NCBI GenBank assembly: GCA_028822845.1
Contig: JAPKCS010000014.1
Coordinates: forward strand, 1 to 47,055
DNA length: 47,055 nt
Source of the DNA: Candidatus Poseidoniaceae archaeon
GTDB lineage: Archaea; Thermoplasmatota; Poseidoniia; Poseidoniales; Poseidoniaceae
Reading direction: 5' to 3'
A program made the position numbers and the translations under genes. Every line of letters starts with the position of its first letter. Position 1 is the stretch's first letter. The notes beneath the pieces are model-generated. The model searched no databases, was not told the origin of the DNA, and saw nothing but the letters and a program-made list of their open reading frames with translations. This document shows, one piece after another, positions 1-47,055 of the stretch.

Positions 1-19
1 GGTCAACTTTGAGCGCAAC

Positions 20-1216
20 TCACGCTTCTTGAATCCGAATCAATCGGGTTGTTCTGAATCCTTGAAGTATTTTGATGAACCGTTTTGCTTGGAACTCAGC
101 ATCGAGTGAAGGCTCGCCAGTATCGATTCGAACGGCGTTGAGTCCGATGAGTTTCGCTGGTGTGGCCACGCCAAGAATGCTCTCAAAGCCAATGATTCGG
201 AGCACTTGAGGTGACAGTTGCAGGTTGCCCCTTCCAATCAAAAAGCCTTGACCACCCATCGGTGAAAGAAGCAGGATGCGTGGGCGCTGGTTGCCGTTTT
301 CATCCACATGTTGGTCGAGTATGTTGATCAATTGTTGCTCATTAAGATCGGCGTGGAACTCACGCTTTCCATCCACTAAAGGGCCTTGAACATCGATGCC
401 CAAAAGCGTCAACACAAGGTCGACATGCTCGCCGATTCGACGCAATGTACCGCCACTTCCCCAGACGATCATCAAATCGGGCTGGTCTTGCAGCAATGTT
501 TGGACATGGTTGGCGAGGCCTTCGATGGTATCGACTTCACTTGAGCGTTCAACTTGTTCTTTGGCACCTTGCATGAACCTTGGACTGGAAGGTGTCCAAG
601 CTTCGCCATACATCCGCACCTTCCAGACGCCTTGCTGGTAGACGTCTTCATCCAAATCCATCACTTCTGTGATGGCACATCGCAGATCGCCCAGAACGAA
701 AGCAAGCACGACTTCCGCCGCTGCTTTTGGGGTGGTTGCAAAACATCCTGAATGCATTTTGACACCTCCGGGTACGCCGATAAGAGGGATTTCTTGAGCA
801 GCGCTTCCAATCGTTTCCAAGGCCTTCACGATGTCACGGGTTGTGCCGTCTCCGCCAGCGTAAACAATGCCCTCGACGCCTGATTGAACAAGCTGTTCCA
901 CCAAGGCAAAGGTATCGCTGTCAGAGGTTGTTTCGGGCGTTGTCCCAATGGCTTCGAAGGTCAGATGTTCATTTGATTCAGGAGCCCAAGAGTCGCCCAT
1001 GCGCCCTTCCCAGCCCACCAAGGTCACCTTTGCTCCAATGCGATTGAGCGAACCTTCCATGAGGGTCGAAAGGGACTCCAAGGATTGAGCCATTCGTGGG
1101 CCTGCGCGATCTTCAGCACCAGCAGCCCGTGCTTCGGCAGCGCGTCCATCGCTGCCCTTGAATCCGAGTCGGCCTCCAAGACCTGCGTCTGGATTGACAA
1201 CAAGGCCGATGCGCAT
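20..1216 (-). CDS. ATP-NAD kinase / AcoX-type kinase family protein
   Basis: Complete 398-residue protein. It opens with a nucleotide-binding strand (NPDAG, residues 8-12) followed by a GG-x-x-G-x-K-G-x-DG stretch. The kinase signature GGDGTTRD lies at about 121-128, and GVPGGVKMHSG at about 148-158. This matches the archaeal ATP-NAD kinase-like (COG3199) family, whose better-known relatives phosphorylate NAD to NADP; the substrate here is inferred. The ATG at 1216 starts directly at the conserved MRIGLVVNP strand, so it is preferred. The gene is divergent from the membrane protein starting near 1293. The protein is probably cytosolic. The family is secure; whether it makes NADP or acts on another small molecule is not. 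Confidence 0.85.
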   Translation of the reverse strand: MRIGLVVNPDAGLGGRLGFKGSDGRAAEARAAGAEDRAGPRMAQSLESLSTLMEGSLNRIGAKVTLVGWEGRMGDSWAPESNEHLTFEAIGTTPETTSDSDTFALVEQLVQSGVEGIVYAGGDGTTRDIVKALETIGSAAQEIPLIGVPGGVKMHSGCFATTPKAAAEVVLAFVLGDLRCAITEVMDLDEDVYQQGVWKVRMYGEAWTPSSPRFMQGAKEQVERSSEVDTIEGLANHVQTLLQDQPDLMIVWGSGGTLRRIGEHVDLVLTLLGIDVQGPLVDGKREFHADLNEQQLINILDQHVDENGNQRPRILLLSPMGGQGFLIGRGNLQLSPQVLRIIGFESILGVATPAKLIGLNAVRIDTGEPSLDAEFQAKRFIKILQGFRTTRLIRIQEA

Positions 1217-1292
1217 GGATGGTCGAAGTGGTTCCCCTTCAAGAAGGCCTGTGCGTTTCAGTGTCCAGCGATGGCCTCAAAAAGTCCAGCAT

Positions 1293-2054
1293 ATGTTGCG
1301 GCCTATGGACCACGTAGAGCGTCGACGCCTCGCCATCTTGAGCATGATTGGCGCCACAAGCCTCTGGCTGGTGCTCGGCTATGCTACTTGGTTGATGAAC
1401 GGTTGTCGCGCATGGTTGCCTTACATTTCAGATTTTGATTTGTATGAGCCCGGTGACATGATTTTCACTGTTGGTACCTTTGTCAGTGGATTCCTCGTGT
1501 TTTGGATCGTGATGGAACTTCATTCCATGAACATGAAACGCCTGACAAAAGGAGGGCATGGTCCGCTCTGGCATGGCCTGAACCATCTCGCGGTTTTTCC
1601 GGGATTGATTGGAGCCTTTTCCTGCATTCGAATCGGGACCGTACCTTGGGATACCGATGGCCCAATGCATGGCCATTATGCCATGGATATCTTCTACAAC
1701 GGCGTGTATTGGTGTTTGCTTGTGACCTTCGTGTCGGCGCGAATCTGGTGGAGTTCACCCTCGTTCAAGCGGATTTTATGGATGCGGTTGGGTGCAGCCC
1801 TTTCTGCAGCCGTTGGTCTGTACAAAATGATCACAGCCCAAATCGCTGTTTGGGGGGGCGATTTTGATTGGGATGCGTACAACGCCTCCGCCTCGAACAT
1901 GCTTGAATTTTGCACCGAGGCTCTCGAACCTGCCATCAACACGGGAGCGGCCTGGGAATACGTACTCGTGGCAGGAATCTTGGGGACAATCCTCTCATTC
2001 CTGCCCGAAGTCTCGTTTGAGGACGAGGTCGAACCATCAGAAAACGAAGAGTAA
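1293..2054 (+). CDS. Six-helix membrane protein, Frag1/DRAM/Sfk1-like
   Basis: About 253 residues from the ATG at 1293; an ATG at 1305 is equally possible. The frame stays open back to 1158, but that would overlap the divergent kinase start and adds a basic, low-complexity N terminus. Six hydrophobic helices are visible at about 13-35, 55-75, 95-112, 130-150, 160-178 and 215-235, with an acidic tail (EDEVEPSENEE). The first extracytoplasmic loop reads LPYISDFDLYEPGDMIF, which recalls the P-x-ISD-x-G signature of Frag1/DRAM/Sfk1 (CWH43 N-terminal) proteins. The family link is a motif-level judgement. Function is unknown in archaea. The downstream acidic small protein may belong to the same transcript. 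Confidence 0.7.
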   Translation: MLRPMDHVERRRLAILSMIGATSLWLVLGYATWLMNGCRAWLPYISDFDLYEPGDMIFTVGTFVSGFLVFWIVMELHSMNMKRLTKGGHGPLWHGLNHLAVFPGLIGAFSCIRIGTVPWDTDGPMHGHYAMDIFYNGVYWCLLVTFVSARIWWSSPSFKRILWMRLGAALSAAVGLYKMITAQIAVWGGDFDWDAYNASASNMLEFCTEALEPAINTGAAWEYVLVAGILGTILSFLPEVSFEDEVEPSENEE

Positions 2055-2104
2055 GTGAGCCAAACAGCGCGAGCATTGATGTGCTGGACGAGGTTTGTCG
2101 CAAC

Positions 2105-2437
2105 ATGAGCCGTCATCAGAAGCGTACACCATCCCTCGAAGACGCTTTGGCCAAGGGGTTCTCTGAACTGAAGGCCGGTGAGGCGAATTTGCCACCCATC
2201 GAAGACGAAAAGGGGGCGGACGAAGCCTCCTCTCCCGAAGCATCCACAGAACCACAACCCATCCTCTACAACAAAGCCTACGAAGCGGTTGAGGACCGTG
2301 AGGAGTTTGTCGTAGCAAACCCGACTCAAGATCAAGAGGCACCCTCGCAGTCCTCAGTTCCAGAAGAAAAATCAAAGCCTGAAGTGGTTGATGTTGCCTC
2401 AAGTGTATTGGGCGATGAATTCGACGTTGAGTGGTAA
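2105..2437 (+). CDS. Small acidic, probably disordered protein
   Basis: About 110 residues from the ATG at 2105; an in-frame GTG at 2081 would add eight residues. The sequence is rich in Glu, Asp, Pro and Ser with no hydrophobic core, and ends in a short GDEFDVEW motif. It lies about 50 bases after the membrane protein and just before another membrane protein, so co-transcription is likely. No family recognised. Such acidic tails can act as a docking or recruitment segment, but nothing in the sequence establishes a role. Confidence 0.5.
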   Translation: MSRHQKRTPSLEDALAKGFSELKAGEANLPPIEDEKGADEASSPEASTEPQPILYNKAYEAVEDREEFVVANPTQDQEAPSQSSVPEEKSKPEVVDVASSVLGDEFDVEW

Positions 2438-2462
2438 AGCCAATACAGGTGCTTATCAGTCA

Positions 2463-3032
2463 ATGGCCCCTCCAAAGAACATGCAAGTCTCACGTCAGTT
2501 CCTTCGCATCTTCATTTTTATCTTTGGAACACTGGTGTTGGTTTCCTATGCGTACGGTGTTTCACACGCCCCCGATACGACAGCATTGTGGGGCGGAATT
2601 GAATGGTCGCAAGCCCAGTTCATTGTTCCGTTCATGTTTCTTGCAGCGTTTGGTTTCATGATGTATTGGTGGATCATTCTCTATAAAAATGAAGCCAGTG
2701 TCATCGCTGAGTTGCGATGGCCTTGGGGCGAATCCAATGGACATGGAGGCGGACGGCTCCTGTTGGCGTTTGCGCTGCTGGTCATCCCCAGCGCTCTTTG
2801 GTTGGAGGCCACCATTTACCATATCGAACACCAATACAGTTGGACCCCGATTTTAGTTGTGGGCGTTCTCATGTTGGTCTGTCTTGGAAATATTATGATG
2901 GGGCTGTTGGCTTTTTCCGCACGTCAAGATGGCGTTCCTGGTGGCGGTGCTATGCTGACTGGAGCTGTTCTCCTTGGCATCCAGTGTATCCTTTTCGACG
3001 GAATTTATTGGAACCTCAAGTACCCTTGGTGA
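2463..3032 (+). CDS. Small multi-pass membrane protein
   Basis: 190 residues from the ATG at 2463; in-frame starts upstream at 2388 and 2415 would overlap the preceding gene. Five hydrophobic segments are seen, beginning FLRIFIFIFGTLVLVSYAYG, then FIVPFMFLAAFGFMMYWWII, LLLAFALLVIPSALWLEA, ILVVGVLMLVCLGNIMMGLL and AMLTGAVLLGIQCILFDGIY. The loop between the first two is short and aromatic. No catalytic motif or known family was recognised. It sits last in a run of three genes before thrS, which has its own structured leader. Confidence 0.65.
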   Translation: MAPPKNMQVSRQFLRIFIFIFGTLVLVSYAYGVSHAPDTTALWGGIEWSQAQFIVPFMFLAAFGFMMYWWIILYKNEASVIAELRWPWGESNGHGGGRLLLAFALLVIPSALWLEATIYHIEHQYSWTPILVVGVLMLVCLGNIMMGLLAFSARQDGVPGGGAMLTGAVLLGIQCILFDGIYWNLKYPW

Positions 3033-3070
3033 TGGTCGCCGCTTCAAAGGTCCACGAAGGCCAATTTTGA

Positions 3071-3120
3071 CACCACCCGAGTGGTGGTTTGATGAGGGAG
3101 AAGCAACCCCGTAGGGGTTG
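3071..3120 (+). promoter_or_regulatory. Two tandem hairpins in the thrS 5' leader
   Basis: Two perfect stems lie in series between the previous gene and thrS. The first is CACCAC / GTGGTG (3071-3076 with 3081-3086, four-base loop), which can slide to ACCACC / GGTGGT. The second is CAACCCC / GGGGTTG (3104-3110 with 3114-3120, loop GTA). A Shine-Dalgarno AAGGAG at 3121-3126 follows at once, eight bases before the thrS ATG, so folding of the second hairpin would sit against the ribosome site. Either a leader control element or a terminator of the upstream genes; there is no T tract. Confidence 0.5.
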
Positions 3121-3134
3121 AAGGAGCAAGCAAT

Positions 3135-5162
3135 ATGTCACTCATCAAAGTCACTTTGCCAGACGGAACGGTTAACGAGTATGCTTCAGGAATCACCTGT
3201 GCAGAAGTCATTACCGATGCGCTTGGTCGAAAACACGGGTGCCTCGCCGCTCGTATTGACGGTGCTGAATGCGATATGTCCAGGGCGATTGATGAGGATT
3301 GCTCAGTTGAAGGAATCTTTACAGAATCAGATGAAGGCATCCACATTCTCAAACACAGCGCAGCGCACTTGCTTGCACAAGCCGTTATGGCGTTGTATCC
3401 CAATGCAAAACCAACCATTGGGCCTGCCATCGATCGCGGATTCTACTACGATTTCGCAATGGAAGCAATCACTGAATCCGATCTGAAGCCCATTCAGAAA
3501 AAAATGCAAGAATTAGCTCGAAAGAACTTCACCGTTGAACGAATCGAACTTTCCGACGAGGAACTGAACGACCATTTCGCCGACAATCCCTACAAATTAG
3601 AAATCATTCAAGACAAAATCGAAGATGGCGGTGGCTCGACCATCTACAAACAAGATGAGTGGTATGATTTGTGCCTTGGTCCGCATGTACCAAACACTTC
3701 TCGGTTGATGAATGTCAAACTTACCAGCGTTTCTTCTGCGTATTGGCGAGGCGATCAGGACCGAGAACAACTGGTTCGGATCTATGGAATCATCGAACCG
3801 ACAAAAGAAGCCCTTCGAGCCACATTGACTCGCCTTGAAGAAGCAAAAAAGCGAGATCATCGAAAGCTTGGCAAGGATTTGCAACTGTTCCACATCGACG
3901 AGGAAGTCGGTCAGGGTTTGATTCTGTGGACCCCTCGTGGCTCGATCATCCGTCAAGAATTGCAAGATTTCATTTCATTCCATTTGCGCCGCCAAGGCTA
4001 TTCTCAAGTGTTCACCCCCCACGTCGGGAAACTCGACCTTTACCGCACGTCTGGTCACTTCCCGTACTACCAAGAATCCCAATACCCGCCACTCATCGAA
4101 CGAGATTTGATGAAAAAATTAGCCGATGAAGGATGCACATGCGGCGAATTAGCCAACCTGATGAAATCCGGTGACATCGATGGTTACATGCTCAAACCGA
4201 TGAATTGCCCTCATCACATCAAGATTTATGCCTCCCAACAACGCTCTTACCGTGATCTTCCTCTGCGCTTGGCAGAATTCGGAACCGTCTACCGTTGGGA
4301 ACAATCTGGTGAAATATCGGGCATGACACGGGTCCGTGGCTTCACTCAAGACGATGCACACCTGTTCGTGACAGAAGATCAAATCGCCCAGGAAGTGCTG
4401 GGTTGCATCGAACTTGTTCAGATCATCTTTGAAAAATTAGGAATGTCTGATTATCGGGTCCGAGTTGGCTTGCGCGATTCGGATTCTGACAAGTATGTTG
4501 GAGAGCAAGAAGCTTGGGATAAAGCCGAGGAGGCTTGCCGAGCAGCTGCTCAATCCTTGGGTGTGAACTGGTCAGAAGAAGAAGGCGAGGCTGCTTTCTA
4601 TGGTCCAAAGATCGATTTCGTCGTCAAGGACGTCATTGGCCGGGAATGGCAATTAGGCACCGTCCAAGTCGATTACAACCTGCCCGAACGTTTCGGTCTC
4701 GAATACAAAGGCAACGATGGTGAAATCCACCGCCCGGTCATGATTCACCGCGCTCCATTCGGTTCCATGGAACGGTTCTGTGGTGTGCTCATCGAACACT
4801 TCGCTGGCAAGTTCCCAACTTGGTTGACTCCAACGCAGTGCCACATCATCACCATCTCTGAAAAGCATAAGGCGTATGCGAATGAAGTCGCTGAGGCCTT
4901 GAAAGCGCATGAAATCCGCGTGCAAGTTGACGACGGTGACGACACCATCGGGAAAAAGATTCGAAACCACCGCAAGTTGCAACCAGCGTACATGGTCATC
5001 GTTGGTGACGGTGAAGCAGAAGGGCGAACCGTCAGTCTGCGTGCTCGAAACGGTGATCAAATCAGCGGCATGAACCTTGAGGACTTCATCACAGCAATCC
5101 GTGAGGAGATCGATACGAAGGTCACTCAACCTTCTCTTGTGAATGTTGAAAAGGAAGAATAA
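3135..5162 (+). CDS. thrS: Threonyl-tRNA synthetase, bacterial type
   Basis: 675 residues. An N-terminal TGS domain (about 1-62) is followed by the N2 editing domain with HSAAH at 74-78 and YDLCLGPHVP near 180. The class II catalytic core carries the three zinc ligands expected in ThrRS: Cys in KPMNCPHH (about 358), His in QDDAHLF (about 407) and His in MIHRAPFGS (about 538). The C-terminal anticodon-binding domain covers about 557-675. TGS plus N2 is the bacterial layout; most archaeal ThrRS have a different N-terminal editing domain, so a bacterial origin is inferred. An insertion of about 28 residues (about 322-350, containing CTCGELANLM) precedes the zinc-ligand motif. The NCPHH form resembles certain bacterial lineages. 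Clear Shine-Dalgarno AAGGAG. Confidence 0.97.
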   Translation: MSLIKVTLPDGTVNEYASGITCAEVITDALGRKHGCLAARIDGAECDMSRAIDEDCSVEGIFTESDEGIHILKHSAAHLLAQAVMALYPNAKPTIGPAIDRGFYYDFAMEAITESDLKPIQKKMQELARKNFTVERIELSDEELNDHFADNPYKLEIIQDKIEDGGGSTIYKQDEWYDLCLGPHVPNTSRLMNVKLTSVSSAYWRGDQDREQLVRIYGIIEPTKEALRATLTRLEEAKKRDHRKLGKDLQLFHIDEEVGQGLILWTPRGSIIRQELQDFISFHLRRQGYSQVFTPHVGKLDLYRTSGHFPYYQESQYPPLIERDLMKKLADEGCTCGELANLMKSGDIDGYMLKPMNCPHHIKIYASQQRSYRDLPLRLAEFGTVYRWEQSGEISGMTRVRGFTQDDAHLFVTEDQIAQEVLGCIELVQIIFEKLGMSDYRVRVGLRDSDSDKYVGEQEAWDKAEEACRAAAQSLGVNWSEEEGEAAFYGPKIDFVVKDVIGREWQLGTVQVDYNLPERFGLEYKGNDGEIHRPVMIHRAPFGSMERFCGVLIEHFAGKFPTWLTPTQCHIITISEKHKAYANEVAEALKAHEIRVQVDDGDDTIGKKIRNHRKLQPAYMVIVGDGEAEGRTVSLRARNGDQISGMNLEDFITAIREEIDTKVTQPSLVNVEKEE

Positions 5163-5176
5163 CTGGAGGCCGAACT

Positions 5177-7729
5177 ATGGGAGCACCACCGATTGTTGAA
5201 GGGATCACTCCCGCTGCAATTGTACCTATTTTCCTCGCTGGCATTACGGCCTGGTTCTTCTGGACTCAAGTGGTCCCCCGTCAACTGAATGGTTTGCAAG
5301 TGGCTTTCCAAACAGGTGAACGGCGCTATGAAGTTCACCAGGTCACCCGCTCCGCCGAGGAGGCCAAAGCCTTGCTCAAATCACCTGGGATGCGGTTTGG
5401 TGTCACGACCTACCTGTTTGCTCTTGTTGGCGTGCTGATTTTGTTCTTTGAGTTCCTTATGTCCCGGTTTGACCTTTCTCCGGGCTACCATGCTCCATCA
5501 GTGGCCATTGCCTTGATGTTCATCGCTTTGCCCGCCCTCATTTCAAGCGGTTCTTCCCTTGGCGCACAAGTCATCAAACCCATTGGACAAGATCGTGCTT
5601 CGCTTCAACGATCCAGCAAGTGGCAGAATTACACTTACGGTATTTTATTGACTGTTTGGATTGGTCTGGTGATCGCTCTGTATGTGGTCCTCGGCATCTA
5701 CGATGTCACAGCTAGCCGTCGGTTTAGCATCGCAGCATTCGCTATGTTTGCGCCATCGGTGTTGGCCTATGGGCGAATCCTAGGCTCCTCATGGCGTTCA
5801 CTGCGCCAATCCTCTAAGAAAATCGCTGGGGGTGAGGCCTCTCCGTTCCACAACCACACTCCAAATGCTCGCCAACAGGCTGTTGCACAAATTGTGAATT
5901 TTAACCTCATTGTGATGCCCTTTGTTGCATTCAACACGTTTGTGTCGCTCGTTGTGTTGTTGCTCGAACCAAACCTTCTCACGCATTCAGACCAAGTGCT
6001 TGCGCTCCCTGAATACCGACCACAAACCACCTTCATGGAGGAAGGAGGCTTGCTGGGCTTTGGACTCATCGAATTGTTTTCTTTCATTCCGGTCGATGGC
6101 ATTCGCGTGCCCATTGTAACCATGGTTCTGTTGTTCCTTTTGCTGAACGTGGCCATCATTGGTTTCCTGTTTGTCTATGAAGTGGCCCGTATTTTATTCC
6201 TCGATGTCCAAGATGTCTCTGGTGCAGGTGGTATCAAATTAGCTGATAGCCGTTTGTTGCGAGCAGAAAAGTCCCAACAGGCAAAGGTGCTGAACTTTTG
6301 TTTCACCGGGTTTGCTGGGCAATCCATGCTTCTTTTAGCCCTCGGAATGATCACGTTCTGGGATTCCAGTTTCCTACCTCAAGGCTCACAATGTGGTTCT
6401 TGGGATTCCACCGTTTGCTCGATCTTAACAAAAGACGCCCTCGAAGAGTTAACGTGGATGTTAGCCTCTGGTGGCCAGGTTGCATTCCTTACAATCTGGG
6501 TCAAATCCCTGCGTGTTGGGTCCCGCCTTGATGACATCACATTTGATGCCGCACTCGGCGACCGACGTCAACGGTTCTCTGAAATGGAGGATGTCATCTA
6601 CCTCAAGCAACAACCCCTCACAACCGCCATCGCAAAGGACGAGTGGGTCGATGCATTGCGCCAGTTTGATGACATTCTCAAAGGACACGGGGATGCGATC
6701 GACGGATTGGGCTTGGCGCGTAAGACCAACGCAGTATTGACCATGTATGCTGGATTAGGCCGCTGGAACGAGGCAGAAGAAGAGGCGGTGTCGTTGCTTG
6801 CTTTGGGTGGATCAAAGTCCGCAGGTTATGCCCGTCTTGCCCTTTCTGCAGCAAGCCTTGCCCAGAGGGATTTACCAGAATCCAAGCCACGGTTGAAAAT
6901 ACTCCCGGACGATAACATCGAGGCAGCGCGCCTTCAATGGATTGCTTCGCTCTTTGCTCCGAAGAGTCGTGTGCTTGAAGCACGTCACAAACCCCTCCTG
7001 TCGATGGACAGCACCATGCGACGAAACATGGACCTCGTACGACGGTTTGAAACCGGCACCAGTCGGTCTGAACTCAAGTACATGGACACGCCAACTGGGC
7101 GCTTATTTTTGCTCGGAGATATCGCCCGAATGCGGTTGTCGAAAGAAAGTGAAGCAGCGCTCAACTTGCTTGAACGGTTCATCAAGAAACATGCCATTGA
7201 ATCTTGGATTCACGGTGAGGTCGTTCGTTGCTTGTTGCACCTCGATGGCGACCGTGTCAACACTGCTGTCGGCATGGCCGAAGGACTTGCAAAAGAACAT
7301 TGGCGCCACCCTCACCTACGTGCCTTGATCGGCTACTTTGCTCGCTTAGGACTCACCCAGGCTCGTTCCAGTGAGGTGACCAATATTCAGTGGGGGACAG
7401 AATCCGGTGCCAATCTGGATGAAGATTGGGGCAAGCTGCATGTTGTCTTGCCCGCTCCGAGTTTCCCTCGGAAATCACAAAAACAGCATGCATGGGCTGC
7501 CAACGCATGGATTGCACAAGGGCCTTCAAATGAACTAACCATCGCTTCGAAGAAAGGAGCGCATGGTTGGAAAATGTTGTCGAAGATCGACCAAACCAGT
7601 TTGCCTCCCTGCCTTTACCTCCACCTTAGTGGGTTGATTGTGACGGTCTCAGGCATGCCAGTGGACCTTGGATTCCCAGGTGGCCTCGATCTAAAGGCGA
7701 TTAAGAACAAGGGTTTGCTTGATCTTTAA
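5177..7729 (+). CDS. Large membrane protein with helical-repeat C terminus
   Basis: 850 residues, 14 bases after thrS, with Shine-Dalgarno GGAGG at 5165-5169, so likely cotranscribed with it. About nine hydrophobic segments lie in the first 450 residues (for example about 14-32, 75-95 and 108-128; a long pair surrounds an extracellular loop with the CGSWDSTVCSI cysteine pair). From about 460 on the protein is soluble and almost all helical, with repeated ALRQFDDIL, LGRWNEAEEEAVSLL and AALNLLERFIKK segments that look like TPR-type helix pairs. No enzyme motif recognised. It ends seven bases from the oppositely oriented 587-residue membrane protein, which has a similar plan of membrane N half and helical cytoplasmic C half. 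Confidence 0.85.
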   Translation: MGAPPIVEGITPAAIVPIFLAGITAWFFWTQVVPRQLNGLQVAFQTGERRYEVHQVTRSAEEAKALLKSPGMRFGVTTYLFALVGVLILFFEFLMSRFDLSPGYHAPSVAIALMFIALPALISSGSSLGAQVIKPIGQDRASLQRSSKWQNYTYGILLTVWIGLVIALYVVLGIYDVTASRRFSIAAFAMFAPSVLAYGRILGSSWRSLRQSSKKIAGGEASPFHNHTPNARQQAVAQIVNFNLIVMPFVAFNTFVSLVVLLLEPNLLTHSDQVLALPEYRPQTTFMEEGGLLGFGLIELFSFIPVDGIRVPIVTMVLLFLLLNVAIIGFLFVYEVARILFLDVQDVSGAGGIKLADSRLLRAEKSQQAKVLNFCFTGFAGQSMLLLALGMITFWDSSFLPQGSQCGSWDSTVCSILTKDALEELTWMLASGGQVAFLTIWVKSLRVGSRLDDITFDAALGDRRQRFSEMEDVIYLKQQPLTTAIAKDEWVDALRQFDDILKGHGDAIDGLGLARKTNAVLTMYAGLGRWNEAEEEAVSLLALGGSKSAGYARLALSAASLAQRDLPESKPRLKILPDDNIEAARLQWIASLFAPKSRVLEARHKPLLSMDSTMRRNMDLVRRFETGTSRSELKYMDTPTGRLFLLGDIARMRLSKESEAALNLLERFIKKHAIESWIHGEVVRCLLHLDGDRVNTAVGMAEGLAKEHWRHPHLRALIGYFARLGLTQARSSEVTNIQWGTESGANLDEDWGKLHVVLPAPSFPRKSQKQHAWAANAWIAQGPSNELTIASKKGAHGWKMLSKIDQTSLPPCLYLHLSGLIVTVSGMPVDLGFPGGLDLKAIKNKGLLDL

Positions 7730-7735
7730 GTGAGA

Positions 7736-9499
7736 TTAAATTCTTCTTCGAAGGCGTTCCATTGCAGCATCAGCGATACCAAGTTGGTCCAAGCAATCTT
7801 CGATTCTTCCTACGCTCAGTCCTTCTTCTGCCAAAGCAATCGCTTGCTCAGTGGCTCGCCGATCATCATCATCAACTTTGATTGCTCCAGCTTCACACTG
7901 GTTGCGCAGGGTGCGCCATTCATCCATGACAAAGTCATACAGTTCGAGGGCTTCTTCGCTTGCTTTGCCTTCTTTATCGAGGTCTTGATTCATGGTGGCA
8001 AGAAGTTCGGATGCCTCACTCCAGCGGCGCTCATCAGCTGCTTGCTCGATGGCTTGTATGCGCCCATCCCATTGCGCCCGGTCGTCTCTTGATTCGTATT
8101 GTGCACTCAGTTTCTTGCGTTGCCGTAGGGCCCGTTGAACATCGTCCATTGCTTCCCGTTCGCTTTGAATCGAACGGACCACGCCATCAGCCAAGCCAAT
8201 GGCTTGACCTGAATTTCCATCATCGAGGGCTGCTTCTGCTTGCGCAAGACGTTCGGTCATCATCGTAATGTCCAGTCCGTCTGTTTGCTTGAGTTGACGC
8301 TCAGCTTCTTTGAGCGACATTGCCGCTTTTCCGAGAGCATCATCATCTGCAGCAAGTTGTACAGGGATCACGACAGCGAATTCGTATGCTTTCTTAGGTG
8401 CTTCAGATGCTAACTTCTTTCTTGCATCAGCAAGCATTTCTCTGAGGTGGTCAACACCGTCGCCGCTTTTTCCTTGCAATTGTCGGCCAGCTTCGCCAAT
8501 TGCCTTCTCAGCAACAGCCCACCATTCGATGATTTCATTGGCGTACTTTTTGGATTGCCGGAACAACATTTCACCATCGCGAAGGGAGCCGAGTTTCACT
8601 TCCCGCTCGCCCATATCGAATGATTTCCGTGGGCGCTTTGCGGTTGGTGCAATGGATTCAGCCTCATCCATGCTCGCTCGTGCGTCGGCTCGGATGGCCT
8701 CCACATCGCCCGAAAGGGACAGCGACCGTTCAATGTCATCCTCTGCATCATTCAAGAGGTTCATCCCGTGGTGTGGGTCAACATGCCCTTCTTCTCGAGC
8801 TGTCATGATCAAGCTTGAAGCCTGGTCCACAGCAGCGCCGCTGGCTTTGAGTTCCAACAGGCGCCCCTCGATTTCATCAAGACGACGACTGAATTTCTTA
8901 CGTTCTGCACGTTGGTCGTCACCGACGACCCAAATGTAGCCTGTGAGGCCAAAGCTGAGGACCAAGGCAGCAACGGAGGTCAGCCATTCATAGGTCATCG
9001 ATTCGGGGATGTTGCCAGCAAAAAGGGACACTGCAACAATCGCTCCTAAACCGGTCATCACCGCTCTCCACCGCAGAACATTCAGGCCACCTTGAAGGAT
9101 TGACTTTGAAGCGTTTAAACAGCACAATGCGACCATTGCAATCAGAACACTGCCAACAATCATGCTCGGTTGGGCCACATCAAGGGATTGACTTGCTGTG
9201 ACCAAAAGAACCGGCCATGCCACGCTTGCAGCGGAACCGACCCTGGTTCTGGCTCGTGCATCATCGACCACGAGGTCTTGAATGATCAGACCCCAGACGA
9301 TGATTACCAACGGTAAGCCGAGTCCTTTGAGCAACCCAGATTCACCGTTCATGGCTGCGTTCAGACTTGGCCACATGAGCCATAACGCCCCGCTGAGAAG
9401 GAGAAGGGCCGACGCGCTTGTCAAACGCTCCAAGCGTTGTTGGCGTTGTTTGATGGCCGCCTCAATAGCCGTTTCAACATCGGCCCAAGCGTCCACCAT
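7736..9499 (-). CDS. Membrane protein with long helical/coiled-coil C half
   Basis: 587 residues. Six hydrophobic helices lie in the first 215 residues, ending in ALVLSFGLTGYIWVVGD. The rest is charged and helical with heptad-like stretches (RKKFSRRLDEIEGRLLEL; EAERQLKQ; AIEQAADERRWSEASELL), suggesting coiled coils or helical repeats. A TATA-like TTATG centred about 26 bases before the ATG (minus strand, near 9525) suggests a leaderless mRNA starting here. No family recognised. It converges on the 850-residue membrane protein with no room for a separate terminator. A membrane-anchored scaffold or sensor is a possibility only. Confidence 0.85.
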   Translation of the reverse strand: MVDAWADVETAIEAAIKQRQQRLERLTSASALLLLSGALWLMWPSLNAAMNGESGLLKGLGLPLVIIVWGLIIQDLVVDDARARTRVGSAASVAWPVLLVTASQSLDVAQPSMIVGSVLIAMVALCCLNASKSILQGGLNVLRWRAVMTGLGAIVAVSLFAGNIPESMTYEWLTSVAALVLSFGLTGYIWVVGDDQRAERKKFSRRLDEIEGRLLELKASGAAVDQASSLIMTAREEGHVDPHHGMNLLNDAEDDIERSLSLSGDVEAIRADARASMDEAESIAPTAKRPRKSFDMGEREVKLGSLRDGEMLFRQSKKYANEIIEWWAVAEKAIGEAGRQLQGKSGDGVDHLREMLADARKKLASEAPKKAYEFAVVIPVQLAADDDALGKAAMSLKEAERQLKQTDGLDITMMTERLAQAEAALDDGNSGQAIGLADGVVRSIQSEREAMDDVQRALRQRKKLSAQYESRDDRAQWDGRIQAIEQAADERRWSEASELLATMNQDLDKEGKASEEALELYDFVMDEWRTLRNQCEAGAIKVDDDDRRATEQAIALAEEGLSVGRIEDCLDQLGIADAAMERLRRRI

Positions 9500-9521
9500 G
9501 GTCGTGACTTTGATGGCATGG

Positions 9522-9529
9522 TCATAATC
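9522..9529 (-). promoter_or_regulatory. TATA-like box for the 587-residue membrane protein
   Basis: On the minus strand the bases read GATTATGA, centred about 26 bases before the ATG at 9499. That spacing places transcription start at or next to the start codon, as in archaeal leaderless genes. Confidence 0.4.
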
Positions 9530-9668
9530 ACTCCGCTCTCATGGTTGAGCAAGGAGGCTTCCCTTGCTTCAGGGGTCTGAGTCGCTGGTGACACGGAGGA
9601 ACTGCAACTGCCTCGACGGGAATGTTCATGGGTATCGTTCACCGCCTAAGGAAGGGAGACGAGTAAAA

Positions 9669-10619
9669 ATGACGGGCCTAATCACCATGGACGACTTGAC
9701 GAATGAAGAGATCCTCAGTATTTTGGATGATGCAGAACGCCTTCTGCCTGTGGCTCGAGGCGAGTTGTACCTCCCTCTTTTGCAAGGGCGCATTTTGGGC
9801 AACCTCTTCTTTGAACCCAGCACCCGGACTCGGATGTCCTTCGAGACAGCAATGAAGCGACTCGGTGGCGATGTGGTCAATCTTGGCGATGTCAAAACCT
9901 CTTCCGTTGTCAAAGGCGAAACCCTCTTCGATACAATCCAGATGGTCGATGGTTACACCGATATCATCGCTATGCGCCACCCTCGTCAAGGCGCTGCTCA
10001 ATACGCTCAGGACGCTGCTCGGGTGCCCATCCTCAACGGTGGCGACGGCGCTGGACACCATCCGACACAAACGATGTTGGATTTGTTCACCATCAGGCAA
10101 GCCCATGGCCGCTTGGATGGACTCAAGGTCGTTCTCGCTGGAGATTTGCGTTATGGACGAACCGTTCACTCCCTTTCCCACGCCTTGACTCGTTTCGGTT
10201 GCGAACTGATATTCGCCAGCCCTGATTTGCTCCGCATGCCGGTCGAAATCGTGTCTGACTTGCGTGAAAACGGTGCCACCGTGACCGAGACTGAAGACCT
10301 GTACGGCTCCATGGGTGATGCCGATGTCGTCTACATGACTCGGATTCAAAAAGAACGCTTTGCTGATGAAGACGAATACGCTCGCTGCGCTGGTGCTTAC
10401 AAACTTGATTCACGCCATCTGGATGACGTCAAGGGTGATATGATCATCATGCACCCCCTGCCACGTGTCGATGAAATTCATCCAGCGGTTGATGCAAGTC
10501 GGCACGCTCGGTACTTCGAACAGGCGTTTAATGGCGTCGTGGCGCGCATGGCTTTGCTCTGCCGTCTGCTTGGTGTTACCGTTCCTGCTGATGTTTATGC
10601 TGAAGGAGGTGTGCTCTGA
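9669..10619 (+). CDS. pyrB: Aspartate carbamoyltransferase, catalytic chain
   Basis: 316 residues from the ATG at 9669; the frame extends upstream but a purine-rich GGAAGGGAGA site and the family N terminus favour this start. Carbamoyl-phosphate binding STRTR lies at 51-55. HPRQGA, the GDGAGHHPTQTMLDL block, GDLRYGRTVHS and HPLPR follow in family order. It joins carbamoyl phosphate to aspartate in the first committed step of pyrimidine synthesis. Its stop TGA overlaps the pyrI ATG by one base (TGATG), so the two chains are translationally coupled for assembly of the allosteric holoenzyme. Cytosolic. Confidence 0.97.
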   Translation: MTGLITMDDLTNEEILSILDDAERLLPVARGELYLPLLQGRILGNLFFEPSTRTRMSFETAMKRLGGDVVNLGDVKTSSVVKGETLFDTIQMVDGYTDIIAMRHPRQGAAQYAQDAARVPILNGGDGAGHHPTQTMLDLFTIRQAHGRLDGLKVVLAGDLRYGRTVHSLSHALTRFGCELIFASPDLLRMPVEIVSDLRENGATVTETEDLYGSMGDADVVYMTRIQKERFADEDEYARCAGAYKLDSRHLDDVKGDMIIMHPLPRVDEIHPAVDASRHARYFEQAFNGVVARMALLCRLLGVTVPADVYAEGGVL

Positions 10620-11095
10620 TGTCCAATGAACAAAGCATGCGCCGAGTCACAGCCATCCGCAATGGCACAGTGATCGATCACGTGCCTTCAGGTCAAGCGC
10701 TTCGTGTGCTCGAAATGCTCGGTATCGCAGGGGAAACCTCAGTCCCCGTCTCACTTGTCATGAATGTCCCTTCGAAGAAACTTGGTTCGAAAGACATCAT
10801 CAAAGTCGAAGACCGAGAACTGACGCAAGGTGAATTAGATCGCCTTGCCCTCGTTGCCCCAGAGGCCCACGTCGCCATCATTCGAGCCTATGTCGTTGCA
10901 GAAAAGTTATCCATCAACCTCGGCGAAGAAGTCGTCAACGTCGTTCGGTGCACCTTCTCTAACTGCATCACAACAAACGCTCGTGAGCCTCAACCTCACC
11001 GCCTTCGAGTTGTGAGCCGAGATCCTTTGCACCTTCGATGCCATTACTGCGGTCGTCCTCAAGACCTCGATGAATTGGTTAAGAACGCCCTTTGA
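10619..11095 (+). CDS. pyrI: Aspartate carbamoyltransferase, regulatory chain
   Basis: 158 residues. The N-terminal allosteric nucleotide-binding domain contains the family segment AIRNGTVIDHVPSGQALRVL. The C-terminal zinc domain has all four ligands, C-x4-C (CTFSNC) and C-x2-C (CHYC), which hold the catalytic interface. It is coupled to pyrB by a one-base overlap. Its TGA (11093-11095) abuts the stop of the oppositely transcribed thiolase with no bases between. No other pyrimidine gene is in the window. Confidence 0.97.
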   Translation: MSNEQSMRRVTAIRNGTVIDHVPSGQALRVLEMLGIAGETSVPVSLVMNVPSKKLGSKDIIKVEDRELTQGELDRLALVAPEAHVAIIRAYVVAEKLSINLGEEVVNVVRCTFSNCITTNAREPQPHRLRVVSRDPLHLRCHYCGRPQDLDELVKNAL

Positions 11096-12088
11096 TCAGT
11101 CGTTCAGAAGAGCTCTGAAGTCGCAAGCCTTACACTGAGTTCCTGAAGTCATTGCACCACATTTGGGGCACGGTATCGGTGGAGCAATGATGAGTGCATC
11201 ATCTGATGAACGGTTTCTTAGCGCCTTGATGTTGTCCGCCATGCGAAGTAATCCATGCCGGGTACCGGGTGAGTCGGCTTCCATTTGAGCCACCATTTCC
11301 CGATGCCGCCATCGCAAGGCTCCTTCGGCGTGAGGGCATTCTTCATGGTGGAGAGGTAGGTTTCGATGAAGAGCATAGAGGTGAACCTCCTGTTCTGGAA
11401 TCCATCGCAATGGTACGATTCGGGGGGCCATTCCTTCCACCACACTTGTGGTGTGTGGGGCGAGGCGGAGCGTTCGGTCGAGGTCGCCATTTGTCATGTT
11501 CATTAACACGGTTTGAGCCATGTCGTCCAAATTGTGGCCCAGCGCAATGATGTCTGCACCAATGCGGTCTGCAAGATGGTTGATGCCTTGGCGTCGAAAC
11601 ACACCACAGTATGAACACGGAAGGCGAGGGGAACTTGGATTGCTTTCCAGCAACCCTGGAATCCGTCGTGCGACTTCATCCATTTCTTTGAAACTTAATT
11701 CAGGGTAGGAGACGGTGATGAATTCGATACCGAGTCGGTCGCATAGAACTTGTGCGCACTCAAGCGAAGGGGGTCGGTAGCCCTCGATGCCTTCGTCAAC
11801 CGTCCCTGCCACAATACGAACATCGGGGCGTTCGCCGATCAGGTCAACGAGGCTGTCAAGCAACACTGCGGAGTCCTTTCCTCCCGAGATGGCAACAAAA
11901 ATTGTCGTGTCCTTGTCCTTTGGAAGAACGAGTTGTTGGCGAAGTTCCTTTGCGATTTTCTTTCGAACCGACTTTGCCATGTGCTCGTTGCACAAAATCC
12001 GACCAGAATAGGCTTGTTCGAGCACAGCTGGACGTGAGCAACTATCGCACTGTGGGACGGTAAATCCCTGCGTAGTCTCACCTGCCAT
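11096..12088 (-). CDS. tRNA 2-thiolation enzyme, TtuA/Ncs6 family
   Basis: 330 residues. It has an N-terminal zinc site (C14-x2-C17 and C33-x2-H36), a PP-loop SGGKDSA at 68-74, the catalytic PCSYC motif near 157, GHNLDD, and a C-terminal zinc ribbon (CPKCG with CKACD). This order is that of TtuA/Ncs6/CTU1 proteins, which adenylate and thiolate uridine in tRNA using sulfur from ubiquitin-like carriers; some are Fe-S enzymes. Members modify position 54 or 34, and the sequence alone does not tell which. An in-frame stop upstream with no start codon in between fixes the ATG at 12088. A GC-rich leader of about 95 bases separates it from an AT-rich promoter region. Confidence 0.9.
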   Translation of the reverse strand: MAGETTQGFTVPQCDSCSRPAVLEQAYSGRILCNEHMAKSVRKKIAKELRQQLVLPKDKDTTIFVAISGGKDSAVLLDSLVDLIGERPDVRIVAGTVDEGIEGYRPPSLECAQVLCDRLGIEFITVSYPELSFKEMDEVARRIPGLLESNPSSPRLPCSYCGVFRRQGINHLADRIGADIIALGHNLDDMAQTVLMNMTNGDLDRTLRLAPHTTSVVEGMAPRIVPLRWIPEQEVHLYALHRNLPLHHEECPHAEGALRWRHREMVAQMEADSPGTRHGLLRMADNIKALRNRSSDDALIIAPPIPCPKCGAMTSGTQCKACDFRALLND

Positions 12089-12262
12089 GAACCGTCGGTG
12101 GAGCGGCTTAGGTTTGAACTCCCCGCACGCTGGACCTCAGAACGGGGTCACCCGCTGGCTCATCCAACATTGAATTTTCTAATTGTAAATTTGATTTTCC
12201 AATTGGAATATGTTCTCATATAAATTAGATCTAAGCGACTTTTCTGGGCTTGAAAGGGTGCC

Positions 12263-12275
12263 ATTTCGTCGAAAT
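12263..12275. repeat. Perfect 13-base palindrome
   Basis: ATTTCG-T-CGAAAT, about 35 bases downstream of the TATAAAT-like box. A one-base centre is too tight for a good RNA hairpin, so a dimeric regulator site is more natural than a stem-loop. Confidence 0.4.
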
Positions 12276-12279
12276 ACAT

Positions 12280-12321
12280 GCGCGGAAAACATGGCTTTTC
12301 AGGTGTTCCGCGCCCCTTTTT
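12280..12321 (+). terminator. Hairpin with T tract
   Basis: GCGCGGAA (12280-12287) pairs perfectly with TTCCGCGC (12306-12313) across an 18-base loop, followed by CCC and TTTTT (12317-12321). The arrangement looks like the end of a short transcript beginning near the TATA-like box at 12219, which would give an RNA of about 75-80 bases. It could instead be a leader structure of the Roadblock operon. Confidence 0.4.
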
Positions 12322-12359
12322 GATGTAAATCCAGTTGGGGAATTAATTTGGGTCCTTAA

Positions 12360-12377
12360 ATCCCCCTTTAGGGGGAT
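12360..12377 (+). repeat. ATCCCCC / GGGGGAT hairpin before the Roadblock operon
   Basis: A seven-base perfect stem (12360-12366 with 12371-12377) with loop TTTA, about 54 bases before the first Roadblock gene. It lies next to TTAAAT (12355-12360), which could serve as a TATA box, so the hairpin may begin the transcript or act as an operator. Confidence 0.4.
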
Positions 12378-12430
12378 GGAAGCACAAAACTTCTTGAAGG
12401 CCACAACGCTGACGAAAGGATTGAGCATCT

Positions 12431-12769
12431 ATGTTGCAACGTGCGCTGGCCGGATTGTATCGCCTTGAAGGCGTGAAACAGGCCATGCTGATTGACGATA
12501 GTGGGAACTTGTTGGCCAGCGTTGGCGATGAAGGGGCTATGCCTCCTTTCGAACACGCTGTTGACGTTCTTTCTGCTGCGCTTGAATCGGCTGATGCCCT
12601 CGGTTTGGGGGCTGTGTACGAAGTATGGTGCGAAGGTGAAGAACGGTTGATGATCGATGTTGCATCGCCAACACGAATTGTCGCGTTGTCAGGAACAGGC
12701 GGGCGTCTTGCCCGATGGCGTCATGCCCTCGGCAGAGACCGCCGAATCTTGGCCACCACCCCCCAGTGA
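12431..12769 (+). CDS. Small Roadblock/LC7-domain protein
   Basis: 112 residues from the ATG at 12431, with AAAGGA ten bases upstream. The strand-helix-strand core reads VKQAMLIDDSGNLLAS, then a long helix (FEHAVDVLSAALESADALGL), then EERLMIDVASPTRIVAL, the pattern of Roadblock/LC7 (MglB-like) domains. These domains dimerise and commonly regulate small Ras-like or MglA-type GTPases. No GTPase gene lies in the window. Two residues in the last strand differ from typical members, and the C terminus is basic (RWRHALGRDRR). It is the first gene of an operon with the large Roadblock/coiled-coil protein, ten bases downstream. Confidence 0.7.
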   Translation: MLQRALAGLYRLEGVKQAMLIDDSGNLLASVGDEGAMPPFEHAVDVLSAALESADALGLGAVYEVWCEGEERLMIDVASPTRIVALSGTGGRLARWRHALGRDRRILATTPQ

Positions 12770-12778
12770 GTTGATAAA

Positions 12779-15700
12779 ATGTTTAACCTGCCCCAAGGAA
12801 CACCAATCGAAGAAGCCATATCGGTTGAAGACGGAACAATACAGCCATTTGATCACGGTGTTATCAGCACTTGGATTGGACGCCGTAAGACACCTGCTGG
12901 TCACCGACTTGTTCGGGCTGGGCGCATTGTTGGTTGGCTCGCTGAATCAGGGAAAGGGAACATCTTGCTCGCTGGTGGCGATGCTCGTCAACGCCTCGAA
13001 GCCATTGAAGCAGAGGGTTCCTCTCGTTTCATTGCCCAATCATATTCGCTTGTAGGGCTTGGAAGCGTTGCAGAAGTTCTTCCCGAAGCCTTTGAACATC
13101 CTGCTGACCGACAAGGTTTGCTTGCTCGCGGCGATGCACTCCAACGTTTGATGTCACGGGATTTGTCGGCTGTTCTCCACGCTCTGGTCGAACGCGACAC
13201 CGTTCGTGGTGCGATTGCAGTGGACCAAGGTCTCCTGATCGATAGCGTCGGTGAAATACCCAATGAGCCCGAAGTGCTGGCACGAGAAATCCATGCCTCC
13301 CTCGCAGCAATGTCCATCTCAATCATCGATGAAGGTGTTGAACCATCGGCTTCACATTGGACCATGCATCACGAAGGTGGCGCTCTTTTGCTTGCTCAAT
13401 CAGGCGATGCCTCCTTGGGCGTTTGGACCGAAGCAAACGCAGACCATGCCCGACTGATCTCAGCCGTAGCAGGTACGCTTGACGGAGAGATTGGTGCCAT
13501 CGGCGCTTCAGGCGGTCCAATTCCAGAAGGTTTCATCCTAAGAGAAGGGCGAGGCGGCCCCGATGCGATTCTTTCAATGCTGTCAGCAGCCATGCATGAA
13601 CAAGTCACAGGCCACTTGCAATCAGGTCAATCATCAACCTGCATTTCAGTGCTGTTGGCTCGCGGTATACCGGTCGGCGTTGCTGCACCAGAAGGCCAAA
13701 GCATGGAAGAAGCCATGTTGACCTTCACCGATTCAACTCGAGTGCTCAAGTTGCACCGCTTGCCATCTGGTAGCATTGTGTCCCGTGAATCAGGAAACAT
13801 CGATGGATTCAGTCTCGATCATTTGCAAGACCTCCTGGTCACCCTTCGCACCCGCTCCGAAAGTCGACGTGCCAATTTGACCTCCAAACTCAATCAATTG
13901 TATGGATTTGAGAGCGGAATGGAGAATCTACGAAAGAGCCGTTCATCGGCTGCGTTCTCTGAAACCGTCGACCAAGTCAGCGGTGGATTGGGCGGTGAAG
14001 TCTCTCAGCCACTCGCAGTGGATGCAGGTTTGCGACGACGCCTCGAATCGGCTGACCACCGCATCGATGAACTCGAAAAAGAAAAAGCAACCGTCGAAAA
14101 TCGATTGAGTGAAGCGAGGGCGGCGACGAGCGCTGCTCAAATCATTGCTCGTGAAGCCTCTGAAACTCGGACCGAATCAACAACTTCTCTCGAAGAAGCA
14201 CACAGTAAATTCGGAACAATGCAAGTGGAACTGGCTCAGTCGAAGGCGACCTCAGAACAAGCTGAAAACCGAGCAGAACGATTGGTTCGACGCGTCAATG
14301 AATTGGAGCACCAAGTTTCGCAACGTGCTGCAGAATTAGCCAAGGCTCTAGGCGATGCATCGTCCAGTGAAACCTTGCGCACAGCCATTGAGGACATGTC
14401 CCTCAAGGAAGCAGCACTCAACGCTGACCTCAACACTCACAGCCAACAACTGTCCTCCATCCGTCAACAATCTGAAGACGATGAACGCCGGCTTCAAGTC
14501 CTTCAAGAACAAGTTGCTGCAACTCGAGAACGTCATGCTCGAGCCCAAGCAGAAGTCTTGCTTCTCGACGAGAAGGTCAAGACCAACAACTCTGAATTGT
14601 CCGCCATCGAAGGTGAGGCAAAAGCAAGCCGTCGTCGGTCTGAAGAAGATCGCACTCGCCTCGCAACAGATGAAGCTCGCCAGGCTCAAGTCCAAGCAGA
14701 ATTGCGTGAACTCATGGATGAACGCCGACAAGTCCTTCGCGAACTCGGCGACCTTGGTGCCCGTCGTGGCCACGCAGAAGCAGAATTAGCATCGTTGATT
14801 GAACGCGCTGAAGCATTATCCGAAGCCCATGAAGCGGCTGTTGCCGACATTCAGGAAGCAGCACGCCTTCGTGCTCGGCTTGCTGAAGAACCCCTTGCCC
14901 AAGCACTGCTCGATGATGGTCAAACCTTCGACGGTCTCGGTCCGGTTTTGGAACGTCTCGAACATGCACGTGCCCTTGGCTATTCGGTGACACTGCTTGA
15001 CCGAGCCGTGGAACGCGGTTTGCAAGTCATTCAATCGACCGTTGACCATGTTGCAGCCACGCCTCGACATTTGTTGTCGAGTGAAGTCATGACGCTTCTT
15101 GAACGCCAGGTACCACAAACTGCTGGAGCAGTTCGTGGGTTGGCTCGATGGTCTGTTCAACAACGCCTCGAACACCAACTCGGTGAAACGGTGGGTCATG
15201 TGGTCCTCGACTTGGAACACTTGCTCGAAGACTACGACCGCTCGATCACCATGCTGCGACGGTTGCGAAATGTTCTGGAACAACTGACCCGACTTGGTGC
15301 ACCTCCTGAAGAGGTTGAAGCCCTTCTCAACAACTGCACGCGGCCTGAAGCATTGCCAAGCATTGCTCAATCCACTCGCAAATTGATTCAAGTTGCACTT
15401 GACGATATTTACCTTGAAGCAGATCAACGCGATGCTGGCGAAGCGGTTGCCTTGGAAGACACGGCACGTGTGCTCGAAGAACTCATCACTCAACTCGATG
15501 CGTCTGGTCTCGCAGATGGTATTCCCCGCGGTATGTTGTGGGAGTTCCAGCGCGATGGTTTGCTGCCTTACGAACGGGATTCCATTCCAGCCGGTCAACG
15601 AACACCCGTTGAAGAAACCATGATTTCAACCATGGAGTCCTCCCTTGCAGGCGAAATCCCGGTTTCGCTTGATGCGCCCGCTGAACCTTCAGAGGCCGAT

Positions 15701-15952
15701 GAAAAAGGATGGGAGTCCATGCCAGTTCCAACCGATGAATCAATCGATGAGGATTCAAGCGTCCAGCAAGCACCTGCAGCATCACAAACCACGCAAGTCG
15801 ATCTCGACGGAAGCGATGAACGCGCCGCTCTTGAAGCAGAACTTGCTCAGCTCGATGCTTCTTGGGAACACCGCAAGGAACCAGCGCCGACATCAACGCC
15901 CGACCCCGCTCTTGCAGCGCTCGAAGCTCGACTTTCCGGGCTTGAACTCTGA
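12779..15952 (+). CDS. Giant Roadblock plus coiled-coil protein
   Basis: 1057 residues. The first 370 or so residues contain at least one Roadblock/LC7-like unit (about 130-245: RGAIAVDQGLLIDSVGE, a helix ending in MSISI, then GGALLLAQSGDASLGVWTE) and probably two more degenerate ones on either side. Residues about 405-720 form a long heptad-rich coiled coil (LESADHRIDELEKEKATVENR style, few prolines), like SMC or golgin rods but without Walker motifs or hinge. Residues about 720-935 are a globular helical region. After about 940 comes an acidic, Pro/Ser-rich tail ending in a short helix (LAALEARLSGLEL). No ATPase. The architecture suggests a scaffold carrying Roadblock dimer platforms. It is followed nine bases later by a small membrane protein. 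Confidence 0.85.
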   Translation: MFNLPQGTPIEEAISVEDGTIQPFDHGVISTWIGRRKTPAGHRLVRAGRIVGWLAESGKGNILLAGGDARQRLEAIEAEGSSRFIAQSYSLVGLGSVAEVLPEAFEHPADRQGLLARGDALQRLMSRDLSAVLHALVERDTVRGAIAVDQGLLIDSVGEIPNEPEVLAREIHASLAAMSISIIDEGVEPSASHWTMHHEGGALLLAQSGDASLGVWTEANADHARLISAVAGTLDGEIGAIGASGGPIPEGFILREGRGGPDAILSMLSAAMHEQVTGHLQSGQSSTCISVLLARGIPVGVAAPEGQSMEEAMLTFTDSTRVLKLHRLPSGSIVSRESGNIDGFSLDHLQDLLVTLRTRSESRRANLTSKLNQLYGFESGMENLRKSRSSAAFSETVDQVSGGLGGEVSQPLAVDAGLRRRLESADHRIDELEKEKATVENRLSEARAATSAAQIIAREASETRTESTTSLEEAHSKFGTMQVELAQSKATSEQAENRAERLVRRVNELEHQVSQRAAELAKALGDASSSETLRTAIEDMSLKEAALNADLNTHSQQLSSIRQQSEDDERRLQVLQEQVAATRERHARAQAEVLLLDEKVKTNNSELSAIEGEAKASRRRSEEDRTRLATDEARQAQVQAELRELMDERRQVLRELGDLGARRGHAEAELASLIERAEALSEAHEAAVADIQEAARLRARLAEEPLAQALLDDGQTFDGLGPVLERLEHARALGYSVTLLDRAVERGLQVIQSTVDHVAATPRHLLSSEVMTLLERQVPQTAGAVRGLARWSVQQRLEHQLGETVGHVVLDLEHLLEDYDRSITMLRRLRNVLEQLTRLGAPPEEVEALLNNCTRPEALPSIAQSTRKLIQVALDDIYLEADQRDAGEAVALEDTARVLEELITQLDASGLADGIPRGMLWEFQRDGLLPYERDSIPAGQRTPVEETMISTMESSLAGEIPVSLDAPAEPSEADEKGWESMPVPTDESIDEDSSVQQAPAASQTTQVDLDGSDERAALEAELAQLDASWEHRKEPAPTSTPDPALAALEARLSGLEL

Positions 15953-15961
15953 GGTGTTTGA

Positions 15962-16210
15962 ATGACTGAAGAACCAACCACACTCATGGCCCGTGATGAA
16001 TCGGGTGGAAGGGCATATCCGATGTACCTTGAACGGTTGATGTTCATTGGTGCCATCATCGCTTTCTTCTTCTTGCAACCGATCGTCATGGATGGAATCG
16101 ATTCACCAGGATGGCTTTCTGTTCTTGCCGGCTGGTGTGGTTTGCCGATTGCCCTGATGGTGCTGAGTGAATCGTTTGGTCGCCTGTTGCAACGTGTGCT
16201 ATCGGACTGA
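15962..16210 (+). CDS. Small two-helix membrane protein of the Roadblock operon
   Basis: 82 residues with Shine-Dalgarno GAGGTG eight bases before the ATG. Two hydrophobic helices (about 25-43, LMFIGAIIAFFFLQPIVMDG; about 50-70, LSVLAGWCGLPIALMVLSES) are joined by a short loop, with a charged N terminus and a basic patch at the end. No family recognised. Its tight spacing to the coiled-coil gene suggests it could anchor that protein or its partners at the membrane; this is inference. Its stop lies inside a dyad shared with the converging gene. Confidence 0.7.
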   Translation: MTEEPTTLMARDESGGRAYPMYLERLMFIGAIIAFFFLQPIVMDGIDSPGWLSVLAGWCGLPIALMVLSESFGRLLQRVLSD

Positions 16211-16223
16211 CCTTCAAAGGTCA
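16208..16223. terminator. Shared bidirectional hairpin between converging genes
   Basis: TGACCTT / AAGGTCA (16208-16214 with 16217-16223) is a perfect inverted repeat with a two-base centre. The stop codons of both converging genes lie within it. It may serve as a common 3' boundary for both transcripts. Confidence 0.45.
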
Positions 16224-17437
16224 ACGACTTCTTTGACAGTGTTTGTCGCTGCCATTGGTGTTTGTCCTCGAATTGAATTGATCAAGCCCCAAACCCGTTC
16301 CCATGGAACGAAGAAGCGCAACAACGCCATGATGCTCAAGAACATCAGCGCCGAGATGACCAATCCATAGGTCAAAGAGAGTTCAATCGATTCGGACACC
16401 TGTCCGGCCCATTGGCTCCCAGTGGAACCTTCGACAATGTTCAGCAGCACACTGTGGAACCCAAGAGCGACCATGGTTGCGATGCCAGTGAGCCCCAAGA
16501 ATCCGAAGGTGTGCTTGAGGTGAGTGTTGAGGACATTGTCCATTTGCCTGACATATTCAGGGTCACGCTTGCATGACTCAGGCAGTCGGTAGGCGTATTC
16601 GAGGTATCGAATCACACCGTAGGATGACTCTTGGAACACCATGATCAGAATGGCGATCATGATGAGCGCAAACTGTTCACTGGTCACCAGCATCAATCCA
16701 AACAGACCAATGGTTGGTTCGGTAAACTGAGTTTCAACGGTGGCCAATGCCTCCCCATAGGTGCCAAGTTGGCCATTGATGAGGGGGAAGGCAAGGATGG
16801 CGTGAATTCCAAGGAAGAGGAGTGTGAACCCGATGGACCATGCGATTGAACGGCGAGAAAGTCCCCAAATGCCTCGTGTACCCATGATGACAGGTAAGAG
16901 ATAAATGAACATAATCATCAACGACATGATCATCAAAAGAGGCCACTCAAGCGTTGCTAATTCACCTTGGTCGGGCAGGCGTAAATCAAACGATGTCAGC
17001 ATACTAAAGCCCCATTCAATGATGAGGCGTCCAACCAAAACCACGATCAGCGTGATGATGAATCCGAGTTTGATTCGTTGTTGGGTTGTTGGGGTTTGGA
17101 AGGCAAGGAAGGCCATGCTCCCACCCAAGGAGAGACCGAGAATCAGCGGCACAGAGAAACGACCAAGACCACTGTTGCCTTCACCGGTAAGGAAATCTCC
17201 GATTGGCAATTGCTGGCCAATTAGGATTTCAATGGTGTCGAACAGCATGGTGTGGTCGATGGAGCCAACCACGTAGGTTGAGACCACTTCGAGGTACATA
17301 CCGACAAGAGCGACGGTAGCGATGACTTGCAGAGCAATGATTTGCCACTGCTTTCGCAACAGCTTGAGGTGGAGGGTTCGCGAGCGGAAGTCGCCATTGA
17401 CGGTGACATCCCGTTGAAGTCCAACATCTTCAGCCAT
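16214..17437 (-). CDS. Multi-pass membrane protein of the DUF58 operon
   Basis: 407 residues from the ATG at 17437, two bases after the DUF58 stop; the frame is open upstream but would overlap that gene. About eight hydrophobic helices are visible (for example IIALQVIATVALVGMYLEVV, LKLGF..IVVLVGRL, LMIMSLMIMFIYLLPVIMG, LMLVTSEQFALIMIAILIMV, and LTYGLVISALMFLSIMALL near the end). Between them lies a conserved-looking polar stretch (YRLPESCKRDPEYVRQMDN). No known family recognised. Its position in the DUF4350-DUF58 operon suggests a membrane partner of those proteins. Confidence 0.8.
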   Translation of the reverse strand: MAEDVGLQRDVTVNGDFRSRTLHLKLLRKQWQIIALQVIATVALVGMYLEVVSTYVVGSIDHTMLFDTIEILIGQQLPIGDFLTGEGNSGLGRFSVPLILGLSLGGSMAFLAFQTPTTQQRIKLGFIITLIVVLVGRLIIEWGFSMLTSFDLRLPDQGELATLEWPLLMIMSLMIMFIYLLPVIMGTRGIWGLSRRSIAWSIGFTLLFLGIHAILAFPLINGQLGTYGEALATVETQFTEPTIGLFGLMLVTSEQFALIMIAILIMVFQESSYGVIRYLEYAYRLPESCKRDPEYVRQMDNVLNTHLKHTFGFLGLTGIATMVALGFHSVLLNIVEGSTGSQWAGQVSESIELSLTYGLVISALMFLSIMALLRFFVPWERVWGLINSIRGQTPMAATNTVKEVVDL

Positions 17438-17439
17438 AC

Positions 17440-18696
17440 TCAGTACCCCCGAACCTGCATCAATGCCTGAGACAAATCCATGTCTGGCATCCAATCAATG
17501 ACTTGCGCCCCAGATCCTGCCAAGGTTGTCAGACGGTTTTGCCGTTCCAACTTCAACACCTCATAGGACATGCGAGGAATACGACTGACGAGGCGTTCGA
17601 AATCGATGCTCGATGGGGATAAAACGGTGACTTCGTGACCTCGCCCAACAAGGTCGCGTACCGCCGCTGGTACGGTTCCATCGCCCTCACATGAGGAGAT
17701 GATGAACACAGGACTTCCACGGCTGAACCGACCACTGAGGGAATTTGTAACCGCTTGCAACGGCATTGAACCCTTAGGGGAAACTCCCGCAAGAGCGCTG
17801 AGGATTTTGAAATACTGCTTATCGCCGGTGTCAGGAGGTAGGTAGGAAAGTTTCTCATCGAAAATCGCTAGAGCAACGGAGTCACGTCGCTTGAGGAAGA
17901 AGGCAGCGAGGCTTGCGGCTGAGACGGTGCCCATTTCCAAGGGGTTCTTGAGAACGGTTCCAATCCGAGCGATGTCACGGCTGTCGAGCAAGAGGTAGAG
18001 GTCAGTGACCGCATCTCGGCACTTTTCGTTGACCATCAATTCCCCGGTTCGGGCGAATGCCTTCCAGTTGATGTTCTTGAACGGATCTCCGGGGACATAC
18101 TCGCGCAGTGAATAGAATTCTGAGCCTTGGCCGGGGGTGCGGAGCGTTGTTGCGCCCGTGTACATCTTTGGGGTTCTCGAACGGAGGAACGCTTCCTCGA
18201 CTTCCTTGATTTGAGGGAAAATGACGATGTCACTGTGATGGTCGACGTACATTTCATCGACGCTCAAATTGAAGGTGTTTCGTGAACGAAGGGAGACTGG
18301 GCCAATTGAGTAATGGCCACGAAGGGGGCAGCGTAGGACGTAGCGAATACGGGCGCTCTCACCTGGTTTGAGGTTGAGGCGCATCTGATTGAGACCGCTT
18401 CGCAGTTTCATTTCGTGTGGAATGTTATCGTAGACTTCGAGCAGTTGGGTGTTTCGATTTGAACGGTTGGTGACCAACAGTTCGACGTACAAATCATCGC
18501 CCTTGTACAGGTTATCTGCCGAAAGGGTGCGTTGTACCTCGACTTCACCGTGCCCTGTGATCCAAGAGTTCACGACGATGAAGGCCACAAAAGTGAGGCC
18601 CAAAATCATCATCTGAAGGTTCGAAATCATCATGCCGATGAGCACCAAGGCGATACCGCCAGTGAATGTGAAAGAGGCCTTACGTGTCCACATCAT
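17440..18696 (-). CDS. DUF58 family membrane-anchored protein
   Basis: 418 residues. Two adjacent N-terminal membrane helices (about 10-45) are followed by a beta-rich domain and then the DUF58 core. Its signature GSEFYSLREYVPGDPFKNIN continues into WKAFARTGELMVNE, at about 205-240. The C-terminal half has a von Willebrand A-like look (DLYLLLDSRD, VFIISSCEGDG). DUF58 genes typically sit with MoxR AAA ATPases, transglutaminase-like and DUF4350 proteins. Here DUF4350 and a multi-pass membrane protein flank it at 2-6 bases, but no MoxR gene is present within the window. Role unknown. Confidence 0.92.
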   Translation of the reverse strand: MMWTRKASFTFTGGIALVLIGMMISNLQMMILGLTFVAFIVVNSWITGHGEVEVQRTLSADNLYKGDDLYVELLVTNRSNRNTQLLEVYDNIPHEMKLRSGLNQMRLNLKPGESARIRYVLRCPLRGHYSIGPVSLRSRNTFNLSVDEMYVDHHSDIVIFPQIKEVEEAFLRSRTPKMYTGATTLRTPGQGSEFYSLREYVPGDPFKNINWKAFARTGELMVNEKCRDAVTDLYLLLDSRDIARIGTVLKNPLEMGTVSAASLAAFFLKRRDSVALAIFDEKLSYLPPDTGDKQYFKILSALAGVSPKGSMPLQAVTNSLSGRFSRGSPVFIISSCEGDGTVPAAVRDLVGRGHEVTVLSPSSIDFERLVSRIPRMSYEVLKLERQNRLTTLAGSGAQVIDWMPDMDLSQALMQVRGY

Positions 18697-18702
18697 CTCA
18701 CC

Positions 18703-20310
18703 TCAGGTTCTGCCCCACGCTTTGATTCGTTTGACGACTGCAACGGTTTGTTCCAGCGAATATTTGCTGGGTTCGATGGCGAACTTCGCTAACACTGGAT
18801 CATTGATCAGCGACACGAGGTCTTTCGCCGGCATGGCATGGAATTCTTCTCGATTCAATCCGTTCTGGTTGCGGACTTTGGACAAGAACACTTGTCGGAT
18901 CTTTTCGCTCTTTGCGTAGTAGGTGTACCTGTTTGCGTCGCCAAATCCGTAGTAGATGATGCTGAACACGTGTCGCCATGGTTCTGGGTCACGCTTCTTC
19001 AAAAGAACGGCTTCAAAGGTGACGAAGAGCACCAAGAACAGCAGGAGCATAGCAAGCCCTTCTCCGGTAAAGTACACCAGAAGGAAGTAGATGGTGTTGT
19101 AAGAATCAGCAAGCAGTGCGTTCTGAGGGTGGCGTGATTCGTCAAAAATAACCATGGCCGTTTCAGCTGGCTGGCCAACTTCATCGGCTTCAGTGGACAT
19201 CAGGGCTTCAGCAATGAAGTCCATAGCCCACTTGCGGTTGTCATTTTCAGGAATGGTTTTGTTGGTCGGGCCATACTTGCCTTCGTTGAAGCCTTCATAG
19301 TCGTACATGGCATTGATCAGTGCTGAACCGTCAGCCATGAACACGATGCGTCCACCATCGTTGGGATCGCATGTGCTTCGAGCACATGCTTCGAAACTGA
19401 GGTTGAATTGGCCCCACAAATCTGGTGTTTCAGAGTTCTGCTCATTGCCGACCCAAATCTCACCGTCTCCGTTCACGTCGACGGTTGCTTCGTTGCTTGT
19501 CACGGCACGGACCGACACTTCGGGCAGTGCCCCACGGACACCTGGGATCAGTTCGAGGGCTGTGATGTCGTTGAGTAAGACTTGGTATGTGGCGTTGTAT
19601 TGAATTTCACCAGCGTTCCAGTGTTGTGTGCAAAGTCCGGCATCTTCGAGTTCCATTGTTTGACCATCAAGAATGCCGCAAGGGTGTTCGCCCTCGCCCG
19701 AGTTCCCACTCCAGCGGTTGTGCACCGACACTGTGGACTGGTCGATGACGCTGCCATTCATGCCACAAGGTGTTGCTTGAACGCACATCCAAATGAAGTT
19801 GTAATCCAGTTCAGGGACGTAGGTGGTGTCGTAGAGTTGGTAGCCAGTGTAACGAACACCAAACGCCTCTGCTATGGTTCCAGCAAAGCCGTAATCCTCG
19901 AGCACCAGAGCGGTACCGCCAGCTTCTACAAATTCGACGATAGCATCGATTTCAGAAGGAGAATACCCGTCATCTGCTGCGATGGTGATGAAGCCATCTT
20001 CATCGAATTGAGGTAAAGAGAGTGTGTCACGTTCAACTCCGGCAACAATGTACGTGGTGTTGCGTGGATCTTCGATGTCTGCGAGCAACAATGGGCTGCT
20101 GACAAGGGAACTGGTCTTGATTCCAGCGGCTTTGAGGTCGGCTCTGAATGCAGACATGTCGTCCCAATCGTCATCATATGCTGACAATTGGTTGGTGTTG
20201 GAAAGGTTGACAAAATTGAGCAAAACCGTCATCAAGAGCAGCGACAAGACAAACCAAAATGCGGCTTGGAGGCCGAATCTTCGGTAGTTGAGGTTGCGGC
20301 CGCTTAACAT
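18703..20310 (-). CDS. DUF4350-like membrane protein
   Basis: 535 residues. One N-terminal membrane helix (about 13-31) leads to a large extracytoplasmic domain with a Rossmann-like fold pattern: LKAAGIKTSSLVSSPLLL, then YSPSEIDAIVEFVEAGGTAL (about 112-131), typical of DUF4350/GldG-like domains. A helix pair near 405-440 (LLVYFTGEGLAMLLLFLVLF) is followed by a cytoplasmic tail. The extracytoplasmic part has several Cys pairs (VQATPCG, ACARSTCDPNDGG), so disulfides are possible. The second half of the soluble region is not obviously DUF4350. First gene of the minus-strand operon with DUF58. Confidence 0.8.
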   Translation of the reverse strand: MLSGRNLNYRRFGLQAAFWFVLSLLLMTVLLNFVNLSNTNQLSAYDDDWDDMSAFRADLKAAGIKTSSLVSSPLLLADIEDPRNTTYIVAGVERDTLSLPQFDEDGFITIAADDGYSPSEIDAIVEFVEAGGTALVLEDYGFAGTIAEAFGVRYTGYQLYDTTYVPELDYNFIWMCVQATPCGMNGSVIDQSTVSVHNRWSGNSGEGEHPCGILDGQTMELEDAGLCTQHWNAGEIQYNATYQVLLNDITALELIPGVRGALPEVSVRAVTSNEATVDVNGDGEIWVGNEQNSETPDLWGQFNLSFEACARSTCDPNDGGRIVFMADGSALINAMYDYEGFNEGKYGPTNKTIPENDNRKWAMDFIAEALMSTEADEVGQPAETAMVIFDESRHPQNALLADSYNTIYFLLVYFTGEGLAMLLLFLVLFVTFEAVLLKKRDPEPWRHVFSIIYYGFGDANRYTYYAKSEKIRQVFLSKVRNQNGLNREEFHAMPAKDLVSLINDPVLAKFAIEPSKYSLEQTVAVVKRIKAWGRT

Positions 20311-20447
20311 GAGATTACCAACTGGAGCACGATTCCGACATGAGGACGCTCCCGCATCGGTTTAGAAGGTTGTTACTTGTTGTCAACCAAATGCTCTGTA
20401 CAAAGCAGCTTGCTCGGTTCAAAAAAACTGCTATGAGGGCGTATAAT

Positions 20448-20687
20448 TCACCGTTTAAGATGAATTCGAGAAGCAATTCGGCTGATATCCTCGGCAGGGA
20501 TTTGCACGAGGCCATCAACCACTGTCCAAGGCAATTTGCTTGGCTCGAGATTCCGTTCAATCTCGACCCTGAGTGCAACGATTGTGCCTGTTGGGGTGTC
20601 GAAAACGACGTCCTTCAATTCACCAAGACGTTGCTGATGTGAATCCACCACGTCTCTACCGATGATTTCTCTTGCGAAAATTGCCAT
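20448..20687 (-). CDS. PRC-barrel domain protein
   Basis: 79 residues, essentially one PRC-barrel: FAREIIGRDVVDSHQQRLGE, then KDVVFDTPTGTIVALRVE, then LPWTVVDGLVQIPAEDI. It begins with a full-strength Shine-Dalgarno AAGGAGGTGA (20703-20694) six bases before the ATG, the strongest in the window. PRC-barrels occur in archaeal small proteins thought to bind RNA, ribosomes or division partners (for example CdpB-type proteins). The sequence alone does not say which. It follows Cdc48 by about 70 bases on the same strand. Confidence 0.88.
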   Translation of the reverse strand: MAIFAREIIGRDVVDSHQQRLGELKDVVFDTPTGTIVALRVEIERNLEPSKLPWTVVDGLVQIPAEDISRIASRIHLKR

Positions 20688-20693
20688 GATGTC

Positions 20694-20703
20694 TCACCTC
20701 CTT
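20694..20703 (-). promoter_or_regulatory. Perfect Shine-Dalgarno site of the PRC-barrel gene
   Basis: AAGGAGGTGA on the minus strand, ten bases complementary to the usual 16S 3' end, six bases before the ATG at 20687. It implies high translation relative to its neighbours. Confidence 0.7.
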
Positions 20704-20758
20704 ATGTGGTCCTCCGAGCGGGTTTCGCCCCATCAATGCGTCGCCTACAGTGGAAGGC

Positions 20759-22987
20759 TTACATTGATTCCATGCCGAAGTTGGTGTCACGGGAGCGCTT
20801 GATGTTGGAAAGGCCGCTTGTGAGCCTTGTTTCCATCTTCTGGTAGTATTCGAGCATCTCCGGTGTCACGGTTGGGCGCACGCGCTTGATCGCTTCCTCG
20901 AAGTGGGTCTTTGTGACCTTCTTCTTCTTGGCTCGCATGCAAATGAGCGCTGCTTCTCGACAAACTGCTTCGATGTCAGCACCGGTAAAGCCATCGAGGC
21001 CTCCGATGATGTCTTTGATTGCAAACTTGGAGAGTGGCATGTTCTCGCTGTGGATCTTGAAGATCGTTTCGCGAGCACCAATGTCCGGTGGTGGAACGTG
21101 CAAGACACGCTCAAAGCGACCGCTGCGTAGCAATGCAGGGTCAATCATTTCGGGACGGTTTGTTGCGGCTACGATGATGACACCATCGAGGGATTCCACG
21201 CCATCCATGCTGGCAAGCAACTGGTTGACCACCCTGTTTGAGACATCGCTTCCAGAGCCGTCTGAGTTGGAAGAACGCATGCTGGCAATTGATTCAAATT
21301 CATCGAGGAAGATGATGGCTGGTGCAGATTGCTTTGCCTTCTTGAAAATTTCACGGATCGCACGCTCAGATTCACCCACCCATTTGGAGATGAGTTCAGG
21401 ACCTTTGATGCTGATGAAATTCGCCTGTGCTTCGTTGGCGATCGCCTTTGCAAGCAAGGTTTTTCCAGTACCTGGTGCACCGAACAAGACAATGCCTCGC
21501 GGTGGCTTGATACCAAAGTGTTCAAACAATTCAGGTTGAGTAAGTGGCCATTCGACGGATTCTTTCAACCGATCTTTCACTTCGTCAAGACCGCCGACTT
21601 CTTCCCAAGTAACCGCTGGAATTTCGACGTAAATCTCACGAAGAGCGGACGGTTCGACATCCTTGATTGCTTCTTTGAAATCGTCCATGCGGACTTCCAT
21701 CTTTTCGAGCACTTCTGGGGGTATCGTTTCATCCTCCAGTTCAATCTCAGGAAGGTAGCGTCGTAGCGCCCTCATGGCCGCTTCTCGGACGAGTGCAGCA
21801 AGATCAGCACCAACGAATCCGTAGGTGTTATCGAGCACCCAGTTGATTTCGAAGTCTTCTGAAATTGGCATTTGACGTGTGTGAACGTCCATGATTTCAT
21901 TTCGTCCTTCTCGGTCCGGAACACCAATTTCGATTTCTCGATCGAAACGGCCTGGACGTCGAAGTGCAGGGTCGAGTGCATCGCGTCGGTTGGTTGCACC
22001 GATGACCACAACGTTGTCGCGTCCTTGCATACCGTCCATGAGGGTCAGCATTTGTGCGACCACACGACGTTCAACTTCACCGCTGACGTCCTCACGCTTT
22101 GGGCAAATTGAGTCGATTTCATCGATGAAGATAATGGCAGGTGCATTTTCTGCTGCCTCATCGAAAATTTCTCGGAGTTGCTTTTCGGACTCACCGTAAT
22201 ACTTCGAGATGATTTCCGGACCATTGATCGACTTGAAGTGAGCGTTGACCTCAGTTGCAACAGCCTTGGCGATCATGGTTTTTCCAGTCCCTGGTGGGCC
22301 GTGCAACAACACACCCTTTGGCGGATCAATACCCAGCCTGCGGAACAACTCTGGATGCTTGAGTGGCAGTTCGATCATCTCTCGGACCCTTTCCAGTTGT
22401 TGGCCGATTCCGCCGACATCTTCGTAGGTGATGCCTTCAGATTGACCGACGTCTTCGTCATCGACCGTTTCGTCCTTGATGACGATGTCCGTATCATTGG
22501 TGACTTTGACGATGCCTTTTGGAACAGTGCTGACAACAGCGAAGGGCAAGGCTTCTGCGAACAGGGTCATGCCTGGAATGAAAATCCGGTCACCTTGAAC
22601 AACGGGCCTCTTGGAGAGGCCTCGGCGAGCAAAGCCTTCGATGCCTGGTCCAAACTTGACCTTCTGTTTGTTGGCCATCACTGGGGAGAGCACAAGCTTG
22701 GTGCATTCCTTTGCCTCAACTTTGGAAACGGTCACTCGGTCGCCCAAACTGACGCCAGCGTTCTTTCGGATGATTCCGTCAACACGGATGATTTCCATCT
22801 TGGTATCTTCAGGTCGACTTCGCCAGTAAATGGCAGCAGTTGAACGCTTATCACCCTTGATTTCTACGATGTCACCGGGTTTGAGCCCCAGATCGTTTTC
22901 TCCTGAAATCCTTGCTCGGCCATGGCCGACATCGGAAGGTATTGCTTTCGCCACACGCAACGACATTGCTTTTTCATCACCAGTCAT
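20759..22987 (-). CDS. cdc48: Cdc48/VCP-like double AAA ATPase
   Basis: 742 residues. An N-terminal Cdc48 double-psi barrel domain (about 1-180) precedes two AAA modules. D1 has Walker A GPPGTGKT at about 230 and Walker B FIDEID at about 285. D2 has Walker A GAPGTGKT at about 502 (Ala replaces the usual first Pro) and Walker B FLDEFES at about 556, both with the DE pair intact. Archaeal Cdc48 hexamers thread and unfold proteins for degradation or remodelling. The ATG at 22987 has AGGAAGTGA just upstream; an alternative start is the ATG seven codons later. The PRC-barrel gene follows on the same strand. Confidence 0.96.
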
Positions 22988-23042
22988 ATGTTCACTTCCT
23001 CAAGATGCGTGGCCGAGTTCATTTAAACCTCAGTGCCACCCC

Positions 23043-23054
23043 TCTCTTATACTG
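23043..23054 (-). promoter_or_regulatory. TATA-like box for cdc48
   Basis: The minus strand reads CAGTATAAGAG. It lies about 60 bases before the ATG, giving an expected leader of about 35 bases that carries the AGGAAGTGA site. Confidence 0.4.
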
Positions 23055-23165
23055 GTTCACGCCGACCCCATTTGAACCTAATGTCGTTTTTTCATGGTTC
23101 TTATGGTGTGAGGACCTTCGTCCGTGTTCCATCACTTTGAAGAGGGGCGTTTTGTTCGCCCAACC

Positions 23166-24794
23166 ATGGTTCACGTCTTAGAAACCGGCCTCGAGTTCCT
23201 CGCACATGAAAACCCAAACGGAAAACCGTCCGTCCAAGGTTACAACATCATCAACGGTCAATTGACTTCGGCCAGCGACGGTGGGACCTTTACTTCGATC
23301 AATCCAGCCATCCTCAACGACACATTGGGCAGCTTCCCATTGTCGACCAAGGCTGATGTTCACGCCGCTCTTGACGCCGCTCATGCTGCCTTCCCTGGCT
23401 GGGCTGCAACACCTGCTCCAACCCGTGGTCAAATCATCGGTAACATGGGACGCTTGCTTATGGATCACAAAGACGCTATCGTTGCGCTTGAAACCCGTGA
23501 GATTGGAAAAACACTCAAAGAAGCAGCAGGCTCGGTCCAAGAAGCCATTGACACGTGCCTCTTTTTCCAGTCTGAAGGTCGCCGATTGTACGGTCAGACC
23601 GTCAACTCAGAACTTCCAGACAAGGAATTGTTCACCTACCGACGCCCACTTGGTGTCTGTGGCATCATCAATGCCTGCAACTTCCCTGCAGCCGTTCCAT
23701 TCTGGAAGATGATTCCAGCCATCATGTGTGGAAACACCTGCGTCTGGAAGAGTCCACAAGACGCTCCTCTGCTTTCCTTTGCCCTCGCTCGCATTATGCA
23801 CGAAGCAGGTTTGCCAAACGGCGTCATCAACCTTGTTCACGGCAAGGGCAGCGGTGCTGGCCAACACTTGGTCGACGCTGTCGATGAAGGACGCGTCAAC
23901 AAGATCTCGTTCACAGGTTCGACTGAAGTCGGCAAGATGATCGGCGAAGTGTGTGGACGGAACTTGGTTTCCTGCTCACTCGAATTGGGCGGCAAGAATC
24001 CCCTTGTCGTCATGCCATCCGCTGACCTTGACAATGCTGTTGAAGGCGCTTACTGGGGTGCCTTTGGAACCGCTGGCCAACGCTGCACTTCGCTGGGCAA
24101 CCTGATCATCCATGAGGAAGTTTATGACGACTTCATGGCCAAGTTCATGGCCAAGGTTGAATCAACTCGAATCGGTGATTCTTTGGTTCACGATGGTGTT
24201 CTCTACGGACCAATGCTCTCTGAAAAATACGCTAAGGACTTCCTTTCCGCAGTGGAGATGTGCAAGGCCTCTGGTGCAACCCTGGCTCACGGCCGAGGTC
24301 GAATTTCGAGCGATAACAAACCAGCCAACTTCCTCAGCACTGCTGAAGACGGTGTCTACATGTGGCCTCACGTCTTCACCGATGTGACCGAAGACATGGA
24401 ATGCTTCCACGAAGAAGTGTTCGGTCCTGCAGTTACCATCTGTAAAGCAACGGACTTCGACCACGCTCTCCACCTTGCAAACGCAAGCCCGTATGGTCTC
24501 TCCTCTGCTATCTACACCAATGATCGACTCGAAGCTTACCGCTACAAAACCGGAATCAAGGCTGGAATGACTGGGATCAACAATTCAACCACAGGCGCAG
24601 AAGCACACTTGCCGTTTGGCGGTGTGAAGGGCAGTGGAAACGGTACCCGTGAATCTGGTATTTGGGTCATTGAAGCATATTCCTACTGGCATGCAGTCAA
24701 TGACGAATTGTCTGGAAAGCTCCAACTCGCTCAAATGGACGTTGAAGATGTCGAAATGGCCGAAGCAGACGTCGATTGGACACAACTGGCATGA
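23166..24794 (+). CDS. Aldehyde dehydrogenase, ALDH7-like
   Basis: 542 residues from the ATG at 23166. A GTG at 23124 is in frame but adds a poorly supported N terminus and lies close to a TATA-like TTATG (23101). All ALDH signatures are present: catalytic Asn near 172 (NACNFPAAVPFW), Lys195 (VWKSPQ), FTGSTEVG (249-256), general base Glu273 (LELGGKNP) and nucleophile Cys307 (GTAGQRCTS). GTAGQRC and FGGVKGSG are closest in style to the ALDH7 (antiquitin) group. The enzyme oxidises an aldehyde with NAD(P); the substrate is unknown. A short hairpin GGGCG / CGCCC (23145-23161) lies just before the start. A 10-bp hairpin follows the gene. Confidence 0.95.
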   Translation: MVHVLETGLEFLAHENPNGKPSVQGYNIINGQLTSASDGGTFTSINPAILNDTLGSFPLSTKADVHAALDAAHAAFPGWAATPAPTRGQIIGNMGRLLMDHKDAIVALETREIGKTLKEAAGSVQEAIDTCLFFQSEGRRLYGQTVNSELPDKELFTYRRPLGVCGIINACNFPAAVPFWKMIPAIMCGNTCVWKSPQDAPLLSFALARIMHEAGLPNGVINLVHGKGSGAGQHLVDAVDEGRVNKISFTGSTEVGKMIGEVCGRNLVSCSLELGGKNPLVVMPSADLDNAVEGAYWGAFGTAGQRCTSLGNLIIHEEVYDDFMAKFMAKVESTRIGDSLVHDGVLYGPMLSEKYAKDFLSAVEMCKASGATLAHGRGRISSDNKPANFLSTAEDGVYMWPHVFTDVTEDMECFHEEVFGPAVTICKATDFDHALHLANASPYGLSSAIYTNDRLEAYRYKTGIKAGMTGINNSTTGAEAHLPFGGVKGSGNGTRESGIWVIEAYSYWHAVNDELSGKLQLAQMDVEDVEMAEADVDWTQLA

Positions 24795-24801
24795 GTGAAC
24801 C

Positions 24802-24825
24802 TTTCCAAACCATACGGTTTGGAAA
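24802..24825 (+). terminator. Ten-base-pair hairpin between ALDH and crtB
   Basis: TTTCCAAACC (24802-24811) and GGTTTGGAAA (24816-24825) are perfect arms around the loop ATAC, seven bases after the ALDH stop and 60 before the crtB ATG. No T tract follows, so an mRNA processing or control element is as likely as a terminator. Confidence 0.5.
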
Positions 24826-24884
24826 AACCACAGTTCAAATATGAACATGATTGCTTGATGCTTGTTGATAGGGGTGAATCACAC

Positions 24885-25892
24885 ATGACATCGAGTTTCT
24901 TACTAGGCGAAAATGGAGGTGATTCCTCTTCTGAACGTCTCGAACAAGCCTATTCACATTGTGAATCAATTGCTCGCGCAGCATCAAGTTCCTTTTTCCG
25001 TTCGTTCAGGCACCTGCCTGAACCAAAGCGCAAAGCAGTGAATGCCCTCTACGCTTTTTGCCGTCGAGTTGACGACATTGTCGATGGAGATTGGTTGCCA
25101 ACTGGTGACTTTGCCTATCTTGATGCAGCAACAGAAGAGCGCCTGACCTTCTTACTCGAGCAACGGGAAACGAACTCAGCCTATGGCAGCGAAGAACATC
25201 ACCTCCGGTTGCGCGCTTTGATGCTGTTCAGAGAGCGCCTCGACAGCGTTCAGAACGGTGAAGAAATGTCCGAACATGTGTTCATTGCTTTGGCCGATAC
25301 GGTTCAACGGTATCCAATTGAACTCGATCACCTGCGCGAACTCATCAACGGAATGGAAGACGATTTGTTTGACACAAATTACGCTCGCTTTGAGGACCTT
25401 CGCCATTACTGCTACCGAGTTGCTTCAACGGTCGGATTGTGCTTGATTGAAATTTACGGCTACACAGATTCAAACGCTCGACGTCACGCTGTCGAGATGG
25501 GCCTGTTCCTTCAACTGGTCAATGTGTTGCGAGACATTCAAGAAGACCTTGAACGAAATCGAATCTACCTTCCAACAGAAGAGTTAGCAAAGTTCGGTCT
25601 TTCGCACAAAGACTTGGCTGATCCAACCTTGGCCACCCGACCTGCTTGGCAGAACTTCATGCGTCACTACATCGACCATGTGGTGGCAAACCGGAACAAT
25701 GCTCTCGGGCTTTTGCCTTTGCTTGACAAGGATGCACGACGGTCTCCTCGGTTGATGTGCATGGCCTACAACGCTATTCTCAAAGAAGCAGTTCGACGCA
25801 ACGGCGATGTCTTGAGCCGTCGGTTAACCCTCAACTTTTATCGGAAAATGCAAATGGCCATTTCCACATTGATCACACCTGGTCTCGATTGA
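24885..25892 (+). CDS. crtB: Phytoene/squalene synthase family protein
   Basis: 335 residues from the ATG at 24885, which has GGGGTGA nine bases upstream; the frame also offers an ATG at 24858. Two aspartate-rich prenyl-diphosphate motifs are clear: RRVDDIVDG (DDIVD at 63-67) and NVLRDIQEDL (about 208-215), with the substrate-binding SSSFF (34-38) and the FYRKM end typical of the family. It joins two C15 or C20 diphosphates head to head. Phytoene is the likelier product if carotenoids are made here, but squalene cannot be excluded from sequence. Marine surface archaea with rhodopsin need a carotenoid route; no rhodopsin gene is in the window. Confidence 0.92.
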   Translation: MTSSFLLGENGGDSSSERLEQAYSHCESIARAASSSFFRSFRHLPEPKRKAVNALYAFCRRVDDIVDGDWLPTGDFAYLDAATEERLTFLLEQRETNSAYGSEEHHLRLRALMLFRERLDSVQNGEEMSEHVFIALADTVQRYPIELDHLRELINGMEDDLFDTNYARFEDLRHYCYRVASTVGLCLIEIYGYTDSNARRHAVEMGLFLQLVNVLRDIQEDLERNRIYLPTEELAKFGLSHKDLADPTLATRPAWQNFMRHYIDHVVANRNNALGLLPLLDKDARRSPRLMCMAYNAILKEAVRRNGDVLSRRLTLNFYRKMQMAISTLITPGLD

Positions 25893-25897
25893 AGTCC

Positions 25898-25914
25898 CCT
25901 CGATTGATTCGAGG
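25898..25914 (+). terminator. Hairpin after crtB
   Basis: CCTCGA / TCGAGG with a five-base loop (25898-25903 with 25909-25914), six bases after the crtB stop. It lacks a T tract. Likely part of the 3' end shared by converging genes. Confidence 0.4.
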
Positions 25915-25952
25915 TGCAAAGAAAAGCGCACCACCACTGTTGATGACACCGT

Positions 25953-25969
25953 CCATGCAATGCGCATGG
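25953..25969 (-). terminator. Hairpin after the epimerase gene
   Basis: CCATGC / GCATGG with a five-base loop (25953-25958 with 25964-25969). It lies about 32 bases after the epimerase stop on the minus strand, facing the hairpin that follows crtB. Confidence 0.35.
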
Positions 25970-26000
25970 TGAATGTGGGTAGCGATCAAATCCAATCGAA

Positions 26001-27380
26001 TTAACGCCACAAACCGAGCGTATCACGCAGCGCAGGTTCGAGGGTCGTGTGCTCAAATCGATAACCGATTTCAAGCAAACGGGCAGGATGAACTCGGCTG
26101 CTGTCGGTGGTGAGGGTGACACCCATTTTCCCAAACAGAATCCAGATACCAAACGGTGGTGTTGGGATGAAGGCAGGGCGGCGAAGCACTTTGCCGAGGA
26201 CCTTGGCGAAGGTTTTCTGTCGAACAGTATCGGGCGCCACTAAGTTGTAAGCACCTTCACAGGTTTCGGTCATCAGAAGATGATGCATTGCATAGATTTC
26301 ATCGTCCATTGAAATCCAAGAAAGCCATTGCTTCCCCCAGCCGATCGGGCCGCCAGCACCAAGTTTTGCTGGAAGGAGCATTTTTCCTAATCCACCACCG
26401 GTGGCATCCAAAACGATGCCTCCAGTACGAGAGTGGATGGTTCGAATGCCTGCATCCCGTGCTGGTTGAGCTGCTGCTTCCCAGGCTGTGCATGTGTCAG
26501 CAAGGTAGCCTTCACCACAGGGCGACTCTTCGGTTAATTCTTCTTCACCACGGTTGCCATAGAAGCCAATGGCACTTGCGATCAAGAAGACCTCAGGTTT
26601 GTTCTTGAGGCTGGCCAGCGTTGAAGCCAACAACGCCGTGCTGTCGGTTCGACTGGTGCGAATCAAATCCATTCGTTTCTTGCTCCATCGCTTGTCTCCA
26701 ATGCCAGCCCCACCTAGGTGGATGACGGCGTCGAAACCTTCGAGTGAAGCAGCATCGATGGTGCCACCGCTAGGATCCCATTGAATCTCATTGGCACCTT
26801 CAGCAGGCGTACGACGGACCAATCGCCAGATGTCATGGCCACCTGTGTCAAGGAAAGCAACGAGGTGCCGTCCGATCAAACCAGAAGAACCTGCGATCAA
26901 AACTTTCTTTCGGTCGAGTTGTTCGAATTCTTTGTGACGTGCCATGTCACGGGTCAGTCGGTTGGCTCGCGCCTTGAACATTCGATCAACACGCTTCTTG
27001 ATGCCTCGTCCTGCAACAAGCATGCCAAGAGAGCCGAAGGGGACGCTGAAGTTAACGGTGTCAACAACGCGACAGGTGCCGTCATCATTTGGAACAAAGG
27101 AGTGAAGGTGATGCCAGGACTTGAACGGCCCTTTGATCATGTCATCTTCGAACGCATGTGGCGGGTTGTACCCTTTGTGCCGAGCAACCCATTGGAGTTT
27201 TATTGGTCCCATCGGGAATCGGAAAATGCGTTCTGAACCGTTTTCTAATGTGGGGTCAGCTCGAACTTCTTCGACCTTTTCCCAAGGGGGCATGAGTCGA
27301 CGAAACGATCCTTTTTTCTCGTGCCAATCGAAGGTCGAGGGGACGTCAGCGGGCACATGTGTTGTGTAAGTGTATTCCAT
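26001..27380 (-). CDS. SRPBCC domain fused to TIGR01777-type epimerase
   Basis: 459 residues. Residues 1-150 form an SRPBCC/START-like ligand-binding domain (YTTHVPADVPSTFDWHEKKG to a C-terminal helix). Residues about 158-459 are an NAD(P)-dependent SDR of the YfcH/SDR39U1 type: KVLIAGSSGLIGRHLV (nucleotide loop), VIHLGGAGIGDKRW, RTSRTDST, AIGFYGNRGEEELTE (catalytic Tyr in the GFYG), and a C-terminal winged segment near VHPARLLEIGYRF. This fusion is known in the family. Its substrate is unknown. It is followed on the same strand by the class II photolyase, 18 bases upstream of its start, a pairing seen in bacterial light-response clusters. Confidence 0.9.
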   Translation of the reverse strand: MEYTYTTHVPADVPSTFDWHEKKGSFRRLMPPWEKVEEVRADPTLENGSERIFRFPMGPIKLQWVARHKGYNPPHAFEDDMIKGPFKSWHHLHSFVPNDDGTCRVVDTVNFSVPFGSLGMLVAGRGIKKRVDRMFKARANRLTRDMARHKEFEQLDRKKVLIAGSSGLIGRHLVAFLDTGGHDIWRLVRRTPAEGANEIQWDPSGGTIDAASLEGFDAVIHLGGAGIGDKRWSKKRMDLIRTSRTDSTALLASTLASLKNKPEVFLIASAIGFYGNRGEEELTEESPCGEGYLADTCTAWEAAAQPARDAGIRTIHSRTGGIVLDATGGGLGKMLLPAKLGAGGPIGWGKQWLSWISMDDEIYAMHHLLMTETCEGAYNLVAPDTVRQKTFAKVLGKVLRRPAFIPTPPFGIWILFGKMGVTLTTDSSRVHPARLLEIGYRFEHTTLEPALRDTLGLWR

Positions 27381-27398
27381 TTTGGTTGCCTCTGTGGT

Positions 27399-28895
27399 TC
27401 ATTGACCAAACTCTTGCAAGTAAGGTTTGAGGTCAAATTTACGTCGGGTGTTTTGTGAAGACATGTATCGGACTTTGCCGAAGATCGCCCGTTCTGGGCC
27501 CCATGCACGATCGTGGCGGCCGAGCACCCAGAAAATACCGGTGTAGGAATTTGGGTCACGCCCGTCCAGAGCATACGTGTCGTTGAGTTCAATCATTCGT
27601 TCTGCTGCTTGTTCGGGTGACTCAGACCATTCAAGAATCCGCTTGCCCCAAAGCATGCGGAGGTAGTTGTGAATGATGCCCTTACGAACCAACTGGCGCT
27701 GTGCTGCATTCCAGATTTCATCGTGAGTGTCGGCGTTTCGAATCTGTTCGAGCGTGTAGGTGCTGCGCTCGTCATCAGCGTGTTCGGAGAGGGTGATCTT
27801 TGCCCAATTGGGGAGGGATTCGAACGTGTTGTGGTTTGGGTTGTGGAATGAATTGTTGAATCCGAGTTCTCTCCAGGTGATGATTTGGTCAAGGAAGGCC
27901 TCAACTGGTTCAGGCAGGCCCCACCATCCAGCACGGGCTCCTCGTCGTGAGGCGTTGATGAGGTCGGGCATCCAGCCGTTCGTATCGAGGATGCTCCGAA
28001 CCACTTCGATGGTCGAGAGGTGACCAAAGTGGAACCAGGGTGAAAGGCCAGTCGTCGCAGGGTTCTTGACTTGGTTTCGATCTTCATGGTAGCGGCTCAT
28101 TCGGTTGGATAAAAATTCTCGAAGCATTCGAACAGCGGTGTCTCGGCCACCTCGTACGTTGGGGACGGGCGGCACACTGTGGTCGATTTTTAGCGTTGAC
28201 AAGGCATCGATTCCAACCGAGCCTTGCTCACCCGCTCGCCACAGCCATTCAAACGGGGTGACTCCGAGTTCAGAGCGCTCGGCAATGGCACTGTAGGTTT
28301 CGTCGTCCATCCACAGTGAATGGTCGGGTTGAACTGGAATCTGAGATGGCCACGATTCAATGCATTCAACAAAGCGTTCATGGACAAAACGACGGAATCC
28401 ATGAGCGGTGGGATAGGTACGATCGGTCCAGGACATTGGGAACACACCGTTGGAATCAACAACCATGAACCGGCGCTGAAGGGACTTAGCAGCGCTTTCA
28501 ACGGCTTTGCGTGGGAAATACGTGGGGAATTCATCGCTGACGACAAGAACAGCCTTATCGGCGAGTTCGTGTAATTTGCCTATTTTCCCAGAGAGCGGAT
28601 TTTCAACCCAAGGAATGTGGCGGATGTTGTTTTCTTTGAAGATGCGAATGTTGTCGAGCATACCTTGAATCATGAACGACGTGATTCGGTCGTTGGCAAA
28701 TTCGTGCCGTGTTGATATTTCTTCGAGGACCAAGAGTGGTACATTGCGCTGTTCTGCAACATGGGCTGCGTATTCCAATGCTGCGTTGCAATGGAACCGG
28801 CGGTTGGCGATCATCCAGTACAGCACATAGTCGCCCTCATTGTTGAGCGGTTGGGTGTTGAGGGCCCGAGCTCGGTCACTCAGTTTTGGATTCAT
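27399..28895 (-). CDS. phr: Class II CPD photolyase
   Basis: 498 residues from the ATG at 28895, which overlaps the Nudix stop (ATGA), so the start is fixed by coupling. The N-terminal alpha/beta antenna domain starts VLYWMIANRRFHCNAAL, and the C-terminal FAD domain has ITWRELGFNN, MLWGKRILEWSESPEQA, LDGRDPNSYTG and WGPERAIFGKVRYM. These match the class II photolyase family, which repairs cyclobutane dimers with blue light and reduced FAD. The Trp-rich FAD region looks intact. Coupled to Nudix upstream and to the SRPBCC-epimerase downstream. Confidence 0.96.
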   Translation of the reverse strand: MNPKLSDRARALNTQPLNNEGDYVLYWMIANRRFHCNAALEYAAHVAEQRNVPLLVLEEISTRHEFANDRITSFMIQGMLDNIRIFKENNIRHIPWVENPLSGKIGKLHELADKAVLVVSDEFPTYFPRKAVESAAKSLQRRFMVVDSNGVFPMSWTDRTYPTAHGFRRFVHERFVECIESWPSQIPVQPDHSLWMDDETYSAIAERSELGVTPFEWLWRAGEQGSVGIDALSTLKIDHSVPPVPNVRGGRDTAVRMLREFLSNRMSRYHEDRNQVKNPATTGLSPWFHFGHLSTIEVVRSILDTNGWMPDLINASRRGARAGWWGLPEPVEAFLDQIITWRELGFNNSFHNPNHNTFESLPNWAKITLSEHADDERSTYTLEQIRNADTHDEIWNAAQRQLVRKGIIHNYLRMLWGKRILEWSESPEQAAERMIELNDTYALDGRDPNSYTGIFWVLGRHDRAWGPERAIFGKVRYMSSQNTRRKFDLKPYLQEFGQ

Positions 28896-29383
28896 AAATT
28901 GCCACCCCACGCCTCGGGCAGTGTGTGCAGGACATACGGATGGCCGCGGTCTGCTTCATAGTCGATGCTTGAGAGCAAATGTTTTGAATTCACTGCGTTG
29001 ATTGCCATGGATTTCATGGCATCGCTGATCCAATCAAGGGTTGAGAACTTCTCGGCTGAGACAAACACCGCCTCTGATACTTCGCTGTTCGGTGTTGGTA
29101 TCGCATCTGGTGCGACCTCGACGAGATAGGCGATAAAAATGGCAGGGGTGCCATCGAGCAGCCTCTCTCGGACCGACTGCACGCCCATCACGACCCCATC
29201 GATGTCACATTCCTCTTTGAGTTCTCGAAGAGCAGCGTCTCGTGGCAACTCTCCCGGGTCGACGTAGCCCTTAGGCAAACCCCATCGTCCTTGGTAGCGG
29301 CCATGTTGCTCTCTTACGAGCAGGATTGTACGTGCACGGCGCACAATTGCAGCAACACCCAAATCGCATTCCACATTGTGCAT
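28892..29383 (-). CDS. Nudix hydrolase
   Basis: 163 residues from the ATG at 29383. Its Nudix box runs G39-x5-E45-x7-R53-E54-x2-E57-E58 within WGLPKGYVDPGELPRDAALR and on; the usual Gly after EE-x is Asp60, a mild deviation. An ATG at 29425 in frame would add 14 residues, but a TATA box CTTTATA is centred 28 bases before 29383, exactly right for a leaderless mRNA starting at this codon. It overlaps the photolyase start by four bases. The substrate (oxidised nucleotide, NAD, ADP-ribose and so on) is not evident. Sanitation of damaged nucleotides would fit the repair setting. Confidence 0.92.
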   Translation of the reverse strand: MHNVECDLGVAAIVRRARTILLVREQHGRYQGRWGLPKGYVDPGELPRDAALRELKEECDIDGVVMGVQSVRERLLDGTPAIFIAYLVEVAPDAIPTPNSEVSEAVFVSAEKFSTLDWISDAMKSMAINAVNSKHLLSSIDYEADRGHPYVLHTLPEAWGGNL

Positions 29384-29407
29384 AAATTTCTTACTTGGCG
29401 AAATGCG

Positions 29408-29414
29408 TATAAAG
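29408..29414 (-). promoter_or_regulatory. TATA box of the Nudix-photolyase operon
   Basis: CTTTATA on the minus strand, centred 28 bases before the Nudix ATG at 29383, implying leaderless transcription. Confidence 0.6.
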
Positions 29415-29447
29415 GAATGTTTCATTCTTGTACGAATAAAAACAGCC

Positions 29448-29456
29448 TATTATAAT
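29448..29456 (+). promoter_or_regulatory. TATA box of ribA
   Basis: TATTATAAT centred at 29452, 27 bases before the ribA ATG at 29479, with no Shine-Dalgarno site. It is back to back with the Nudix promoter, making a compact divergent promoter. Confidence 0.6.
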
Positions 29457-29478
29457 GCAATGAGCGAAACCACGGCTC

Positions 29479-30090
29479 ATGCCTCAGTACCCTATCCATG
29501 CTGCTCACATCAAAGCAGACGCAAATCTACCAACTGAATACGGCAACTTTCGCATGAGGGTCTTCGTCGATGATGCGGGCGCTGAGCACTCGTTGCTCTC
29601 CGTTGGTCTCGATGAATCCACGTCCGCTCCGCTCGTCCGCATTCATTCAGAGTGCCTCACGGGTGACGCTTTTGGATCACTCAAGTGCGACTGTGGACCC
29701 CAACTGAAGGCCTCGATGGCCCGCGTCCAGGAAGAAGGATGCGGAGCGATCCTCTACATGCGACAGGAAGGGCGAGGCATCGGACTTGAAGCGAAGATTC
29801 AAGCCTATGCGCTCCAAGATCTCGGTCTCGACACCCTTGATGCAAACCTTGCTCTCAACTTGCCTGCTGACGCCCGTGAGTATTCGTTCTGTGCAGAGAT
29901 GCTAACAAAGGTCGGCGTCGATGAAGTCCGCCTGATGACCAACAACCCGCTGAAAGTTCACGGACTTCGTTCCAACGGAATTGCGGTTCATGAGCGTTTG
30001 CCGCACATCGCAGGCCGTTGTGAATTGAACGACCATTACCTCTCGACCAAGAAAAAGCGAATGGGGCATTTGATACCAGAACAGGCTTGA
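29479..30090 (+). CDS. ribA: GTP cyclohydrolase II
   Basis: 203 residues. Zinc ligands lie in SECLTGDAFGSLKCDCGPQL (Cys-x10-Cys-x-Cys). The GTP-binding and catalytic block is RQEGRGIGLEAKIQAYALQD, with MTNNPLKV near the end. It starts riboflavin synthesis by opening GTP. No DHBP synthase domain is attached and no other rib gene is present. Promoter spacing supports the ATG at 29479 as the first transcribed codon. Riboflavin is the FAD source for the photolyases and the flavin oxidase nearby, a sensible but unproved link. Confidence 0.95.
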   Translation: MPQYPIHAAHIKADANLPTEYGNFRMRVFVDDAGAEHSLLSVGLDESTSAPLVRIHSECLTGDAFGSLKCDCGPQLKASMARVQEEGCGAILYMRQEGRGIGLEAKIQAYALQDLGLDTLDANLALNLPADAREYSFCAEMLTKVGVDEVRLMTNNPLKVHGLRSNGIAVHERLPHIAGRCELNDHYLSTKKKRMGHLIPEQA

Positions 30091-30097
30091 AACTAAG

Positions 30098-30104
30098 TTA
30101 TAAG
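30098..30104 (+). promoter_or_regulatory. TATA box of the peroxiredoxin-regulator pair
   Basis: TTATAAG centred 25 bases before the ATG at 30126, supporting a leaderless start there and ruling against the upstream TTG at 30087. Confidence 0.55.
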
Positions 30105-30125
30105 GACACGATTCGAGGCAAAGGC

Positions 30126-30605
30126 ATGACCAATCAACTCTCGGGGGAAAAGGCCCCAGATTTCACTCTTCCTTCATCGAAAGGAGAGACAGTTTCTCTC
30201 TCGGATTTCGATGGAAAATGGAAAGTCGTCTTCTTCTATGCTAAAGACGGCTCACCGACCTGTAAGCGTGGCTGCTTGACCTTCAAAGAACAGTTTGACC
30301 TGTTCCAATCCTTGACGCCACCCGTTGAAGTCATCGGAATCAGCCAAGATTCCATCGAAGATCATCGCCGGTTCAAGGAAGATCTCGACCTCCCCTTTGC
30401 GCTCCTGAGCGACCCTGATCGGGAAGTCGCAGAAGCCTTTGGCGTTCCCTTGTTCCTCGGCCGATTCCCGGCCAAATCCTCGTTCCTTATCGGTCCTGAC
30501 CGTACCGTTCACTACTGCTATGACTGGCTGTTCCGCCCTCGCCGTCACGTGGCTCGTATTCTCGACGCCTTCAGTGAACTATCATCCGGGGGATCAATGA
30601 AATGA
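30126..30605 (+). CDS. Peroxiredoxin, BCP/PrxQ-like
   Basis: 159 residues, thioredoxin-fold start APDFTLPSSKGETVSLSDFD. The peroxidatic Cys46 sits in KDGSPTCKRGC, with a second Cys50. BCP/PrxQ proteins usually have Cys-x4-Cys; here it is Cys-x3-Cys, so whether Cys50 resolves the sulfenic acid is uncertain. It reduces peroxides using thioredoxin-like donors. Stop and the TrmB-like start overlap (ATGA), so the two are coupled. Confidence 0.9.
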   Translation: MTNQLSGEKAPDFTLPSSKGETVSLSDFDGKWKVVFFYAKDGSPTCKRGCLTFKEQFDLFQSLTPPVEVIGISQDSIEDHRRFKEDLDLPFALLSDPDREVAEAFGVPLFLGRFPAKSSFLIGPDRTVHYCYDWLFRPRRHVARILDAFSELSSGGSMK

Positions 30606-31993
30606 ATTGGATCGAACTGTTCGAAGATGCTGGCCTTTCAGAGCGCGAATCTCGTTCGTTGGTGATCCTCTCAGCCTCAAAGGAACTCAAAGCGAGTGAA
30701 CTCGCTAAAGAATTGGGAACAAACCGCCTCGATGCTTACAATTCGTTGTCCCGATTGACAGAAATCGGGCTTGTCTCAGTTACTGCAGACCGGCCAATGC
30801 GGTTTTCATGCTCTTCCTTGCCGGTGCTTTTCAAGCGCCTCATCAATGAACAACGGGAGCGAATCGATCGCACCTCCAAGGCCTTTGAATCGCTGATGTC
30901 AGGTGCTACATCCGAGTATGATGAAAGCAGCAGTGACACAAGCGAAGATACCAACGCTAAGTTTGCCGTCCTCAAAGGACGGGAGCACATCCACAAGCGA
31001 ATTGGTGAATTTGCAGCTCAAGCAGAAGAACGCCTCGTGCTCCTTCTTGGCCAGTTCGGTATCCTTCATGTGTGCCGTTCAGTGGCGCTTGAAGAAGTCA
31101 ACTCCGCCGCTGAAAGAGGCGTCGTTGTGACGGTGTTAGCCCAACTCGATCGCCGAACCGTACGGTTTTACGACCAATTGCACGAATCAATTGCAGTTCG
31201 TCATTCCGATGAAGTAAGTTCGCTTGGTGTGCTGCAAGACAACAGCAACGTCATTCAATTCCTTCATGTTGAAGAAAATCCAGTTGGCCGTGGCCGAGAT
31301 GATGCTGCCCTTGTTGTCAGTTCTGAAGCCTTCGCCAACTCACACAGTGACTTCGTGAACGCCATCTGGACCAAGGCAATCGATATTGAATCGGCCAAGA
31401 AGCGATTCACCGAAGAACGAATCGTGGACCCATTGCGCCTTACTGTCGGCCAAGGTTCCTTTTTGGAACAGTTCCGTCAAGCACTCAAAGTGAGCGAAGA
31501 ATTGCCTGAAGAAGATGTTCCATTCAATCCGCAATCCTTCCTTGCTTCAAGCAGTGAAATCAATCAGGCTCGTGCCTCTCTGCAAGATGGACGAATAAGC
31601 AGTTTGCATGAACTCGGCATCGACCTTGCGGCCATGCTAAGGCAAGTCGGTCAACGAATTGGAGAAGAACTCGCATTCAGTTTGCGTAAAATCGAAGGCC
31701 ATGTTGAATTCCTCAACGAATTGATGGATTGGTGGGAACACGCTGGACTTGGTGAATTGGATTACAACGCCGATCCGTTCTTCCACATCCTCGTCAACCT
31801 CGCGTATCCAGCCACCGAAAAAGACGACGTGCTTCCTCTTTGGCAACTCGATGATGGGATCATTGAAGGAGCCCTTCTCGCTCGCTACCCAATCAACGGA
31901 AACGTTCGAGTTCGTCGAGAAGCAGAAGGAAAGGATGCTTGGCGTTACACGCTCATCTTCATCGATGAAACCGATGAACACCTGCTTGAATGA
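30602..31993 (+). CDS. TrmB-like transcriptional regulator
   Basis: 463 residues. A winged-helix domain covers about 1-75 (LSERESRSLVILSASKELKA; SELAKELGTNRLDAYNSLSR). A linker then leads to a phospholipase D-like ligand domain (about 120-250; LKGREHIHKRIGEFAAQAEE, then RGVVVTVLAQLDRRT). The last 200 residues are unrecognised and may form an effector domain. TrmB proteins are archaeal sugar or redox-responsive regulators. Coupling to a peroxiredoxin suggests a role in oxidative stress control, as inference. It overlaps the peroxiredoxin stop by four bases. Confidence 0.8.
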   Translation: MNWIELFEDAGLSERESRSLVILSASKELKASELAKELGTNRLDAYNSLSRLTEIGLVSVTADRPMRFSCSSLPVLFKRLINEQRERIDRTSKAFESLMSGATSEYDESSSDTSEDTNAKFAVLKGREHIHKRIGEFAAQAEERLVLLLGQFGILHVCRSVALEEVNSAAERGVVVTVLAQLDRRTVRFYDQLHESIAVRHSDEVSSLGVLQDNSNVIQFLHVEENPVGRGRDDAALVVSSEAFANSHSDFVNAIWTKAIDIESAKKRFTEERIVDPLRLTVGQGSFLEQFRQALKVSEELPEEDVPFNPQSFLASSSEINQARASLQDGRISSLHELGIDLAAMLRQVGQRIGEELAFSLRKIEGHVEFLNELMDWWEHAGLGELDYNADPFFHILVNLAYPATEKDDVLPLWQLDDGIIEGALLARYPINGNVRVRREAEGKDAWRYTLIFIDETDEHLLE

Positions 31994-32031
31994 AAACATC
32001 TCTTGATAAGCGGGGCCTTTGATTTCCCCCC

Positions 32032-33249
32032 ATGAAGATGCTGACGTTTTTCCGCTTCATGCGGCAAATCTTGAAAAAGAAGCCAGCGGATTTGGATTGG
32101 ATACAGCGTCAAGGCCTCATTGCAGTCAAACTCGCACAGATTTTCGCGCTTCGCCCTGACCTCTTGGGCGTTGAGAAGGCCCGTCAGCTGCAACAACTGT
32201 ACCAGCACGCAGCCTCAATCGAGTCCGAGAACTTGCATGAAACCATCGCCACAAAAGCTCCTGCTGGATTTATGGATGCATTTGAATCAATTGACGATGA
32301 CCCTCTTGCGGCAGCATCGGTTGGCCAAGTTCACCGTGGCCGCCTCAAGAACGGCGATGAGGTCGTCATCAAATTCATCAAGCAAGCCAACGCGGTTGAT
32401 TTCAAGAAAGAAGTGGTCCGCATGCGCCGATGGATGCGTGTTTTCCTGGTCTTTTTCCCGAGGCTCCGCAAGGTTGGCAATCCAATGGCGCTGATCAACC
32501 ACGTTGCTGATTATACCTTGAGGGAACTTGACCTGCGCAATGAAATCAAGGGCGCTGATGAACTGGAAGCCATCAAAACCTCCCTGAAGGGAGAGTTCCA
32601 AATGGACTTGCTCCGGTTCCCAATTTACTACCCTGAACTTTCCAACGCCGACATCTTGGTTTCTGAGTTTATCAGCGGCATGTCGCTTGAAGAAGGCATC
32701 GAAGAAAAAGCCCTGACCTGGGATTTCCTTCTGCAATTCTTCCGCATCCACGGTGCCTACTTGTTCGGCATCGGAACCTTCCATGGTGATTTGCACCCTG
32801 GGAACTGCATCATTGACCATGACGGGAAATTTGTCTTTATCGACAACGGCGCCATTTGCCATGCACCGCAGCGCGTCGCTCACTCCTTGTTCCATTTCTT
32901 TGACCATCTTTCCCGTCAAGAAATGCAAGAAGCATTTGACGCTCTTCTGACCATGACCGATATCAATCCCACACCAAAGAAACTGGCGAAGTACTACGCC
33001 ACCATGGATAAAATCTACACTGATTTCGAGAAAAAACCGGTTGGAGAACAAAGCCTAACGACCATCATGATGGGCACTGTCAAAGCCGCAGTGATACATG
33101 CAGGGGCGGAGTTTGGTGAGGAAGCCTTCCCAATCATTCGGGCATTGATGTACCTTGATGGCTTGGTCATTCGAACCCACCCAGACGCCCTCTTGATTCA
33201 ATCGATGGGGCCATTCTTAGAGGAATTCAAGACCAAACTCAACATTTGA
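32032..33249 (+). CDS. UbiB/ABC1 (COQ8) family atypical kinase
   Basis: 405 residues. Signatures: A-rich nucleotide loop PLAAASVGQVHRG (91-103), catalytic Lys in VVIKFIK (about 114), HGDLHPGN (about 257), and metal site IDNGA (about 280). The family's N-terminal KxGQ motif is present only as KLAQ (residues 33-36), Gly to Ala. UbiB-type proteins support isoprenoid quinone or lipid synthesis. The ATG at 32032 is used; one at 32038 is near. A TATA-like TTGATAAG lies 26 bases upstream. It is followed nine bases later by the flavin oxidase. Confidence 0.9.
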   Translation: MKMLTFFRFMRQILKKKPADLDWIQRQGLIAVKLAQIFALRPDLLGVEKARQLQQLYQHAASIESENLHETIATKAPAGFMDAFESIDDDPLAAASVGQVHRGRLKNGDEVVIKFIKQANAVDFKKEVVRMRRWMRVFLVFFPRLRKVGNPMALINHVADYTLRELDLRNEIKGADELEAIKTSLKGEFQMDLLRFPIYYPELSNADILVSEFISGMSLEEGIEEKALTWDFLLQFFRIHGAYLFGIGTFHGDLHPGNCIIDHDGKFVFIDNGAICHAPQRVAHSLFHFFDHLSRQEMQEAFDALLTMTDINPTPKKLAKYYATMDKIYTDFEKKPVGEQSLTTIMMGTVKAAVIHAGAEFGEEAFPIIRALMYLDGLVIRTHPDALLIQSMGPFLEEFKTKLNI

Positions 33250-33258
33250 GGCTTCATC

Positions 33259-34497
33259 ATGGGGCACGTTGCAATCGTTGGTGCAGGTCTTGCAGGTCTC
33301 CGCTGTGCCACCTTGCTCCAAGCATCAGGTCACGAGGTCGATGTCTATGAGCGATCAGGAAACATCGGTGGGCGAATGGCGACCGATGAGGTTGATGGCT
33401 TCTTGTTGGATCATGGGTTCCACGTGATGCAAACCGCTTATCCTACCTCAAAACGGGCTTTTGATTTCAAAGCAATGGGAGCGAAGGCCTTCGAACCTGG
33501 GGCAGTGATCGTGCAACAGCGAAAGACTCGAGCAAAGTTCTGGACGCTTGCTGATCCCTTTCGCCGTCCTGTTCAAGGAGCATTGAGTGGATTAAACCGA
33601 TTTGCTTCGCCGCTGGATTTACTCAGGGTTGCTCGACTGCGCTTTGGCGTTCGCCGGGGGAACATCGAGAGCGTCTTTGAAGGGGAAAGCAACGGCACTG
33701 CAGACTACTTGGCTAAGCGTGGATTCTCTTCGAGCATGATTCAGCGGTTCTTCCACCCATTGTTCTCTGGTATTTTTCTTGAAGATGACTTGAGGACCAA
33801 TGAGCGTATGTTTCGTTTTGTCTTTCGAATGATGTCTGAAGGTGACATGGTGCTTCCGATTGGAGGCATCGCTTCGGCACCAAGACAACTCGCTCAACGG
33901 TTAGGCAATGAACGGATTCACCTCAATGCCAACGTTCAGATCCTCGATGATCAGACGTTAGAAATCAATGGTAAATCGATGGCCTTTGATGCTGTTGTGC
34001 AAGCCTTTAACCCCGAGCAAGCCAAAGAAAAGCGCCATGTTTGGACCCTACACTTCGATGCCCAACACTCACCATTGAAGAGCAACCACATCTTACTCAA
34101 CGGGGATGTTCGGACCAAGAACGGTCTGATTGCCCACCTTGCGGTTCCTTCTGATGTCCAGCCAAGTTACGCTCCAGACGGCAGGTCGTTGGTGACCATC
34201 ACCGTGGTTGGTGAGCGTGCAGACGCCCTCGGACTTCGGGCTGCTGATACCATTGAAACTGCTGTTCGCGATGAAGTCGATGTGTGGTTTTCAGGTGCCT
34301 CAAAGGATTGGCGTTTGTTAGCAGTCCAACACATCGAGCACGCTCTTCCTGAAGTCGGAGCGGACCTGCAACTCACCGCAGCACCACGAGTCACTGGCTT
34401 CGAATGCGGCGACCACACCTTGCATGGAAGCGTTGAGGGTGCCTTGCTGTCAGCTGAAACCATAGCGAACAAAGTTGACGCACATCTTCGGAACTGA
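33259..34497 (+). CDS. FAD-dependent amine oxidase / desaturase-like protein
   Basis: 412 residues. The N-terminal dinucleotide fold reads AIVGAGLAGLRCATLLQASG (GxGxxG at 8-13) and ends in an acidic residue at VDVYERSGNIGGRM. A second flavin motif near the C terminus (VTGFECGDHTLHGSVEGALL) matches the family's ATG-like close. The family includes monoamine oxidases, protoporphyrinogen oxidases and phytoene desaturases; the substrate is not evident. Placement between UbiB and a photolyase, with a phytoene synthase within 8 kb, makes carotenoid desaturation possible but not shown. Confidence 0.88.
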   Translation: MGHVAIVGAGLAGLRCATLLQASGHEVDVYERSGNIGGRMATDEVDGFLLDHGFHVMQTAYPTSKRAFDFKAMGAKAFEPGAVIVQQRKTRAKFWTLADPFRRPVQGALSGLNRFASPLDLLRVARLRFGVRRGNIESVFEGESNGTADYLAKRGFSSSMIQRFFHPLFSGIFLEDDLRTNERMFRFVFRMMSEGDMVLPIGGIASAPRQLAQRLGNERIHLNANVQILDDQTLEINGKSMAFDAVVQAFNPEQAKEKRHVWTLHFDAQHSPLKSNHILLNGDVRTKNGLIAHLAVPSDVQPSYAPDGRSLVTITVVGERADALGLRAADTIETAVRDEVDVWFSGASKDWRLLAVQHIEHALPEVGADLQLTAAPRVTGFECGDHTLHGSVEGALLSAETIANKVDAHLRN

Positions 34498-34501
34498 TGC
34501 C

Positions 34502-36133
34502 ATGTTGAATCTTAGTGACTCTTCGAGTGGTTCGTTTGCCACCCGCATCCACAAGCCGACGGGTGATGTTGACGCGTGGGTTTGGCTCTCCTATGATCAA
34601 CTCAATCTGGGCCTGCTTGTCGATTTACAGCAGATCTATCCAGCCCTTGGCCTTATTCTCATCGAATCAGAAGCAAAGGGGAAATCCCGGCCCTACCACA
34701 AACAAAAACTTGCGTTGCTGCTCTCGAACCATCGCCATTTTGCCATTGAGGCGCAAGCCCAAGGGTTCCCAATCCACTATGTGGTGACCCATGGGAACTA
34801 CGCCGAGGCGCTTGGGTCGCTGAGCCAACAACTCGGTCCTCTGCACAGCATCGTTCAGGCCGAACGCAGCACTCGGCAAGAGATTCAACCCTTGTTGGAT
34901 GAAGGCCATCTTACAGCCCACCCACACCTTGGATGGTTAACACCACGGGCCTGGTTTAGCGAAAGCGTAGGCGAGACTCCGCCATTCCGTATGGATGCGT
35001 TTTACCGGAAAGTGCGGAAAAATACGGGTTGGTTGATGGTTGATGGCAAACCGATTGGCGAAAAGTTCAGTTTTGATGAAGACAATCGCAAACCGTGGAA
35101 AGGCGACCCCATGCCTCCAACCACACCGAAGTACCCCACCGATGAGATTGATGCAGAGGTGGCAGACCTCGTTGAACGTGTTTTTTCACACCACCCGGGG
35201 AGCATCGACCTGTCGCAGTTGCCCACTTCCAAGGCTGACCTCGACCAAGCCATGGTGTTCGCAGAGTCTTGCTTGACTCATTTTGGAACGTTTGAAGATG
35301 CGATGTCTTCGCACAACCGTGGGTTGTTCCACACTCGACTGGCTCCTTTGTTGAACCTCCATCGAGTGATGCCACAGCAAGCGGTTGAACTCGTTCTGGC
35401 AAGCGGCGCAGAACTCAACAATGTCGAAGGGTTCCTACGGCAATTGATCTGGCGTGAATATGTTCACCATGTCCATGTGGTGACCGACGGCTTTCGAACC
35501 CTCGAGGTCAACAGGTCTGCTTCACGAAGGGATGCGAACTGGTATGAAGTCGCTCCAATCGATGCAGAACTCCATCCGAACCACCTCCAGCAAACCTACC
35601 CTCTGCCCCAAGCCTATTGGGGTAAAAAGAGTGGACTGGCTTGCCTTGACACTTCGGTTGAATCGGTCATCGACGACGGATGGACGCACCACATACCACG
35701 GCTGATGGTGCTCAGTAACATTGCGCATCTGCTCGATGTCAATCCCAGAGAACTCACCGATTGGTTTCACGTTGCCTTCATCGATGCTTACGATTGGGTT
35801 GTTGAGCCGAACGTGTTGGGGATGGGGACCTTTGCCACCGGATCAGCGATGATGACCAAGCCCTATGTGGCAGGTTCTGCTTACATCAATCGAATGAGTG
35901 ACCACTGCTCGACGTGCTCTTTCCATCCAAAAAAGACGTGCCCAATATCTCGACTCTACTGGGCATATCTTGCTCGGCATGCCCCTGAGTTTGCTGGAAA
36001 CCATCGACTCTCAATGGCGATGAGGAATGTAGCCAAAAGGAGCGAGGAGCAGCGTGATTTGGACCATGCGGCCTTCCTCAAGGTGCAGCAAGCACTTGCA
36101 CAAGGCCTGACCTTGCATCCTGAAGACCAGTGA
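34502..36133 (+). CDS. FeS-type bacterial cryptochrome/photolyase (CryPro-like)
   Basis: 543 residues from the ATG at 34502. An N-terminal antenna domain contains VWLSYDQLN. The C-terminal half contains the four cysteines expected for a [4Fe-4S] cluster: one in GLACLD, then HCSTC and a third group KKTCP, in the order of FeS-BCP/PhrB proteins. YVAGSAYINRMSDHC is the matching hallmark. Known members repair (6-4) photoproducts, so this and the class II enzyme are complementary. The start is five bases after the previous stop; an ATG at 34497 is out of frame. The FAD site region (WHVAFIDAYDW..VEPNVLGM) looks intact. Confidence 0.92.
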   Translation: MLNLSDSSSGSFATRIHKPTGDVDAWVWLSYDQLNLGLLVDLQQIYPALGLILIESEAKGKSRPYHKQKLALLLSNHRHFAIEAQAQGFPIHYVVTHGNYAEALGSLSQQLGPLHSIVQAERSTRQEIQPLLDEGHLTAHPHLGWLTPRAWFSESVGETPPFRMDAFYRKVRKNTGWLMVDGKPIGEKFSFDEDNRKPWKGDPMPPTTPKYPTDEIDAEVADLVERVFSHHPGSIDLSQLPTSKADLDQAMVFAESCLTHFGTFEDAMSSHNRGLFHTRLAPLLNLHRVMPQQAVELVLASGAELNNVEGFLRQLIWREYVHHVHVVTDGFRTLEVNRSASRRDANWYEVAPIDAELHPNHLQQTYPLPQAYWGKKSGLACLDTSVESVIDDGWTHHIPRLMVLSNIAHLLDVNPRELTDWFHVAFIDAYDWVVEPNVLGMGTFATGSAMMTKPYVAGSAYINRMSDHCSTCSFHPKKTCPISRLYWAYLARHAPEFAGNHRLSMAMRNVAKRSEEQRDLDHAAFLKVQQALAQGLTLHPEDQ

Positions 36134-36134
36134 T

Positions 36135-36962
36135 TCATCGATGAGTGGTCTGGCAGCGAGGGCAATGATCGAGCCTTCTTCCTCCATAGCGAAGACGAAC
36201 GATCAACGTGGCGCATTTGAGGCAAGGGCGTTCATTCCGGCAGAAGGCATAGTGGCGCCATGTCCGGCGCGGTTCCCCGCGTGACTTCCCCGCCTCTGCA
36301 ACAGATTTTGGTACCGTGATTCCACCCGTTTGGTAAGCTTGCACCGTGACGTTCTTGATGGCTTCAGCCCATGCCCTCAGTCGTTCTTCGGGGAGATCGC
36401 ACGGCCGGTCATCGGGGTGCACTCCTGCCGAAAATAGGATTTCTGACCTCAAATAATTCCCCAAGCCGGCAAAACTTCGCTGGTCTAACATCAAGGTGGC
36501 TCCTTTCTTTCTGAAGCACTGTTTCGAAACCAATTGGTTGTACAAGACTTCGCTGTCGACTTCCGCCTCAAGCACATCGGGGCCTAACCTCGCCAGGAAG
36601 GCGTGAAGGGGTTCTTCGATTGTCGGGATCAGGTCGATGTCCGTTGCTGACCACAACCTCACCGCATGTTTCTCTGTGCAGAGTTCAGCGCGTAGCGTTC
36701 TACGCATTGTGTTCTTGGTGGTCACGAGGTTGACCGTCCAACGTCCGTAGAGTTGGTTGTGGCTGTACATGGTCCAGCCGTTTTCAAAACGAATCAACAT
36801 TGCTTTGGCTCGACTTGTCACATCGATGACGGTCTGTCCTTGGATCAGATGCTCTCGACCGATGAAGGTGGCATAGGGCAACTTGGCATGCTCGATGGTG
36901 CGGCCAATCAGCGCTTTACCCAAGCGGTCAGCCGCCCTTCGAATTTCCGGACCTTCTGGCAC
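36135..36962 (-). CDS. nei: Endonuclease VIII-like DNA glycosylase (Nei family)
   Basis: 275 residues with a GTG start at 36962. That codon is chosen because it places the invariant catalytic Pro2-Glu3 directly after the initiator (PEGPEIRRAADRLG); the ATG 42 codons upstream would put the catalytic proline internal, which is impossible for the N-terminal Schiff-base chemistry. The helix-two-turn-helix QRSFAGLGNYLRSEILF is present, and the C-terminal zinc finger has CRNERPCLKC and CPRCQ. It excises oxidised pyrimidines. Converges on the FeS photolyase gene. Confidence 0.92.
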   Translation of the reverse strand: MPEGPEIRRAADRLGKALIGRTIEHAKLPYATFIGREHLIQGQTVIDVTSRAKAMLIRFENGWTMYSHNQLYGRWTVNLVTTKNTMRRTLRAELCTEKHAVRLWSATDIDLIPTIEEPLHAFLARLGPDVLEAEVDSEVLYNQLVSKQCFRKKGATLMLDQRSFAGLGNYLRSEILFSAGVHPDDRPCDLPEERLRAWAEAIKNVTVQAYQTGGITVPKSVAEAGKSRGEPRRTWRHYAFCRNERPCLKCATLIVRLRYGGRRLDHCPRCQTTHR

Positions 36963-37044
36963 AGACAGAAATGAGAGGGTTTGCCTATCAAGATGTGTTT
37001 GAGCAGACCGATGAAGACATGAGTGAGCACTTTCACGACCCAAC

Positions 37045-37839
37045 ATGGCGCAGGAGGTGGTGATGCTTGGAACGGGCAATGCGTTCATGCCATACGGCCG
37101 CTATCACTCGTTTGCCATGATCGATGGAAAGCATGTCATCGACTGTCCGCCGACCGCTATGGCAAGTTTCCGAAGGGCTGGCGTGCCTCTAAGCGACATC
37201 GAGACGATCTTCATCACCCATGTCCACGGCGACCATGTGTTTGGATTCCCCTTCTTTTTGCTCGAACGCCGTTACATCTCGGACCGGGCCATGGCTAAAC
37301 CTCTGACCGTTGTTGCTGCACCTGGTGTGAAGGATCGTTTGAAGCACCTCTGCGAGTTAGCATACCCGGGAAGTTTAGAGGAGATTTTTGATACGGTTCA
37401 ATGGCGAGAAGAAATTGAAGGTGAACTTGATTGCGGATTGAGTTGGCGCCGATTTGTCGTTCACCATGATGAATCCGTTGACCCCTATGGCTTCCATTTC
37501 AATCCAGGCACTGAAGGCAGTTTTGTTCACAGCGGTGACTCCGGGCCATGCAAAGCGTTGTATGATGAGATTGCGCAAGCAAGCATGGTGATTCTAGAGA
37601 TGGGGTTCCCTGAATATGTTGAATCTGATCATCATCACAAGCCATCCGACGTTCAAGCCATTGCTGCATCGCTGCCTGCTGTGCAATTTGTGATCACACA
37701 CACATACATCGATACCCCCGGTGTCCATCCACAACCAACCGTTACAGATGTGTATCCTGTCCATCCAGCGAACGTCATGCATGCGGAAGATGAACTTCGC
37801 ATCAGCCGCGACGGAGAGCGCTGGGTGCTCGGCGCGTAA
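37045..37839 (+). CDS. Metallo-beta-lactamase-fold hydrolase, RNase Z-like
   Basis: 264 residues. The metal motif THVHGDHVFG (H59-x-H61-x-D63-H64) follows LGTGNAF and IDCPP. The second metal block is HSGDSGPC with a His-rich HHHKP further on, and a late His in ITHTYID. It resembles RNase Z/arylsulfatase-like MBL enzymes but is short and lacks an obvious exosite. tRNA 3' processing is possible, not shown. Divergent from nei. Confidence 0.85.
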   Translation: MAQEVVMLGTGNAFMPYGRYHSFAMIDGKHVIDCPPTAMASFRRAGVPLSDIETIFITHVHGDHVFGFPFFLLERRYISDRAMAKPLTVVAAPGVKDRLKHLCELAYPGSLEEIFDTVQWREEIEGELDCGLSWRRFVVHHDESVDPYGFHFNPGTEGSFVHSGDSGPCKALYDEIAQASMVILEMGFPEYVESDHHHKPSDVQAIAASLPAVQFVITHTYIDTPGVHPQPTVTDVYPVHPANVMHAEDELRISRDGERWVLGA

Positions 37840-37995
37840 AACTTTCATCTCACAGCCTTTCCGGATAACGGTCAGAATACGATGTTATCGAGGCGTTATT
37901 TTTCATATTTCTATTGAATAAGGCCCCCCCTTTATACCACAAACCTACAGTGGAAAAACTTGACAAATACACATTGATATTTGGAAGGAGTGGGC
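37840..37995. other. Intergenic region before cdc6, candidate origin
   Basis: AT-rich stretch (GTTATTTTTCATATTTC, about 37896-37912) next to a C7 tract (37924-37930), then CTACAGTGGAAAAAC (37945-37959). The last resembles the archaeal mini origin-recognition box TTCCAGTGGAAAC in nine or ten positions. An inverted pair GATAAC / GTTATC lies at 37864-37869 and 37884-37889. A TATA-like TTTATACC (37931-37938) could start the cdc6 transcript. Archaeal origins often lie just upstream of orc1/cdc6, but only one ORB-like element is visible. Confidence 0.35.
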
Positions 37996-38091
37996 ATGCT
38001 TATGAGGGGGACTCGGACTCACACACATTATCGCGCATTGGTCAATCCGACCCTCGCTCGATATTGCTGGATAACTGAGGAATCATCATGA
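37996..38091 (+). CDS. 31-codon leader ORF coupled to cdc6
   Basis: Starts at an ATG with a strong GGAAGGAGTG site 4-13 bases upstream and encodes 31 residues (MLMRGTRTHTHYRALV and on, ending EESS). Its TGA (38089-38091) overlaps the cdc6 ATG (38088) in the ATGA arrangement. The peptide is basic, with a THTHY run, and no family is recognised. The cdc6 gene has no other Shine-Dalgarno site near its ATG, so reinitiation after this ORF is a plausible control of Cdc6 level. Confidence 0.5.
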   Translation: MLMRGTRTHTHYRALVNPTLARYCWITEESS

Positions 38092-39329
38092 CGGGAAATC
38101 TCTTCGATGACTTCTTATCACGGAAAACCCTGTTTGTTGACAAGGAAATTCTCCGTCATGACTTCCGCCCCAAGAACCTCCCTCACCGCAAAAGCGAAAT
38201 CGAGAAACTTTCATTCAACTTGGTCGAAGCTCTCAACGGCCACATCCCTTCCAACATGACCCTCTACGGAGTCACCGGTGCAGGAAAAACTGCAGTGACC
38301 TCGTATGTCTGTGATGAACTTGAAGCGAAAGGTCGAGAACTCAACCGTCCTGTTCAAACAATCATGGTCAACTGCCGTCAGATCGATACTCAATATCGGG
38401 TCTTGAGCCATCTTGGTAATTCGTTATTGGAGTCCCATGAAATCGGCGAGATTCCATTCACTGGCTGGCCAACCGACCGAGTGTTCGGTGAACTCGTTCG
38501 ACGCATGGACAAGCGTGGCGGTGTCTTCGTCATCATCCTCGACGAAATCGATCATCTTGTCCGAAAGGCTGGCGACGACCTTCTTTACAACCTCACGAGC
38601 ATCAACGCTTCGCTGAAGAACGCTCGTGCTTGCGTTATTGGTATTTCGAATGACCTCAAGTTCACCGATTTCCTCGACCCTCGTGTTCGTTCCCGTTTGG
38701 GACAATCCGACGTCGTTTTCAATCCATATGACGCTATGCAGTTACAGAACATTCTCCGCCAACGGGCGCAAGATGCGCTTGTCGAAGGTGCGCTTGATGA
38801 CAGCGTCATTGCGCTGTGTGCTGCAATCGCGGCGCAAGAACACGGCGATGCACGCTGTGCCCTTGATCTGCTCCGAGTTTCAACCGAGAAAGCAGAGCAA
38901 TCCGGTGATGAGTTCGTGACACAAGCCCACGTGCGCATGGCTCAACATCAATTGGAAGCCGACCAGATGCATCCAGTGCTGTCTTCGTTGCCAAGCCAAC
39001 AGAAACTTGTGCTCGCTTCGATCCTTCTCAATGAACGAAACGGACTTCGCAACATTCAGACCGGAGAAGTCTACGATGTTTACACCCAGGCCTGCCGTTA
39101 TGTTCGTCAAAATCCTCTCACACAACGCCGTGTCTCCGGATTGATCTCGAACCTCGATATGTTGGGGCTCATTACAGCACGCACCGTATCACGAGGCCGC
39201 TATGGACGGACCAAGGAAATCAACTCCTGCATTCCTCAAAACATTGATGCTGAAGGCATTATGGTTGAATCTGAAGAGCAGATGAAGGAAGTCTTTGAAC
39301 GTCCATACCGACACCAATCTCGACTTTGA
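38088..39329 (+). CDS. cdc6: Orc1/Cdc6 replication initiator
   Basis: 413 residues. Walker A GVTGAGKT at 61-68, Walker B VFVIILDEID at about 146-155, sensor 1 GISNDL, sensor 2 GDARCALDLLR, then a C-terminal winged helix (QNPLTQRRVSGLISNLDM; LGLITARTVSRGRYGR). It binds origin recognition boxes and loads MCM. It is coupled to a 31-codon leader ORF. A clear hairpin follows the stop. Confidence 0.96.
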   Translation: MTGNLFDDFLSRKTLFVDKEILRHDFRPKNLPHRKSEIEKLSFNLVEALNGHIPSNMTLYGVTGAGKTAVTSYVCDELEAKGRELNRPVQTIMVNCRQIDTQYRVLSHLGNSLLESHEIGEIPFTGWPTDRVFGELVRRMDKRGGVFVIILDEIDHLVRKAGDDLLYNLTSINASLKNARACVIGISNDLKFTDFLDPRVRSRLGQSDVVFNPYDAMQLQNILRQRAQDALVEGALDDSVIALCAAIAAQEHGDARCALDLLRVSTEKAEQSGDEFVTQAHVRMAQHQLEADQMHPVLSSLPSQQKLVLASILLNERNGLRNIQTGEVYDVYTQACRYVRQNPLTQRRVSGLISNLDMLGLITARTVSRGRYGRTKEINSCIPQNIDAEGIMVESEEQMKEVFERPYRHQSRL

Positions 39330-39332
39330 TTG

Positions 39333-39351
39333 ATGCTTCTGTAAGAAGCAT
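39333..39351 (+). terminator. Hairpin after cdc6
   Basis: ATGCTTCT / AGAAGCAT, eight perfect base pairs around the loop GTA, beginning three bases after the cdc6 stop. No T tract. Confidence 0.5.
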
Positions 39352-39378
39352 GTTCTAACCCCGGTTGATTCGGTGTGC

Positions 39379-39386
39379 TTATATCC
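39379..39386 (+). promoter_or_regulatory. TATA box of the small membrane protein
   Basis: TTATATCC centred about 26 bases before the ATG at 39408, matching leaderless spacing; a weak GGTGG (39395-39399) is also present. Confidence 0.45.
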
Positions 39387-39407
39387 AAAAGGCAGGTGGC
39401 GCATCCT

Positions 39408-39974
39408 ATGAGTAAAGATGAGAACGACGGTTCTACCAGCCTCATTGCAGCAATTACCAATCCTTCCCGTGGTGTTTCCCGTTGGTTCATCGCTCTAGGG
39501 ATGTGGGGTCTTTTCCTCGCAGTTCTCAACATTCTTGGCGAAGCTCACCCGAGCTACCACTGGTCGTGGGGCGGTCTTTTCACCTTTGAAGCAACCAATG
39601 CAGCCTTCGAAATGAAGAGCGATGGAATCCAATTCGTTCTTTCTGACCTCGTGTTCATGGCCCTTTGCGGTGGCCTTGTTGGACTTGGTTTCAAGACGGT
39701 AGCTGCTGAAGAAGGCGGCATCGCTGGCTGGGGTCGAAGCCTCTTGGTAAACGACACATGGGCTTCTCTGGCAGATCCTTCTCACAAAGGCTGGTCAATG
39801 TTCGGTGCAGCATGGTGCCTCCTCCTCGGATTCGGATTCTACCTCTACTTCGGTGTCATCCATACGGGTTGGACTGACCCTGGTGTGTACTCAGTGACCA
39901 TTTCTTTGCTGGCTTTCGGATTTGCGCTCAAGGCATCGACCAATGCACCTGAAGGCGATTCAAAACTCAACTGA
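39408..39974 (+). CDS. Small four-helix membrane protein
   Basis: 188 residues from the ATG at 39408. Four hydrophobic segments: WFIALGMWGLFLAVLNILGE, FVLSDLVFMALCGGLVGLGF, MFGAAWCLLLGFGFYLYFGV and VYSVTISLLAFGFALKAST. The first loop contains HPSYHWSWGG. No family or motif recognised. It lies alone between cdc6 and the converging glycosyltransferase. Confidence 0.7.
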   Translation: MSKDENDGSTSLIAAITNPSRGVSRWFIALGMWGLFLAVLNILGEAHPSYHWSWGGLFTFEATNAAFEMKSDGIQFVLSDLVFMALCGGLVGLGFKTVAAEEGGIAGWGRSLLVNDTWASLADPSHKGWSMFGAAWCLLLGFGFYLYFGVIHTGWTDPGVYSVTISLLAFGFALKASTNAPEGDSKLN

Positions 39975-39984
39975 TTCAATCGAA

Positions 39985-41100
39985 TCACTTTTTGAACAAC
40001 GGCAGGTGGCCGTTTCTTCCTTTGATTGCATCAAGCATACCAAGCGACAAGCCTTGCCAAAGAGCAATGCTCCAGCGGAATGTTAACCTTCGAATTCGCC
40101 ATATGGCCATGACGTTGGTCTTCCCTTCACGCAAGGCGCCACGGTTCACTTCACCGAGTGGACCTCGCCAAAGAATAACTTCGTGAATCAGCATGAGTGC
40201 TAATGTGCCAAACAACATCTTTGTCTGCCACCATTGTTCAGCGCTTTCCCAGGACCATTCACCCATTGTCAACGCTTTGAATGCGAATGGAAGTCCTGAA
40301 ACCAGTGCAGAAATCCACAGCGGTAGGATTGTCAGCACCAGGGTTGAACTTCCGATAAAGTCCAGTCCTGGACCAATGCGCTTTCGCCTTGGGAAGTGAC
40401 GCATGATTCGCACGTGGGCTCGAGCATCCCGTCGTCGCTTTCCAAGAAACCGCTTCCGTTCAATCTCAGGAACGTGATGAACCACTGCCGTGGGGGCATA
40501 GACAATCGTTCCGCCAGCACCAATCAGCCGCAAACTCACTTCCATGTCTTCAGCATGATACCAGTCTGGATTAAAACCCCCGATTTCTAACAACGATTCT
40601 CGATGGAACATCGAACACGGTCCGTTGGCAAGGCTTGTTTTTCGTGGTCGTGCTCGGTATTTCCGAGCGATTTCAACCGAACGAACTCGGCTCACCACAT
40701 CTCCAGCATGACCGAACACCGTTCGACCAGTCACGGCAACAACCGATTCCTCTTCGGCGATTGGTTTGATTTCTGCAACCATCGTTTCGATCCAATCTTG
40801 TTCTGGACGCACATCGATATCGGTGATTGCAACCCATTCGCCCTTGGCTTCCTCGGTCGCCAACTGACGGCCTGCGGAGAGTCCCTTCGCAGGCTGTGTT
40901 AAGATTCGGATGGGGATTTCTGCTTCTTCATCGTGCCATGCGAGCAACAGATCCTTGGAACCATCACTCGAACCATCATCGACAGCGATAATTTCGAGGG
41001 GCCTGTAGGTTTGAGCCTTGAGGGCAGCCAGGCAATCATCAACCCATGACTTGCCATTGCGTACGCACACCGTGAGCGTCACCAGGGGGTGCTCACTCAT
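39985..41100 (-). CDS. Membrane glycosyltransferase family 2
   Basis: 371 residues from the ATG at 41100, which overlaps the CoA-fusion stop (ATGA). The GT-A domain has VDDGSSDGS (about 40-48), AITDIDVRP (metal DxD, about 93-101) and HAEDMEVS (acceptor-side ED, about 195). About three membrane helices close the protein (LVLTILPLWISALVSGLPFA; MLFGTLALMLIHEVILW). It probably transfers sugar to a lipid or surface acceptor from the cytoplasmic face. The frame is open upstream, but an earlier start would run into the previous gene. Confidence 0.92.
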   Translation of the reverse strand: MSEHPLVTLTVCVRNGKSWVDDCLAALKAQTYRPLEIIAVDDGSSDGSKDLLLAWHDEEAEIPIRILTQPAKGLSAGRQLATEEAKGEWVAITDIDVRPEQDWIETMVAEIKPIAEEESVVAVTGRTVFGHAGDVVSRVRSVEIARKYRARPRKTSLANGPCSMFHRESLLEIGGFNPDWYHAEDMEVSLRLIGAGGTIVYAPTAVVHHVPEIERKRFLGKRRRDARAHVRIMRHFPRRKRIGPGLDFIGSSTLVLTILPLWISALVSGLPFAFKALTMGEWSWESAEQWWQTKMLFGTLALMLIHEVILWRGPLGEVNRGALREGKTNVMAIWRIRRLTFRWSIALWQGLSLGMLDAIKGRNGHLPLFKK

Positions 41101-42119
41101 TCGAGCACCTCGAACAAATCCAGTAAGTTTCGGCACCGTTCTTTGACGGCAAGGGTTGTCACTTGCATCACAACGCCAGTTCGTGGCTGACCGTAAAGAA
41201 TGACTGAGCCTATTGGGGCAAAGCAATGAATCACCAAGGGGGCAAGGTCTTCTTCCCCTTCCACCTCAATCAGCACCGTTTCATCTGCTTGAAGGGCGTG
41301 TTGGAGGGTTTGACACAAGGATGGAGTGAGGAGGCCTGCGGGGTTGATAGCATCCAATCGATGTTCGAATTCAGTTGGGTCGACAAGGTCTGCTTGGTCG
41401 AGTTTCGTACGCTTGGTCATCCCATCGATCAAAGCCAAGTCGGGCGTTACGCCCATCTCTAGAAGTGTTTTTGTGGTCACATCGCCAACAGTGACGAGCA
41501 ATTGGACATGGGCGGGCATGCCATCGAGTGCGGCTGCCATACCGATTTCAGGATCATCTTCTGGTCCTTCGAAAAGCGTACCCATCGGGGTTTTCAACTC
41601 TGCATCAAGGGCGGGTGCCATCTTGAGGGTTGCTTCTCGGAGTTCCTTTCGCATCCAAGGGTGGCCTTCCTGATCCATGCTTCCGTTTCGAACAGAAGAT
41701 GAACTGATGAGGCCTCCTTCGATGCCCCGTAAGTGGGCCACTTCGATGATGTGCAGTGGCGGGAGGTTGTTGCTGAGGCGCTGTTCATTGATGCTCGCAC
41801 ACATTCCGACGGTCTCAGGGGTCGCCACGATGGCATCGGCAGTTTCGTGGGCGGGAGCTGGTCCAAAGGTGTCCTCAAGGGTATGGACGGTGATCTTGAC
41901 ACCGGTTTTGGTATCTGCCCAATCCAAAAGGTCACACCGACGTTGCTCGAAATCCAAGACAAACATCGATTTGTGCTCCGCCATTGCATCGGTTGTGATG
42001 TGAACTTCGACGGATTCGGACTGCCCGCAGGCAGCATCAAGCAACAATCGATGGCCGGCATGAAGCCGATCGAATGTGCCACCAACAAGGCAACAACGGA
42101 AGCGTTGCTCATTGGTCAT
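41097..42119 (-). CDS. Fusion of archaeal PPAT and GTP-dependent dephospho-CoA kinase (DUF359)
   Basis: 340 residues. Residues 1-160 are phosphopantetheine adenylyltransferase of archaeal type: GGTFDRLHAGH (HxGH at 20-23) and SSSSVR. Residues about 165-340 match DUF359, known from T. kodakarensis work as a GTP-dependent dephospho-CoA kinase: VTVGDVTTKTLL, ALIDGMTKRT, INPAGLL, IEVEGEEDLAPLV and ILYGQPRTGVV in family order. The last two steps of CoA synthesis would be on one polypeptide, as in eukaryotic COASY but with an unrelated kinase. Its stop overlaps the glycosyltransferase start. Confidence 0.92.
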   Translation of the reverse strand: MTNEQRFRCCLVGGTFDRLHAGHRLLLDAACGQSESVEVHITTDAMAEHKSMFVLDFEQRRCDLLDWADTKTGVKITVHTLEDTFGPAPAHETADAIVATPETVGMCASINEQRLSNNLPPLHIIEVAHLRGIEGGLISSSSVRNGSMDQEGHPWMRKELREATLKMAPALDAELKTPMGTLFEGPEDDPEIGMAAALDGMPAHVQLLVTVGDVTTKTLLEMGVTPDLALIDGMTKRTKLDQADLVDPTEFEHRLDAINPAGLLTPSLCQTLQHALQADETVLIEVEGEEDLAPLVIHCFAPIGSVILYGQPRTGVVMQVTTLAVKERCRNLLDLFEVLE

Positions 42120-42384
42120 GAAACTCTGTGGTCAACGCGGCCATTTGATTGCATCGCTCAAGGCGAACGCAATCGCTTGATTTGAAAGAAGGAAAGTGAA
42201 CAGGACTGTACCCCGGCGCGTAACGGCCCATTTCATCGCAAAGCTCGAGGGCCTGACCCAGCGCCAGGGTGTATCTGTCCGGAAGGGTGGTTGTCTCGTG
42301 TTCATCCTGTCGTCGCACGAGGACCCATAACCTACCGGTTGGTTTAAGCGCGTTTGCACCGAGAATCATCCCCCGAAGGGTCAT
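42109..42384 (-). CDS. Possible small protein upstream of the CoA fusion
   Basis: About 91 residues from the ATG at 42384 (MTLRGMILGANALKPTGRLW). An upstream GTG at 42411 is also in frame. The TGA overlaps the CoA-fusion ATG by 11 bases, and the ATG overlaps the stop of an even smaller frame upstream (ATGA). Those contacts at both ends argue for a real, coupled gene. No family, no membrane segment. It might instead be a remnant; confidence is limited. Confidence 0.4.
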   Translation of the reverse strand: MTLRGMILGANALKPTGRLWVLVRRQDEHETTTLPDRYTLALGQALELCDEMGRYAPGYSPVHFPSFKSSDCVRLERCNQMAALTTEFHDQ

Positions 42385-42500
42385 CTCAGTCTTCGATTGC
42401 GCACCGTACACTTGGTATCAGACTTCATTGCAATTTTCACAGTAGCTCTGCCTGATGTTGCTGGTACGGCAAAGAGAACGACTGGCCGACCCCTTTTCAA
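42381..42500 (-). CDS. Possible 39-codon ORF with TTG start
   Basis: It runs from a TTG at 42500 (MKRGRPVVLFAVPATSGRAT and on) to a TGA at 42383-42381 that shares ATGA with the next frame. It starts 18 bases after the stop of the 838-residue winged-helix gene. The sequence has a beta-like start and a very basic end (VRNRRLR). There is no clear Shine-Dalgarno site. This is either a real micro-ORF or, with the 42109-42384 frame, two pieces of one gene split by a frameshift. Confidence 0.3.
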   Translation of the reverse strand: MKRGRPVVLFAVPATSGRATVKIAMKSDTKCTVRNRRLR

Positions 42501-42517
42501 TACATCGTGCCGTGCTT

Positions 42518-45034
42518 CTATTCCAAACGGTGAGCAAAACTGCGGGCAAAGAGAAGCGCTCCAATCTCCTCGTTTCCTTCTCGTAACGATTCAATGCCGA
42601 TGCTTGGCCATGATTCAACAGGTCGAGCAAGCCATCCAACCAGTGGGTGTAATCGGCCATAATGGACCGGTTCCTTTCGCTTGTGAGTCGCCAACATGTC
42701 GTGAACATCGAGCAAGGCTGCCTTCCCTGTGCCCTCTTCAACGAGGTGGATTTGAAGCACATCTTCAAGCAATAACTGGGCGTTGGGATGGGGCGTAGGT
42801 AATCCGGGCAACCCCCCTCGTTCACCCGGGGGACGCGCCAGCAAAGCAGGCCATGCAACGTCATGATCGCGTAACCAACGCCTGCCTGATGAAGAGGACA
42901 GTTGGATTTTGAGCCAATCTGCAGCCCATGCGGTCCACCATGCAGAGGGCATGATGCTCATGGCATGGCGCAAAAATTCAGGTGCCATTGCTTCGTTTGC
43001 CTCGAGCATCGAGTGCGCTGTGGACCAGGTGTGGAGGAGCGATGATTTGGCATGGTTTTGACCTGCGTTTAAGCACATCAACAAGCATGCTTGGTTGGCT
43101 TCATTGAGGGGTGCGCCAAGAGGGAACAACGCTTCTAGCACCTGTTCGCTGTGGTGTGGGTCGAGCAGCCAAAGTTCGCATGCAGTCTCAATCATTGGAT
43201 GGAATTCATCGGACAAGTGTTGGCTTGACAACAAAAGACCGCAGGCCATCCATGAACTCAGCGTCTTGTCATCGAGAAAATGTTCGTACCGAAGAATTGA
43301 TTCGACGTTGTGCGTGAAACGCTGACGCACCTTTTCCAATGCTCGTCCAGTCCATTCATCGGAGGCCTTTGGCATCGCTTGAATCAGGGTTGAAGTTTCA
43401 CACGATTCCACCGGTAACAAGTCCGCCCAACCGGTGTCCAGGAGGTTTCGCAAACGGATCCAACGGCTGCTGCGATCATCTTCTGGTGTTGCAATCCATG
43501 AGGCTAAAGGGGACGTGGCCTCGTTAATATTCGCCCATGCTTCATCACCCCGAGGGTGGAACGCGAGGGCTTGCCACATCGCTTTTCTATGTTCGAGCGA
43601 GGGCTCAAAGACTGTGAAAAGTTGAGCATCATAGGTTTCTCCATTGTATGCAGCAAGCATTTCCATTGCCGTTGCAGGAACGCGCTCATGGACTGCCATT
43701 GGCCGTCGGTCTGCGTTTGATTCCGGTAATTGGACAGTAAAGGTCCGACCTCGGCCCAAACGGAGGGCCACTTGACCGAGTTTCCCGGTGGATTTCAATG
43801 ATGCAGAAGCATGGTTCAATGCCACGGGTTCGCCGTGTGAGGTGAGCAACAAGCGGCACCGTTGGGATGCGAGGAGGTCTTCGAGCAACGATCGGTTGGC
43901 TTCGACGGGGTGGTTCCATTCGACGGTGCACTCCAGTGTTGTGTCGGTGAGGAACCATTCGAGCAACGAAGCAGCCCCATCGCTTGTGGTGCCAGCGAAG
44001 TTCAGGTTTGACAGCGCCTCTCCGAGCGTCCAATTGGCTTTTCCAAAATCTGATAAGAGTGCACGCTGGACCGAAATTGAAGGCGCAAGGTCTTCTTCGC
44101 CAATCAAGTAGCGGCACATTTCTTGGAACTTTTGTTCGAGTTTGTGGTTCGCTAACCTTGGGTGACGCCGGCGCAGCCAATACCACAGGGCTTCCAAGGG
44201 CAAGGTCCGATCCTGGCCACTTTGACGCCGATCTTCAAACATCAAGGCGTCCATGCTCATTGCTTCTAATGCCAATTTCCGGCTCACTTGTGATGGTAAA
44301 TGCCCGTGGACCGCCATCGGAGGTCTGATTTCAACAGCGTTGCCAATGGTGTGGCCGAGGGTGTGGCGTCCATATTCGAGCATGTTATGCTGGCTTCCTT
44401 TTTGTTCAAGGCTGCGAAACCAGGAACCCGGCGCCATGTTCCATGTTTGCGTCGGATCGATCAACCTCGCATGAACAACACAAATCGAGGGTGTGCGCAT
44501 CGACCAATCGGTTAGATTTCCTTGTTCCATTGGCTCAGGTGGCGTTGTCGGTGTCAGTGTGTCAAGGTCGTACCAACATGTGGATTCAGTTCGAACGACA
44601 GCCCAACACCCCCCTTTGTTTCCTTTGGAATCGATGCGGGGTTGGGATGCGCCATCAAAGCCCTGCATTGGCAAGTGAATGAGGTCGGATATGAGTGGTT
44701 TCACATAACCAAGCAACACATATTGGCCATCGTGGCCAAGCAGCAATCCATCAGCCTGTGAGGGTGCTTGAACCGATGCACCACGCAGACGTGCCAGCGC
44801 ATCCTGTTCGAGGCGTTGCCGCCCAGGTTCAGTGATGAAGTGAGCAGCGCCTCTGATGCCGGACTGATCTTCACGGGTGACATCTCCACGCTCGCGCAAT
44901 TGGCGCAGAGCAAGCGAGGCGTGGGGCATTTGCAGCGACAAAGCTTCAGCGATGTTGGAGACCGTGCCGCCGCCATCGAGGAGCCAATTGAGGACGCGTC
45001 TCTGGTAACTGCTGCGGATTCGACCTTTCGACAC
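42518..45034 (-). CDS. Large protein with N-terminal winged helix
   Basis: 838 residues from the GTG at 45034, chosen because GGTGA lies six bases before it; a TTG one codon earlier is in frame. Residues 1-75 are a MarR/ArsR-like winged helix (SYQRRVLNWLLDGGGTVSNI; HASLALRQLRERGDVT). The rest is soluble, Trp-rich and unrecognised, with no Walker or zinc motif. A minus-strand TTATAC near 45089 could be its TATA box. It heads a tight operon with two small frames, the CoA fusion and a glycosyltransferase. A DNA-binding sensor with a large effector region is the best description. Confidence 0.75.
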   Translation of the reverse strand: MSKGRIRSSYQRRVLNWLLDGGGTVSNIAEALSLQMPHASLALRQLRERGDVTREDQSGIRGAAHFITEPGRQRLEQDALARLRGASVQAPSQADGLLLGHDGQYVLLGYVKPLISDLIHLPMQGFDGASQPRIDSKGNKGGCWAVVRTESTCWYDLDTLTPTTPPEPMEQGNLTDWSMRTPSICVVHARLIDPTQTWNMAPGSWFRSLEQKGSQHNMLEYGRHTLGHTIGNAVEIRPPMAVHGHLPSQVSRKLALEAMSMDALMFEDRRQSGQDRTLPLEALWYWLRRRHPRLANHKLEQKFQEMCRYLIGEEDLAPSISVQRALLSDFGKANWTLGEALSNLNFAGTTSDGAASLLEWFLTDTTLECTVEWNHPVEANRSLLEDLLASQRCRLLLTSHGEPVALNHASASLKSTGKLGQVALRLGRGRTFTVQLPESNADRRPMAVHERVPATAMEMLAAYNGETYDAQLFTVFEPSLEHRKAMWQALAFHPRGDEAWANINEATSPLASWIATPEDDRSSRWIRLRNLLDTGWADLLPVESCETSTLIQAMPKASDEWTGRALEKVRQRFTHNVESILRYEHFLDDKTLSSWMACGLLLSSQHLSDEFHPMIETACELWLLDPHHSEQVLEALFPLGAPLNEANQACLLMCLNAGQNHAKSSLLHTWSTAHSMLEANEAMAPEFLRHAMSIMPSAWWTAWAADWLKIQLSSSSGRRWLRDHDVAWPALLARPPGERGGLPGLPTPHPNAQLLLEDVLQIHLVEEGTGKAALLDVHDMLATHKRKEPVHYGRLHPLVGWLARPVESWPSIGIESLREGNEEIGALLFARSFAHRLE

Positions 45035-45037
45035 CAA

Positions 45038-45307
45038 GAGTCACCTTGTTGTGAGTGACTGGCCCTTTCTTGATAAATCTTTCAGTATAAGTGGCTACTT
45101 TGTTACATTTAGTTATAGATTTCCACTGGAGGAGTTGCTTTTTACTTACATAAGATGCTGGCGATCCAATAAAAACGGCTCAGAATGGTCAGCAACGGTA
45201 ACCAACAACCTCTGTTCGGAGGAATGGTTATATGAGCGGCCTCGTTCATCTGTAGCAGTGGCCCCCCTCCTTAGTGAGAAAGGGCCTCGTGACAGGAGGA
45301 AAAACGC
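45038..45307. other. Divergent promoter region
   Basis: About 270 bases between the large winged-helix gene (minus) and a small winged-helix gene (plus). It holds TTATAC on the minus strand near 45089 and GGTTATATG on the plus strand (45227-45235), fitting two separate starts. A GGAGG site (45219-45223) is followed by two tiny frames of three and seven codons that may be chance. No dyad or RNA gene was recognised. Confidence 0.4.
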
Positions 45308-45637
45308 ATGAAAACAACCAGAATCAGAGAGAAAATCAAGAAATTCTTAGGCGACCGACCCCGGAACACGGCAGAGATCCTGGAACACATCAACAGCACC
45401 ATGCGCCACGGTACCACCAGCCAACAACTTGGTAACGTGCTCTCCAAGGACAAGGACATTGTCAAAGTCGGTTACATCAAGCGCTCAGGAATCCTTTCCG
45501 GCGGATACGATATCTGCGAATGGGCAACCCGCAACTGGGTTTCATCCAACTGCCCTGGATGGGAAGAAGGAACACCAATCATCATCGATAACGATGGCAA
45601 CGTCTCCACCGGTGGCGCTTCCACTCGCCGTCTCTGA
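45308..45637 (+). CDS. Small winged-helix-like protein
   Basis: 109 residues with a strong Shine-Dalgarno AGGAGG nine bases before the ATG. Residues 1-60 have the helix-turn-helix pattern MKTTRIREKIKKFLGDRP, then AEILEHINSTMRHGTTSQQL, then a wing (IVKVGYIKRSG). The C-terminal part has WATRNWVSSNCPGWEEGTP and ends basic. It has only one Cys, so a metal site is unlikely. Probably a DNA-binding regulator; targets unknown. It is divergent from the large winged-helix gene. Confidence 0.65.
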   Translation: MKTTRIREKIKKFLGDRPRNTAEILEHINSTMRHGTTSQQLGNVLSKDKDIVKVGYIKRSGILSGGYDICEWATRNWVSSNCPGWEEGTPIIIDNDGNVSTGGASTRRL

Positions 45638-45743
45638 GTCATTCAACACCCTCACATCGAACTGATCGCCACTGCTTCATCGATGCAACCCCTCATGCTG
45701 GTTGTGCGATAGACTTCAAGTAGGGCGAGCAGTTGGCCGTGTC

Positions 45744-47018
45744 ATGGATAATTTGGACAAGGGTGAGACTTACACCGTTCGAGACATGTCACTTGCAGAT
45801 GAAGGCGCTCTTCGCGTCGATTGGGCACGAGCTCGTATGCCTGTTTTAGCGAAACTCAAAGCAGAAGCAGAACAAACCAAACCACTTGCTGGAATGCGTG
45901 TCGCTGGTTGCCTCCACGTCACCAAAGAAACCGCTGTCTTGATCGAAGCGATTGGCGCTGCTGGTGCAGAAATCTCTTGGTCGGGCTGCAATCCATTGTC
46001 GACTCAAGACAGTGTTGCTGCTTGGATCGCTCGAGAGGGCTACTCAGTCCACGCTTGGCACGGTCAGTCCAACGAAGACTTCTACTGGTGCATCGACCGC
46101 ACCCTCGAATTCAAACCAACACTGACGCTTGATGACGGTGCAGACCTGATCGTTCGAGTTCACGGTGATAAGTCCGAATACGCTGAAGGCGTCATCGGTG
46201 GTACCGAAGAAACCACCACTGGTGTTCATCGCTTGCGAGCAATGGGCGCAGCTGGGGATCTCCGCTATCCAGTGATTGCAGTCAATGACGCAGTCACAAA
46301 GTGGGACTTCGACAACGTGTATGGAACCGGACAATCCACCCTCGATGGTATCCTCCGCGCTACATCAGTTCTTCTTGCAGGAAAGACATTTGTCGTCTCT
46401 GGCTTCGGTCACTGTGGCAGTGGACTTGCTATGCGTGCTCGTGGAATGGGCGCAAATGTCGTCATCACTGAAGTCGACCCTCTTCCAGCGCTCCGTGCGA
46501 TTATGGAAGGTTACCGAGTCATGACAATGGACGAAGCAGCAAAGATCGGAGACATTTTTTGCACCGCTACCGGTATGGAAGACGTCATCGTTGGGCGCCA
46601 CTTTGAGTCGATGAAAGACGGAGCGATTATCTCCAACACTGGGCATTATGATTGCGAAATCAAGATTTCCGAGCTTGAAGAACTCGCAACATCCGTTCGT
46701 ACCATCCGTCCAGACAATGAAGAATTCCTCATGGCAGATGGCCGGCGTATCTTTTTGTTGGCCCGTGGTCGTTTGGTCAACCTCGCCTCAGCAGAAGGCC
46801 ATCCGTCCGAAGTGATGGACATGTCTTTCGCCAACCAATTCCTTGCTCTTTGCCGTTTGGCCAAGGAAGGCGGATCGATGGGCAAGCAAGTCTATGACAT
46901 CACGACTCAGCAAGACCAAGATCTCGCAACCACAAAGTTGGAGACCCTCGGTTTCAGCATCGATGTTCTTACCGACGCTCAACTGGCTTATCTTGACGAC
47001 TACACAGTCGGCACATGA
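45744..47018 (+). CDS. ahcY: S-adenosylhomocysteine hydrolase
   Basis: 424 residues from the ATG at 45744. Substrate motifs EETTTGVHRL and VNDAVTKWDFDNVYGTGQS are present. The NAD loop GFGHCGSG (about 220-227) replaces the usual GYGxxGKG form, a variant to note. HPSEVMDMSFANQF closes the core. It regenerates adenosine and homocysteine from the product of methyltransferases, keeping methylation going. The protein stops at YTVGT without the C-terminal KPDHYRY-like tail of many homologs. Complete within the window; the last 37 bases are unannotated. Confidence 0.95.
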   Translation: MDNLDKGETYTVRDMSLADEGALRVDWARARMPVLAKLKAEAEQTKPLAGMRVAGCLHVTKETAVLIEAIGAAGAEISWSGCNPLSTQDSVAAWIAREGYSVHAWHGQSNEDFYWCIDRTLEFKPTLTLDDGADLIVRVHGDKSEYAEGVIGGTEETTTGVHRLRAMGAAGDLRYPVIAVNDAVTKWDFDNVYGTGQSTLDGILRATSVLLAGKTFVVSGFGHCGSGLAMRARGMGANVVITEVDPLPALRAIMEGYRVMTMDEAAKIGDIFCTATGMEDVIVGRHFESMKDGAIISNTGHYDCEIKISELEELATSVRTIRPDNEEFLMADGRRIFLLARGRLVNLASAEGHPSEVMDMSFANQFLALCRLAKEGGSMGKQVYDITTQQDQDLATTKLETLGFSIDVLTDAQLAYLDDYTVGT

Positions 47019-47055
47019 GGCTCTAGAGTTGGCAGTGAAGATCTTCCTTTAGGAA

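Follow-up and report, generated by a model that had tools for sequence, protein, structure and literature searches.

Two adjacent genes of a marine archaeon, together with a third gene elsewhere in its genome, may encode the parts of one Roadblock-based scaffold that works without a recognisable Ras-like GTPase. We give this reading a probability somewhat below one half (about 0.45). The strongest new argument for it is that the genes are absent together at two unlinked places; the weakness of that argument is that the absence represents one event only, and that the clade concerned has smaller genomes.

The window, that is, the whole 47,055-nucleotide stretch of DNA that was analysed, is contig C9 of a 1.92-Mb genome that is 92% complete. 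Its relatives are Poseidoniales, i.e. Marine Group II. Three open reading frames lie on the forward strand with gaps of 9 nt between them. Gene 1 (12431..12769) encodes a 112-residue single-domain Roadblock protein. Gene 2 (12779..15952) encodes a 1057-residue scaffold made up of an N-terminal region, a Roadblock domain, a coiled coil, a conserved helical domain and a variable tail. Gene 3 (15962..16210) encodes an 82-residue protein that hydrophobicity marks as a two-helix membrane protein. An earlier note had described this tight packing and read the trio as a membrane-linked platform; the observation itself is confirmed, and the interpretation is supported in part.

Gene 1 precedes gene 2 at all 25 loci found by relatedness. 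On the opposite strand, ncsA lies beside the pair in 24 of these 25; the one locus without a visible ncsA (L004) ends 174 bases ahead of gene 1 and is too short. The gene-3 reading frame starts 2-11 nt past gene 2 at each of the 19 loci examined for it, and past gene 3 lie, converging, a multi-pass membrane-protein gene (with some eight hydrophobic stretches), DUF58 and DUF4350. Between the window and locus L002, divergence at codon positions 1/2/3 is 0.10/0.05/0.40 for gene 1, 0.13/0.06/0.56 for gene 2 and 0.31/0.12/0.54 for gene 3. Because the order is kept in relatives and the third codon position is the most diverged in all three, these reading frames are real genes. At one locus (L003) gene 2 carries one in-frame stop, and this copy was omitted from the gene-2 alignments.

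A search of titles and abstract beginnings returned no such system for Roadblock in Poseidoniales, Marine Group II or Thermoplasmatota, no such coiled-coil system for Marine Group II or Poseidoniales, and no paper for DUF7121. The words "roadblock" and "GTPase" are absent from the main text of the Marine Group II genome papers searched.

Gene 1 can be recognised as a Roadblock protein, as the earlier note had it, both by its fold (alpha-bb-alpha-bbb-alpha) and by its family sequence profile. The profile, built from 22 relatives, matches the Asgard Roadblock structure 7f8m at E 2.9e-8 and MglC (7ct3) at E 0.00059. The Roadblock family PF03259 matches 13 of the 22 at E up to 1 (best 9e-8), and CHASE8 also matches seven of them (best 0.00062); the window protein alone reaches E 0.029 against the Roadblock family, which is below the cut-off. 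Foldseek matches include Asgard Roadblocks and MglB (3t1r_B, E 2.7e-5). In the sister family, a gene-1 relative with 21-26% identity is located ahead of gene 2.

Residues 119-242 of gene 2 (13133..13504, forward strand; aligned part about 132-229) appear from sequence comparison to form one Roadblock domain, an assignment supported by hhalign, a PDB profile search and PF03259. In hhalign the domain matches the family of r2, the unlinked gene, at 92.7% (E 4.4e-7, 88 columns), and gene 1 at only 15.1% (E 0.0017). When residues 1-372 were searched against PDB profiles, seven of nine rows were Roadblock proteins, all within 122-229 and with a best E of 0.036; the second-ranked row was selenoprotein S, at 123-189 (E 0.18). 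PF03259 is found inside the gene-2 frame in five genomes (E 0.00098-0.0099) and matches 3 of 18 gene-2 relatives (best 0.0092), with no match to the window copy.

Several Roadblock-like units had been proposed for gene 2, and of these the single domain stands. Profile comparison with the Roadblock sets matches neither residues 1-118 nor residues 243-372, and hhalign yielded nothing when these segments were aligned with gene 1, with r2 and, in some combinations, with one another; by impression only, they may have a PATAN/DUF4388-like pattern. The full-length model of gene 2 is poor over the first 370 residues, and its pLDDT at the Roadblock domain is under 50. Helices are modelled there at 130-137, 164-176 and 223-234, and in this low-confidence model strands at 193-198, 201-208 and 211-217 fit the Roadblock order, with strands 1 and 2 unassigned.

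A second small Roadblock protein, r2, surfaced elsewhere in the genome in the PF03259 search. In the window's own genome it is encoded at G000:C18:39736-40053, unlinked to genes 1 and 2. Pairwise hhalign relates it to gene 1 at 97.6% (E 2.8e-12), and r2 proteins pass the PF03259 cut-off in all three genomes scanned. Upstream of r2 lies a coiled-coil-like protein of roughly 250-350 residues, and downstream a DUF7121-like coiled-coil protein of roughly 290 residues (E 1.3e-12 against PF23435, DUF7121). From sequence patterns, a gene near r2 is presumably PurP-like, and one beside r2 in most loci presumably acetyltransferase-like. A KaiC-type ATPase is found in the r2 neighbourhood in 5/5 Thalassarchaeaceae with r2 examined (in four of them tail to tail with r2; the copy at L109 matches PF06745 at E 4.3e-28) and in 0/4 Poseidoniaceae. 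The order of genes around r2 is rearranged in one genome (G066).

Gene 1 was detected by whole-genome search in 54 of 58 genomes of the window's family, covering 11/11 genera and missing from G005, G013, G023 and G044. Gene 2 is present in 49 of 78 genomes of the order Poseidoniales, namely in 38/38 Poseidoniaceae and in 11/40 of the sister family (genera g15, g17, g19 and g22). In a sample of the class it is found in 80 of 145 genomes, 45 of the genomes without a match not being itemised, and in a sample of the phylum in 41 of 243, all of them Poseidoniales. One genome of the window's own genus in the class sample (G127) has no gene 2; since the ortholog of the neighbouring DUF58 gene is also missing, with only a 43% paralogue present, this is likely an assembly gap.

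Of 20 loci in other genera and in the sister family, 17 have gene 1 ahead of gene 2, and in the other three (L061, L072, L074) the contigs cut gene 2. The neighbourhood of the pair is kept in the sister family. A tree built from four neighbouring proteins gathers the 12 genomes examined that lack genes 1 and 2 into one clade (UFboot 100), in which ncsA and memb/DUF58 are still present and genes 1 and 2 are gone. Given this distribution, the tree and the remaining neighbours, genes 1 and 2 are an old, vertically kept unit from which gene 3 is separable, and the simplest account is that the unit was lost once.

The presence of r2 was compared in 25 hand-picked genomes: ten of the window's family, six of the sister family with gene 2, and nine without gene 2. 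The DUF7121-like protein, used as a handle to find the locus, is present in all 25, with or without gene 2, and so does not belong to the co-lost set. At this locus r2 is present in 16/16 of the chosen genomes with gene 2 (the window's own included) and in 0/9 of those without, two of which (G059 and G087; loci L145 and L147) have loci that begin at a contig end, so that r2 could not be seen there. In six of the nine, both flanking coiled-coil genes stand side by side with r2 gone; in G058 the downstream coil only is visible. Across all 78 genomes, PF03259 at E up to 0.01 gives a match in 19 of 49 with gene 2 and in 0 of 29 without, in a search whose sensitivity is limited, as the 19 of 49 where Roadblock genes are known to be present illustrates.

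Alternatively, the Roadblock genes may have unrelated jobs and may have vanished together merely because the genomes of this clade shrank. These genomes are small, about 1.2-1.7 Mb; the branch has probably shed many genes, and the loss of r2 along with genes 1 and 2 could be a coincidence. The loss was a single event on one branch, and the r2-negative loci lack the neighbouring acetyltransferase-like gene as well. However, the flanking genes are largely retained at both loci, and PF03259, for all its limited sensitivity, found no Roadblock gene in the 29 genomes. Shrinkage alone is a serious but rather unlikely explanation.

Gene 3 does not share this fate. It does have the two helices ascribed to it (hydrophobic stretches at about 20-44 and 50-72). 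A strict profile, built without the 12 genomes that lack genes 1 and 2, was run over 475 reading frames and matched a gene-3 relative at 9 of the 12 loci at E up to 0.0011, the weakest match (L098) being near the best chance match (0.011). At L093 a relative is placed by position only (E 5), and at L094 and L096 there is none; an iterative profile, which took in such sequences, reached 10 of 12. Because a relative is kept in nine of the 12 loci, gene 3 is not obligatory to the unit. Its candidate role as membrane anchor is weakened, and the "membrane-linked" character given to the platform is not supported; of the trio said to stay together, genes 1 and 2 do so.

A Roadblock domain is usually taken to indicate control by a small GTPase. 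One alternative is a classical MglB-type module, in which gene 1, r2 and gene 2 regulate a small GTPase too divergent to find. The Foldseek matches of gene 1 fit this, as does a weak MglB match of r2 from the window's own genome (E 0.072). Roadblock genes away from a GTPase are also common: a passage of PMC4316618 counts 328 of 749 MglB homologues as not coupled to MglA.

The earlier note advised looking for an MglA- or Ras-like GTPase elsewhere in the genome, and the search for one was negative. The Arf model (PF00025) matches 0/78 Poseidoniales genomes and 12 of 14 control genomes, and in the window's own genome it gives nothing even at E 1. The Roc model (PF08477) matches 1/78, only G007, and 11 of 14 controls. 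These two models define the survey of the 78 genomes, and with them no MglA/Arf-type GTPase, as would belong to an MglA/MglB module, was detected in the genome. No GTPase family was found among the 30 window proteins scanned or among the seven proteins of the r2 loci. It had been noted that the three genes encode no Walker motif, GTPase or SMC head, and this holds: Walker A, NKxD and ABC signature patterns are absent, and a pattern search of gene 2 found neither [AG]xxxxGK[ST] nor LSGG. A GTPase too divergent for PF00025 and PF08477 is possible, and a module of the MglB type is an improbable reading that still deserves weight.

A much less probable alternative is that the system organises an archaellum or adhesion apparatus, as MglA/MglB acts on the pili of Myxococcus. 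Archaellin (PF01917), searched in the same 78 genomes, is present in 38/38 Poseidoniaceae, and in Thalassarchaeaceae it is present in 6/11 genomes with gene 2 versus 4/29 without. Passages of PMC6461757 assign archaella to all Poseidoniaceae and, among Thalassarchaeaceae, to half the genera, with adhesion as the suggested function. This partial association counts against the scaffold reading, but several genera break the pattern: g17 (3/3 genomes) and g22 (1/1) have gene 2 without an archaellin match, and g14 (3/3) and g21 (1/1) have archaellin-like matches without gene 2. The link was rejected.

The coiled coil that the earlier note saw in gene 2 is supported. Residues 416-713 (14024..14917, forward strand) comprise two long helices, 416-523 and 527-713, modelled as an antiparallel coiled-coil hairpin. 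Residues 416-523 show a strong periodicity of 3.4-3.66 residues, which 1 of 1000 shuffles reaches; for 527-713 as a whole it is not strong, since 232 of 1000 shuffles reach it. The predicted hairpin spans about 409-645 with its turn near 523-527 (pTM 0.29). With the gene-2 model as query, no Foldseek row reaches E 0.001 or better, and most rows are coiled-coil or helical proteins; the VIA rows fall on 411-644.

The most conserved part of gene 2 is the end of the coil with the C-terminal helical domain, residues 641-919 (14699..15535, forward strand). Mean column identity per 20-residue block ranges there from 0.63 to 0.90 (21 proteins), with a peak at 781-800. Profile searches place the helical domain in no convincing Pfam or PDB family; the Pfam matches scatter over 23 families (best E 0.0034). 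FliS was considered and rejected, its best PDB profile rows (E 0.016-0.036) being taken as chance for helical proteins.

That gene 2 is a headless SMC/Rad50 relative, a chromosome-organising coiled coil, is very improbable: an NCBIfam SMC model does match the coil at 419-693 and the modelled hairpin may resemble Smc arms, but the match scores 26 bits against a cut-off of 567, coiled coils match one another by composition, the Walker A and signature motifs of the head domain are absent, and the ends of gene 2 are a Roadblock domain and a helical domain without assigned family.

Roadblock domains normally pair as dimers. In the proposed Roadblock scaffold, the small proteins of gene 1 and r2 would pair with each other, or else with gene 2 through its Roadblock domain. 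The gene-2 coil would fold back on itself in the manner of an SMC arm, if the modelled hairpin is correct. The Roadblock end and the helical domain, which is highly conserved, would thereby come to lie near each other, and the opposite end of the coil would be a conserved turn. The platform would then recruit or regulate something other than a Ras-like GTPase. The first candidates for a partner are the coiled-coil genes that surround r2 and the KaiC-type ATPase that one family has near it.

A bolder form of this proposal is doubtful, though worth stating. In it, one of the most abundant planktonic archaeal groups would have evolved a Roadblock complex resembling Ragulator but independent of every Ras-family GTPase. 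Two unlinked loci would supply three different chains with no fewer than three Roadblock domains between them, assembled on an SMC-like coiled-coil hairpin. The complex might act as a scaffold or regulate a different NTPase, for instance the KaiC-type ATPase in the r2 neighbourhood.

Passages of PMC10933270 bring Roadblock domains into arguments on the archaeal roots of eukaryotic membrane traffic. If an order keeps several Roadblock chains and a giant coiled coil but has no Ras-like GTPase that can be recognised, then such platforms can do another job, and Roadblock genes alone are no proof of GTPase signalling. As the genes are present or absent together at two loci, the scaffold reading can be tested on a few small proteins.

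Several known systems invite comparison. The Roadblock proteins MglB and MglC, which regulate MglA in Myxococcus and Thermus, share the fold of gene 1, but here there is no Arf/MglA-type match in 78 genomes and the neighbour is a giant Roadblock-coiled-coil protein. Asgard archaea, which carry Rab- and Rag-like GTPases according to passages of PMC10933270, have Roadblock proteins (7yh1, 7f8m, 9jue), whereas here the Arf model finds no GTPase. Ragulator/LAMTOR is a Roadblock heterodimer platform; here a coiled-coil chain is found instead and no p18-like wrapper was identified. Unlike SMC proteins, gene 2 has no ATPase head motif, and no hinge match was seen. DUF7121 coiled-coil proteins resemble the coiled-coil neighbour of r2, which is present regardless of gene 2. 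Since orphan MglB-type proteins are known, a Roadblock protein apart from any GTPase is no novelty by itself. What is unusual is that an order with no Arf-model match has several Roadblock chains, and with them a giant Roadblock-coiled-coil protein.

The second small Roadblock protein, r2, is encoded at a locus unlinked to the genes for the 112-residue Roadblock protein and the 1057-residue scaffold (genes 1 and 2). In the window's own genome it lies at G000:C18:39736-40053 (7737-8054 of the extracted locus L151), flanked on both sides by coiled-coil genes. Among the genomes tested, r2 tracks gene 2: it is found where gene 2 is found and missing where gene 2 is missing. Six loci from genomes without genes 1 and 2 (L142-L144, L146, L148 and L149) retain both coiled-coil genes, and from between these r2 is missing along with an acetyltransferase-like gene.

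In the sister family, Thalassarchaeaceae, the r2 neighbourhood of five loci (L155-L159) includes a KaiC-type ATPase, which in four of them stands tail to tail with r2. Among the genomes examined, this proximity is confined to that family.

The reading frame of gene 2 is broken at L003:6001-9171 and at G011:C1:1852802-1855974, through either assembly error or decay. Genome G073 carries two similar copies of the gene on separate contigs (G073:C4:375-3341 and G073:C8:8100-11066), perhaps an assembly redundancy. Roc-type GTPase matches occur in only one of the 78 Poseidoniales genomes (G007, contigs C7 and C15), possibly by acquisition or contamination.

Within the window, the conserved memb-DUF58-DUF4350 cluster (16214-20310, minus strand) converges on gene 3, which encodes the 82-residue membrane protein. 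All 12 examined genomes without genes 1 and 2 retain memb and DUF58; DUF4350 is retained in 11, and the contig of the remaining one ends there. Further along, the gene run at 23124-36133 includes members of the aldehyde dehydrogenase, phytoene synthase, amine-oxidase-type, ABC1 kinase-like, GTP cyclohydrolase II and photolyase-related families, and possibly forms a cluster for pigments and light damage.
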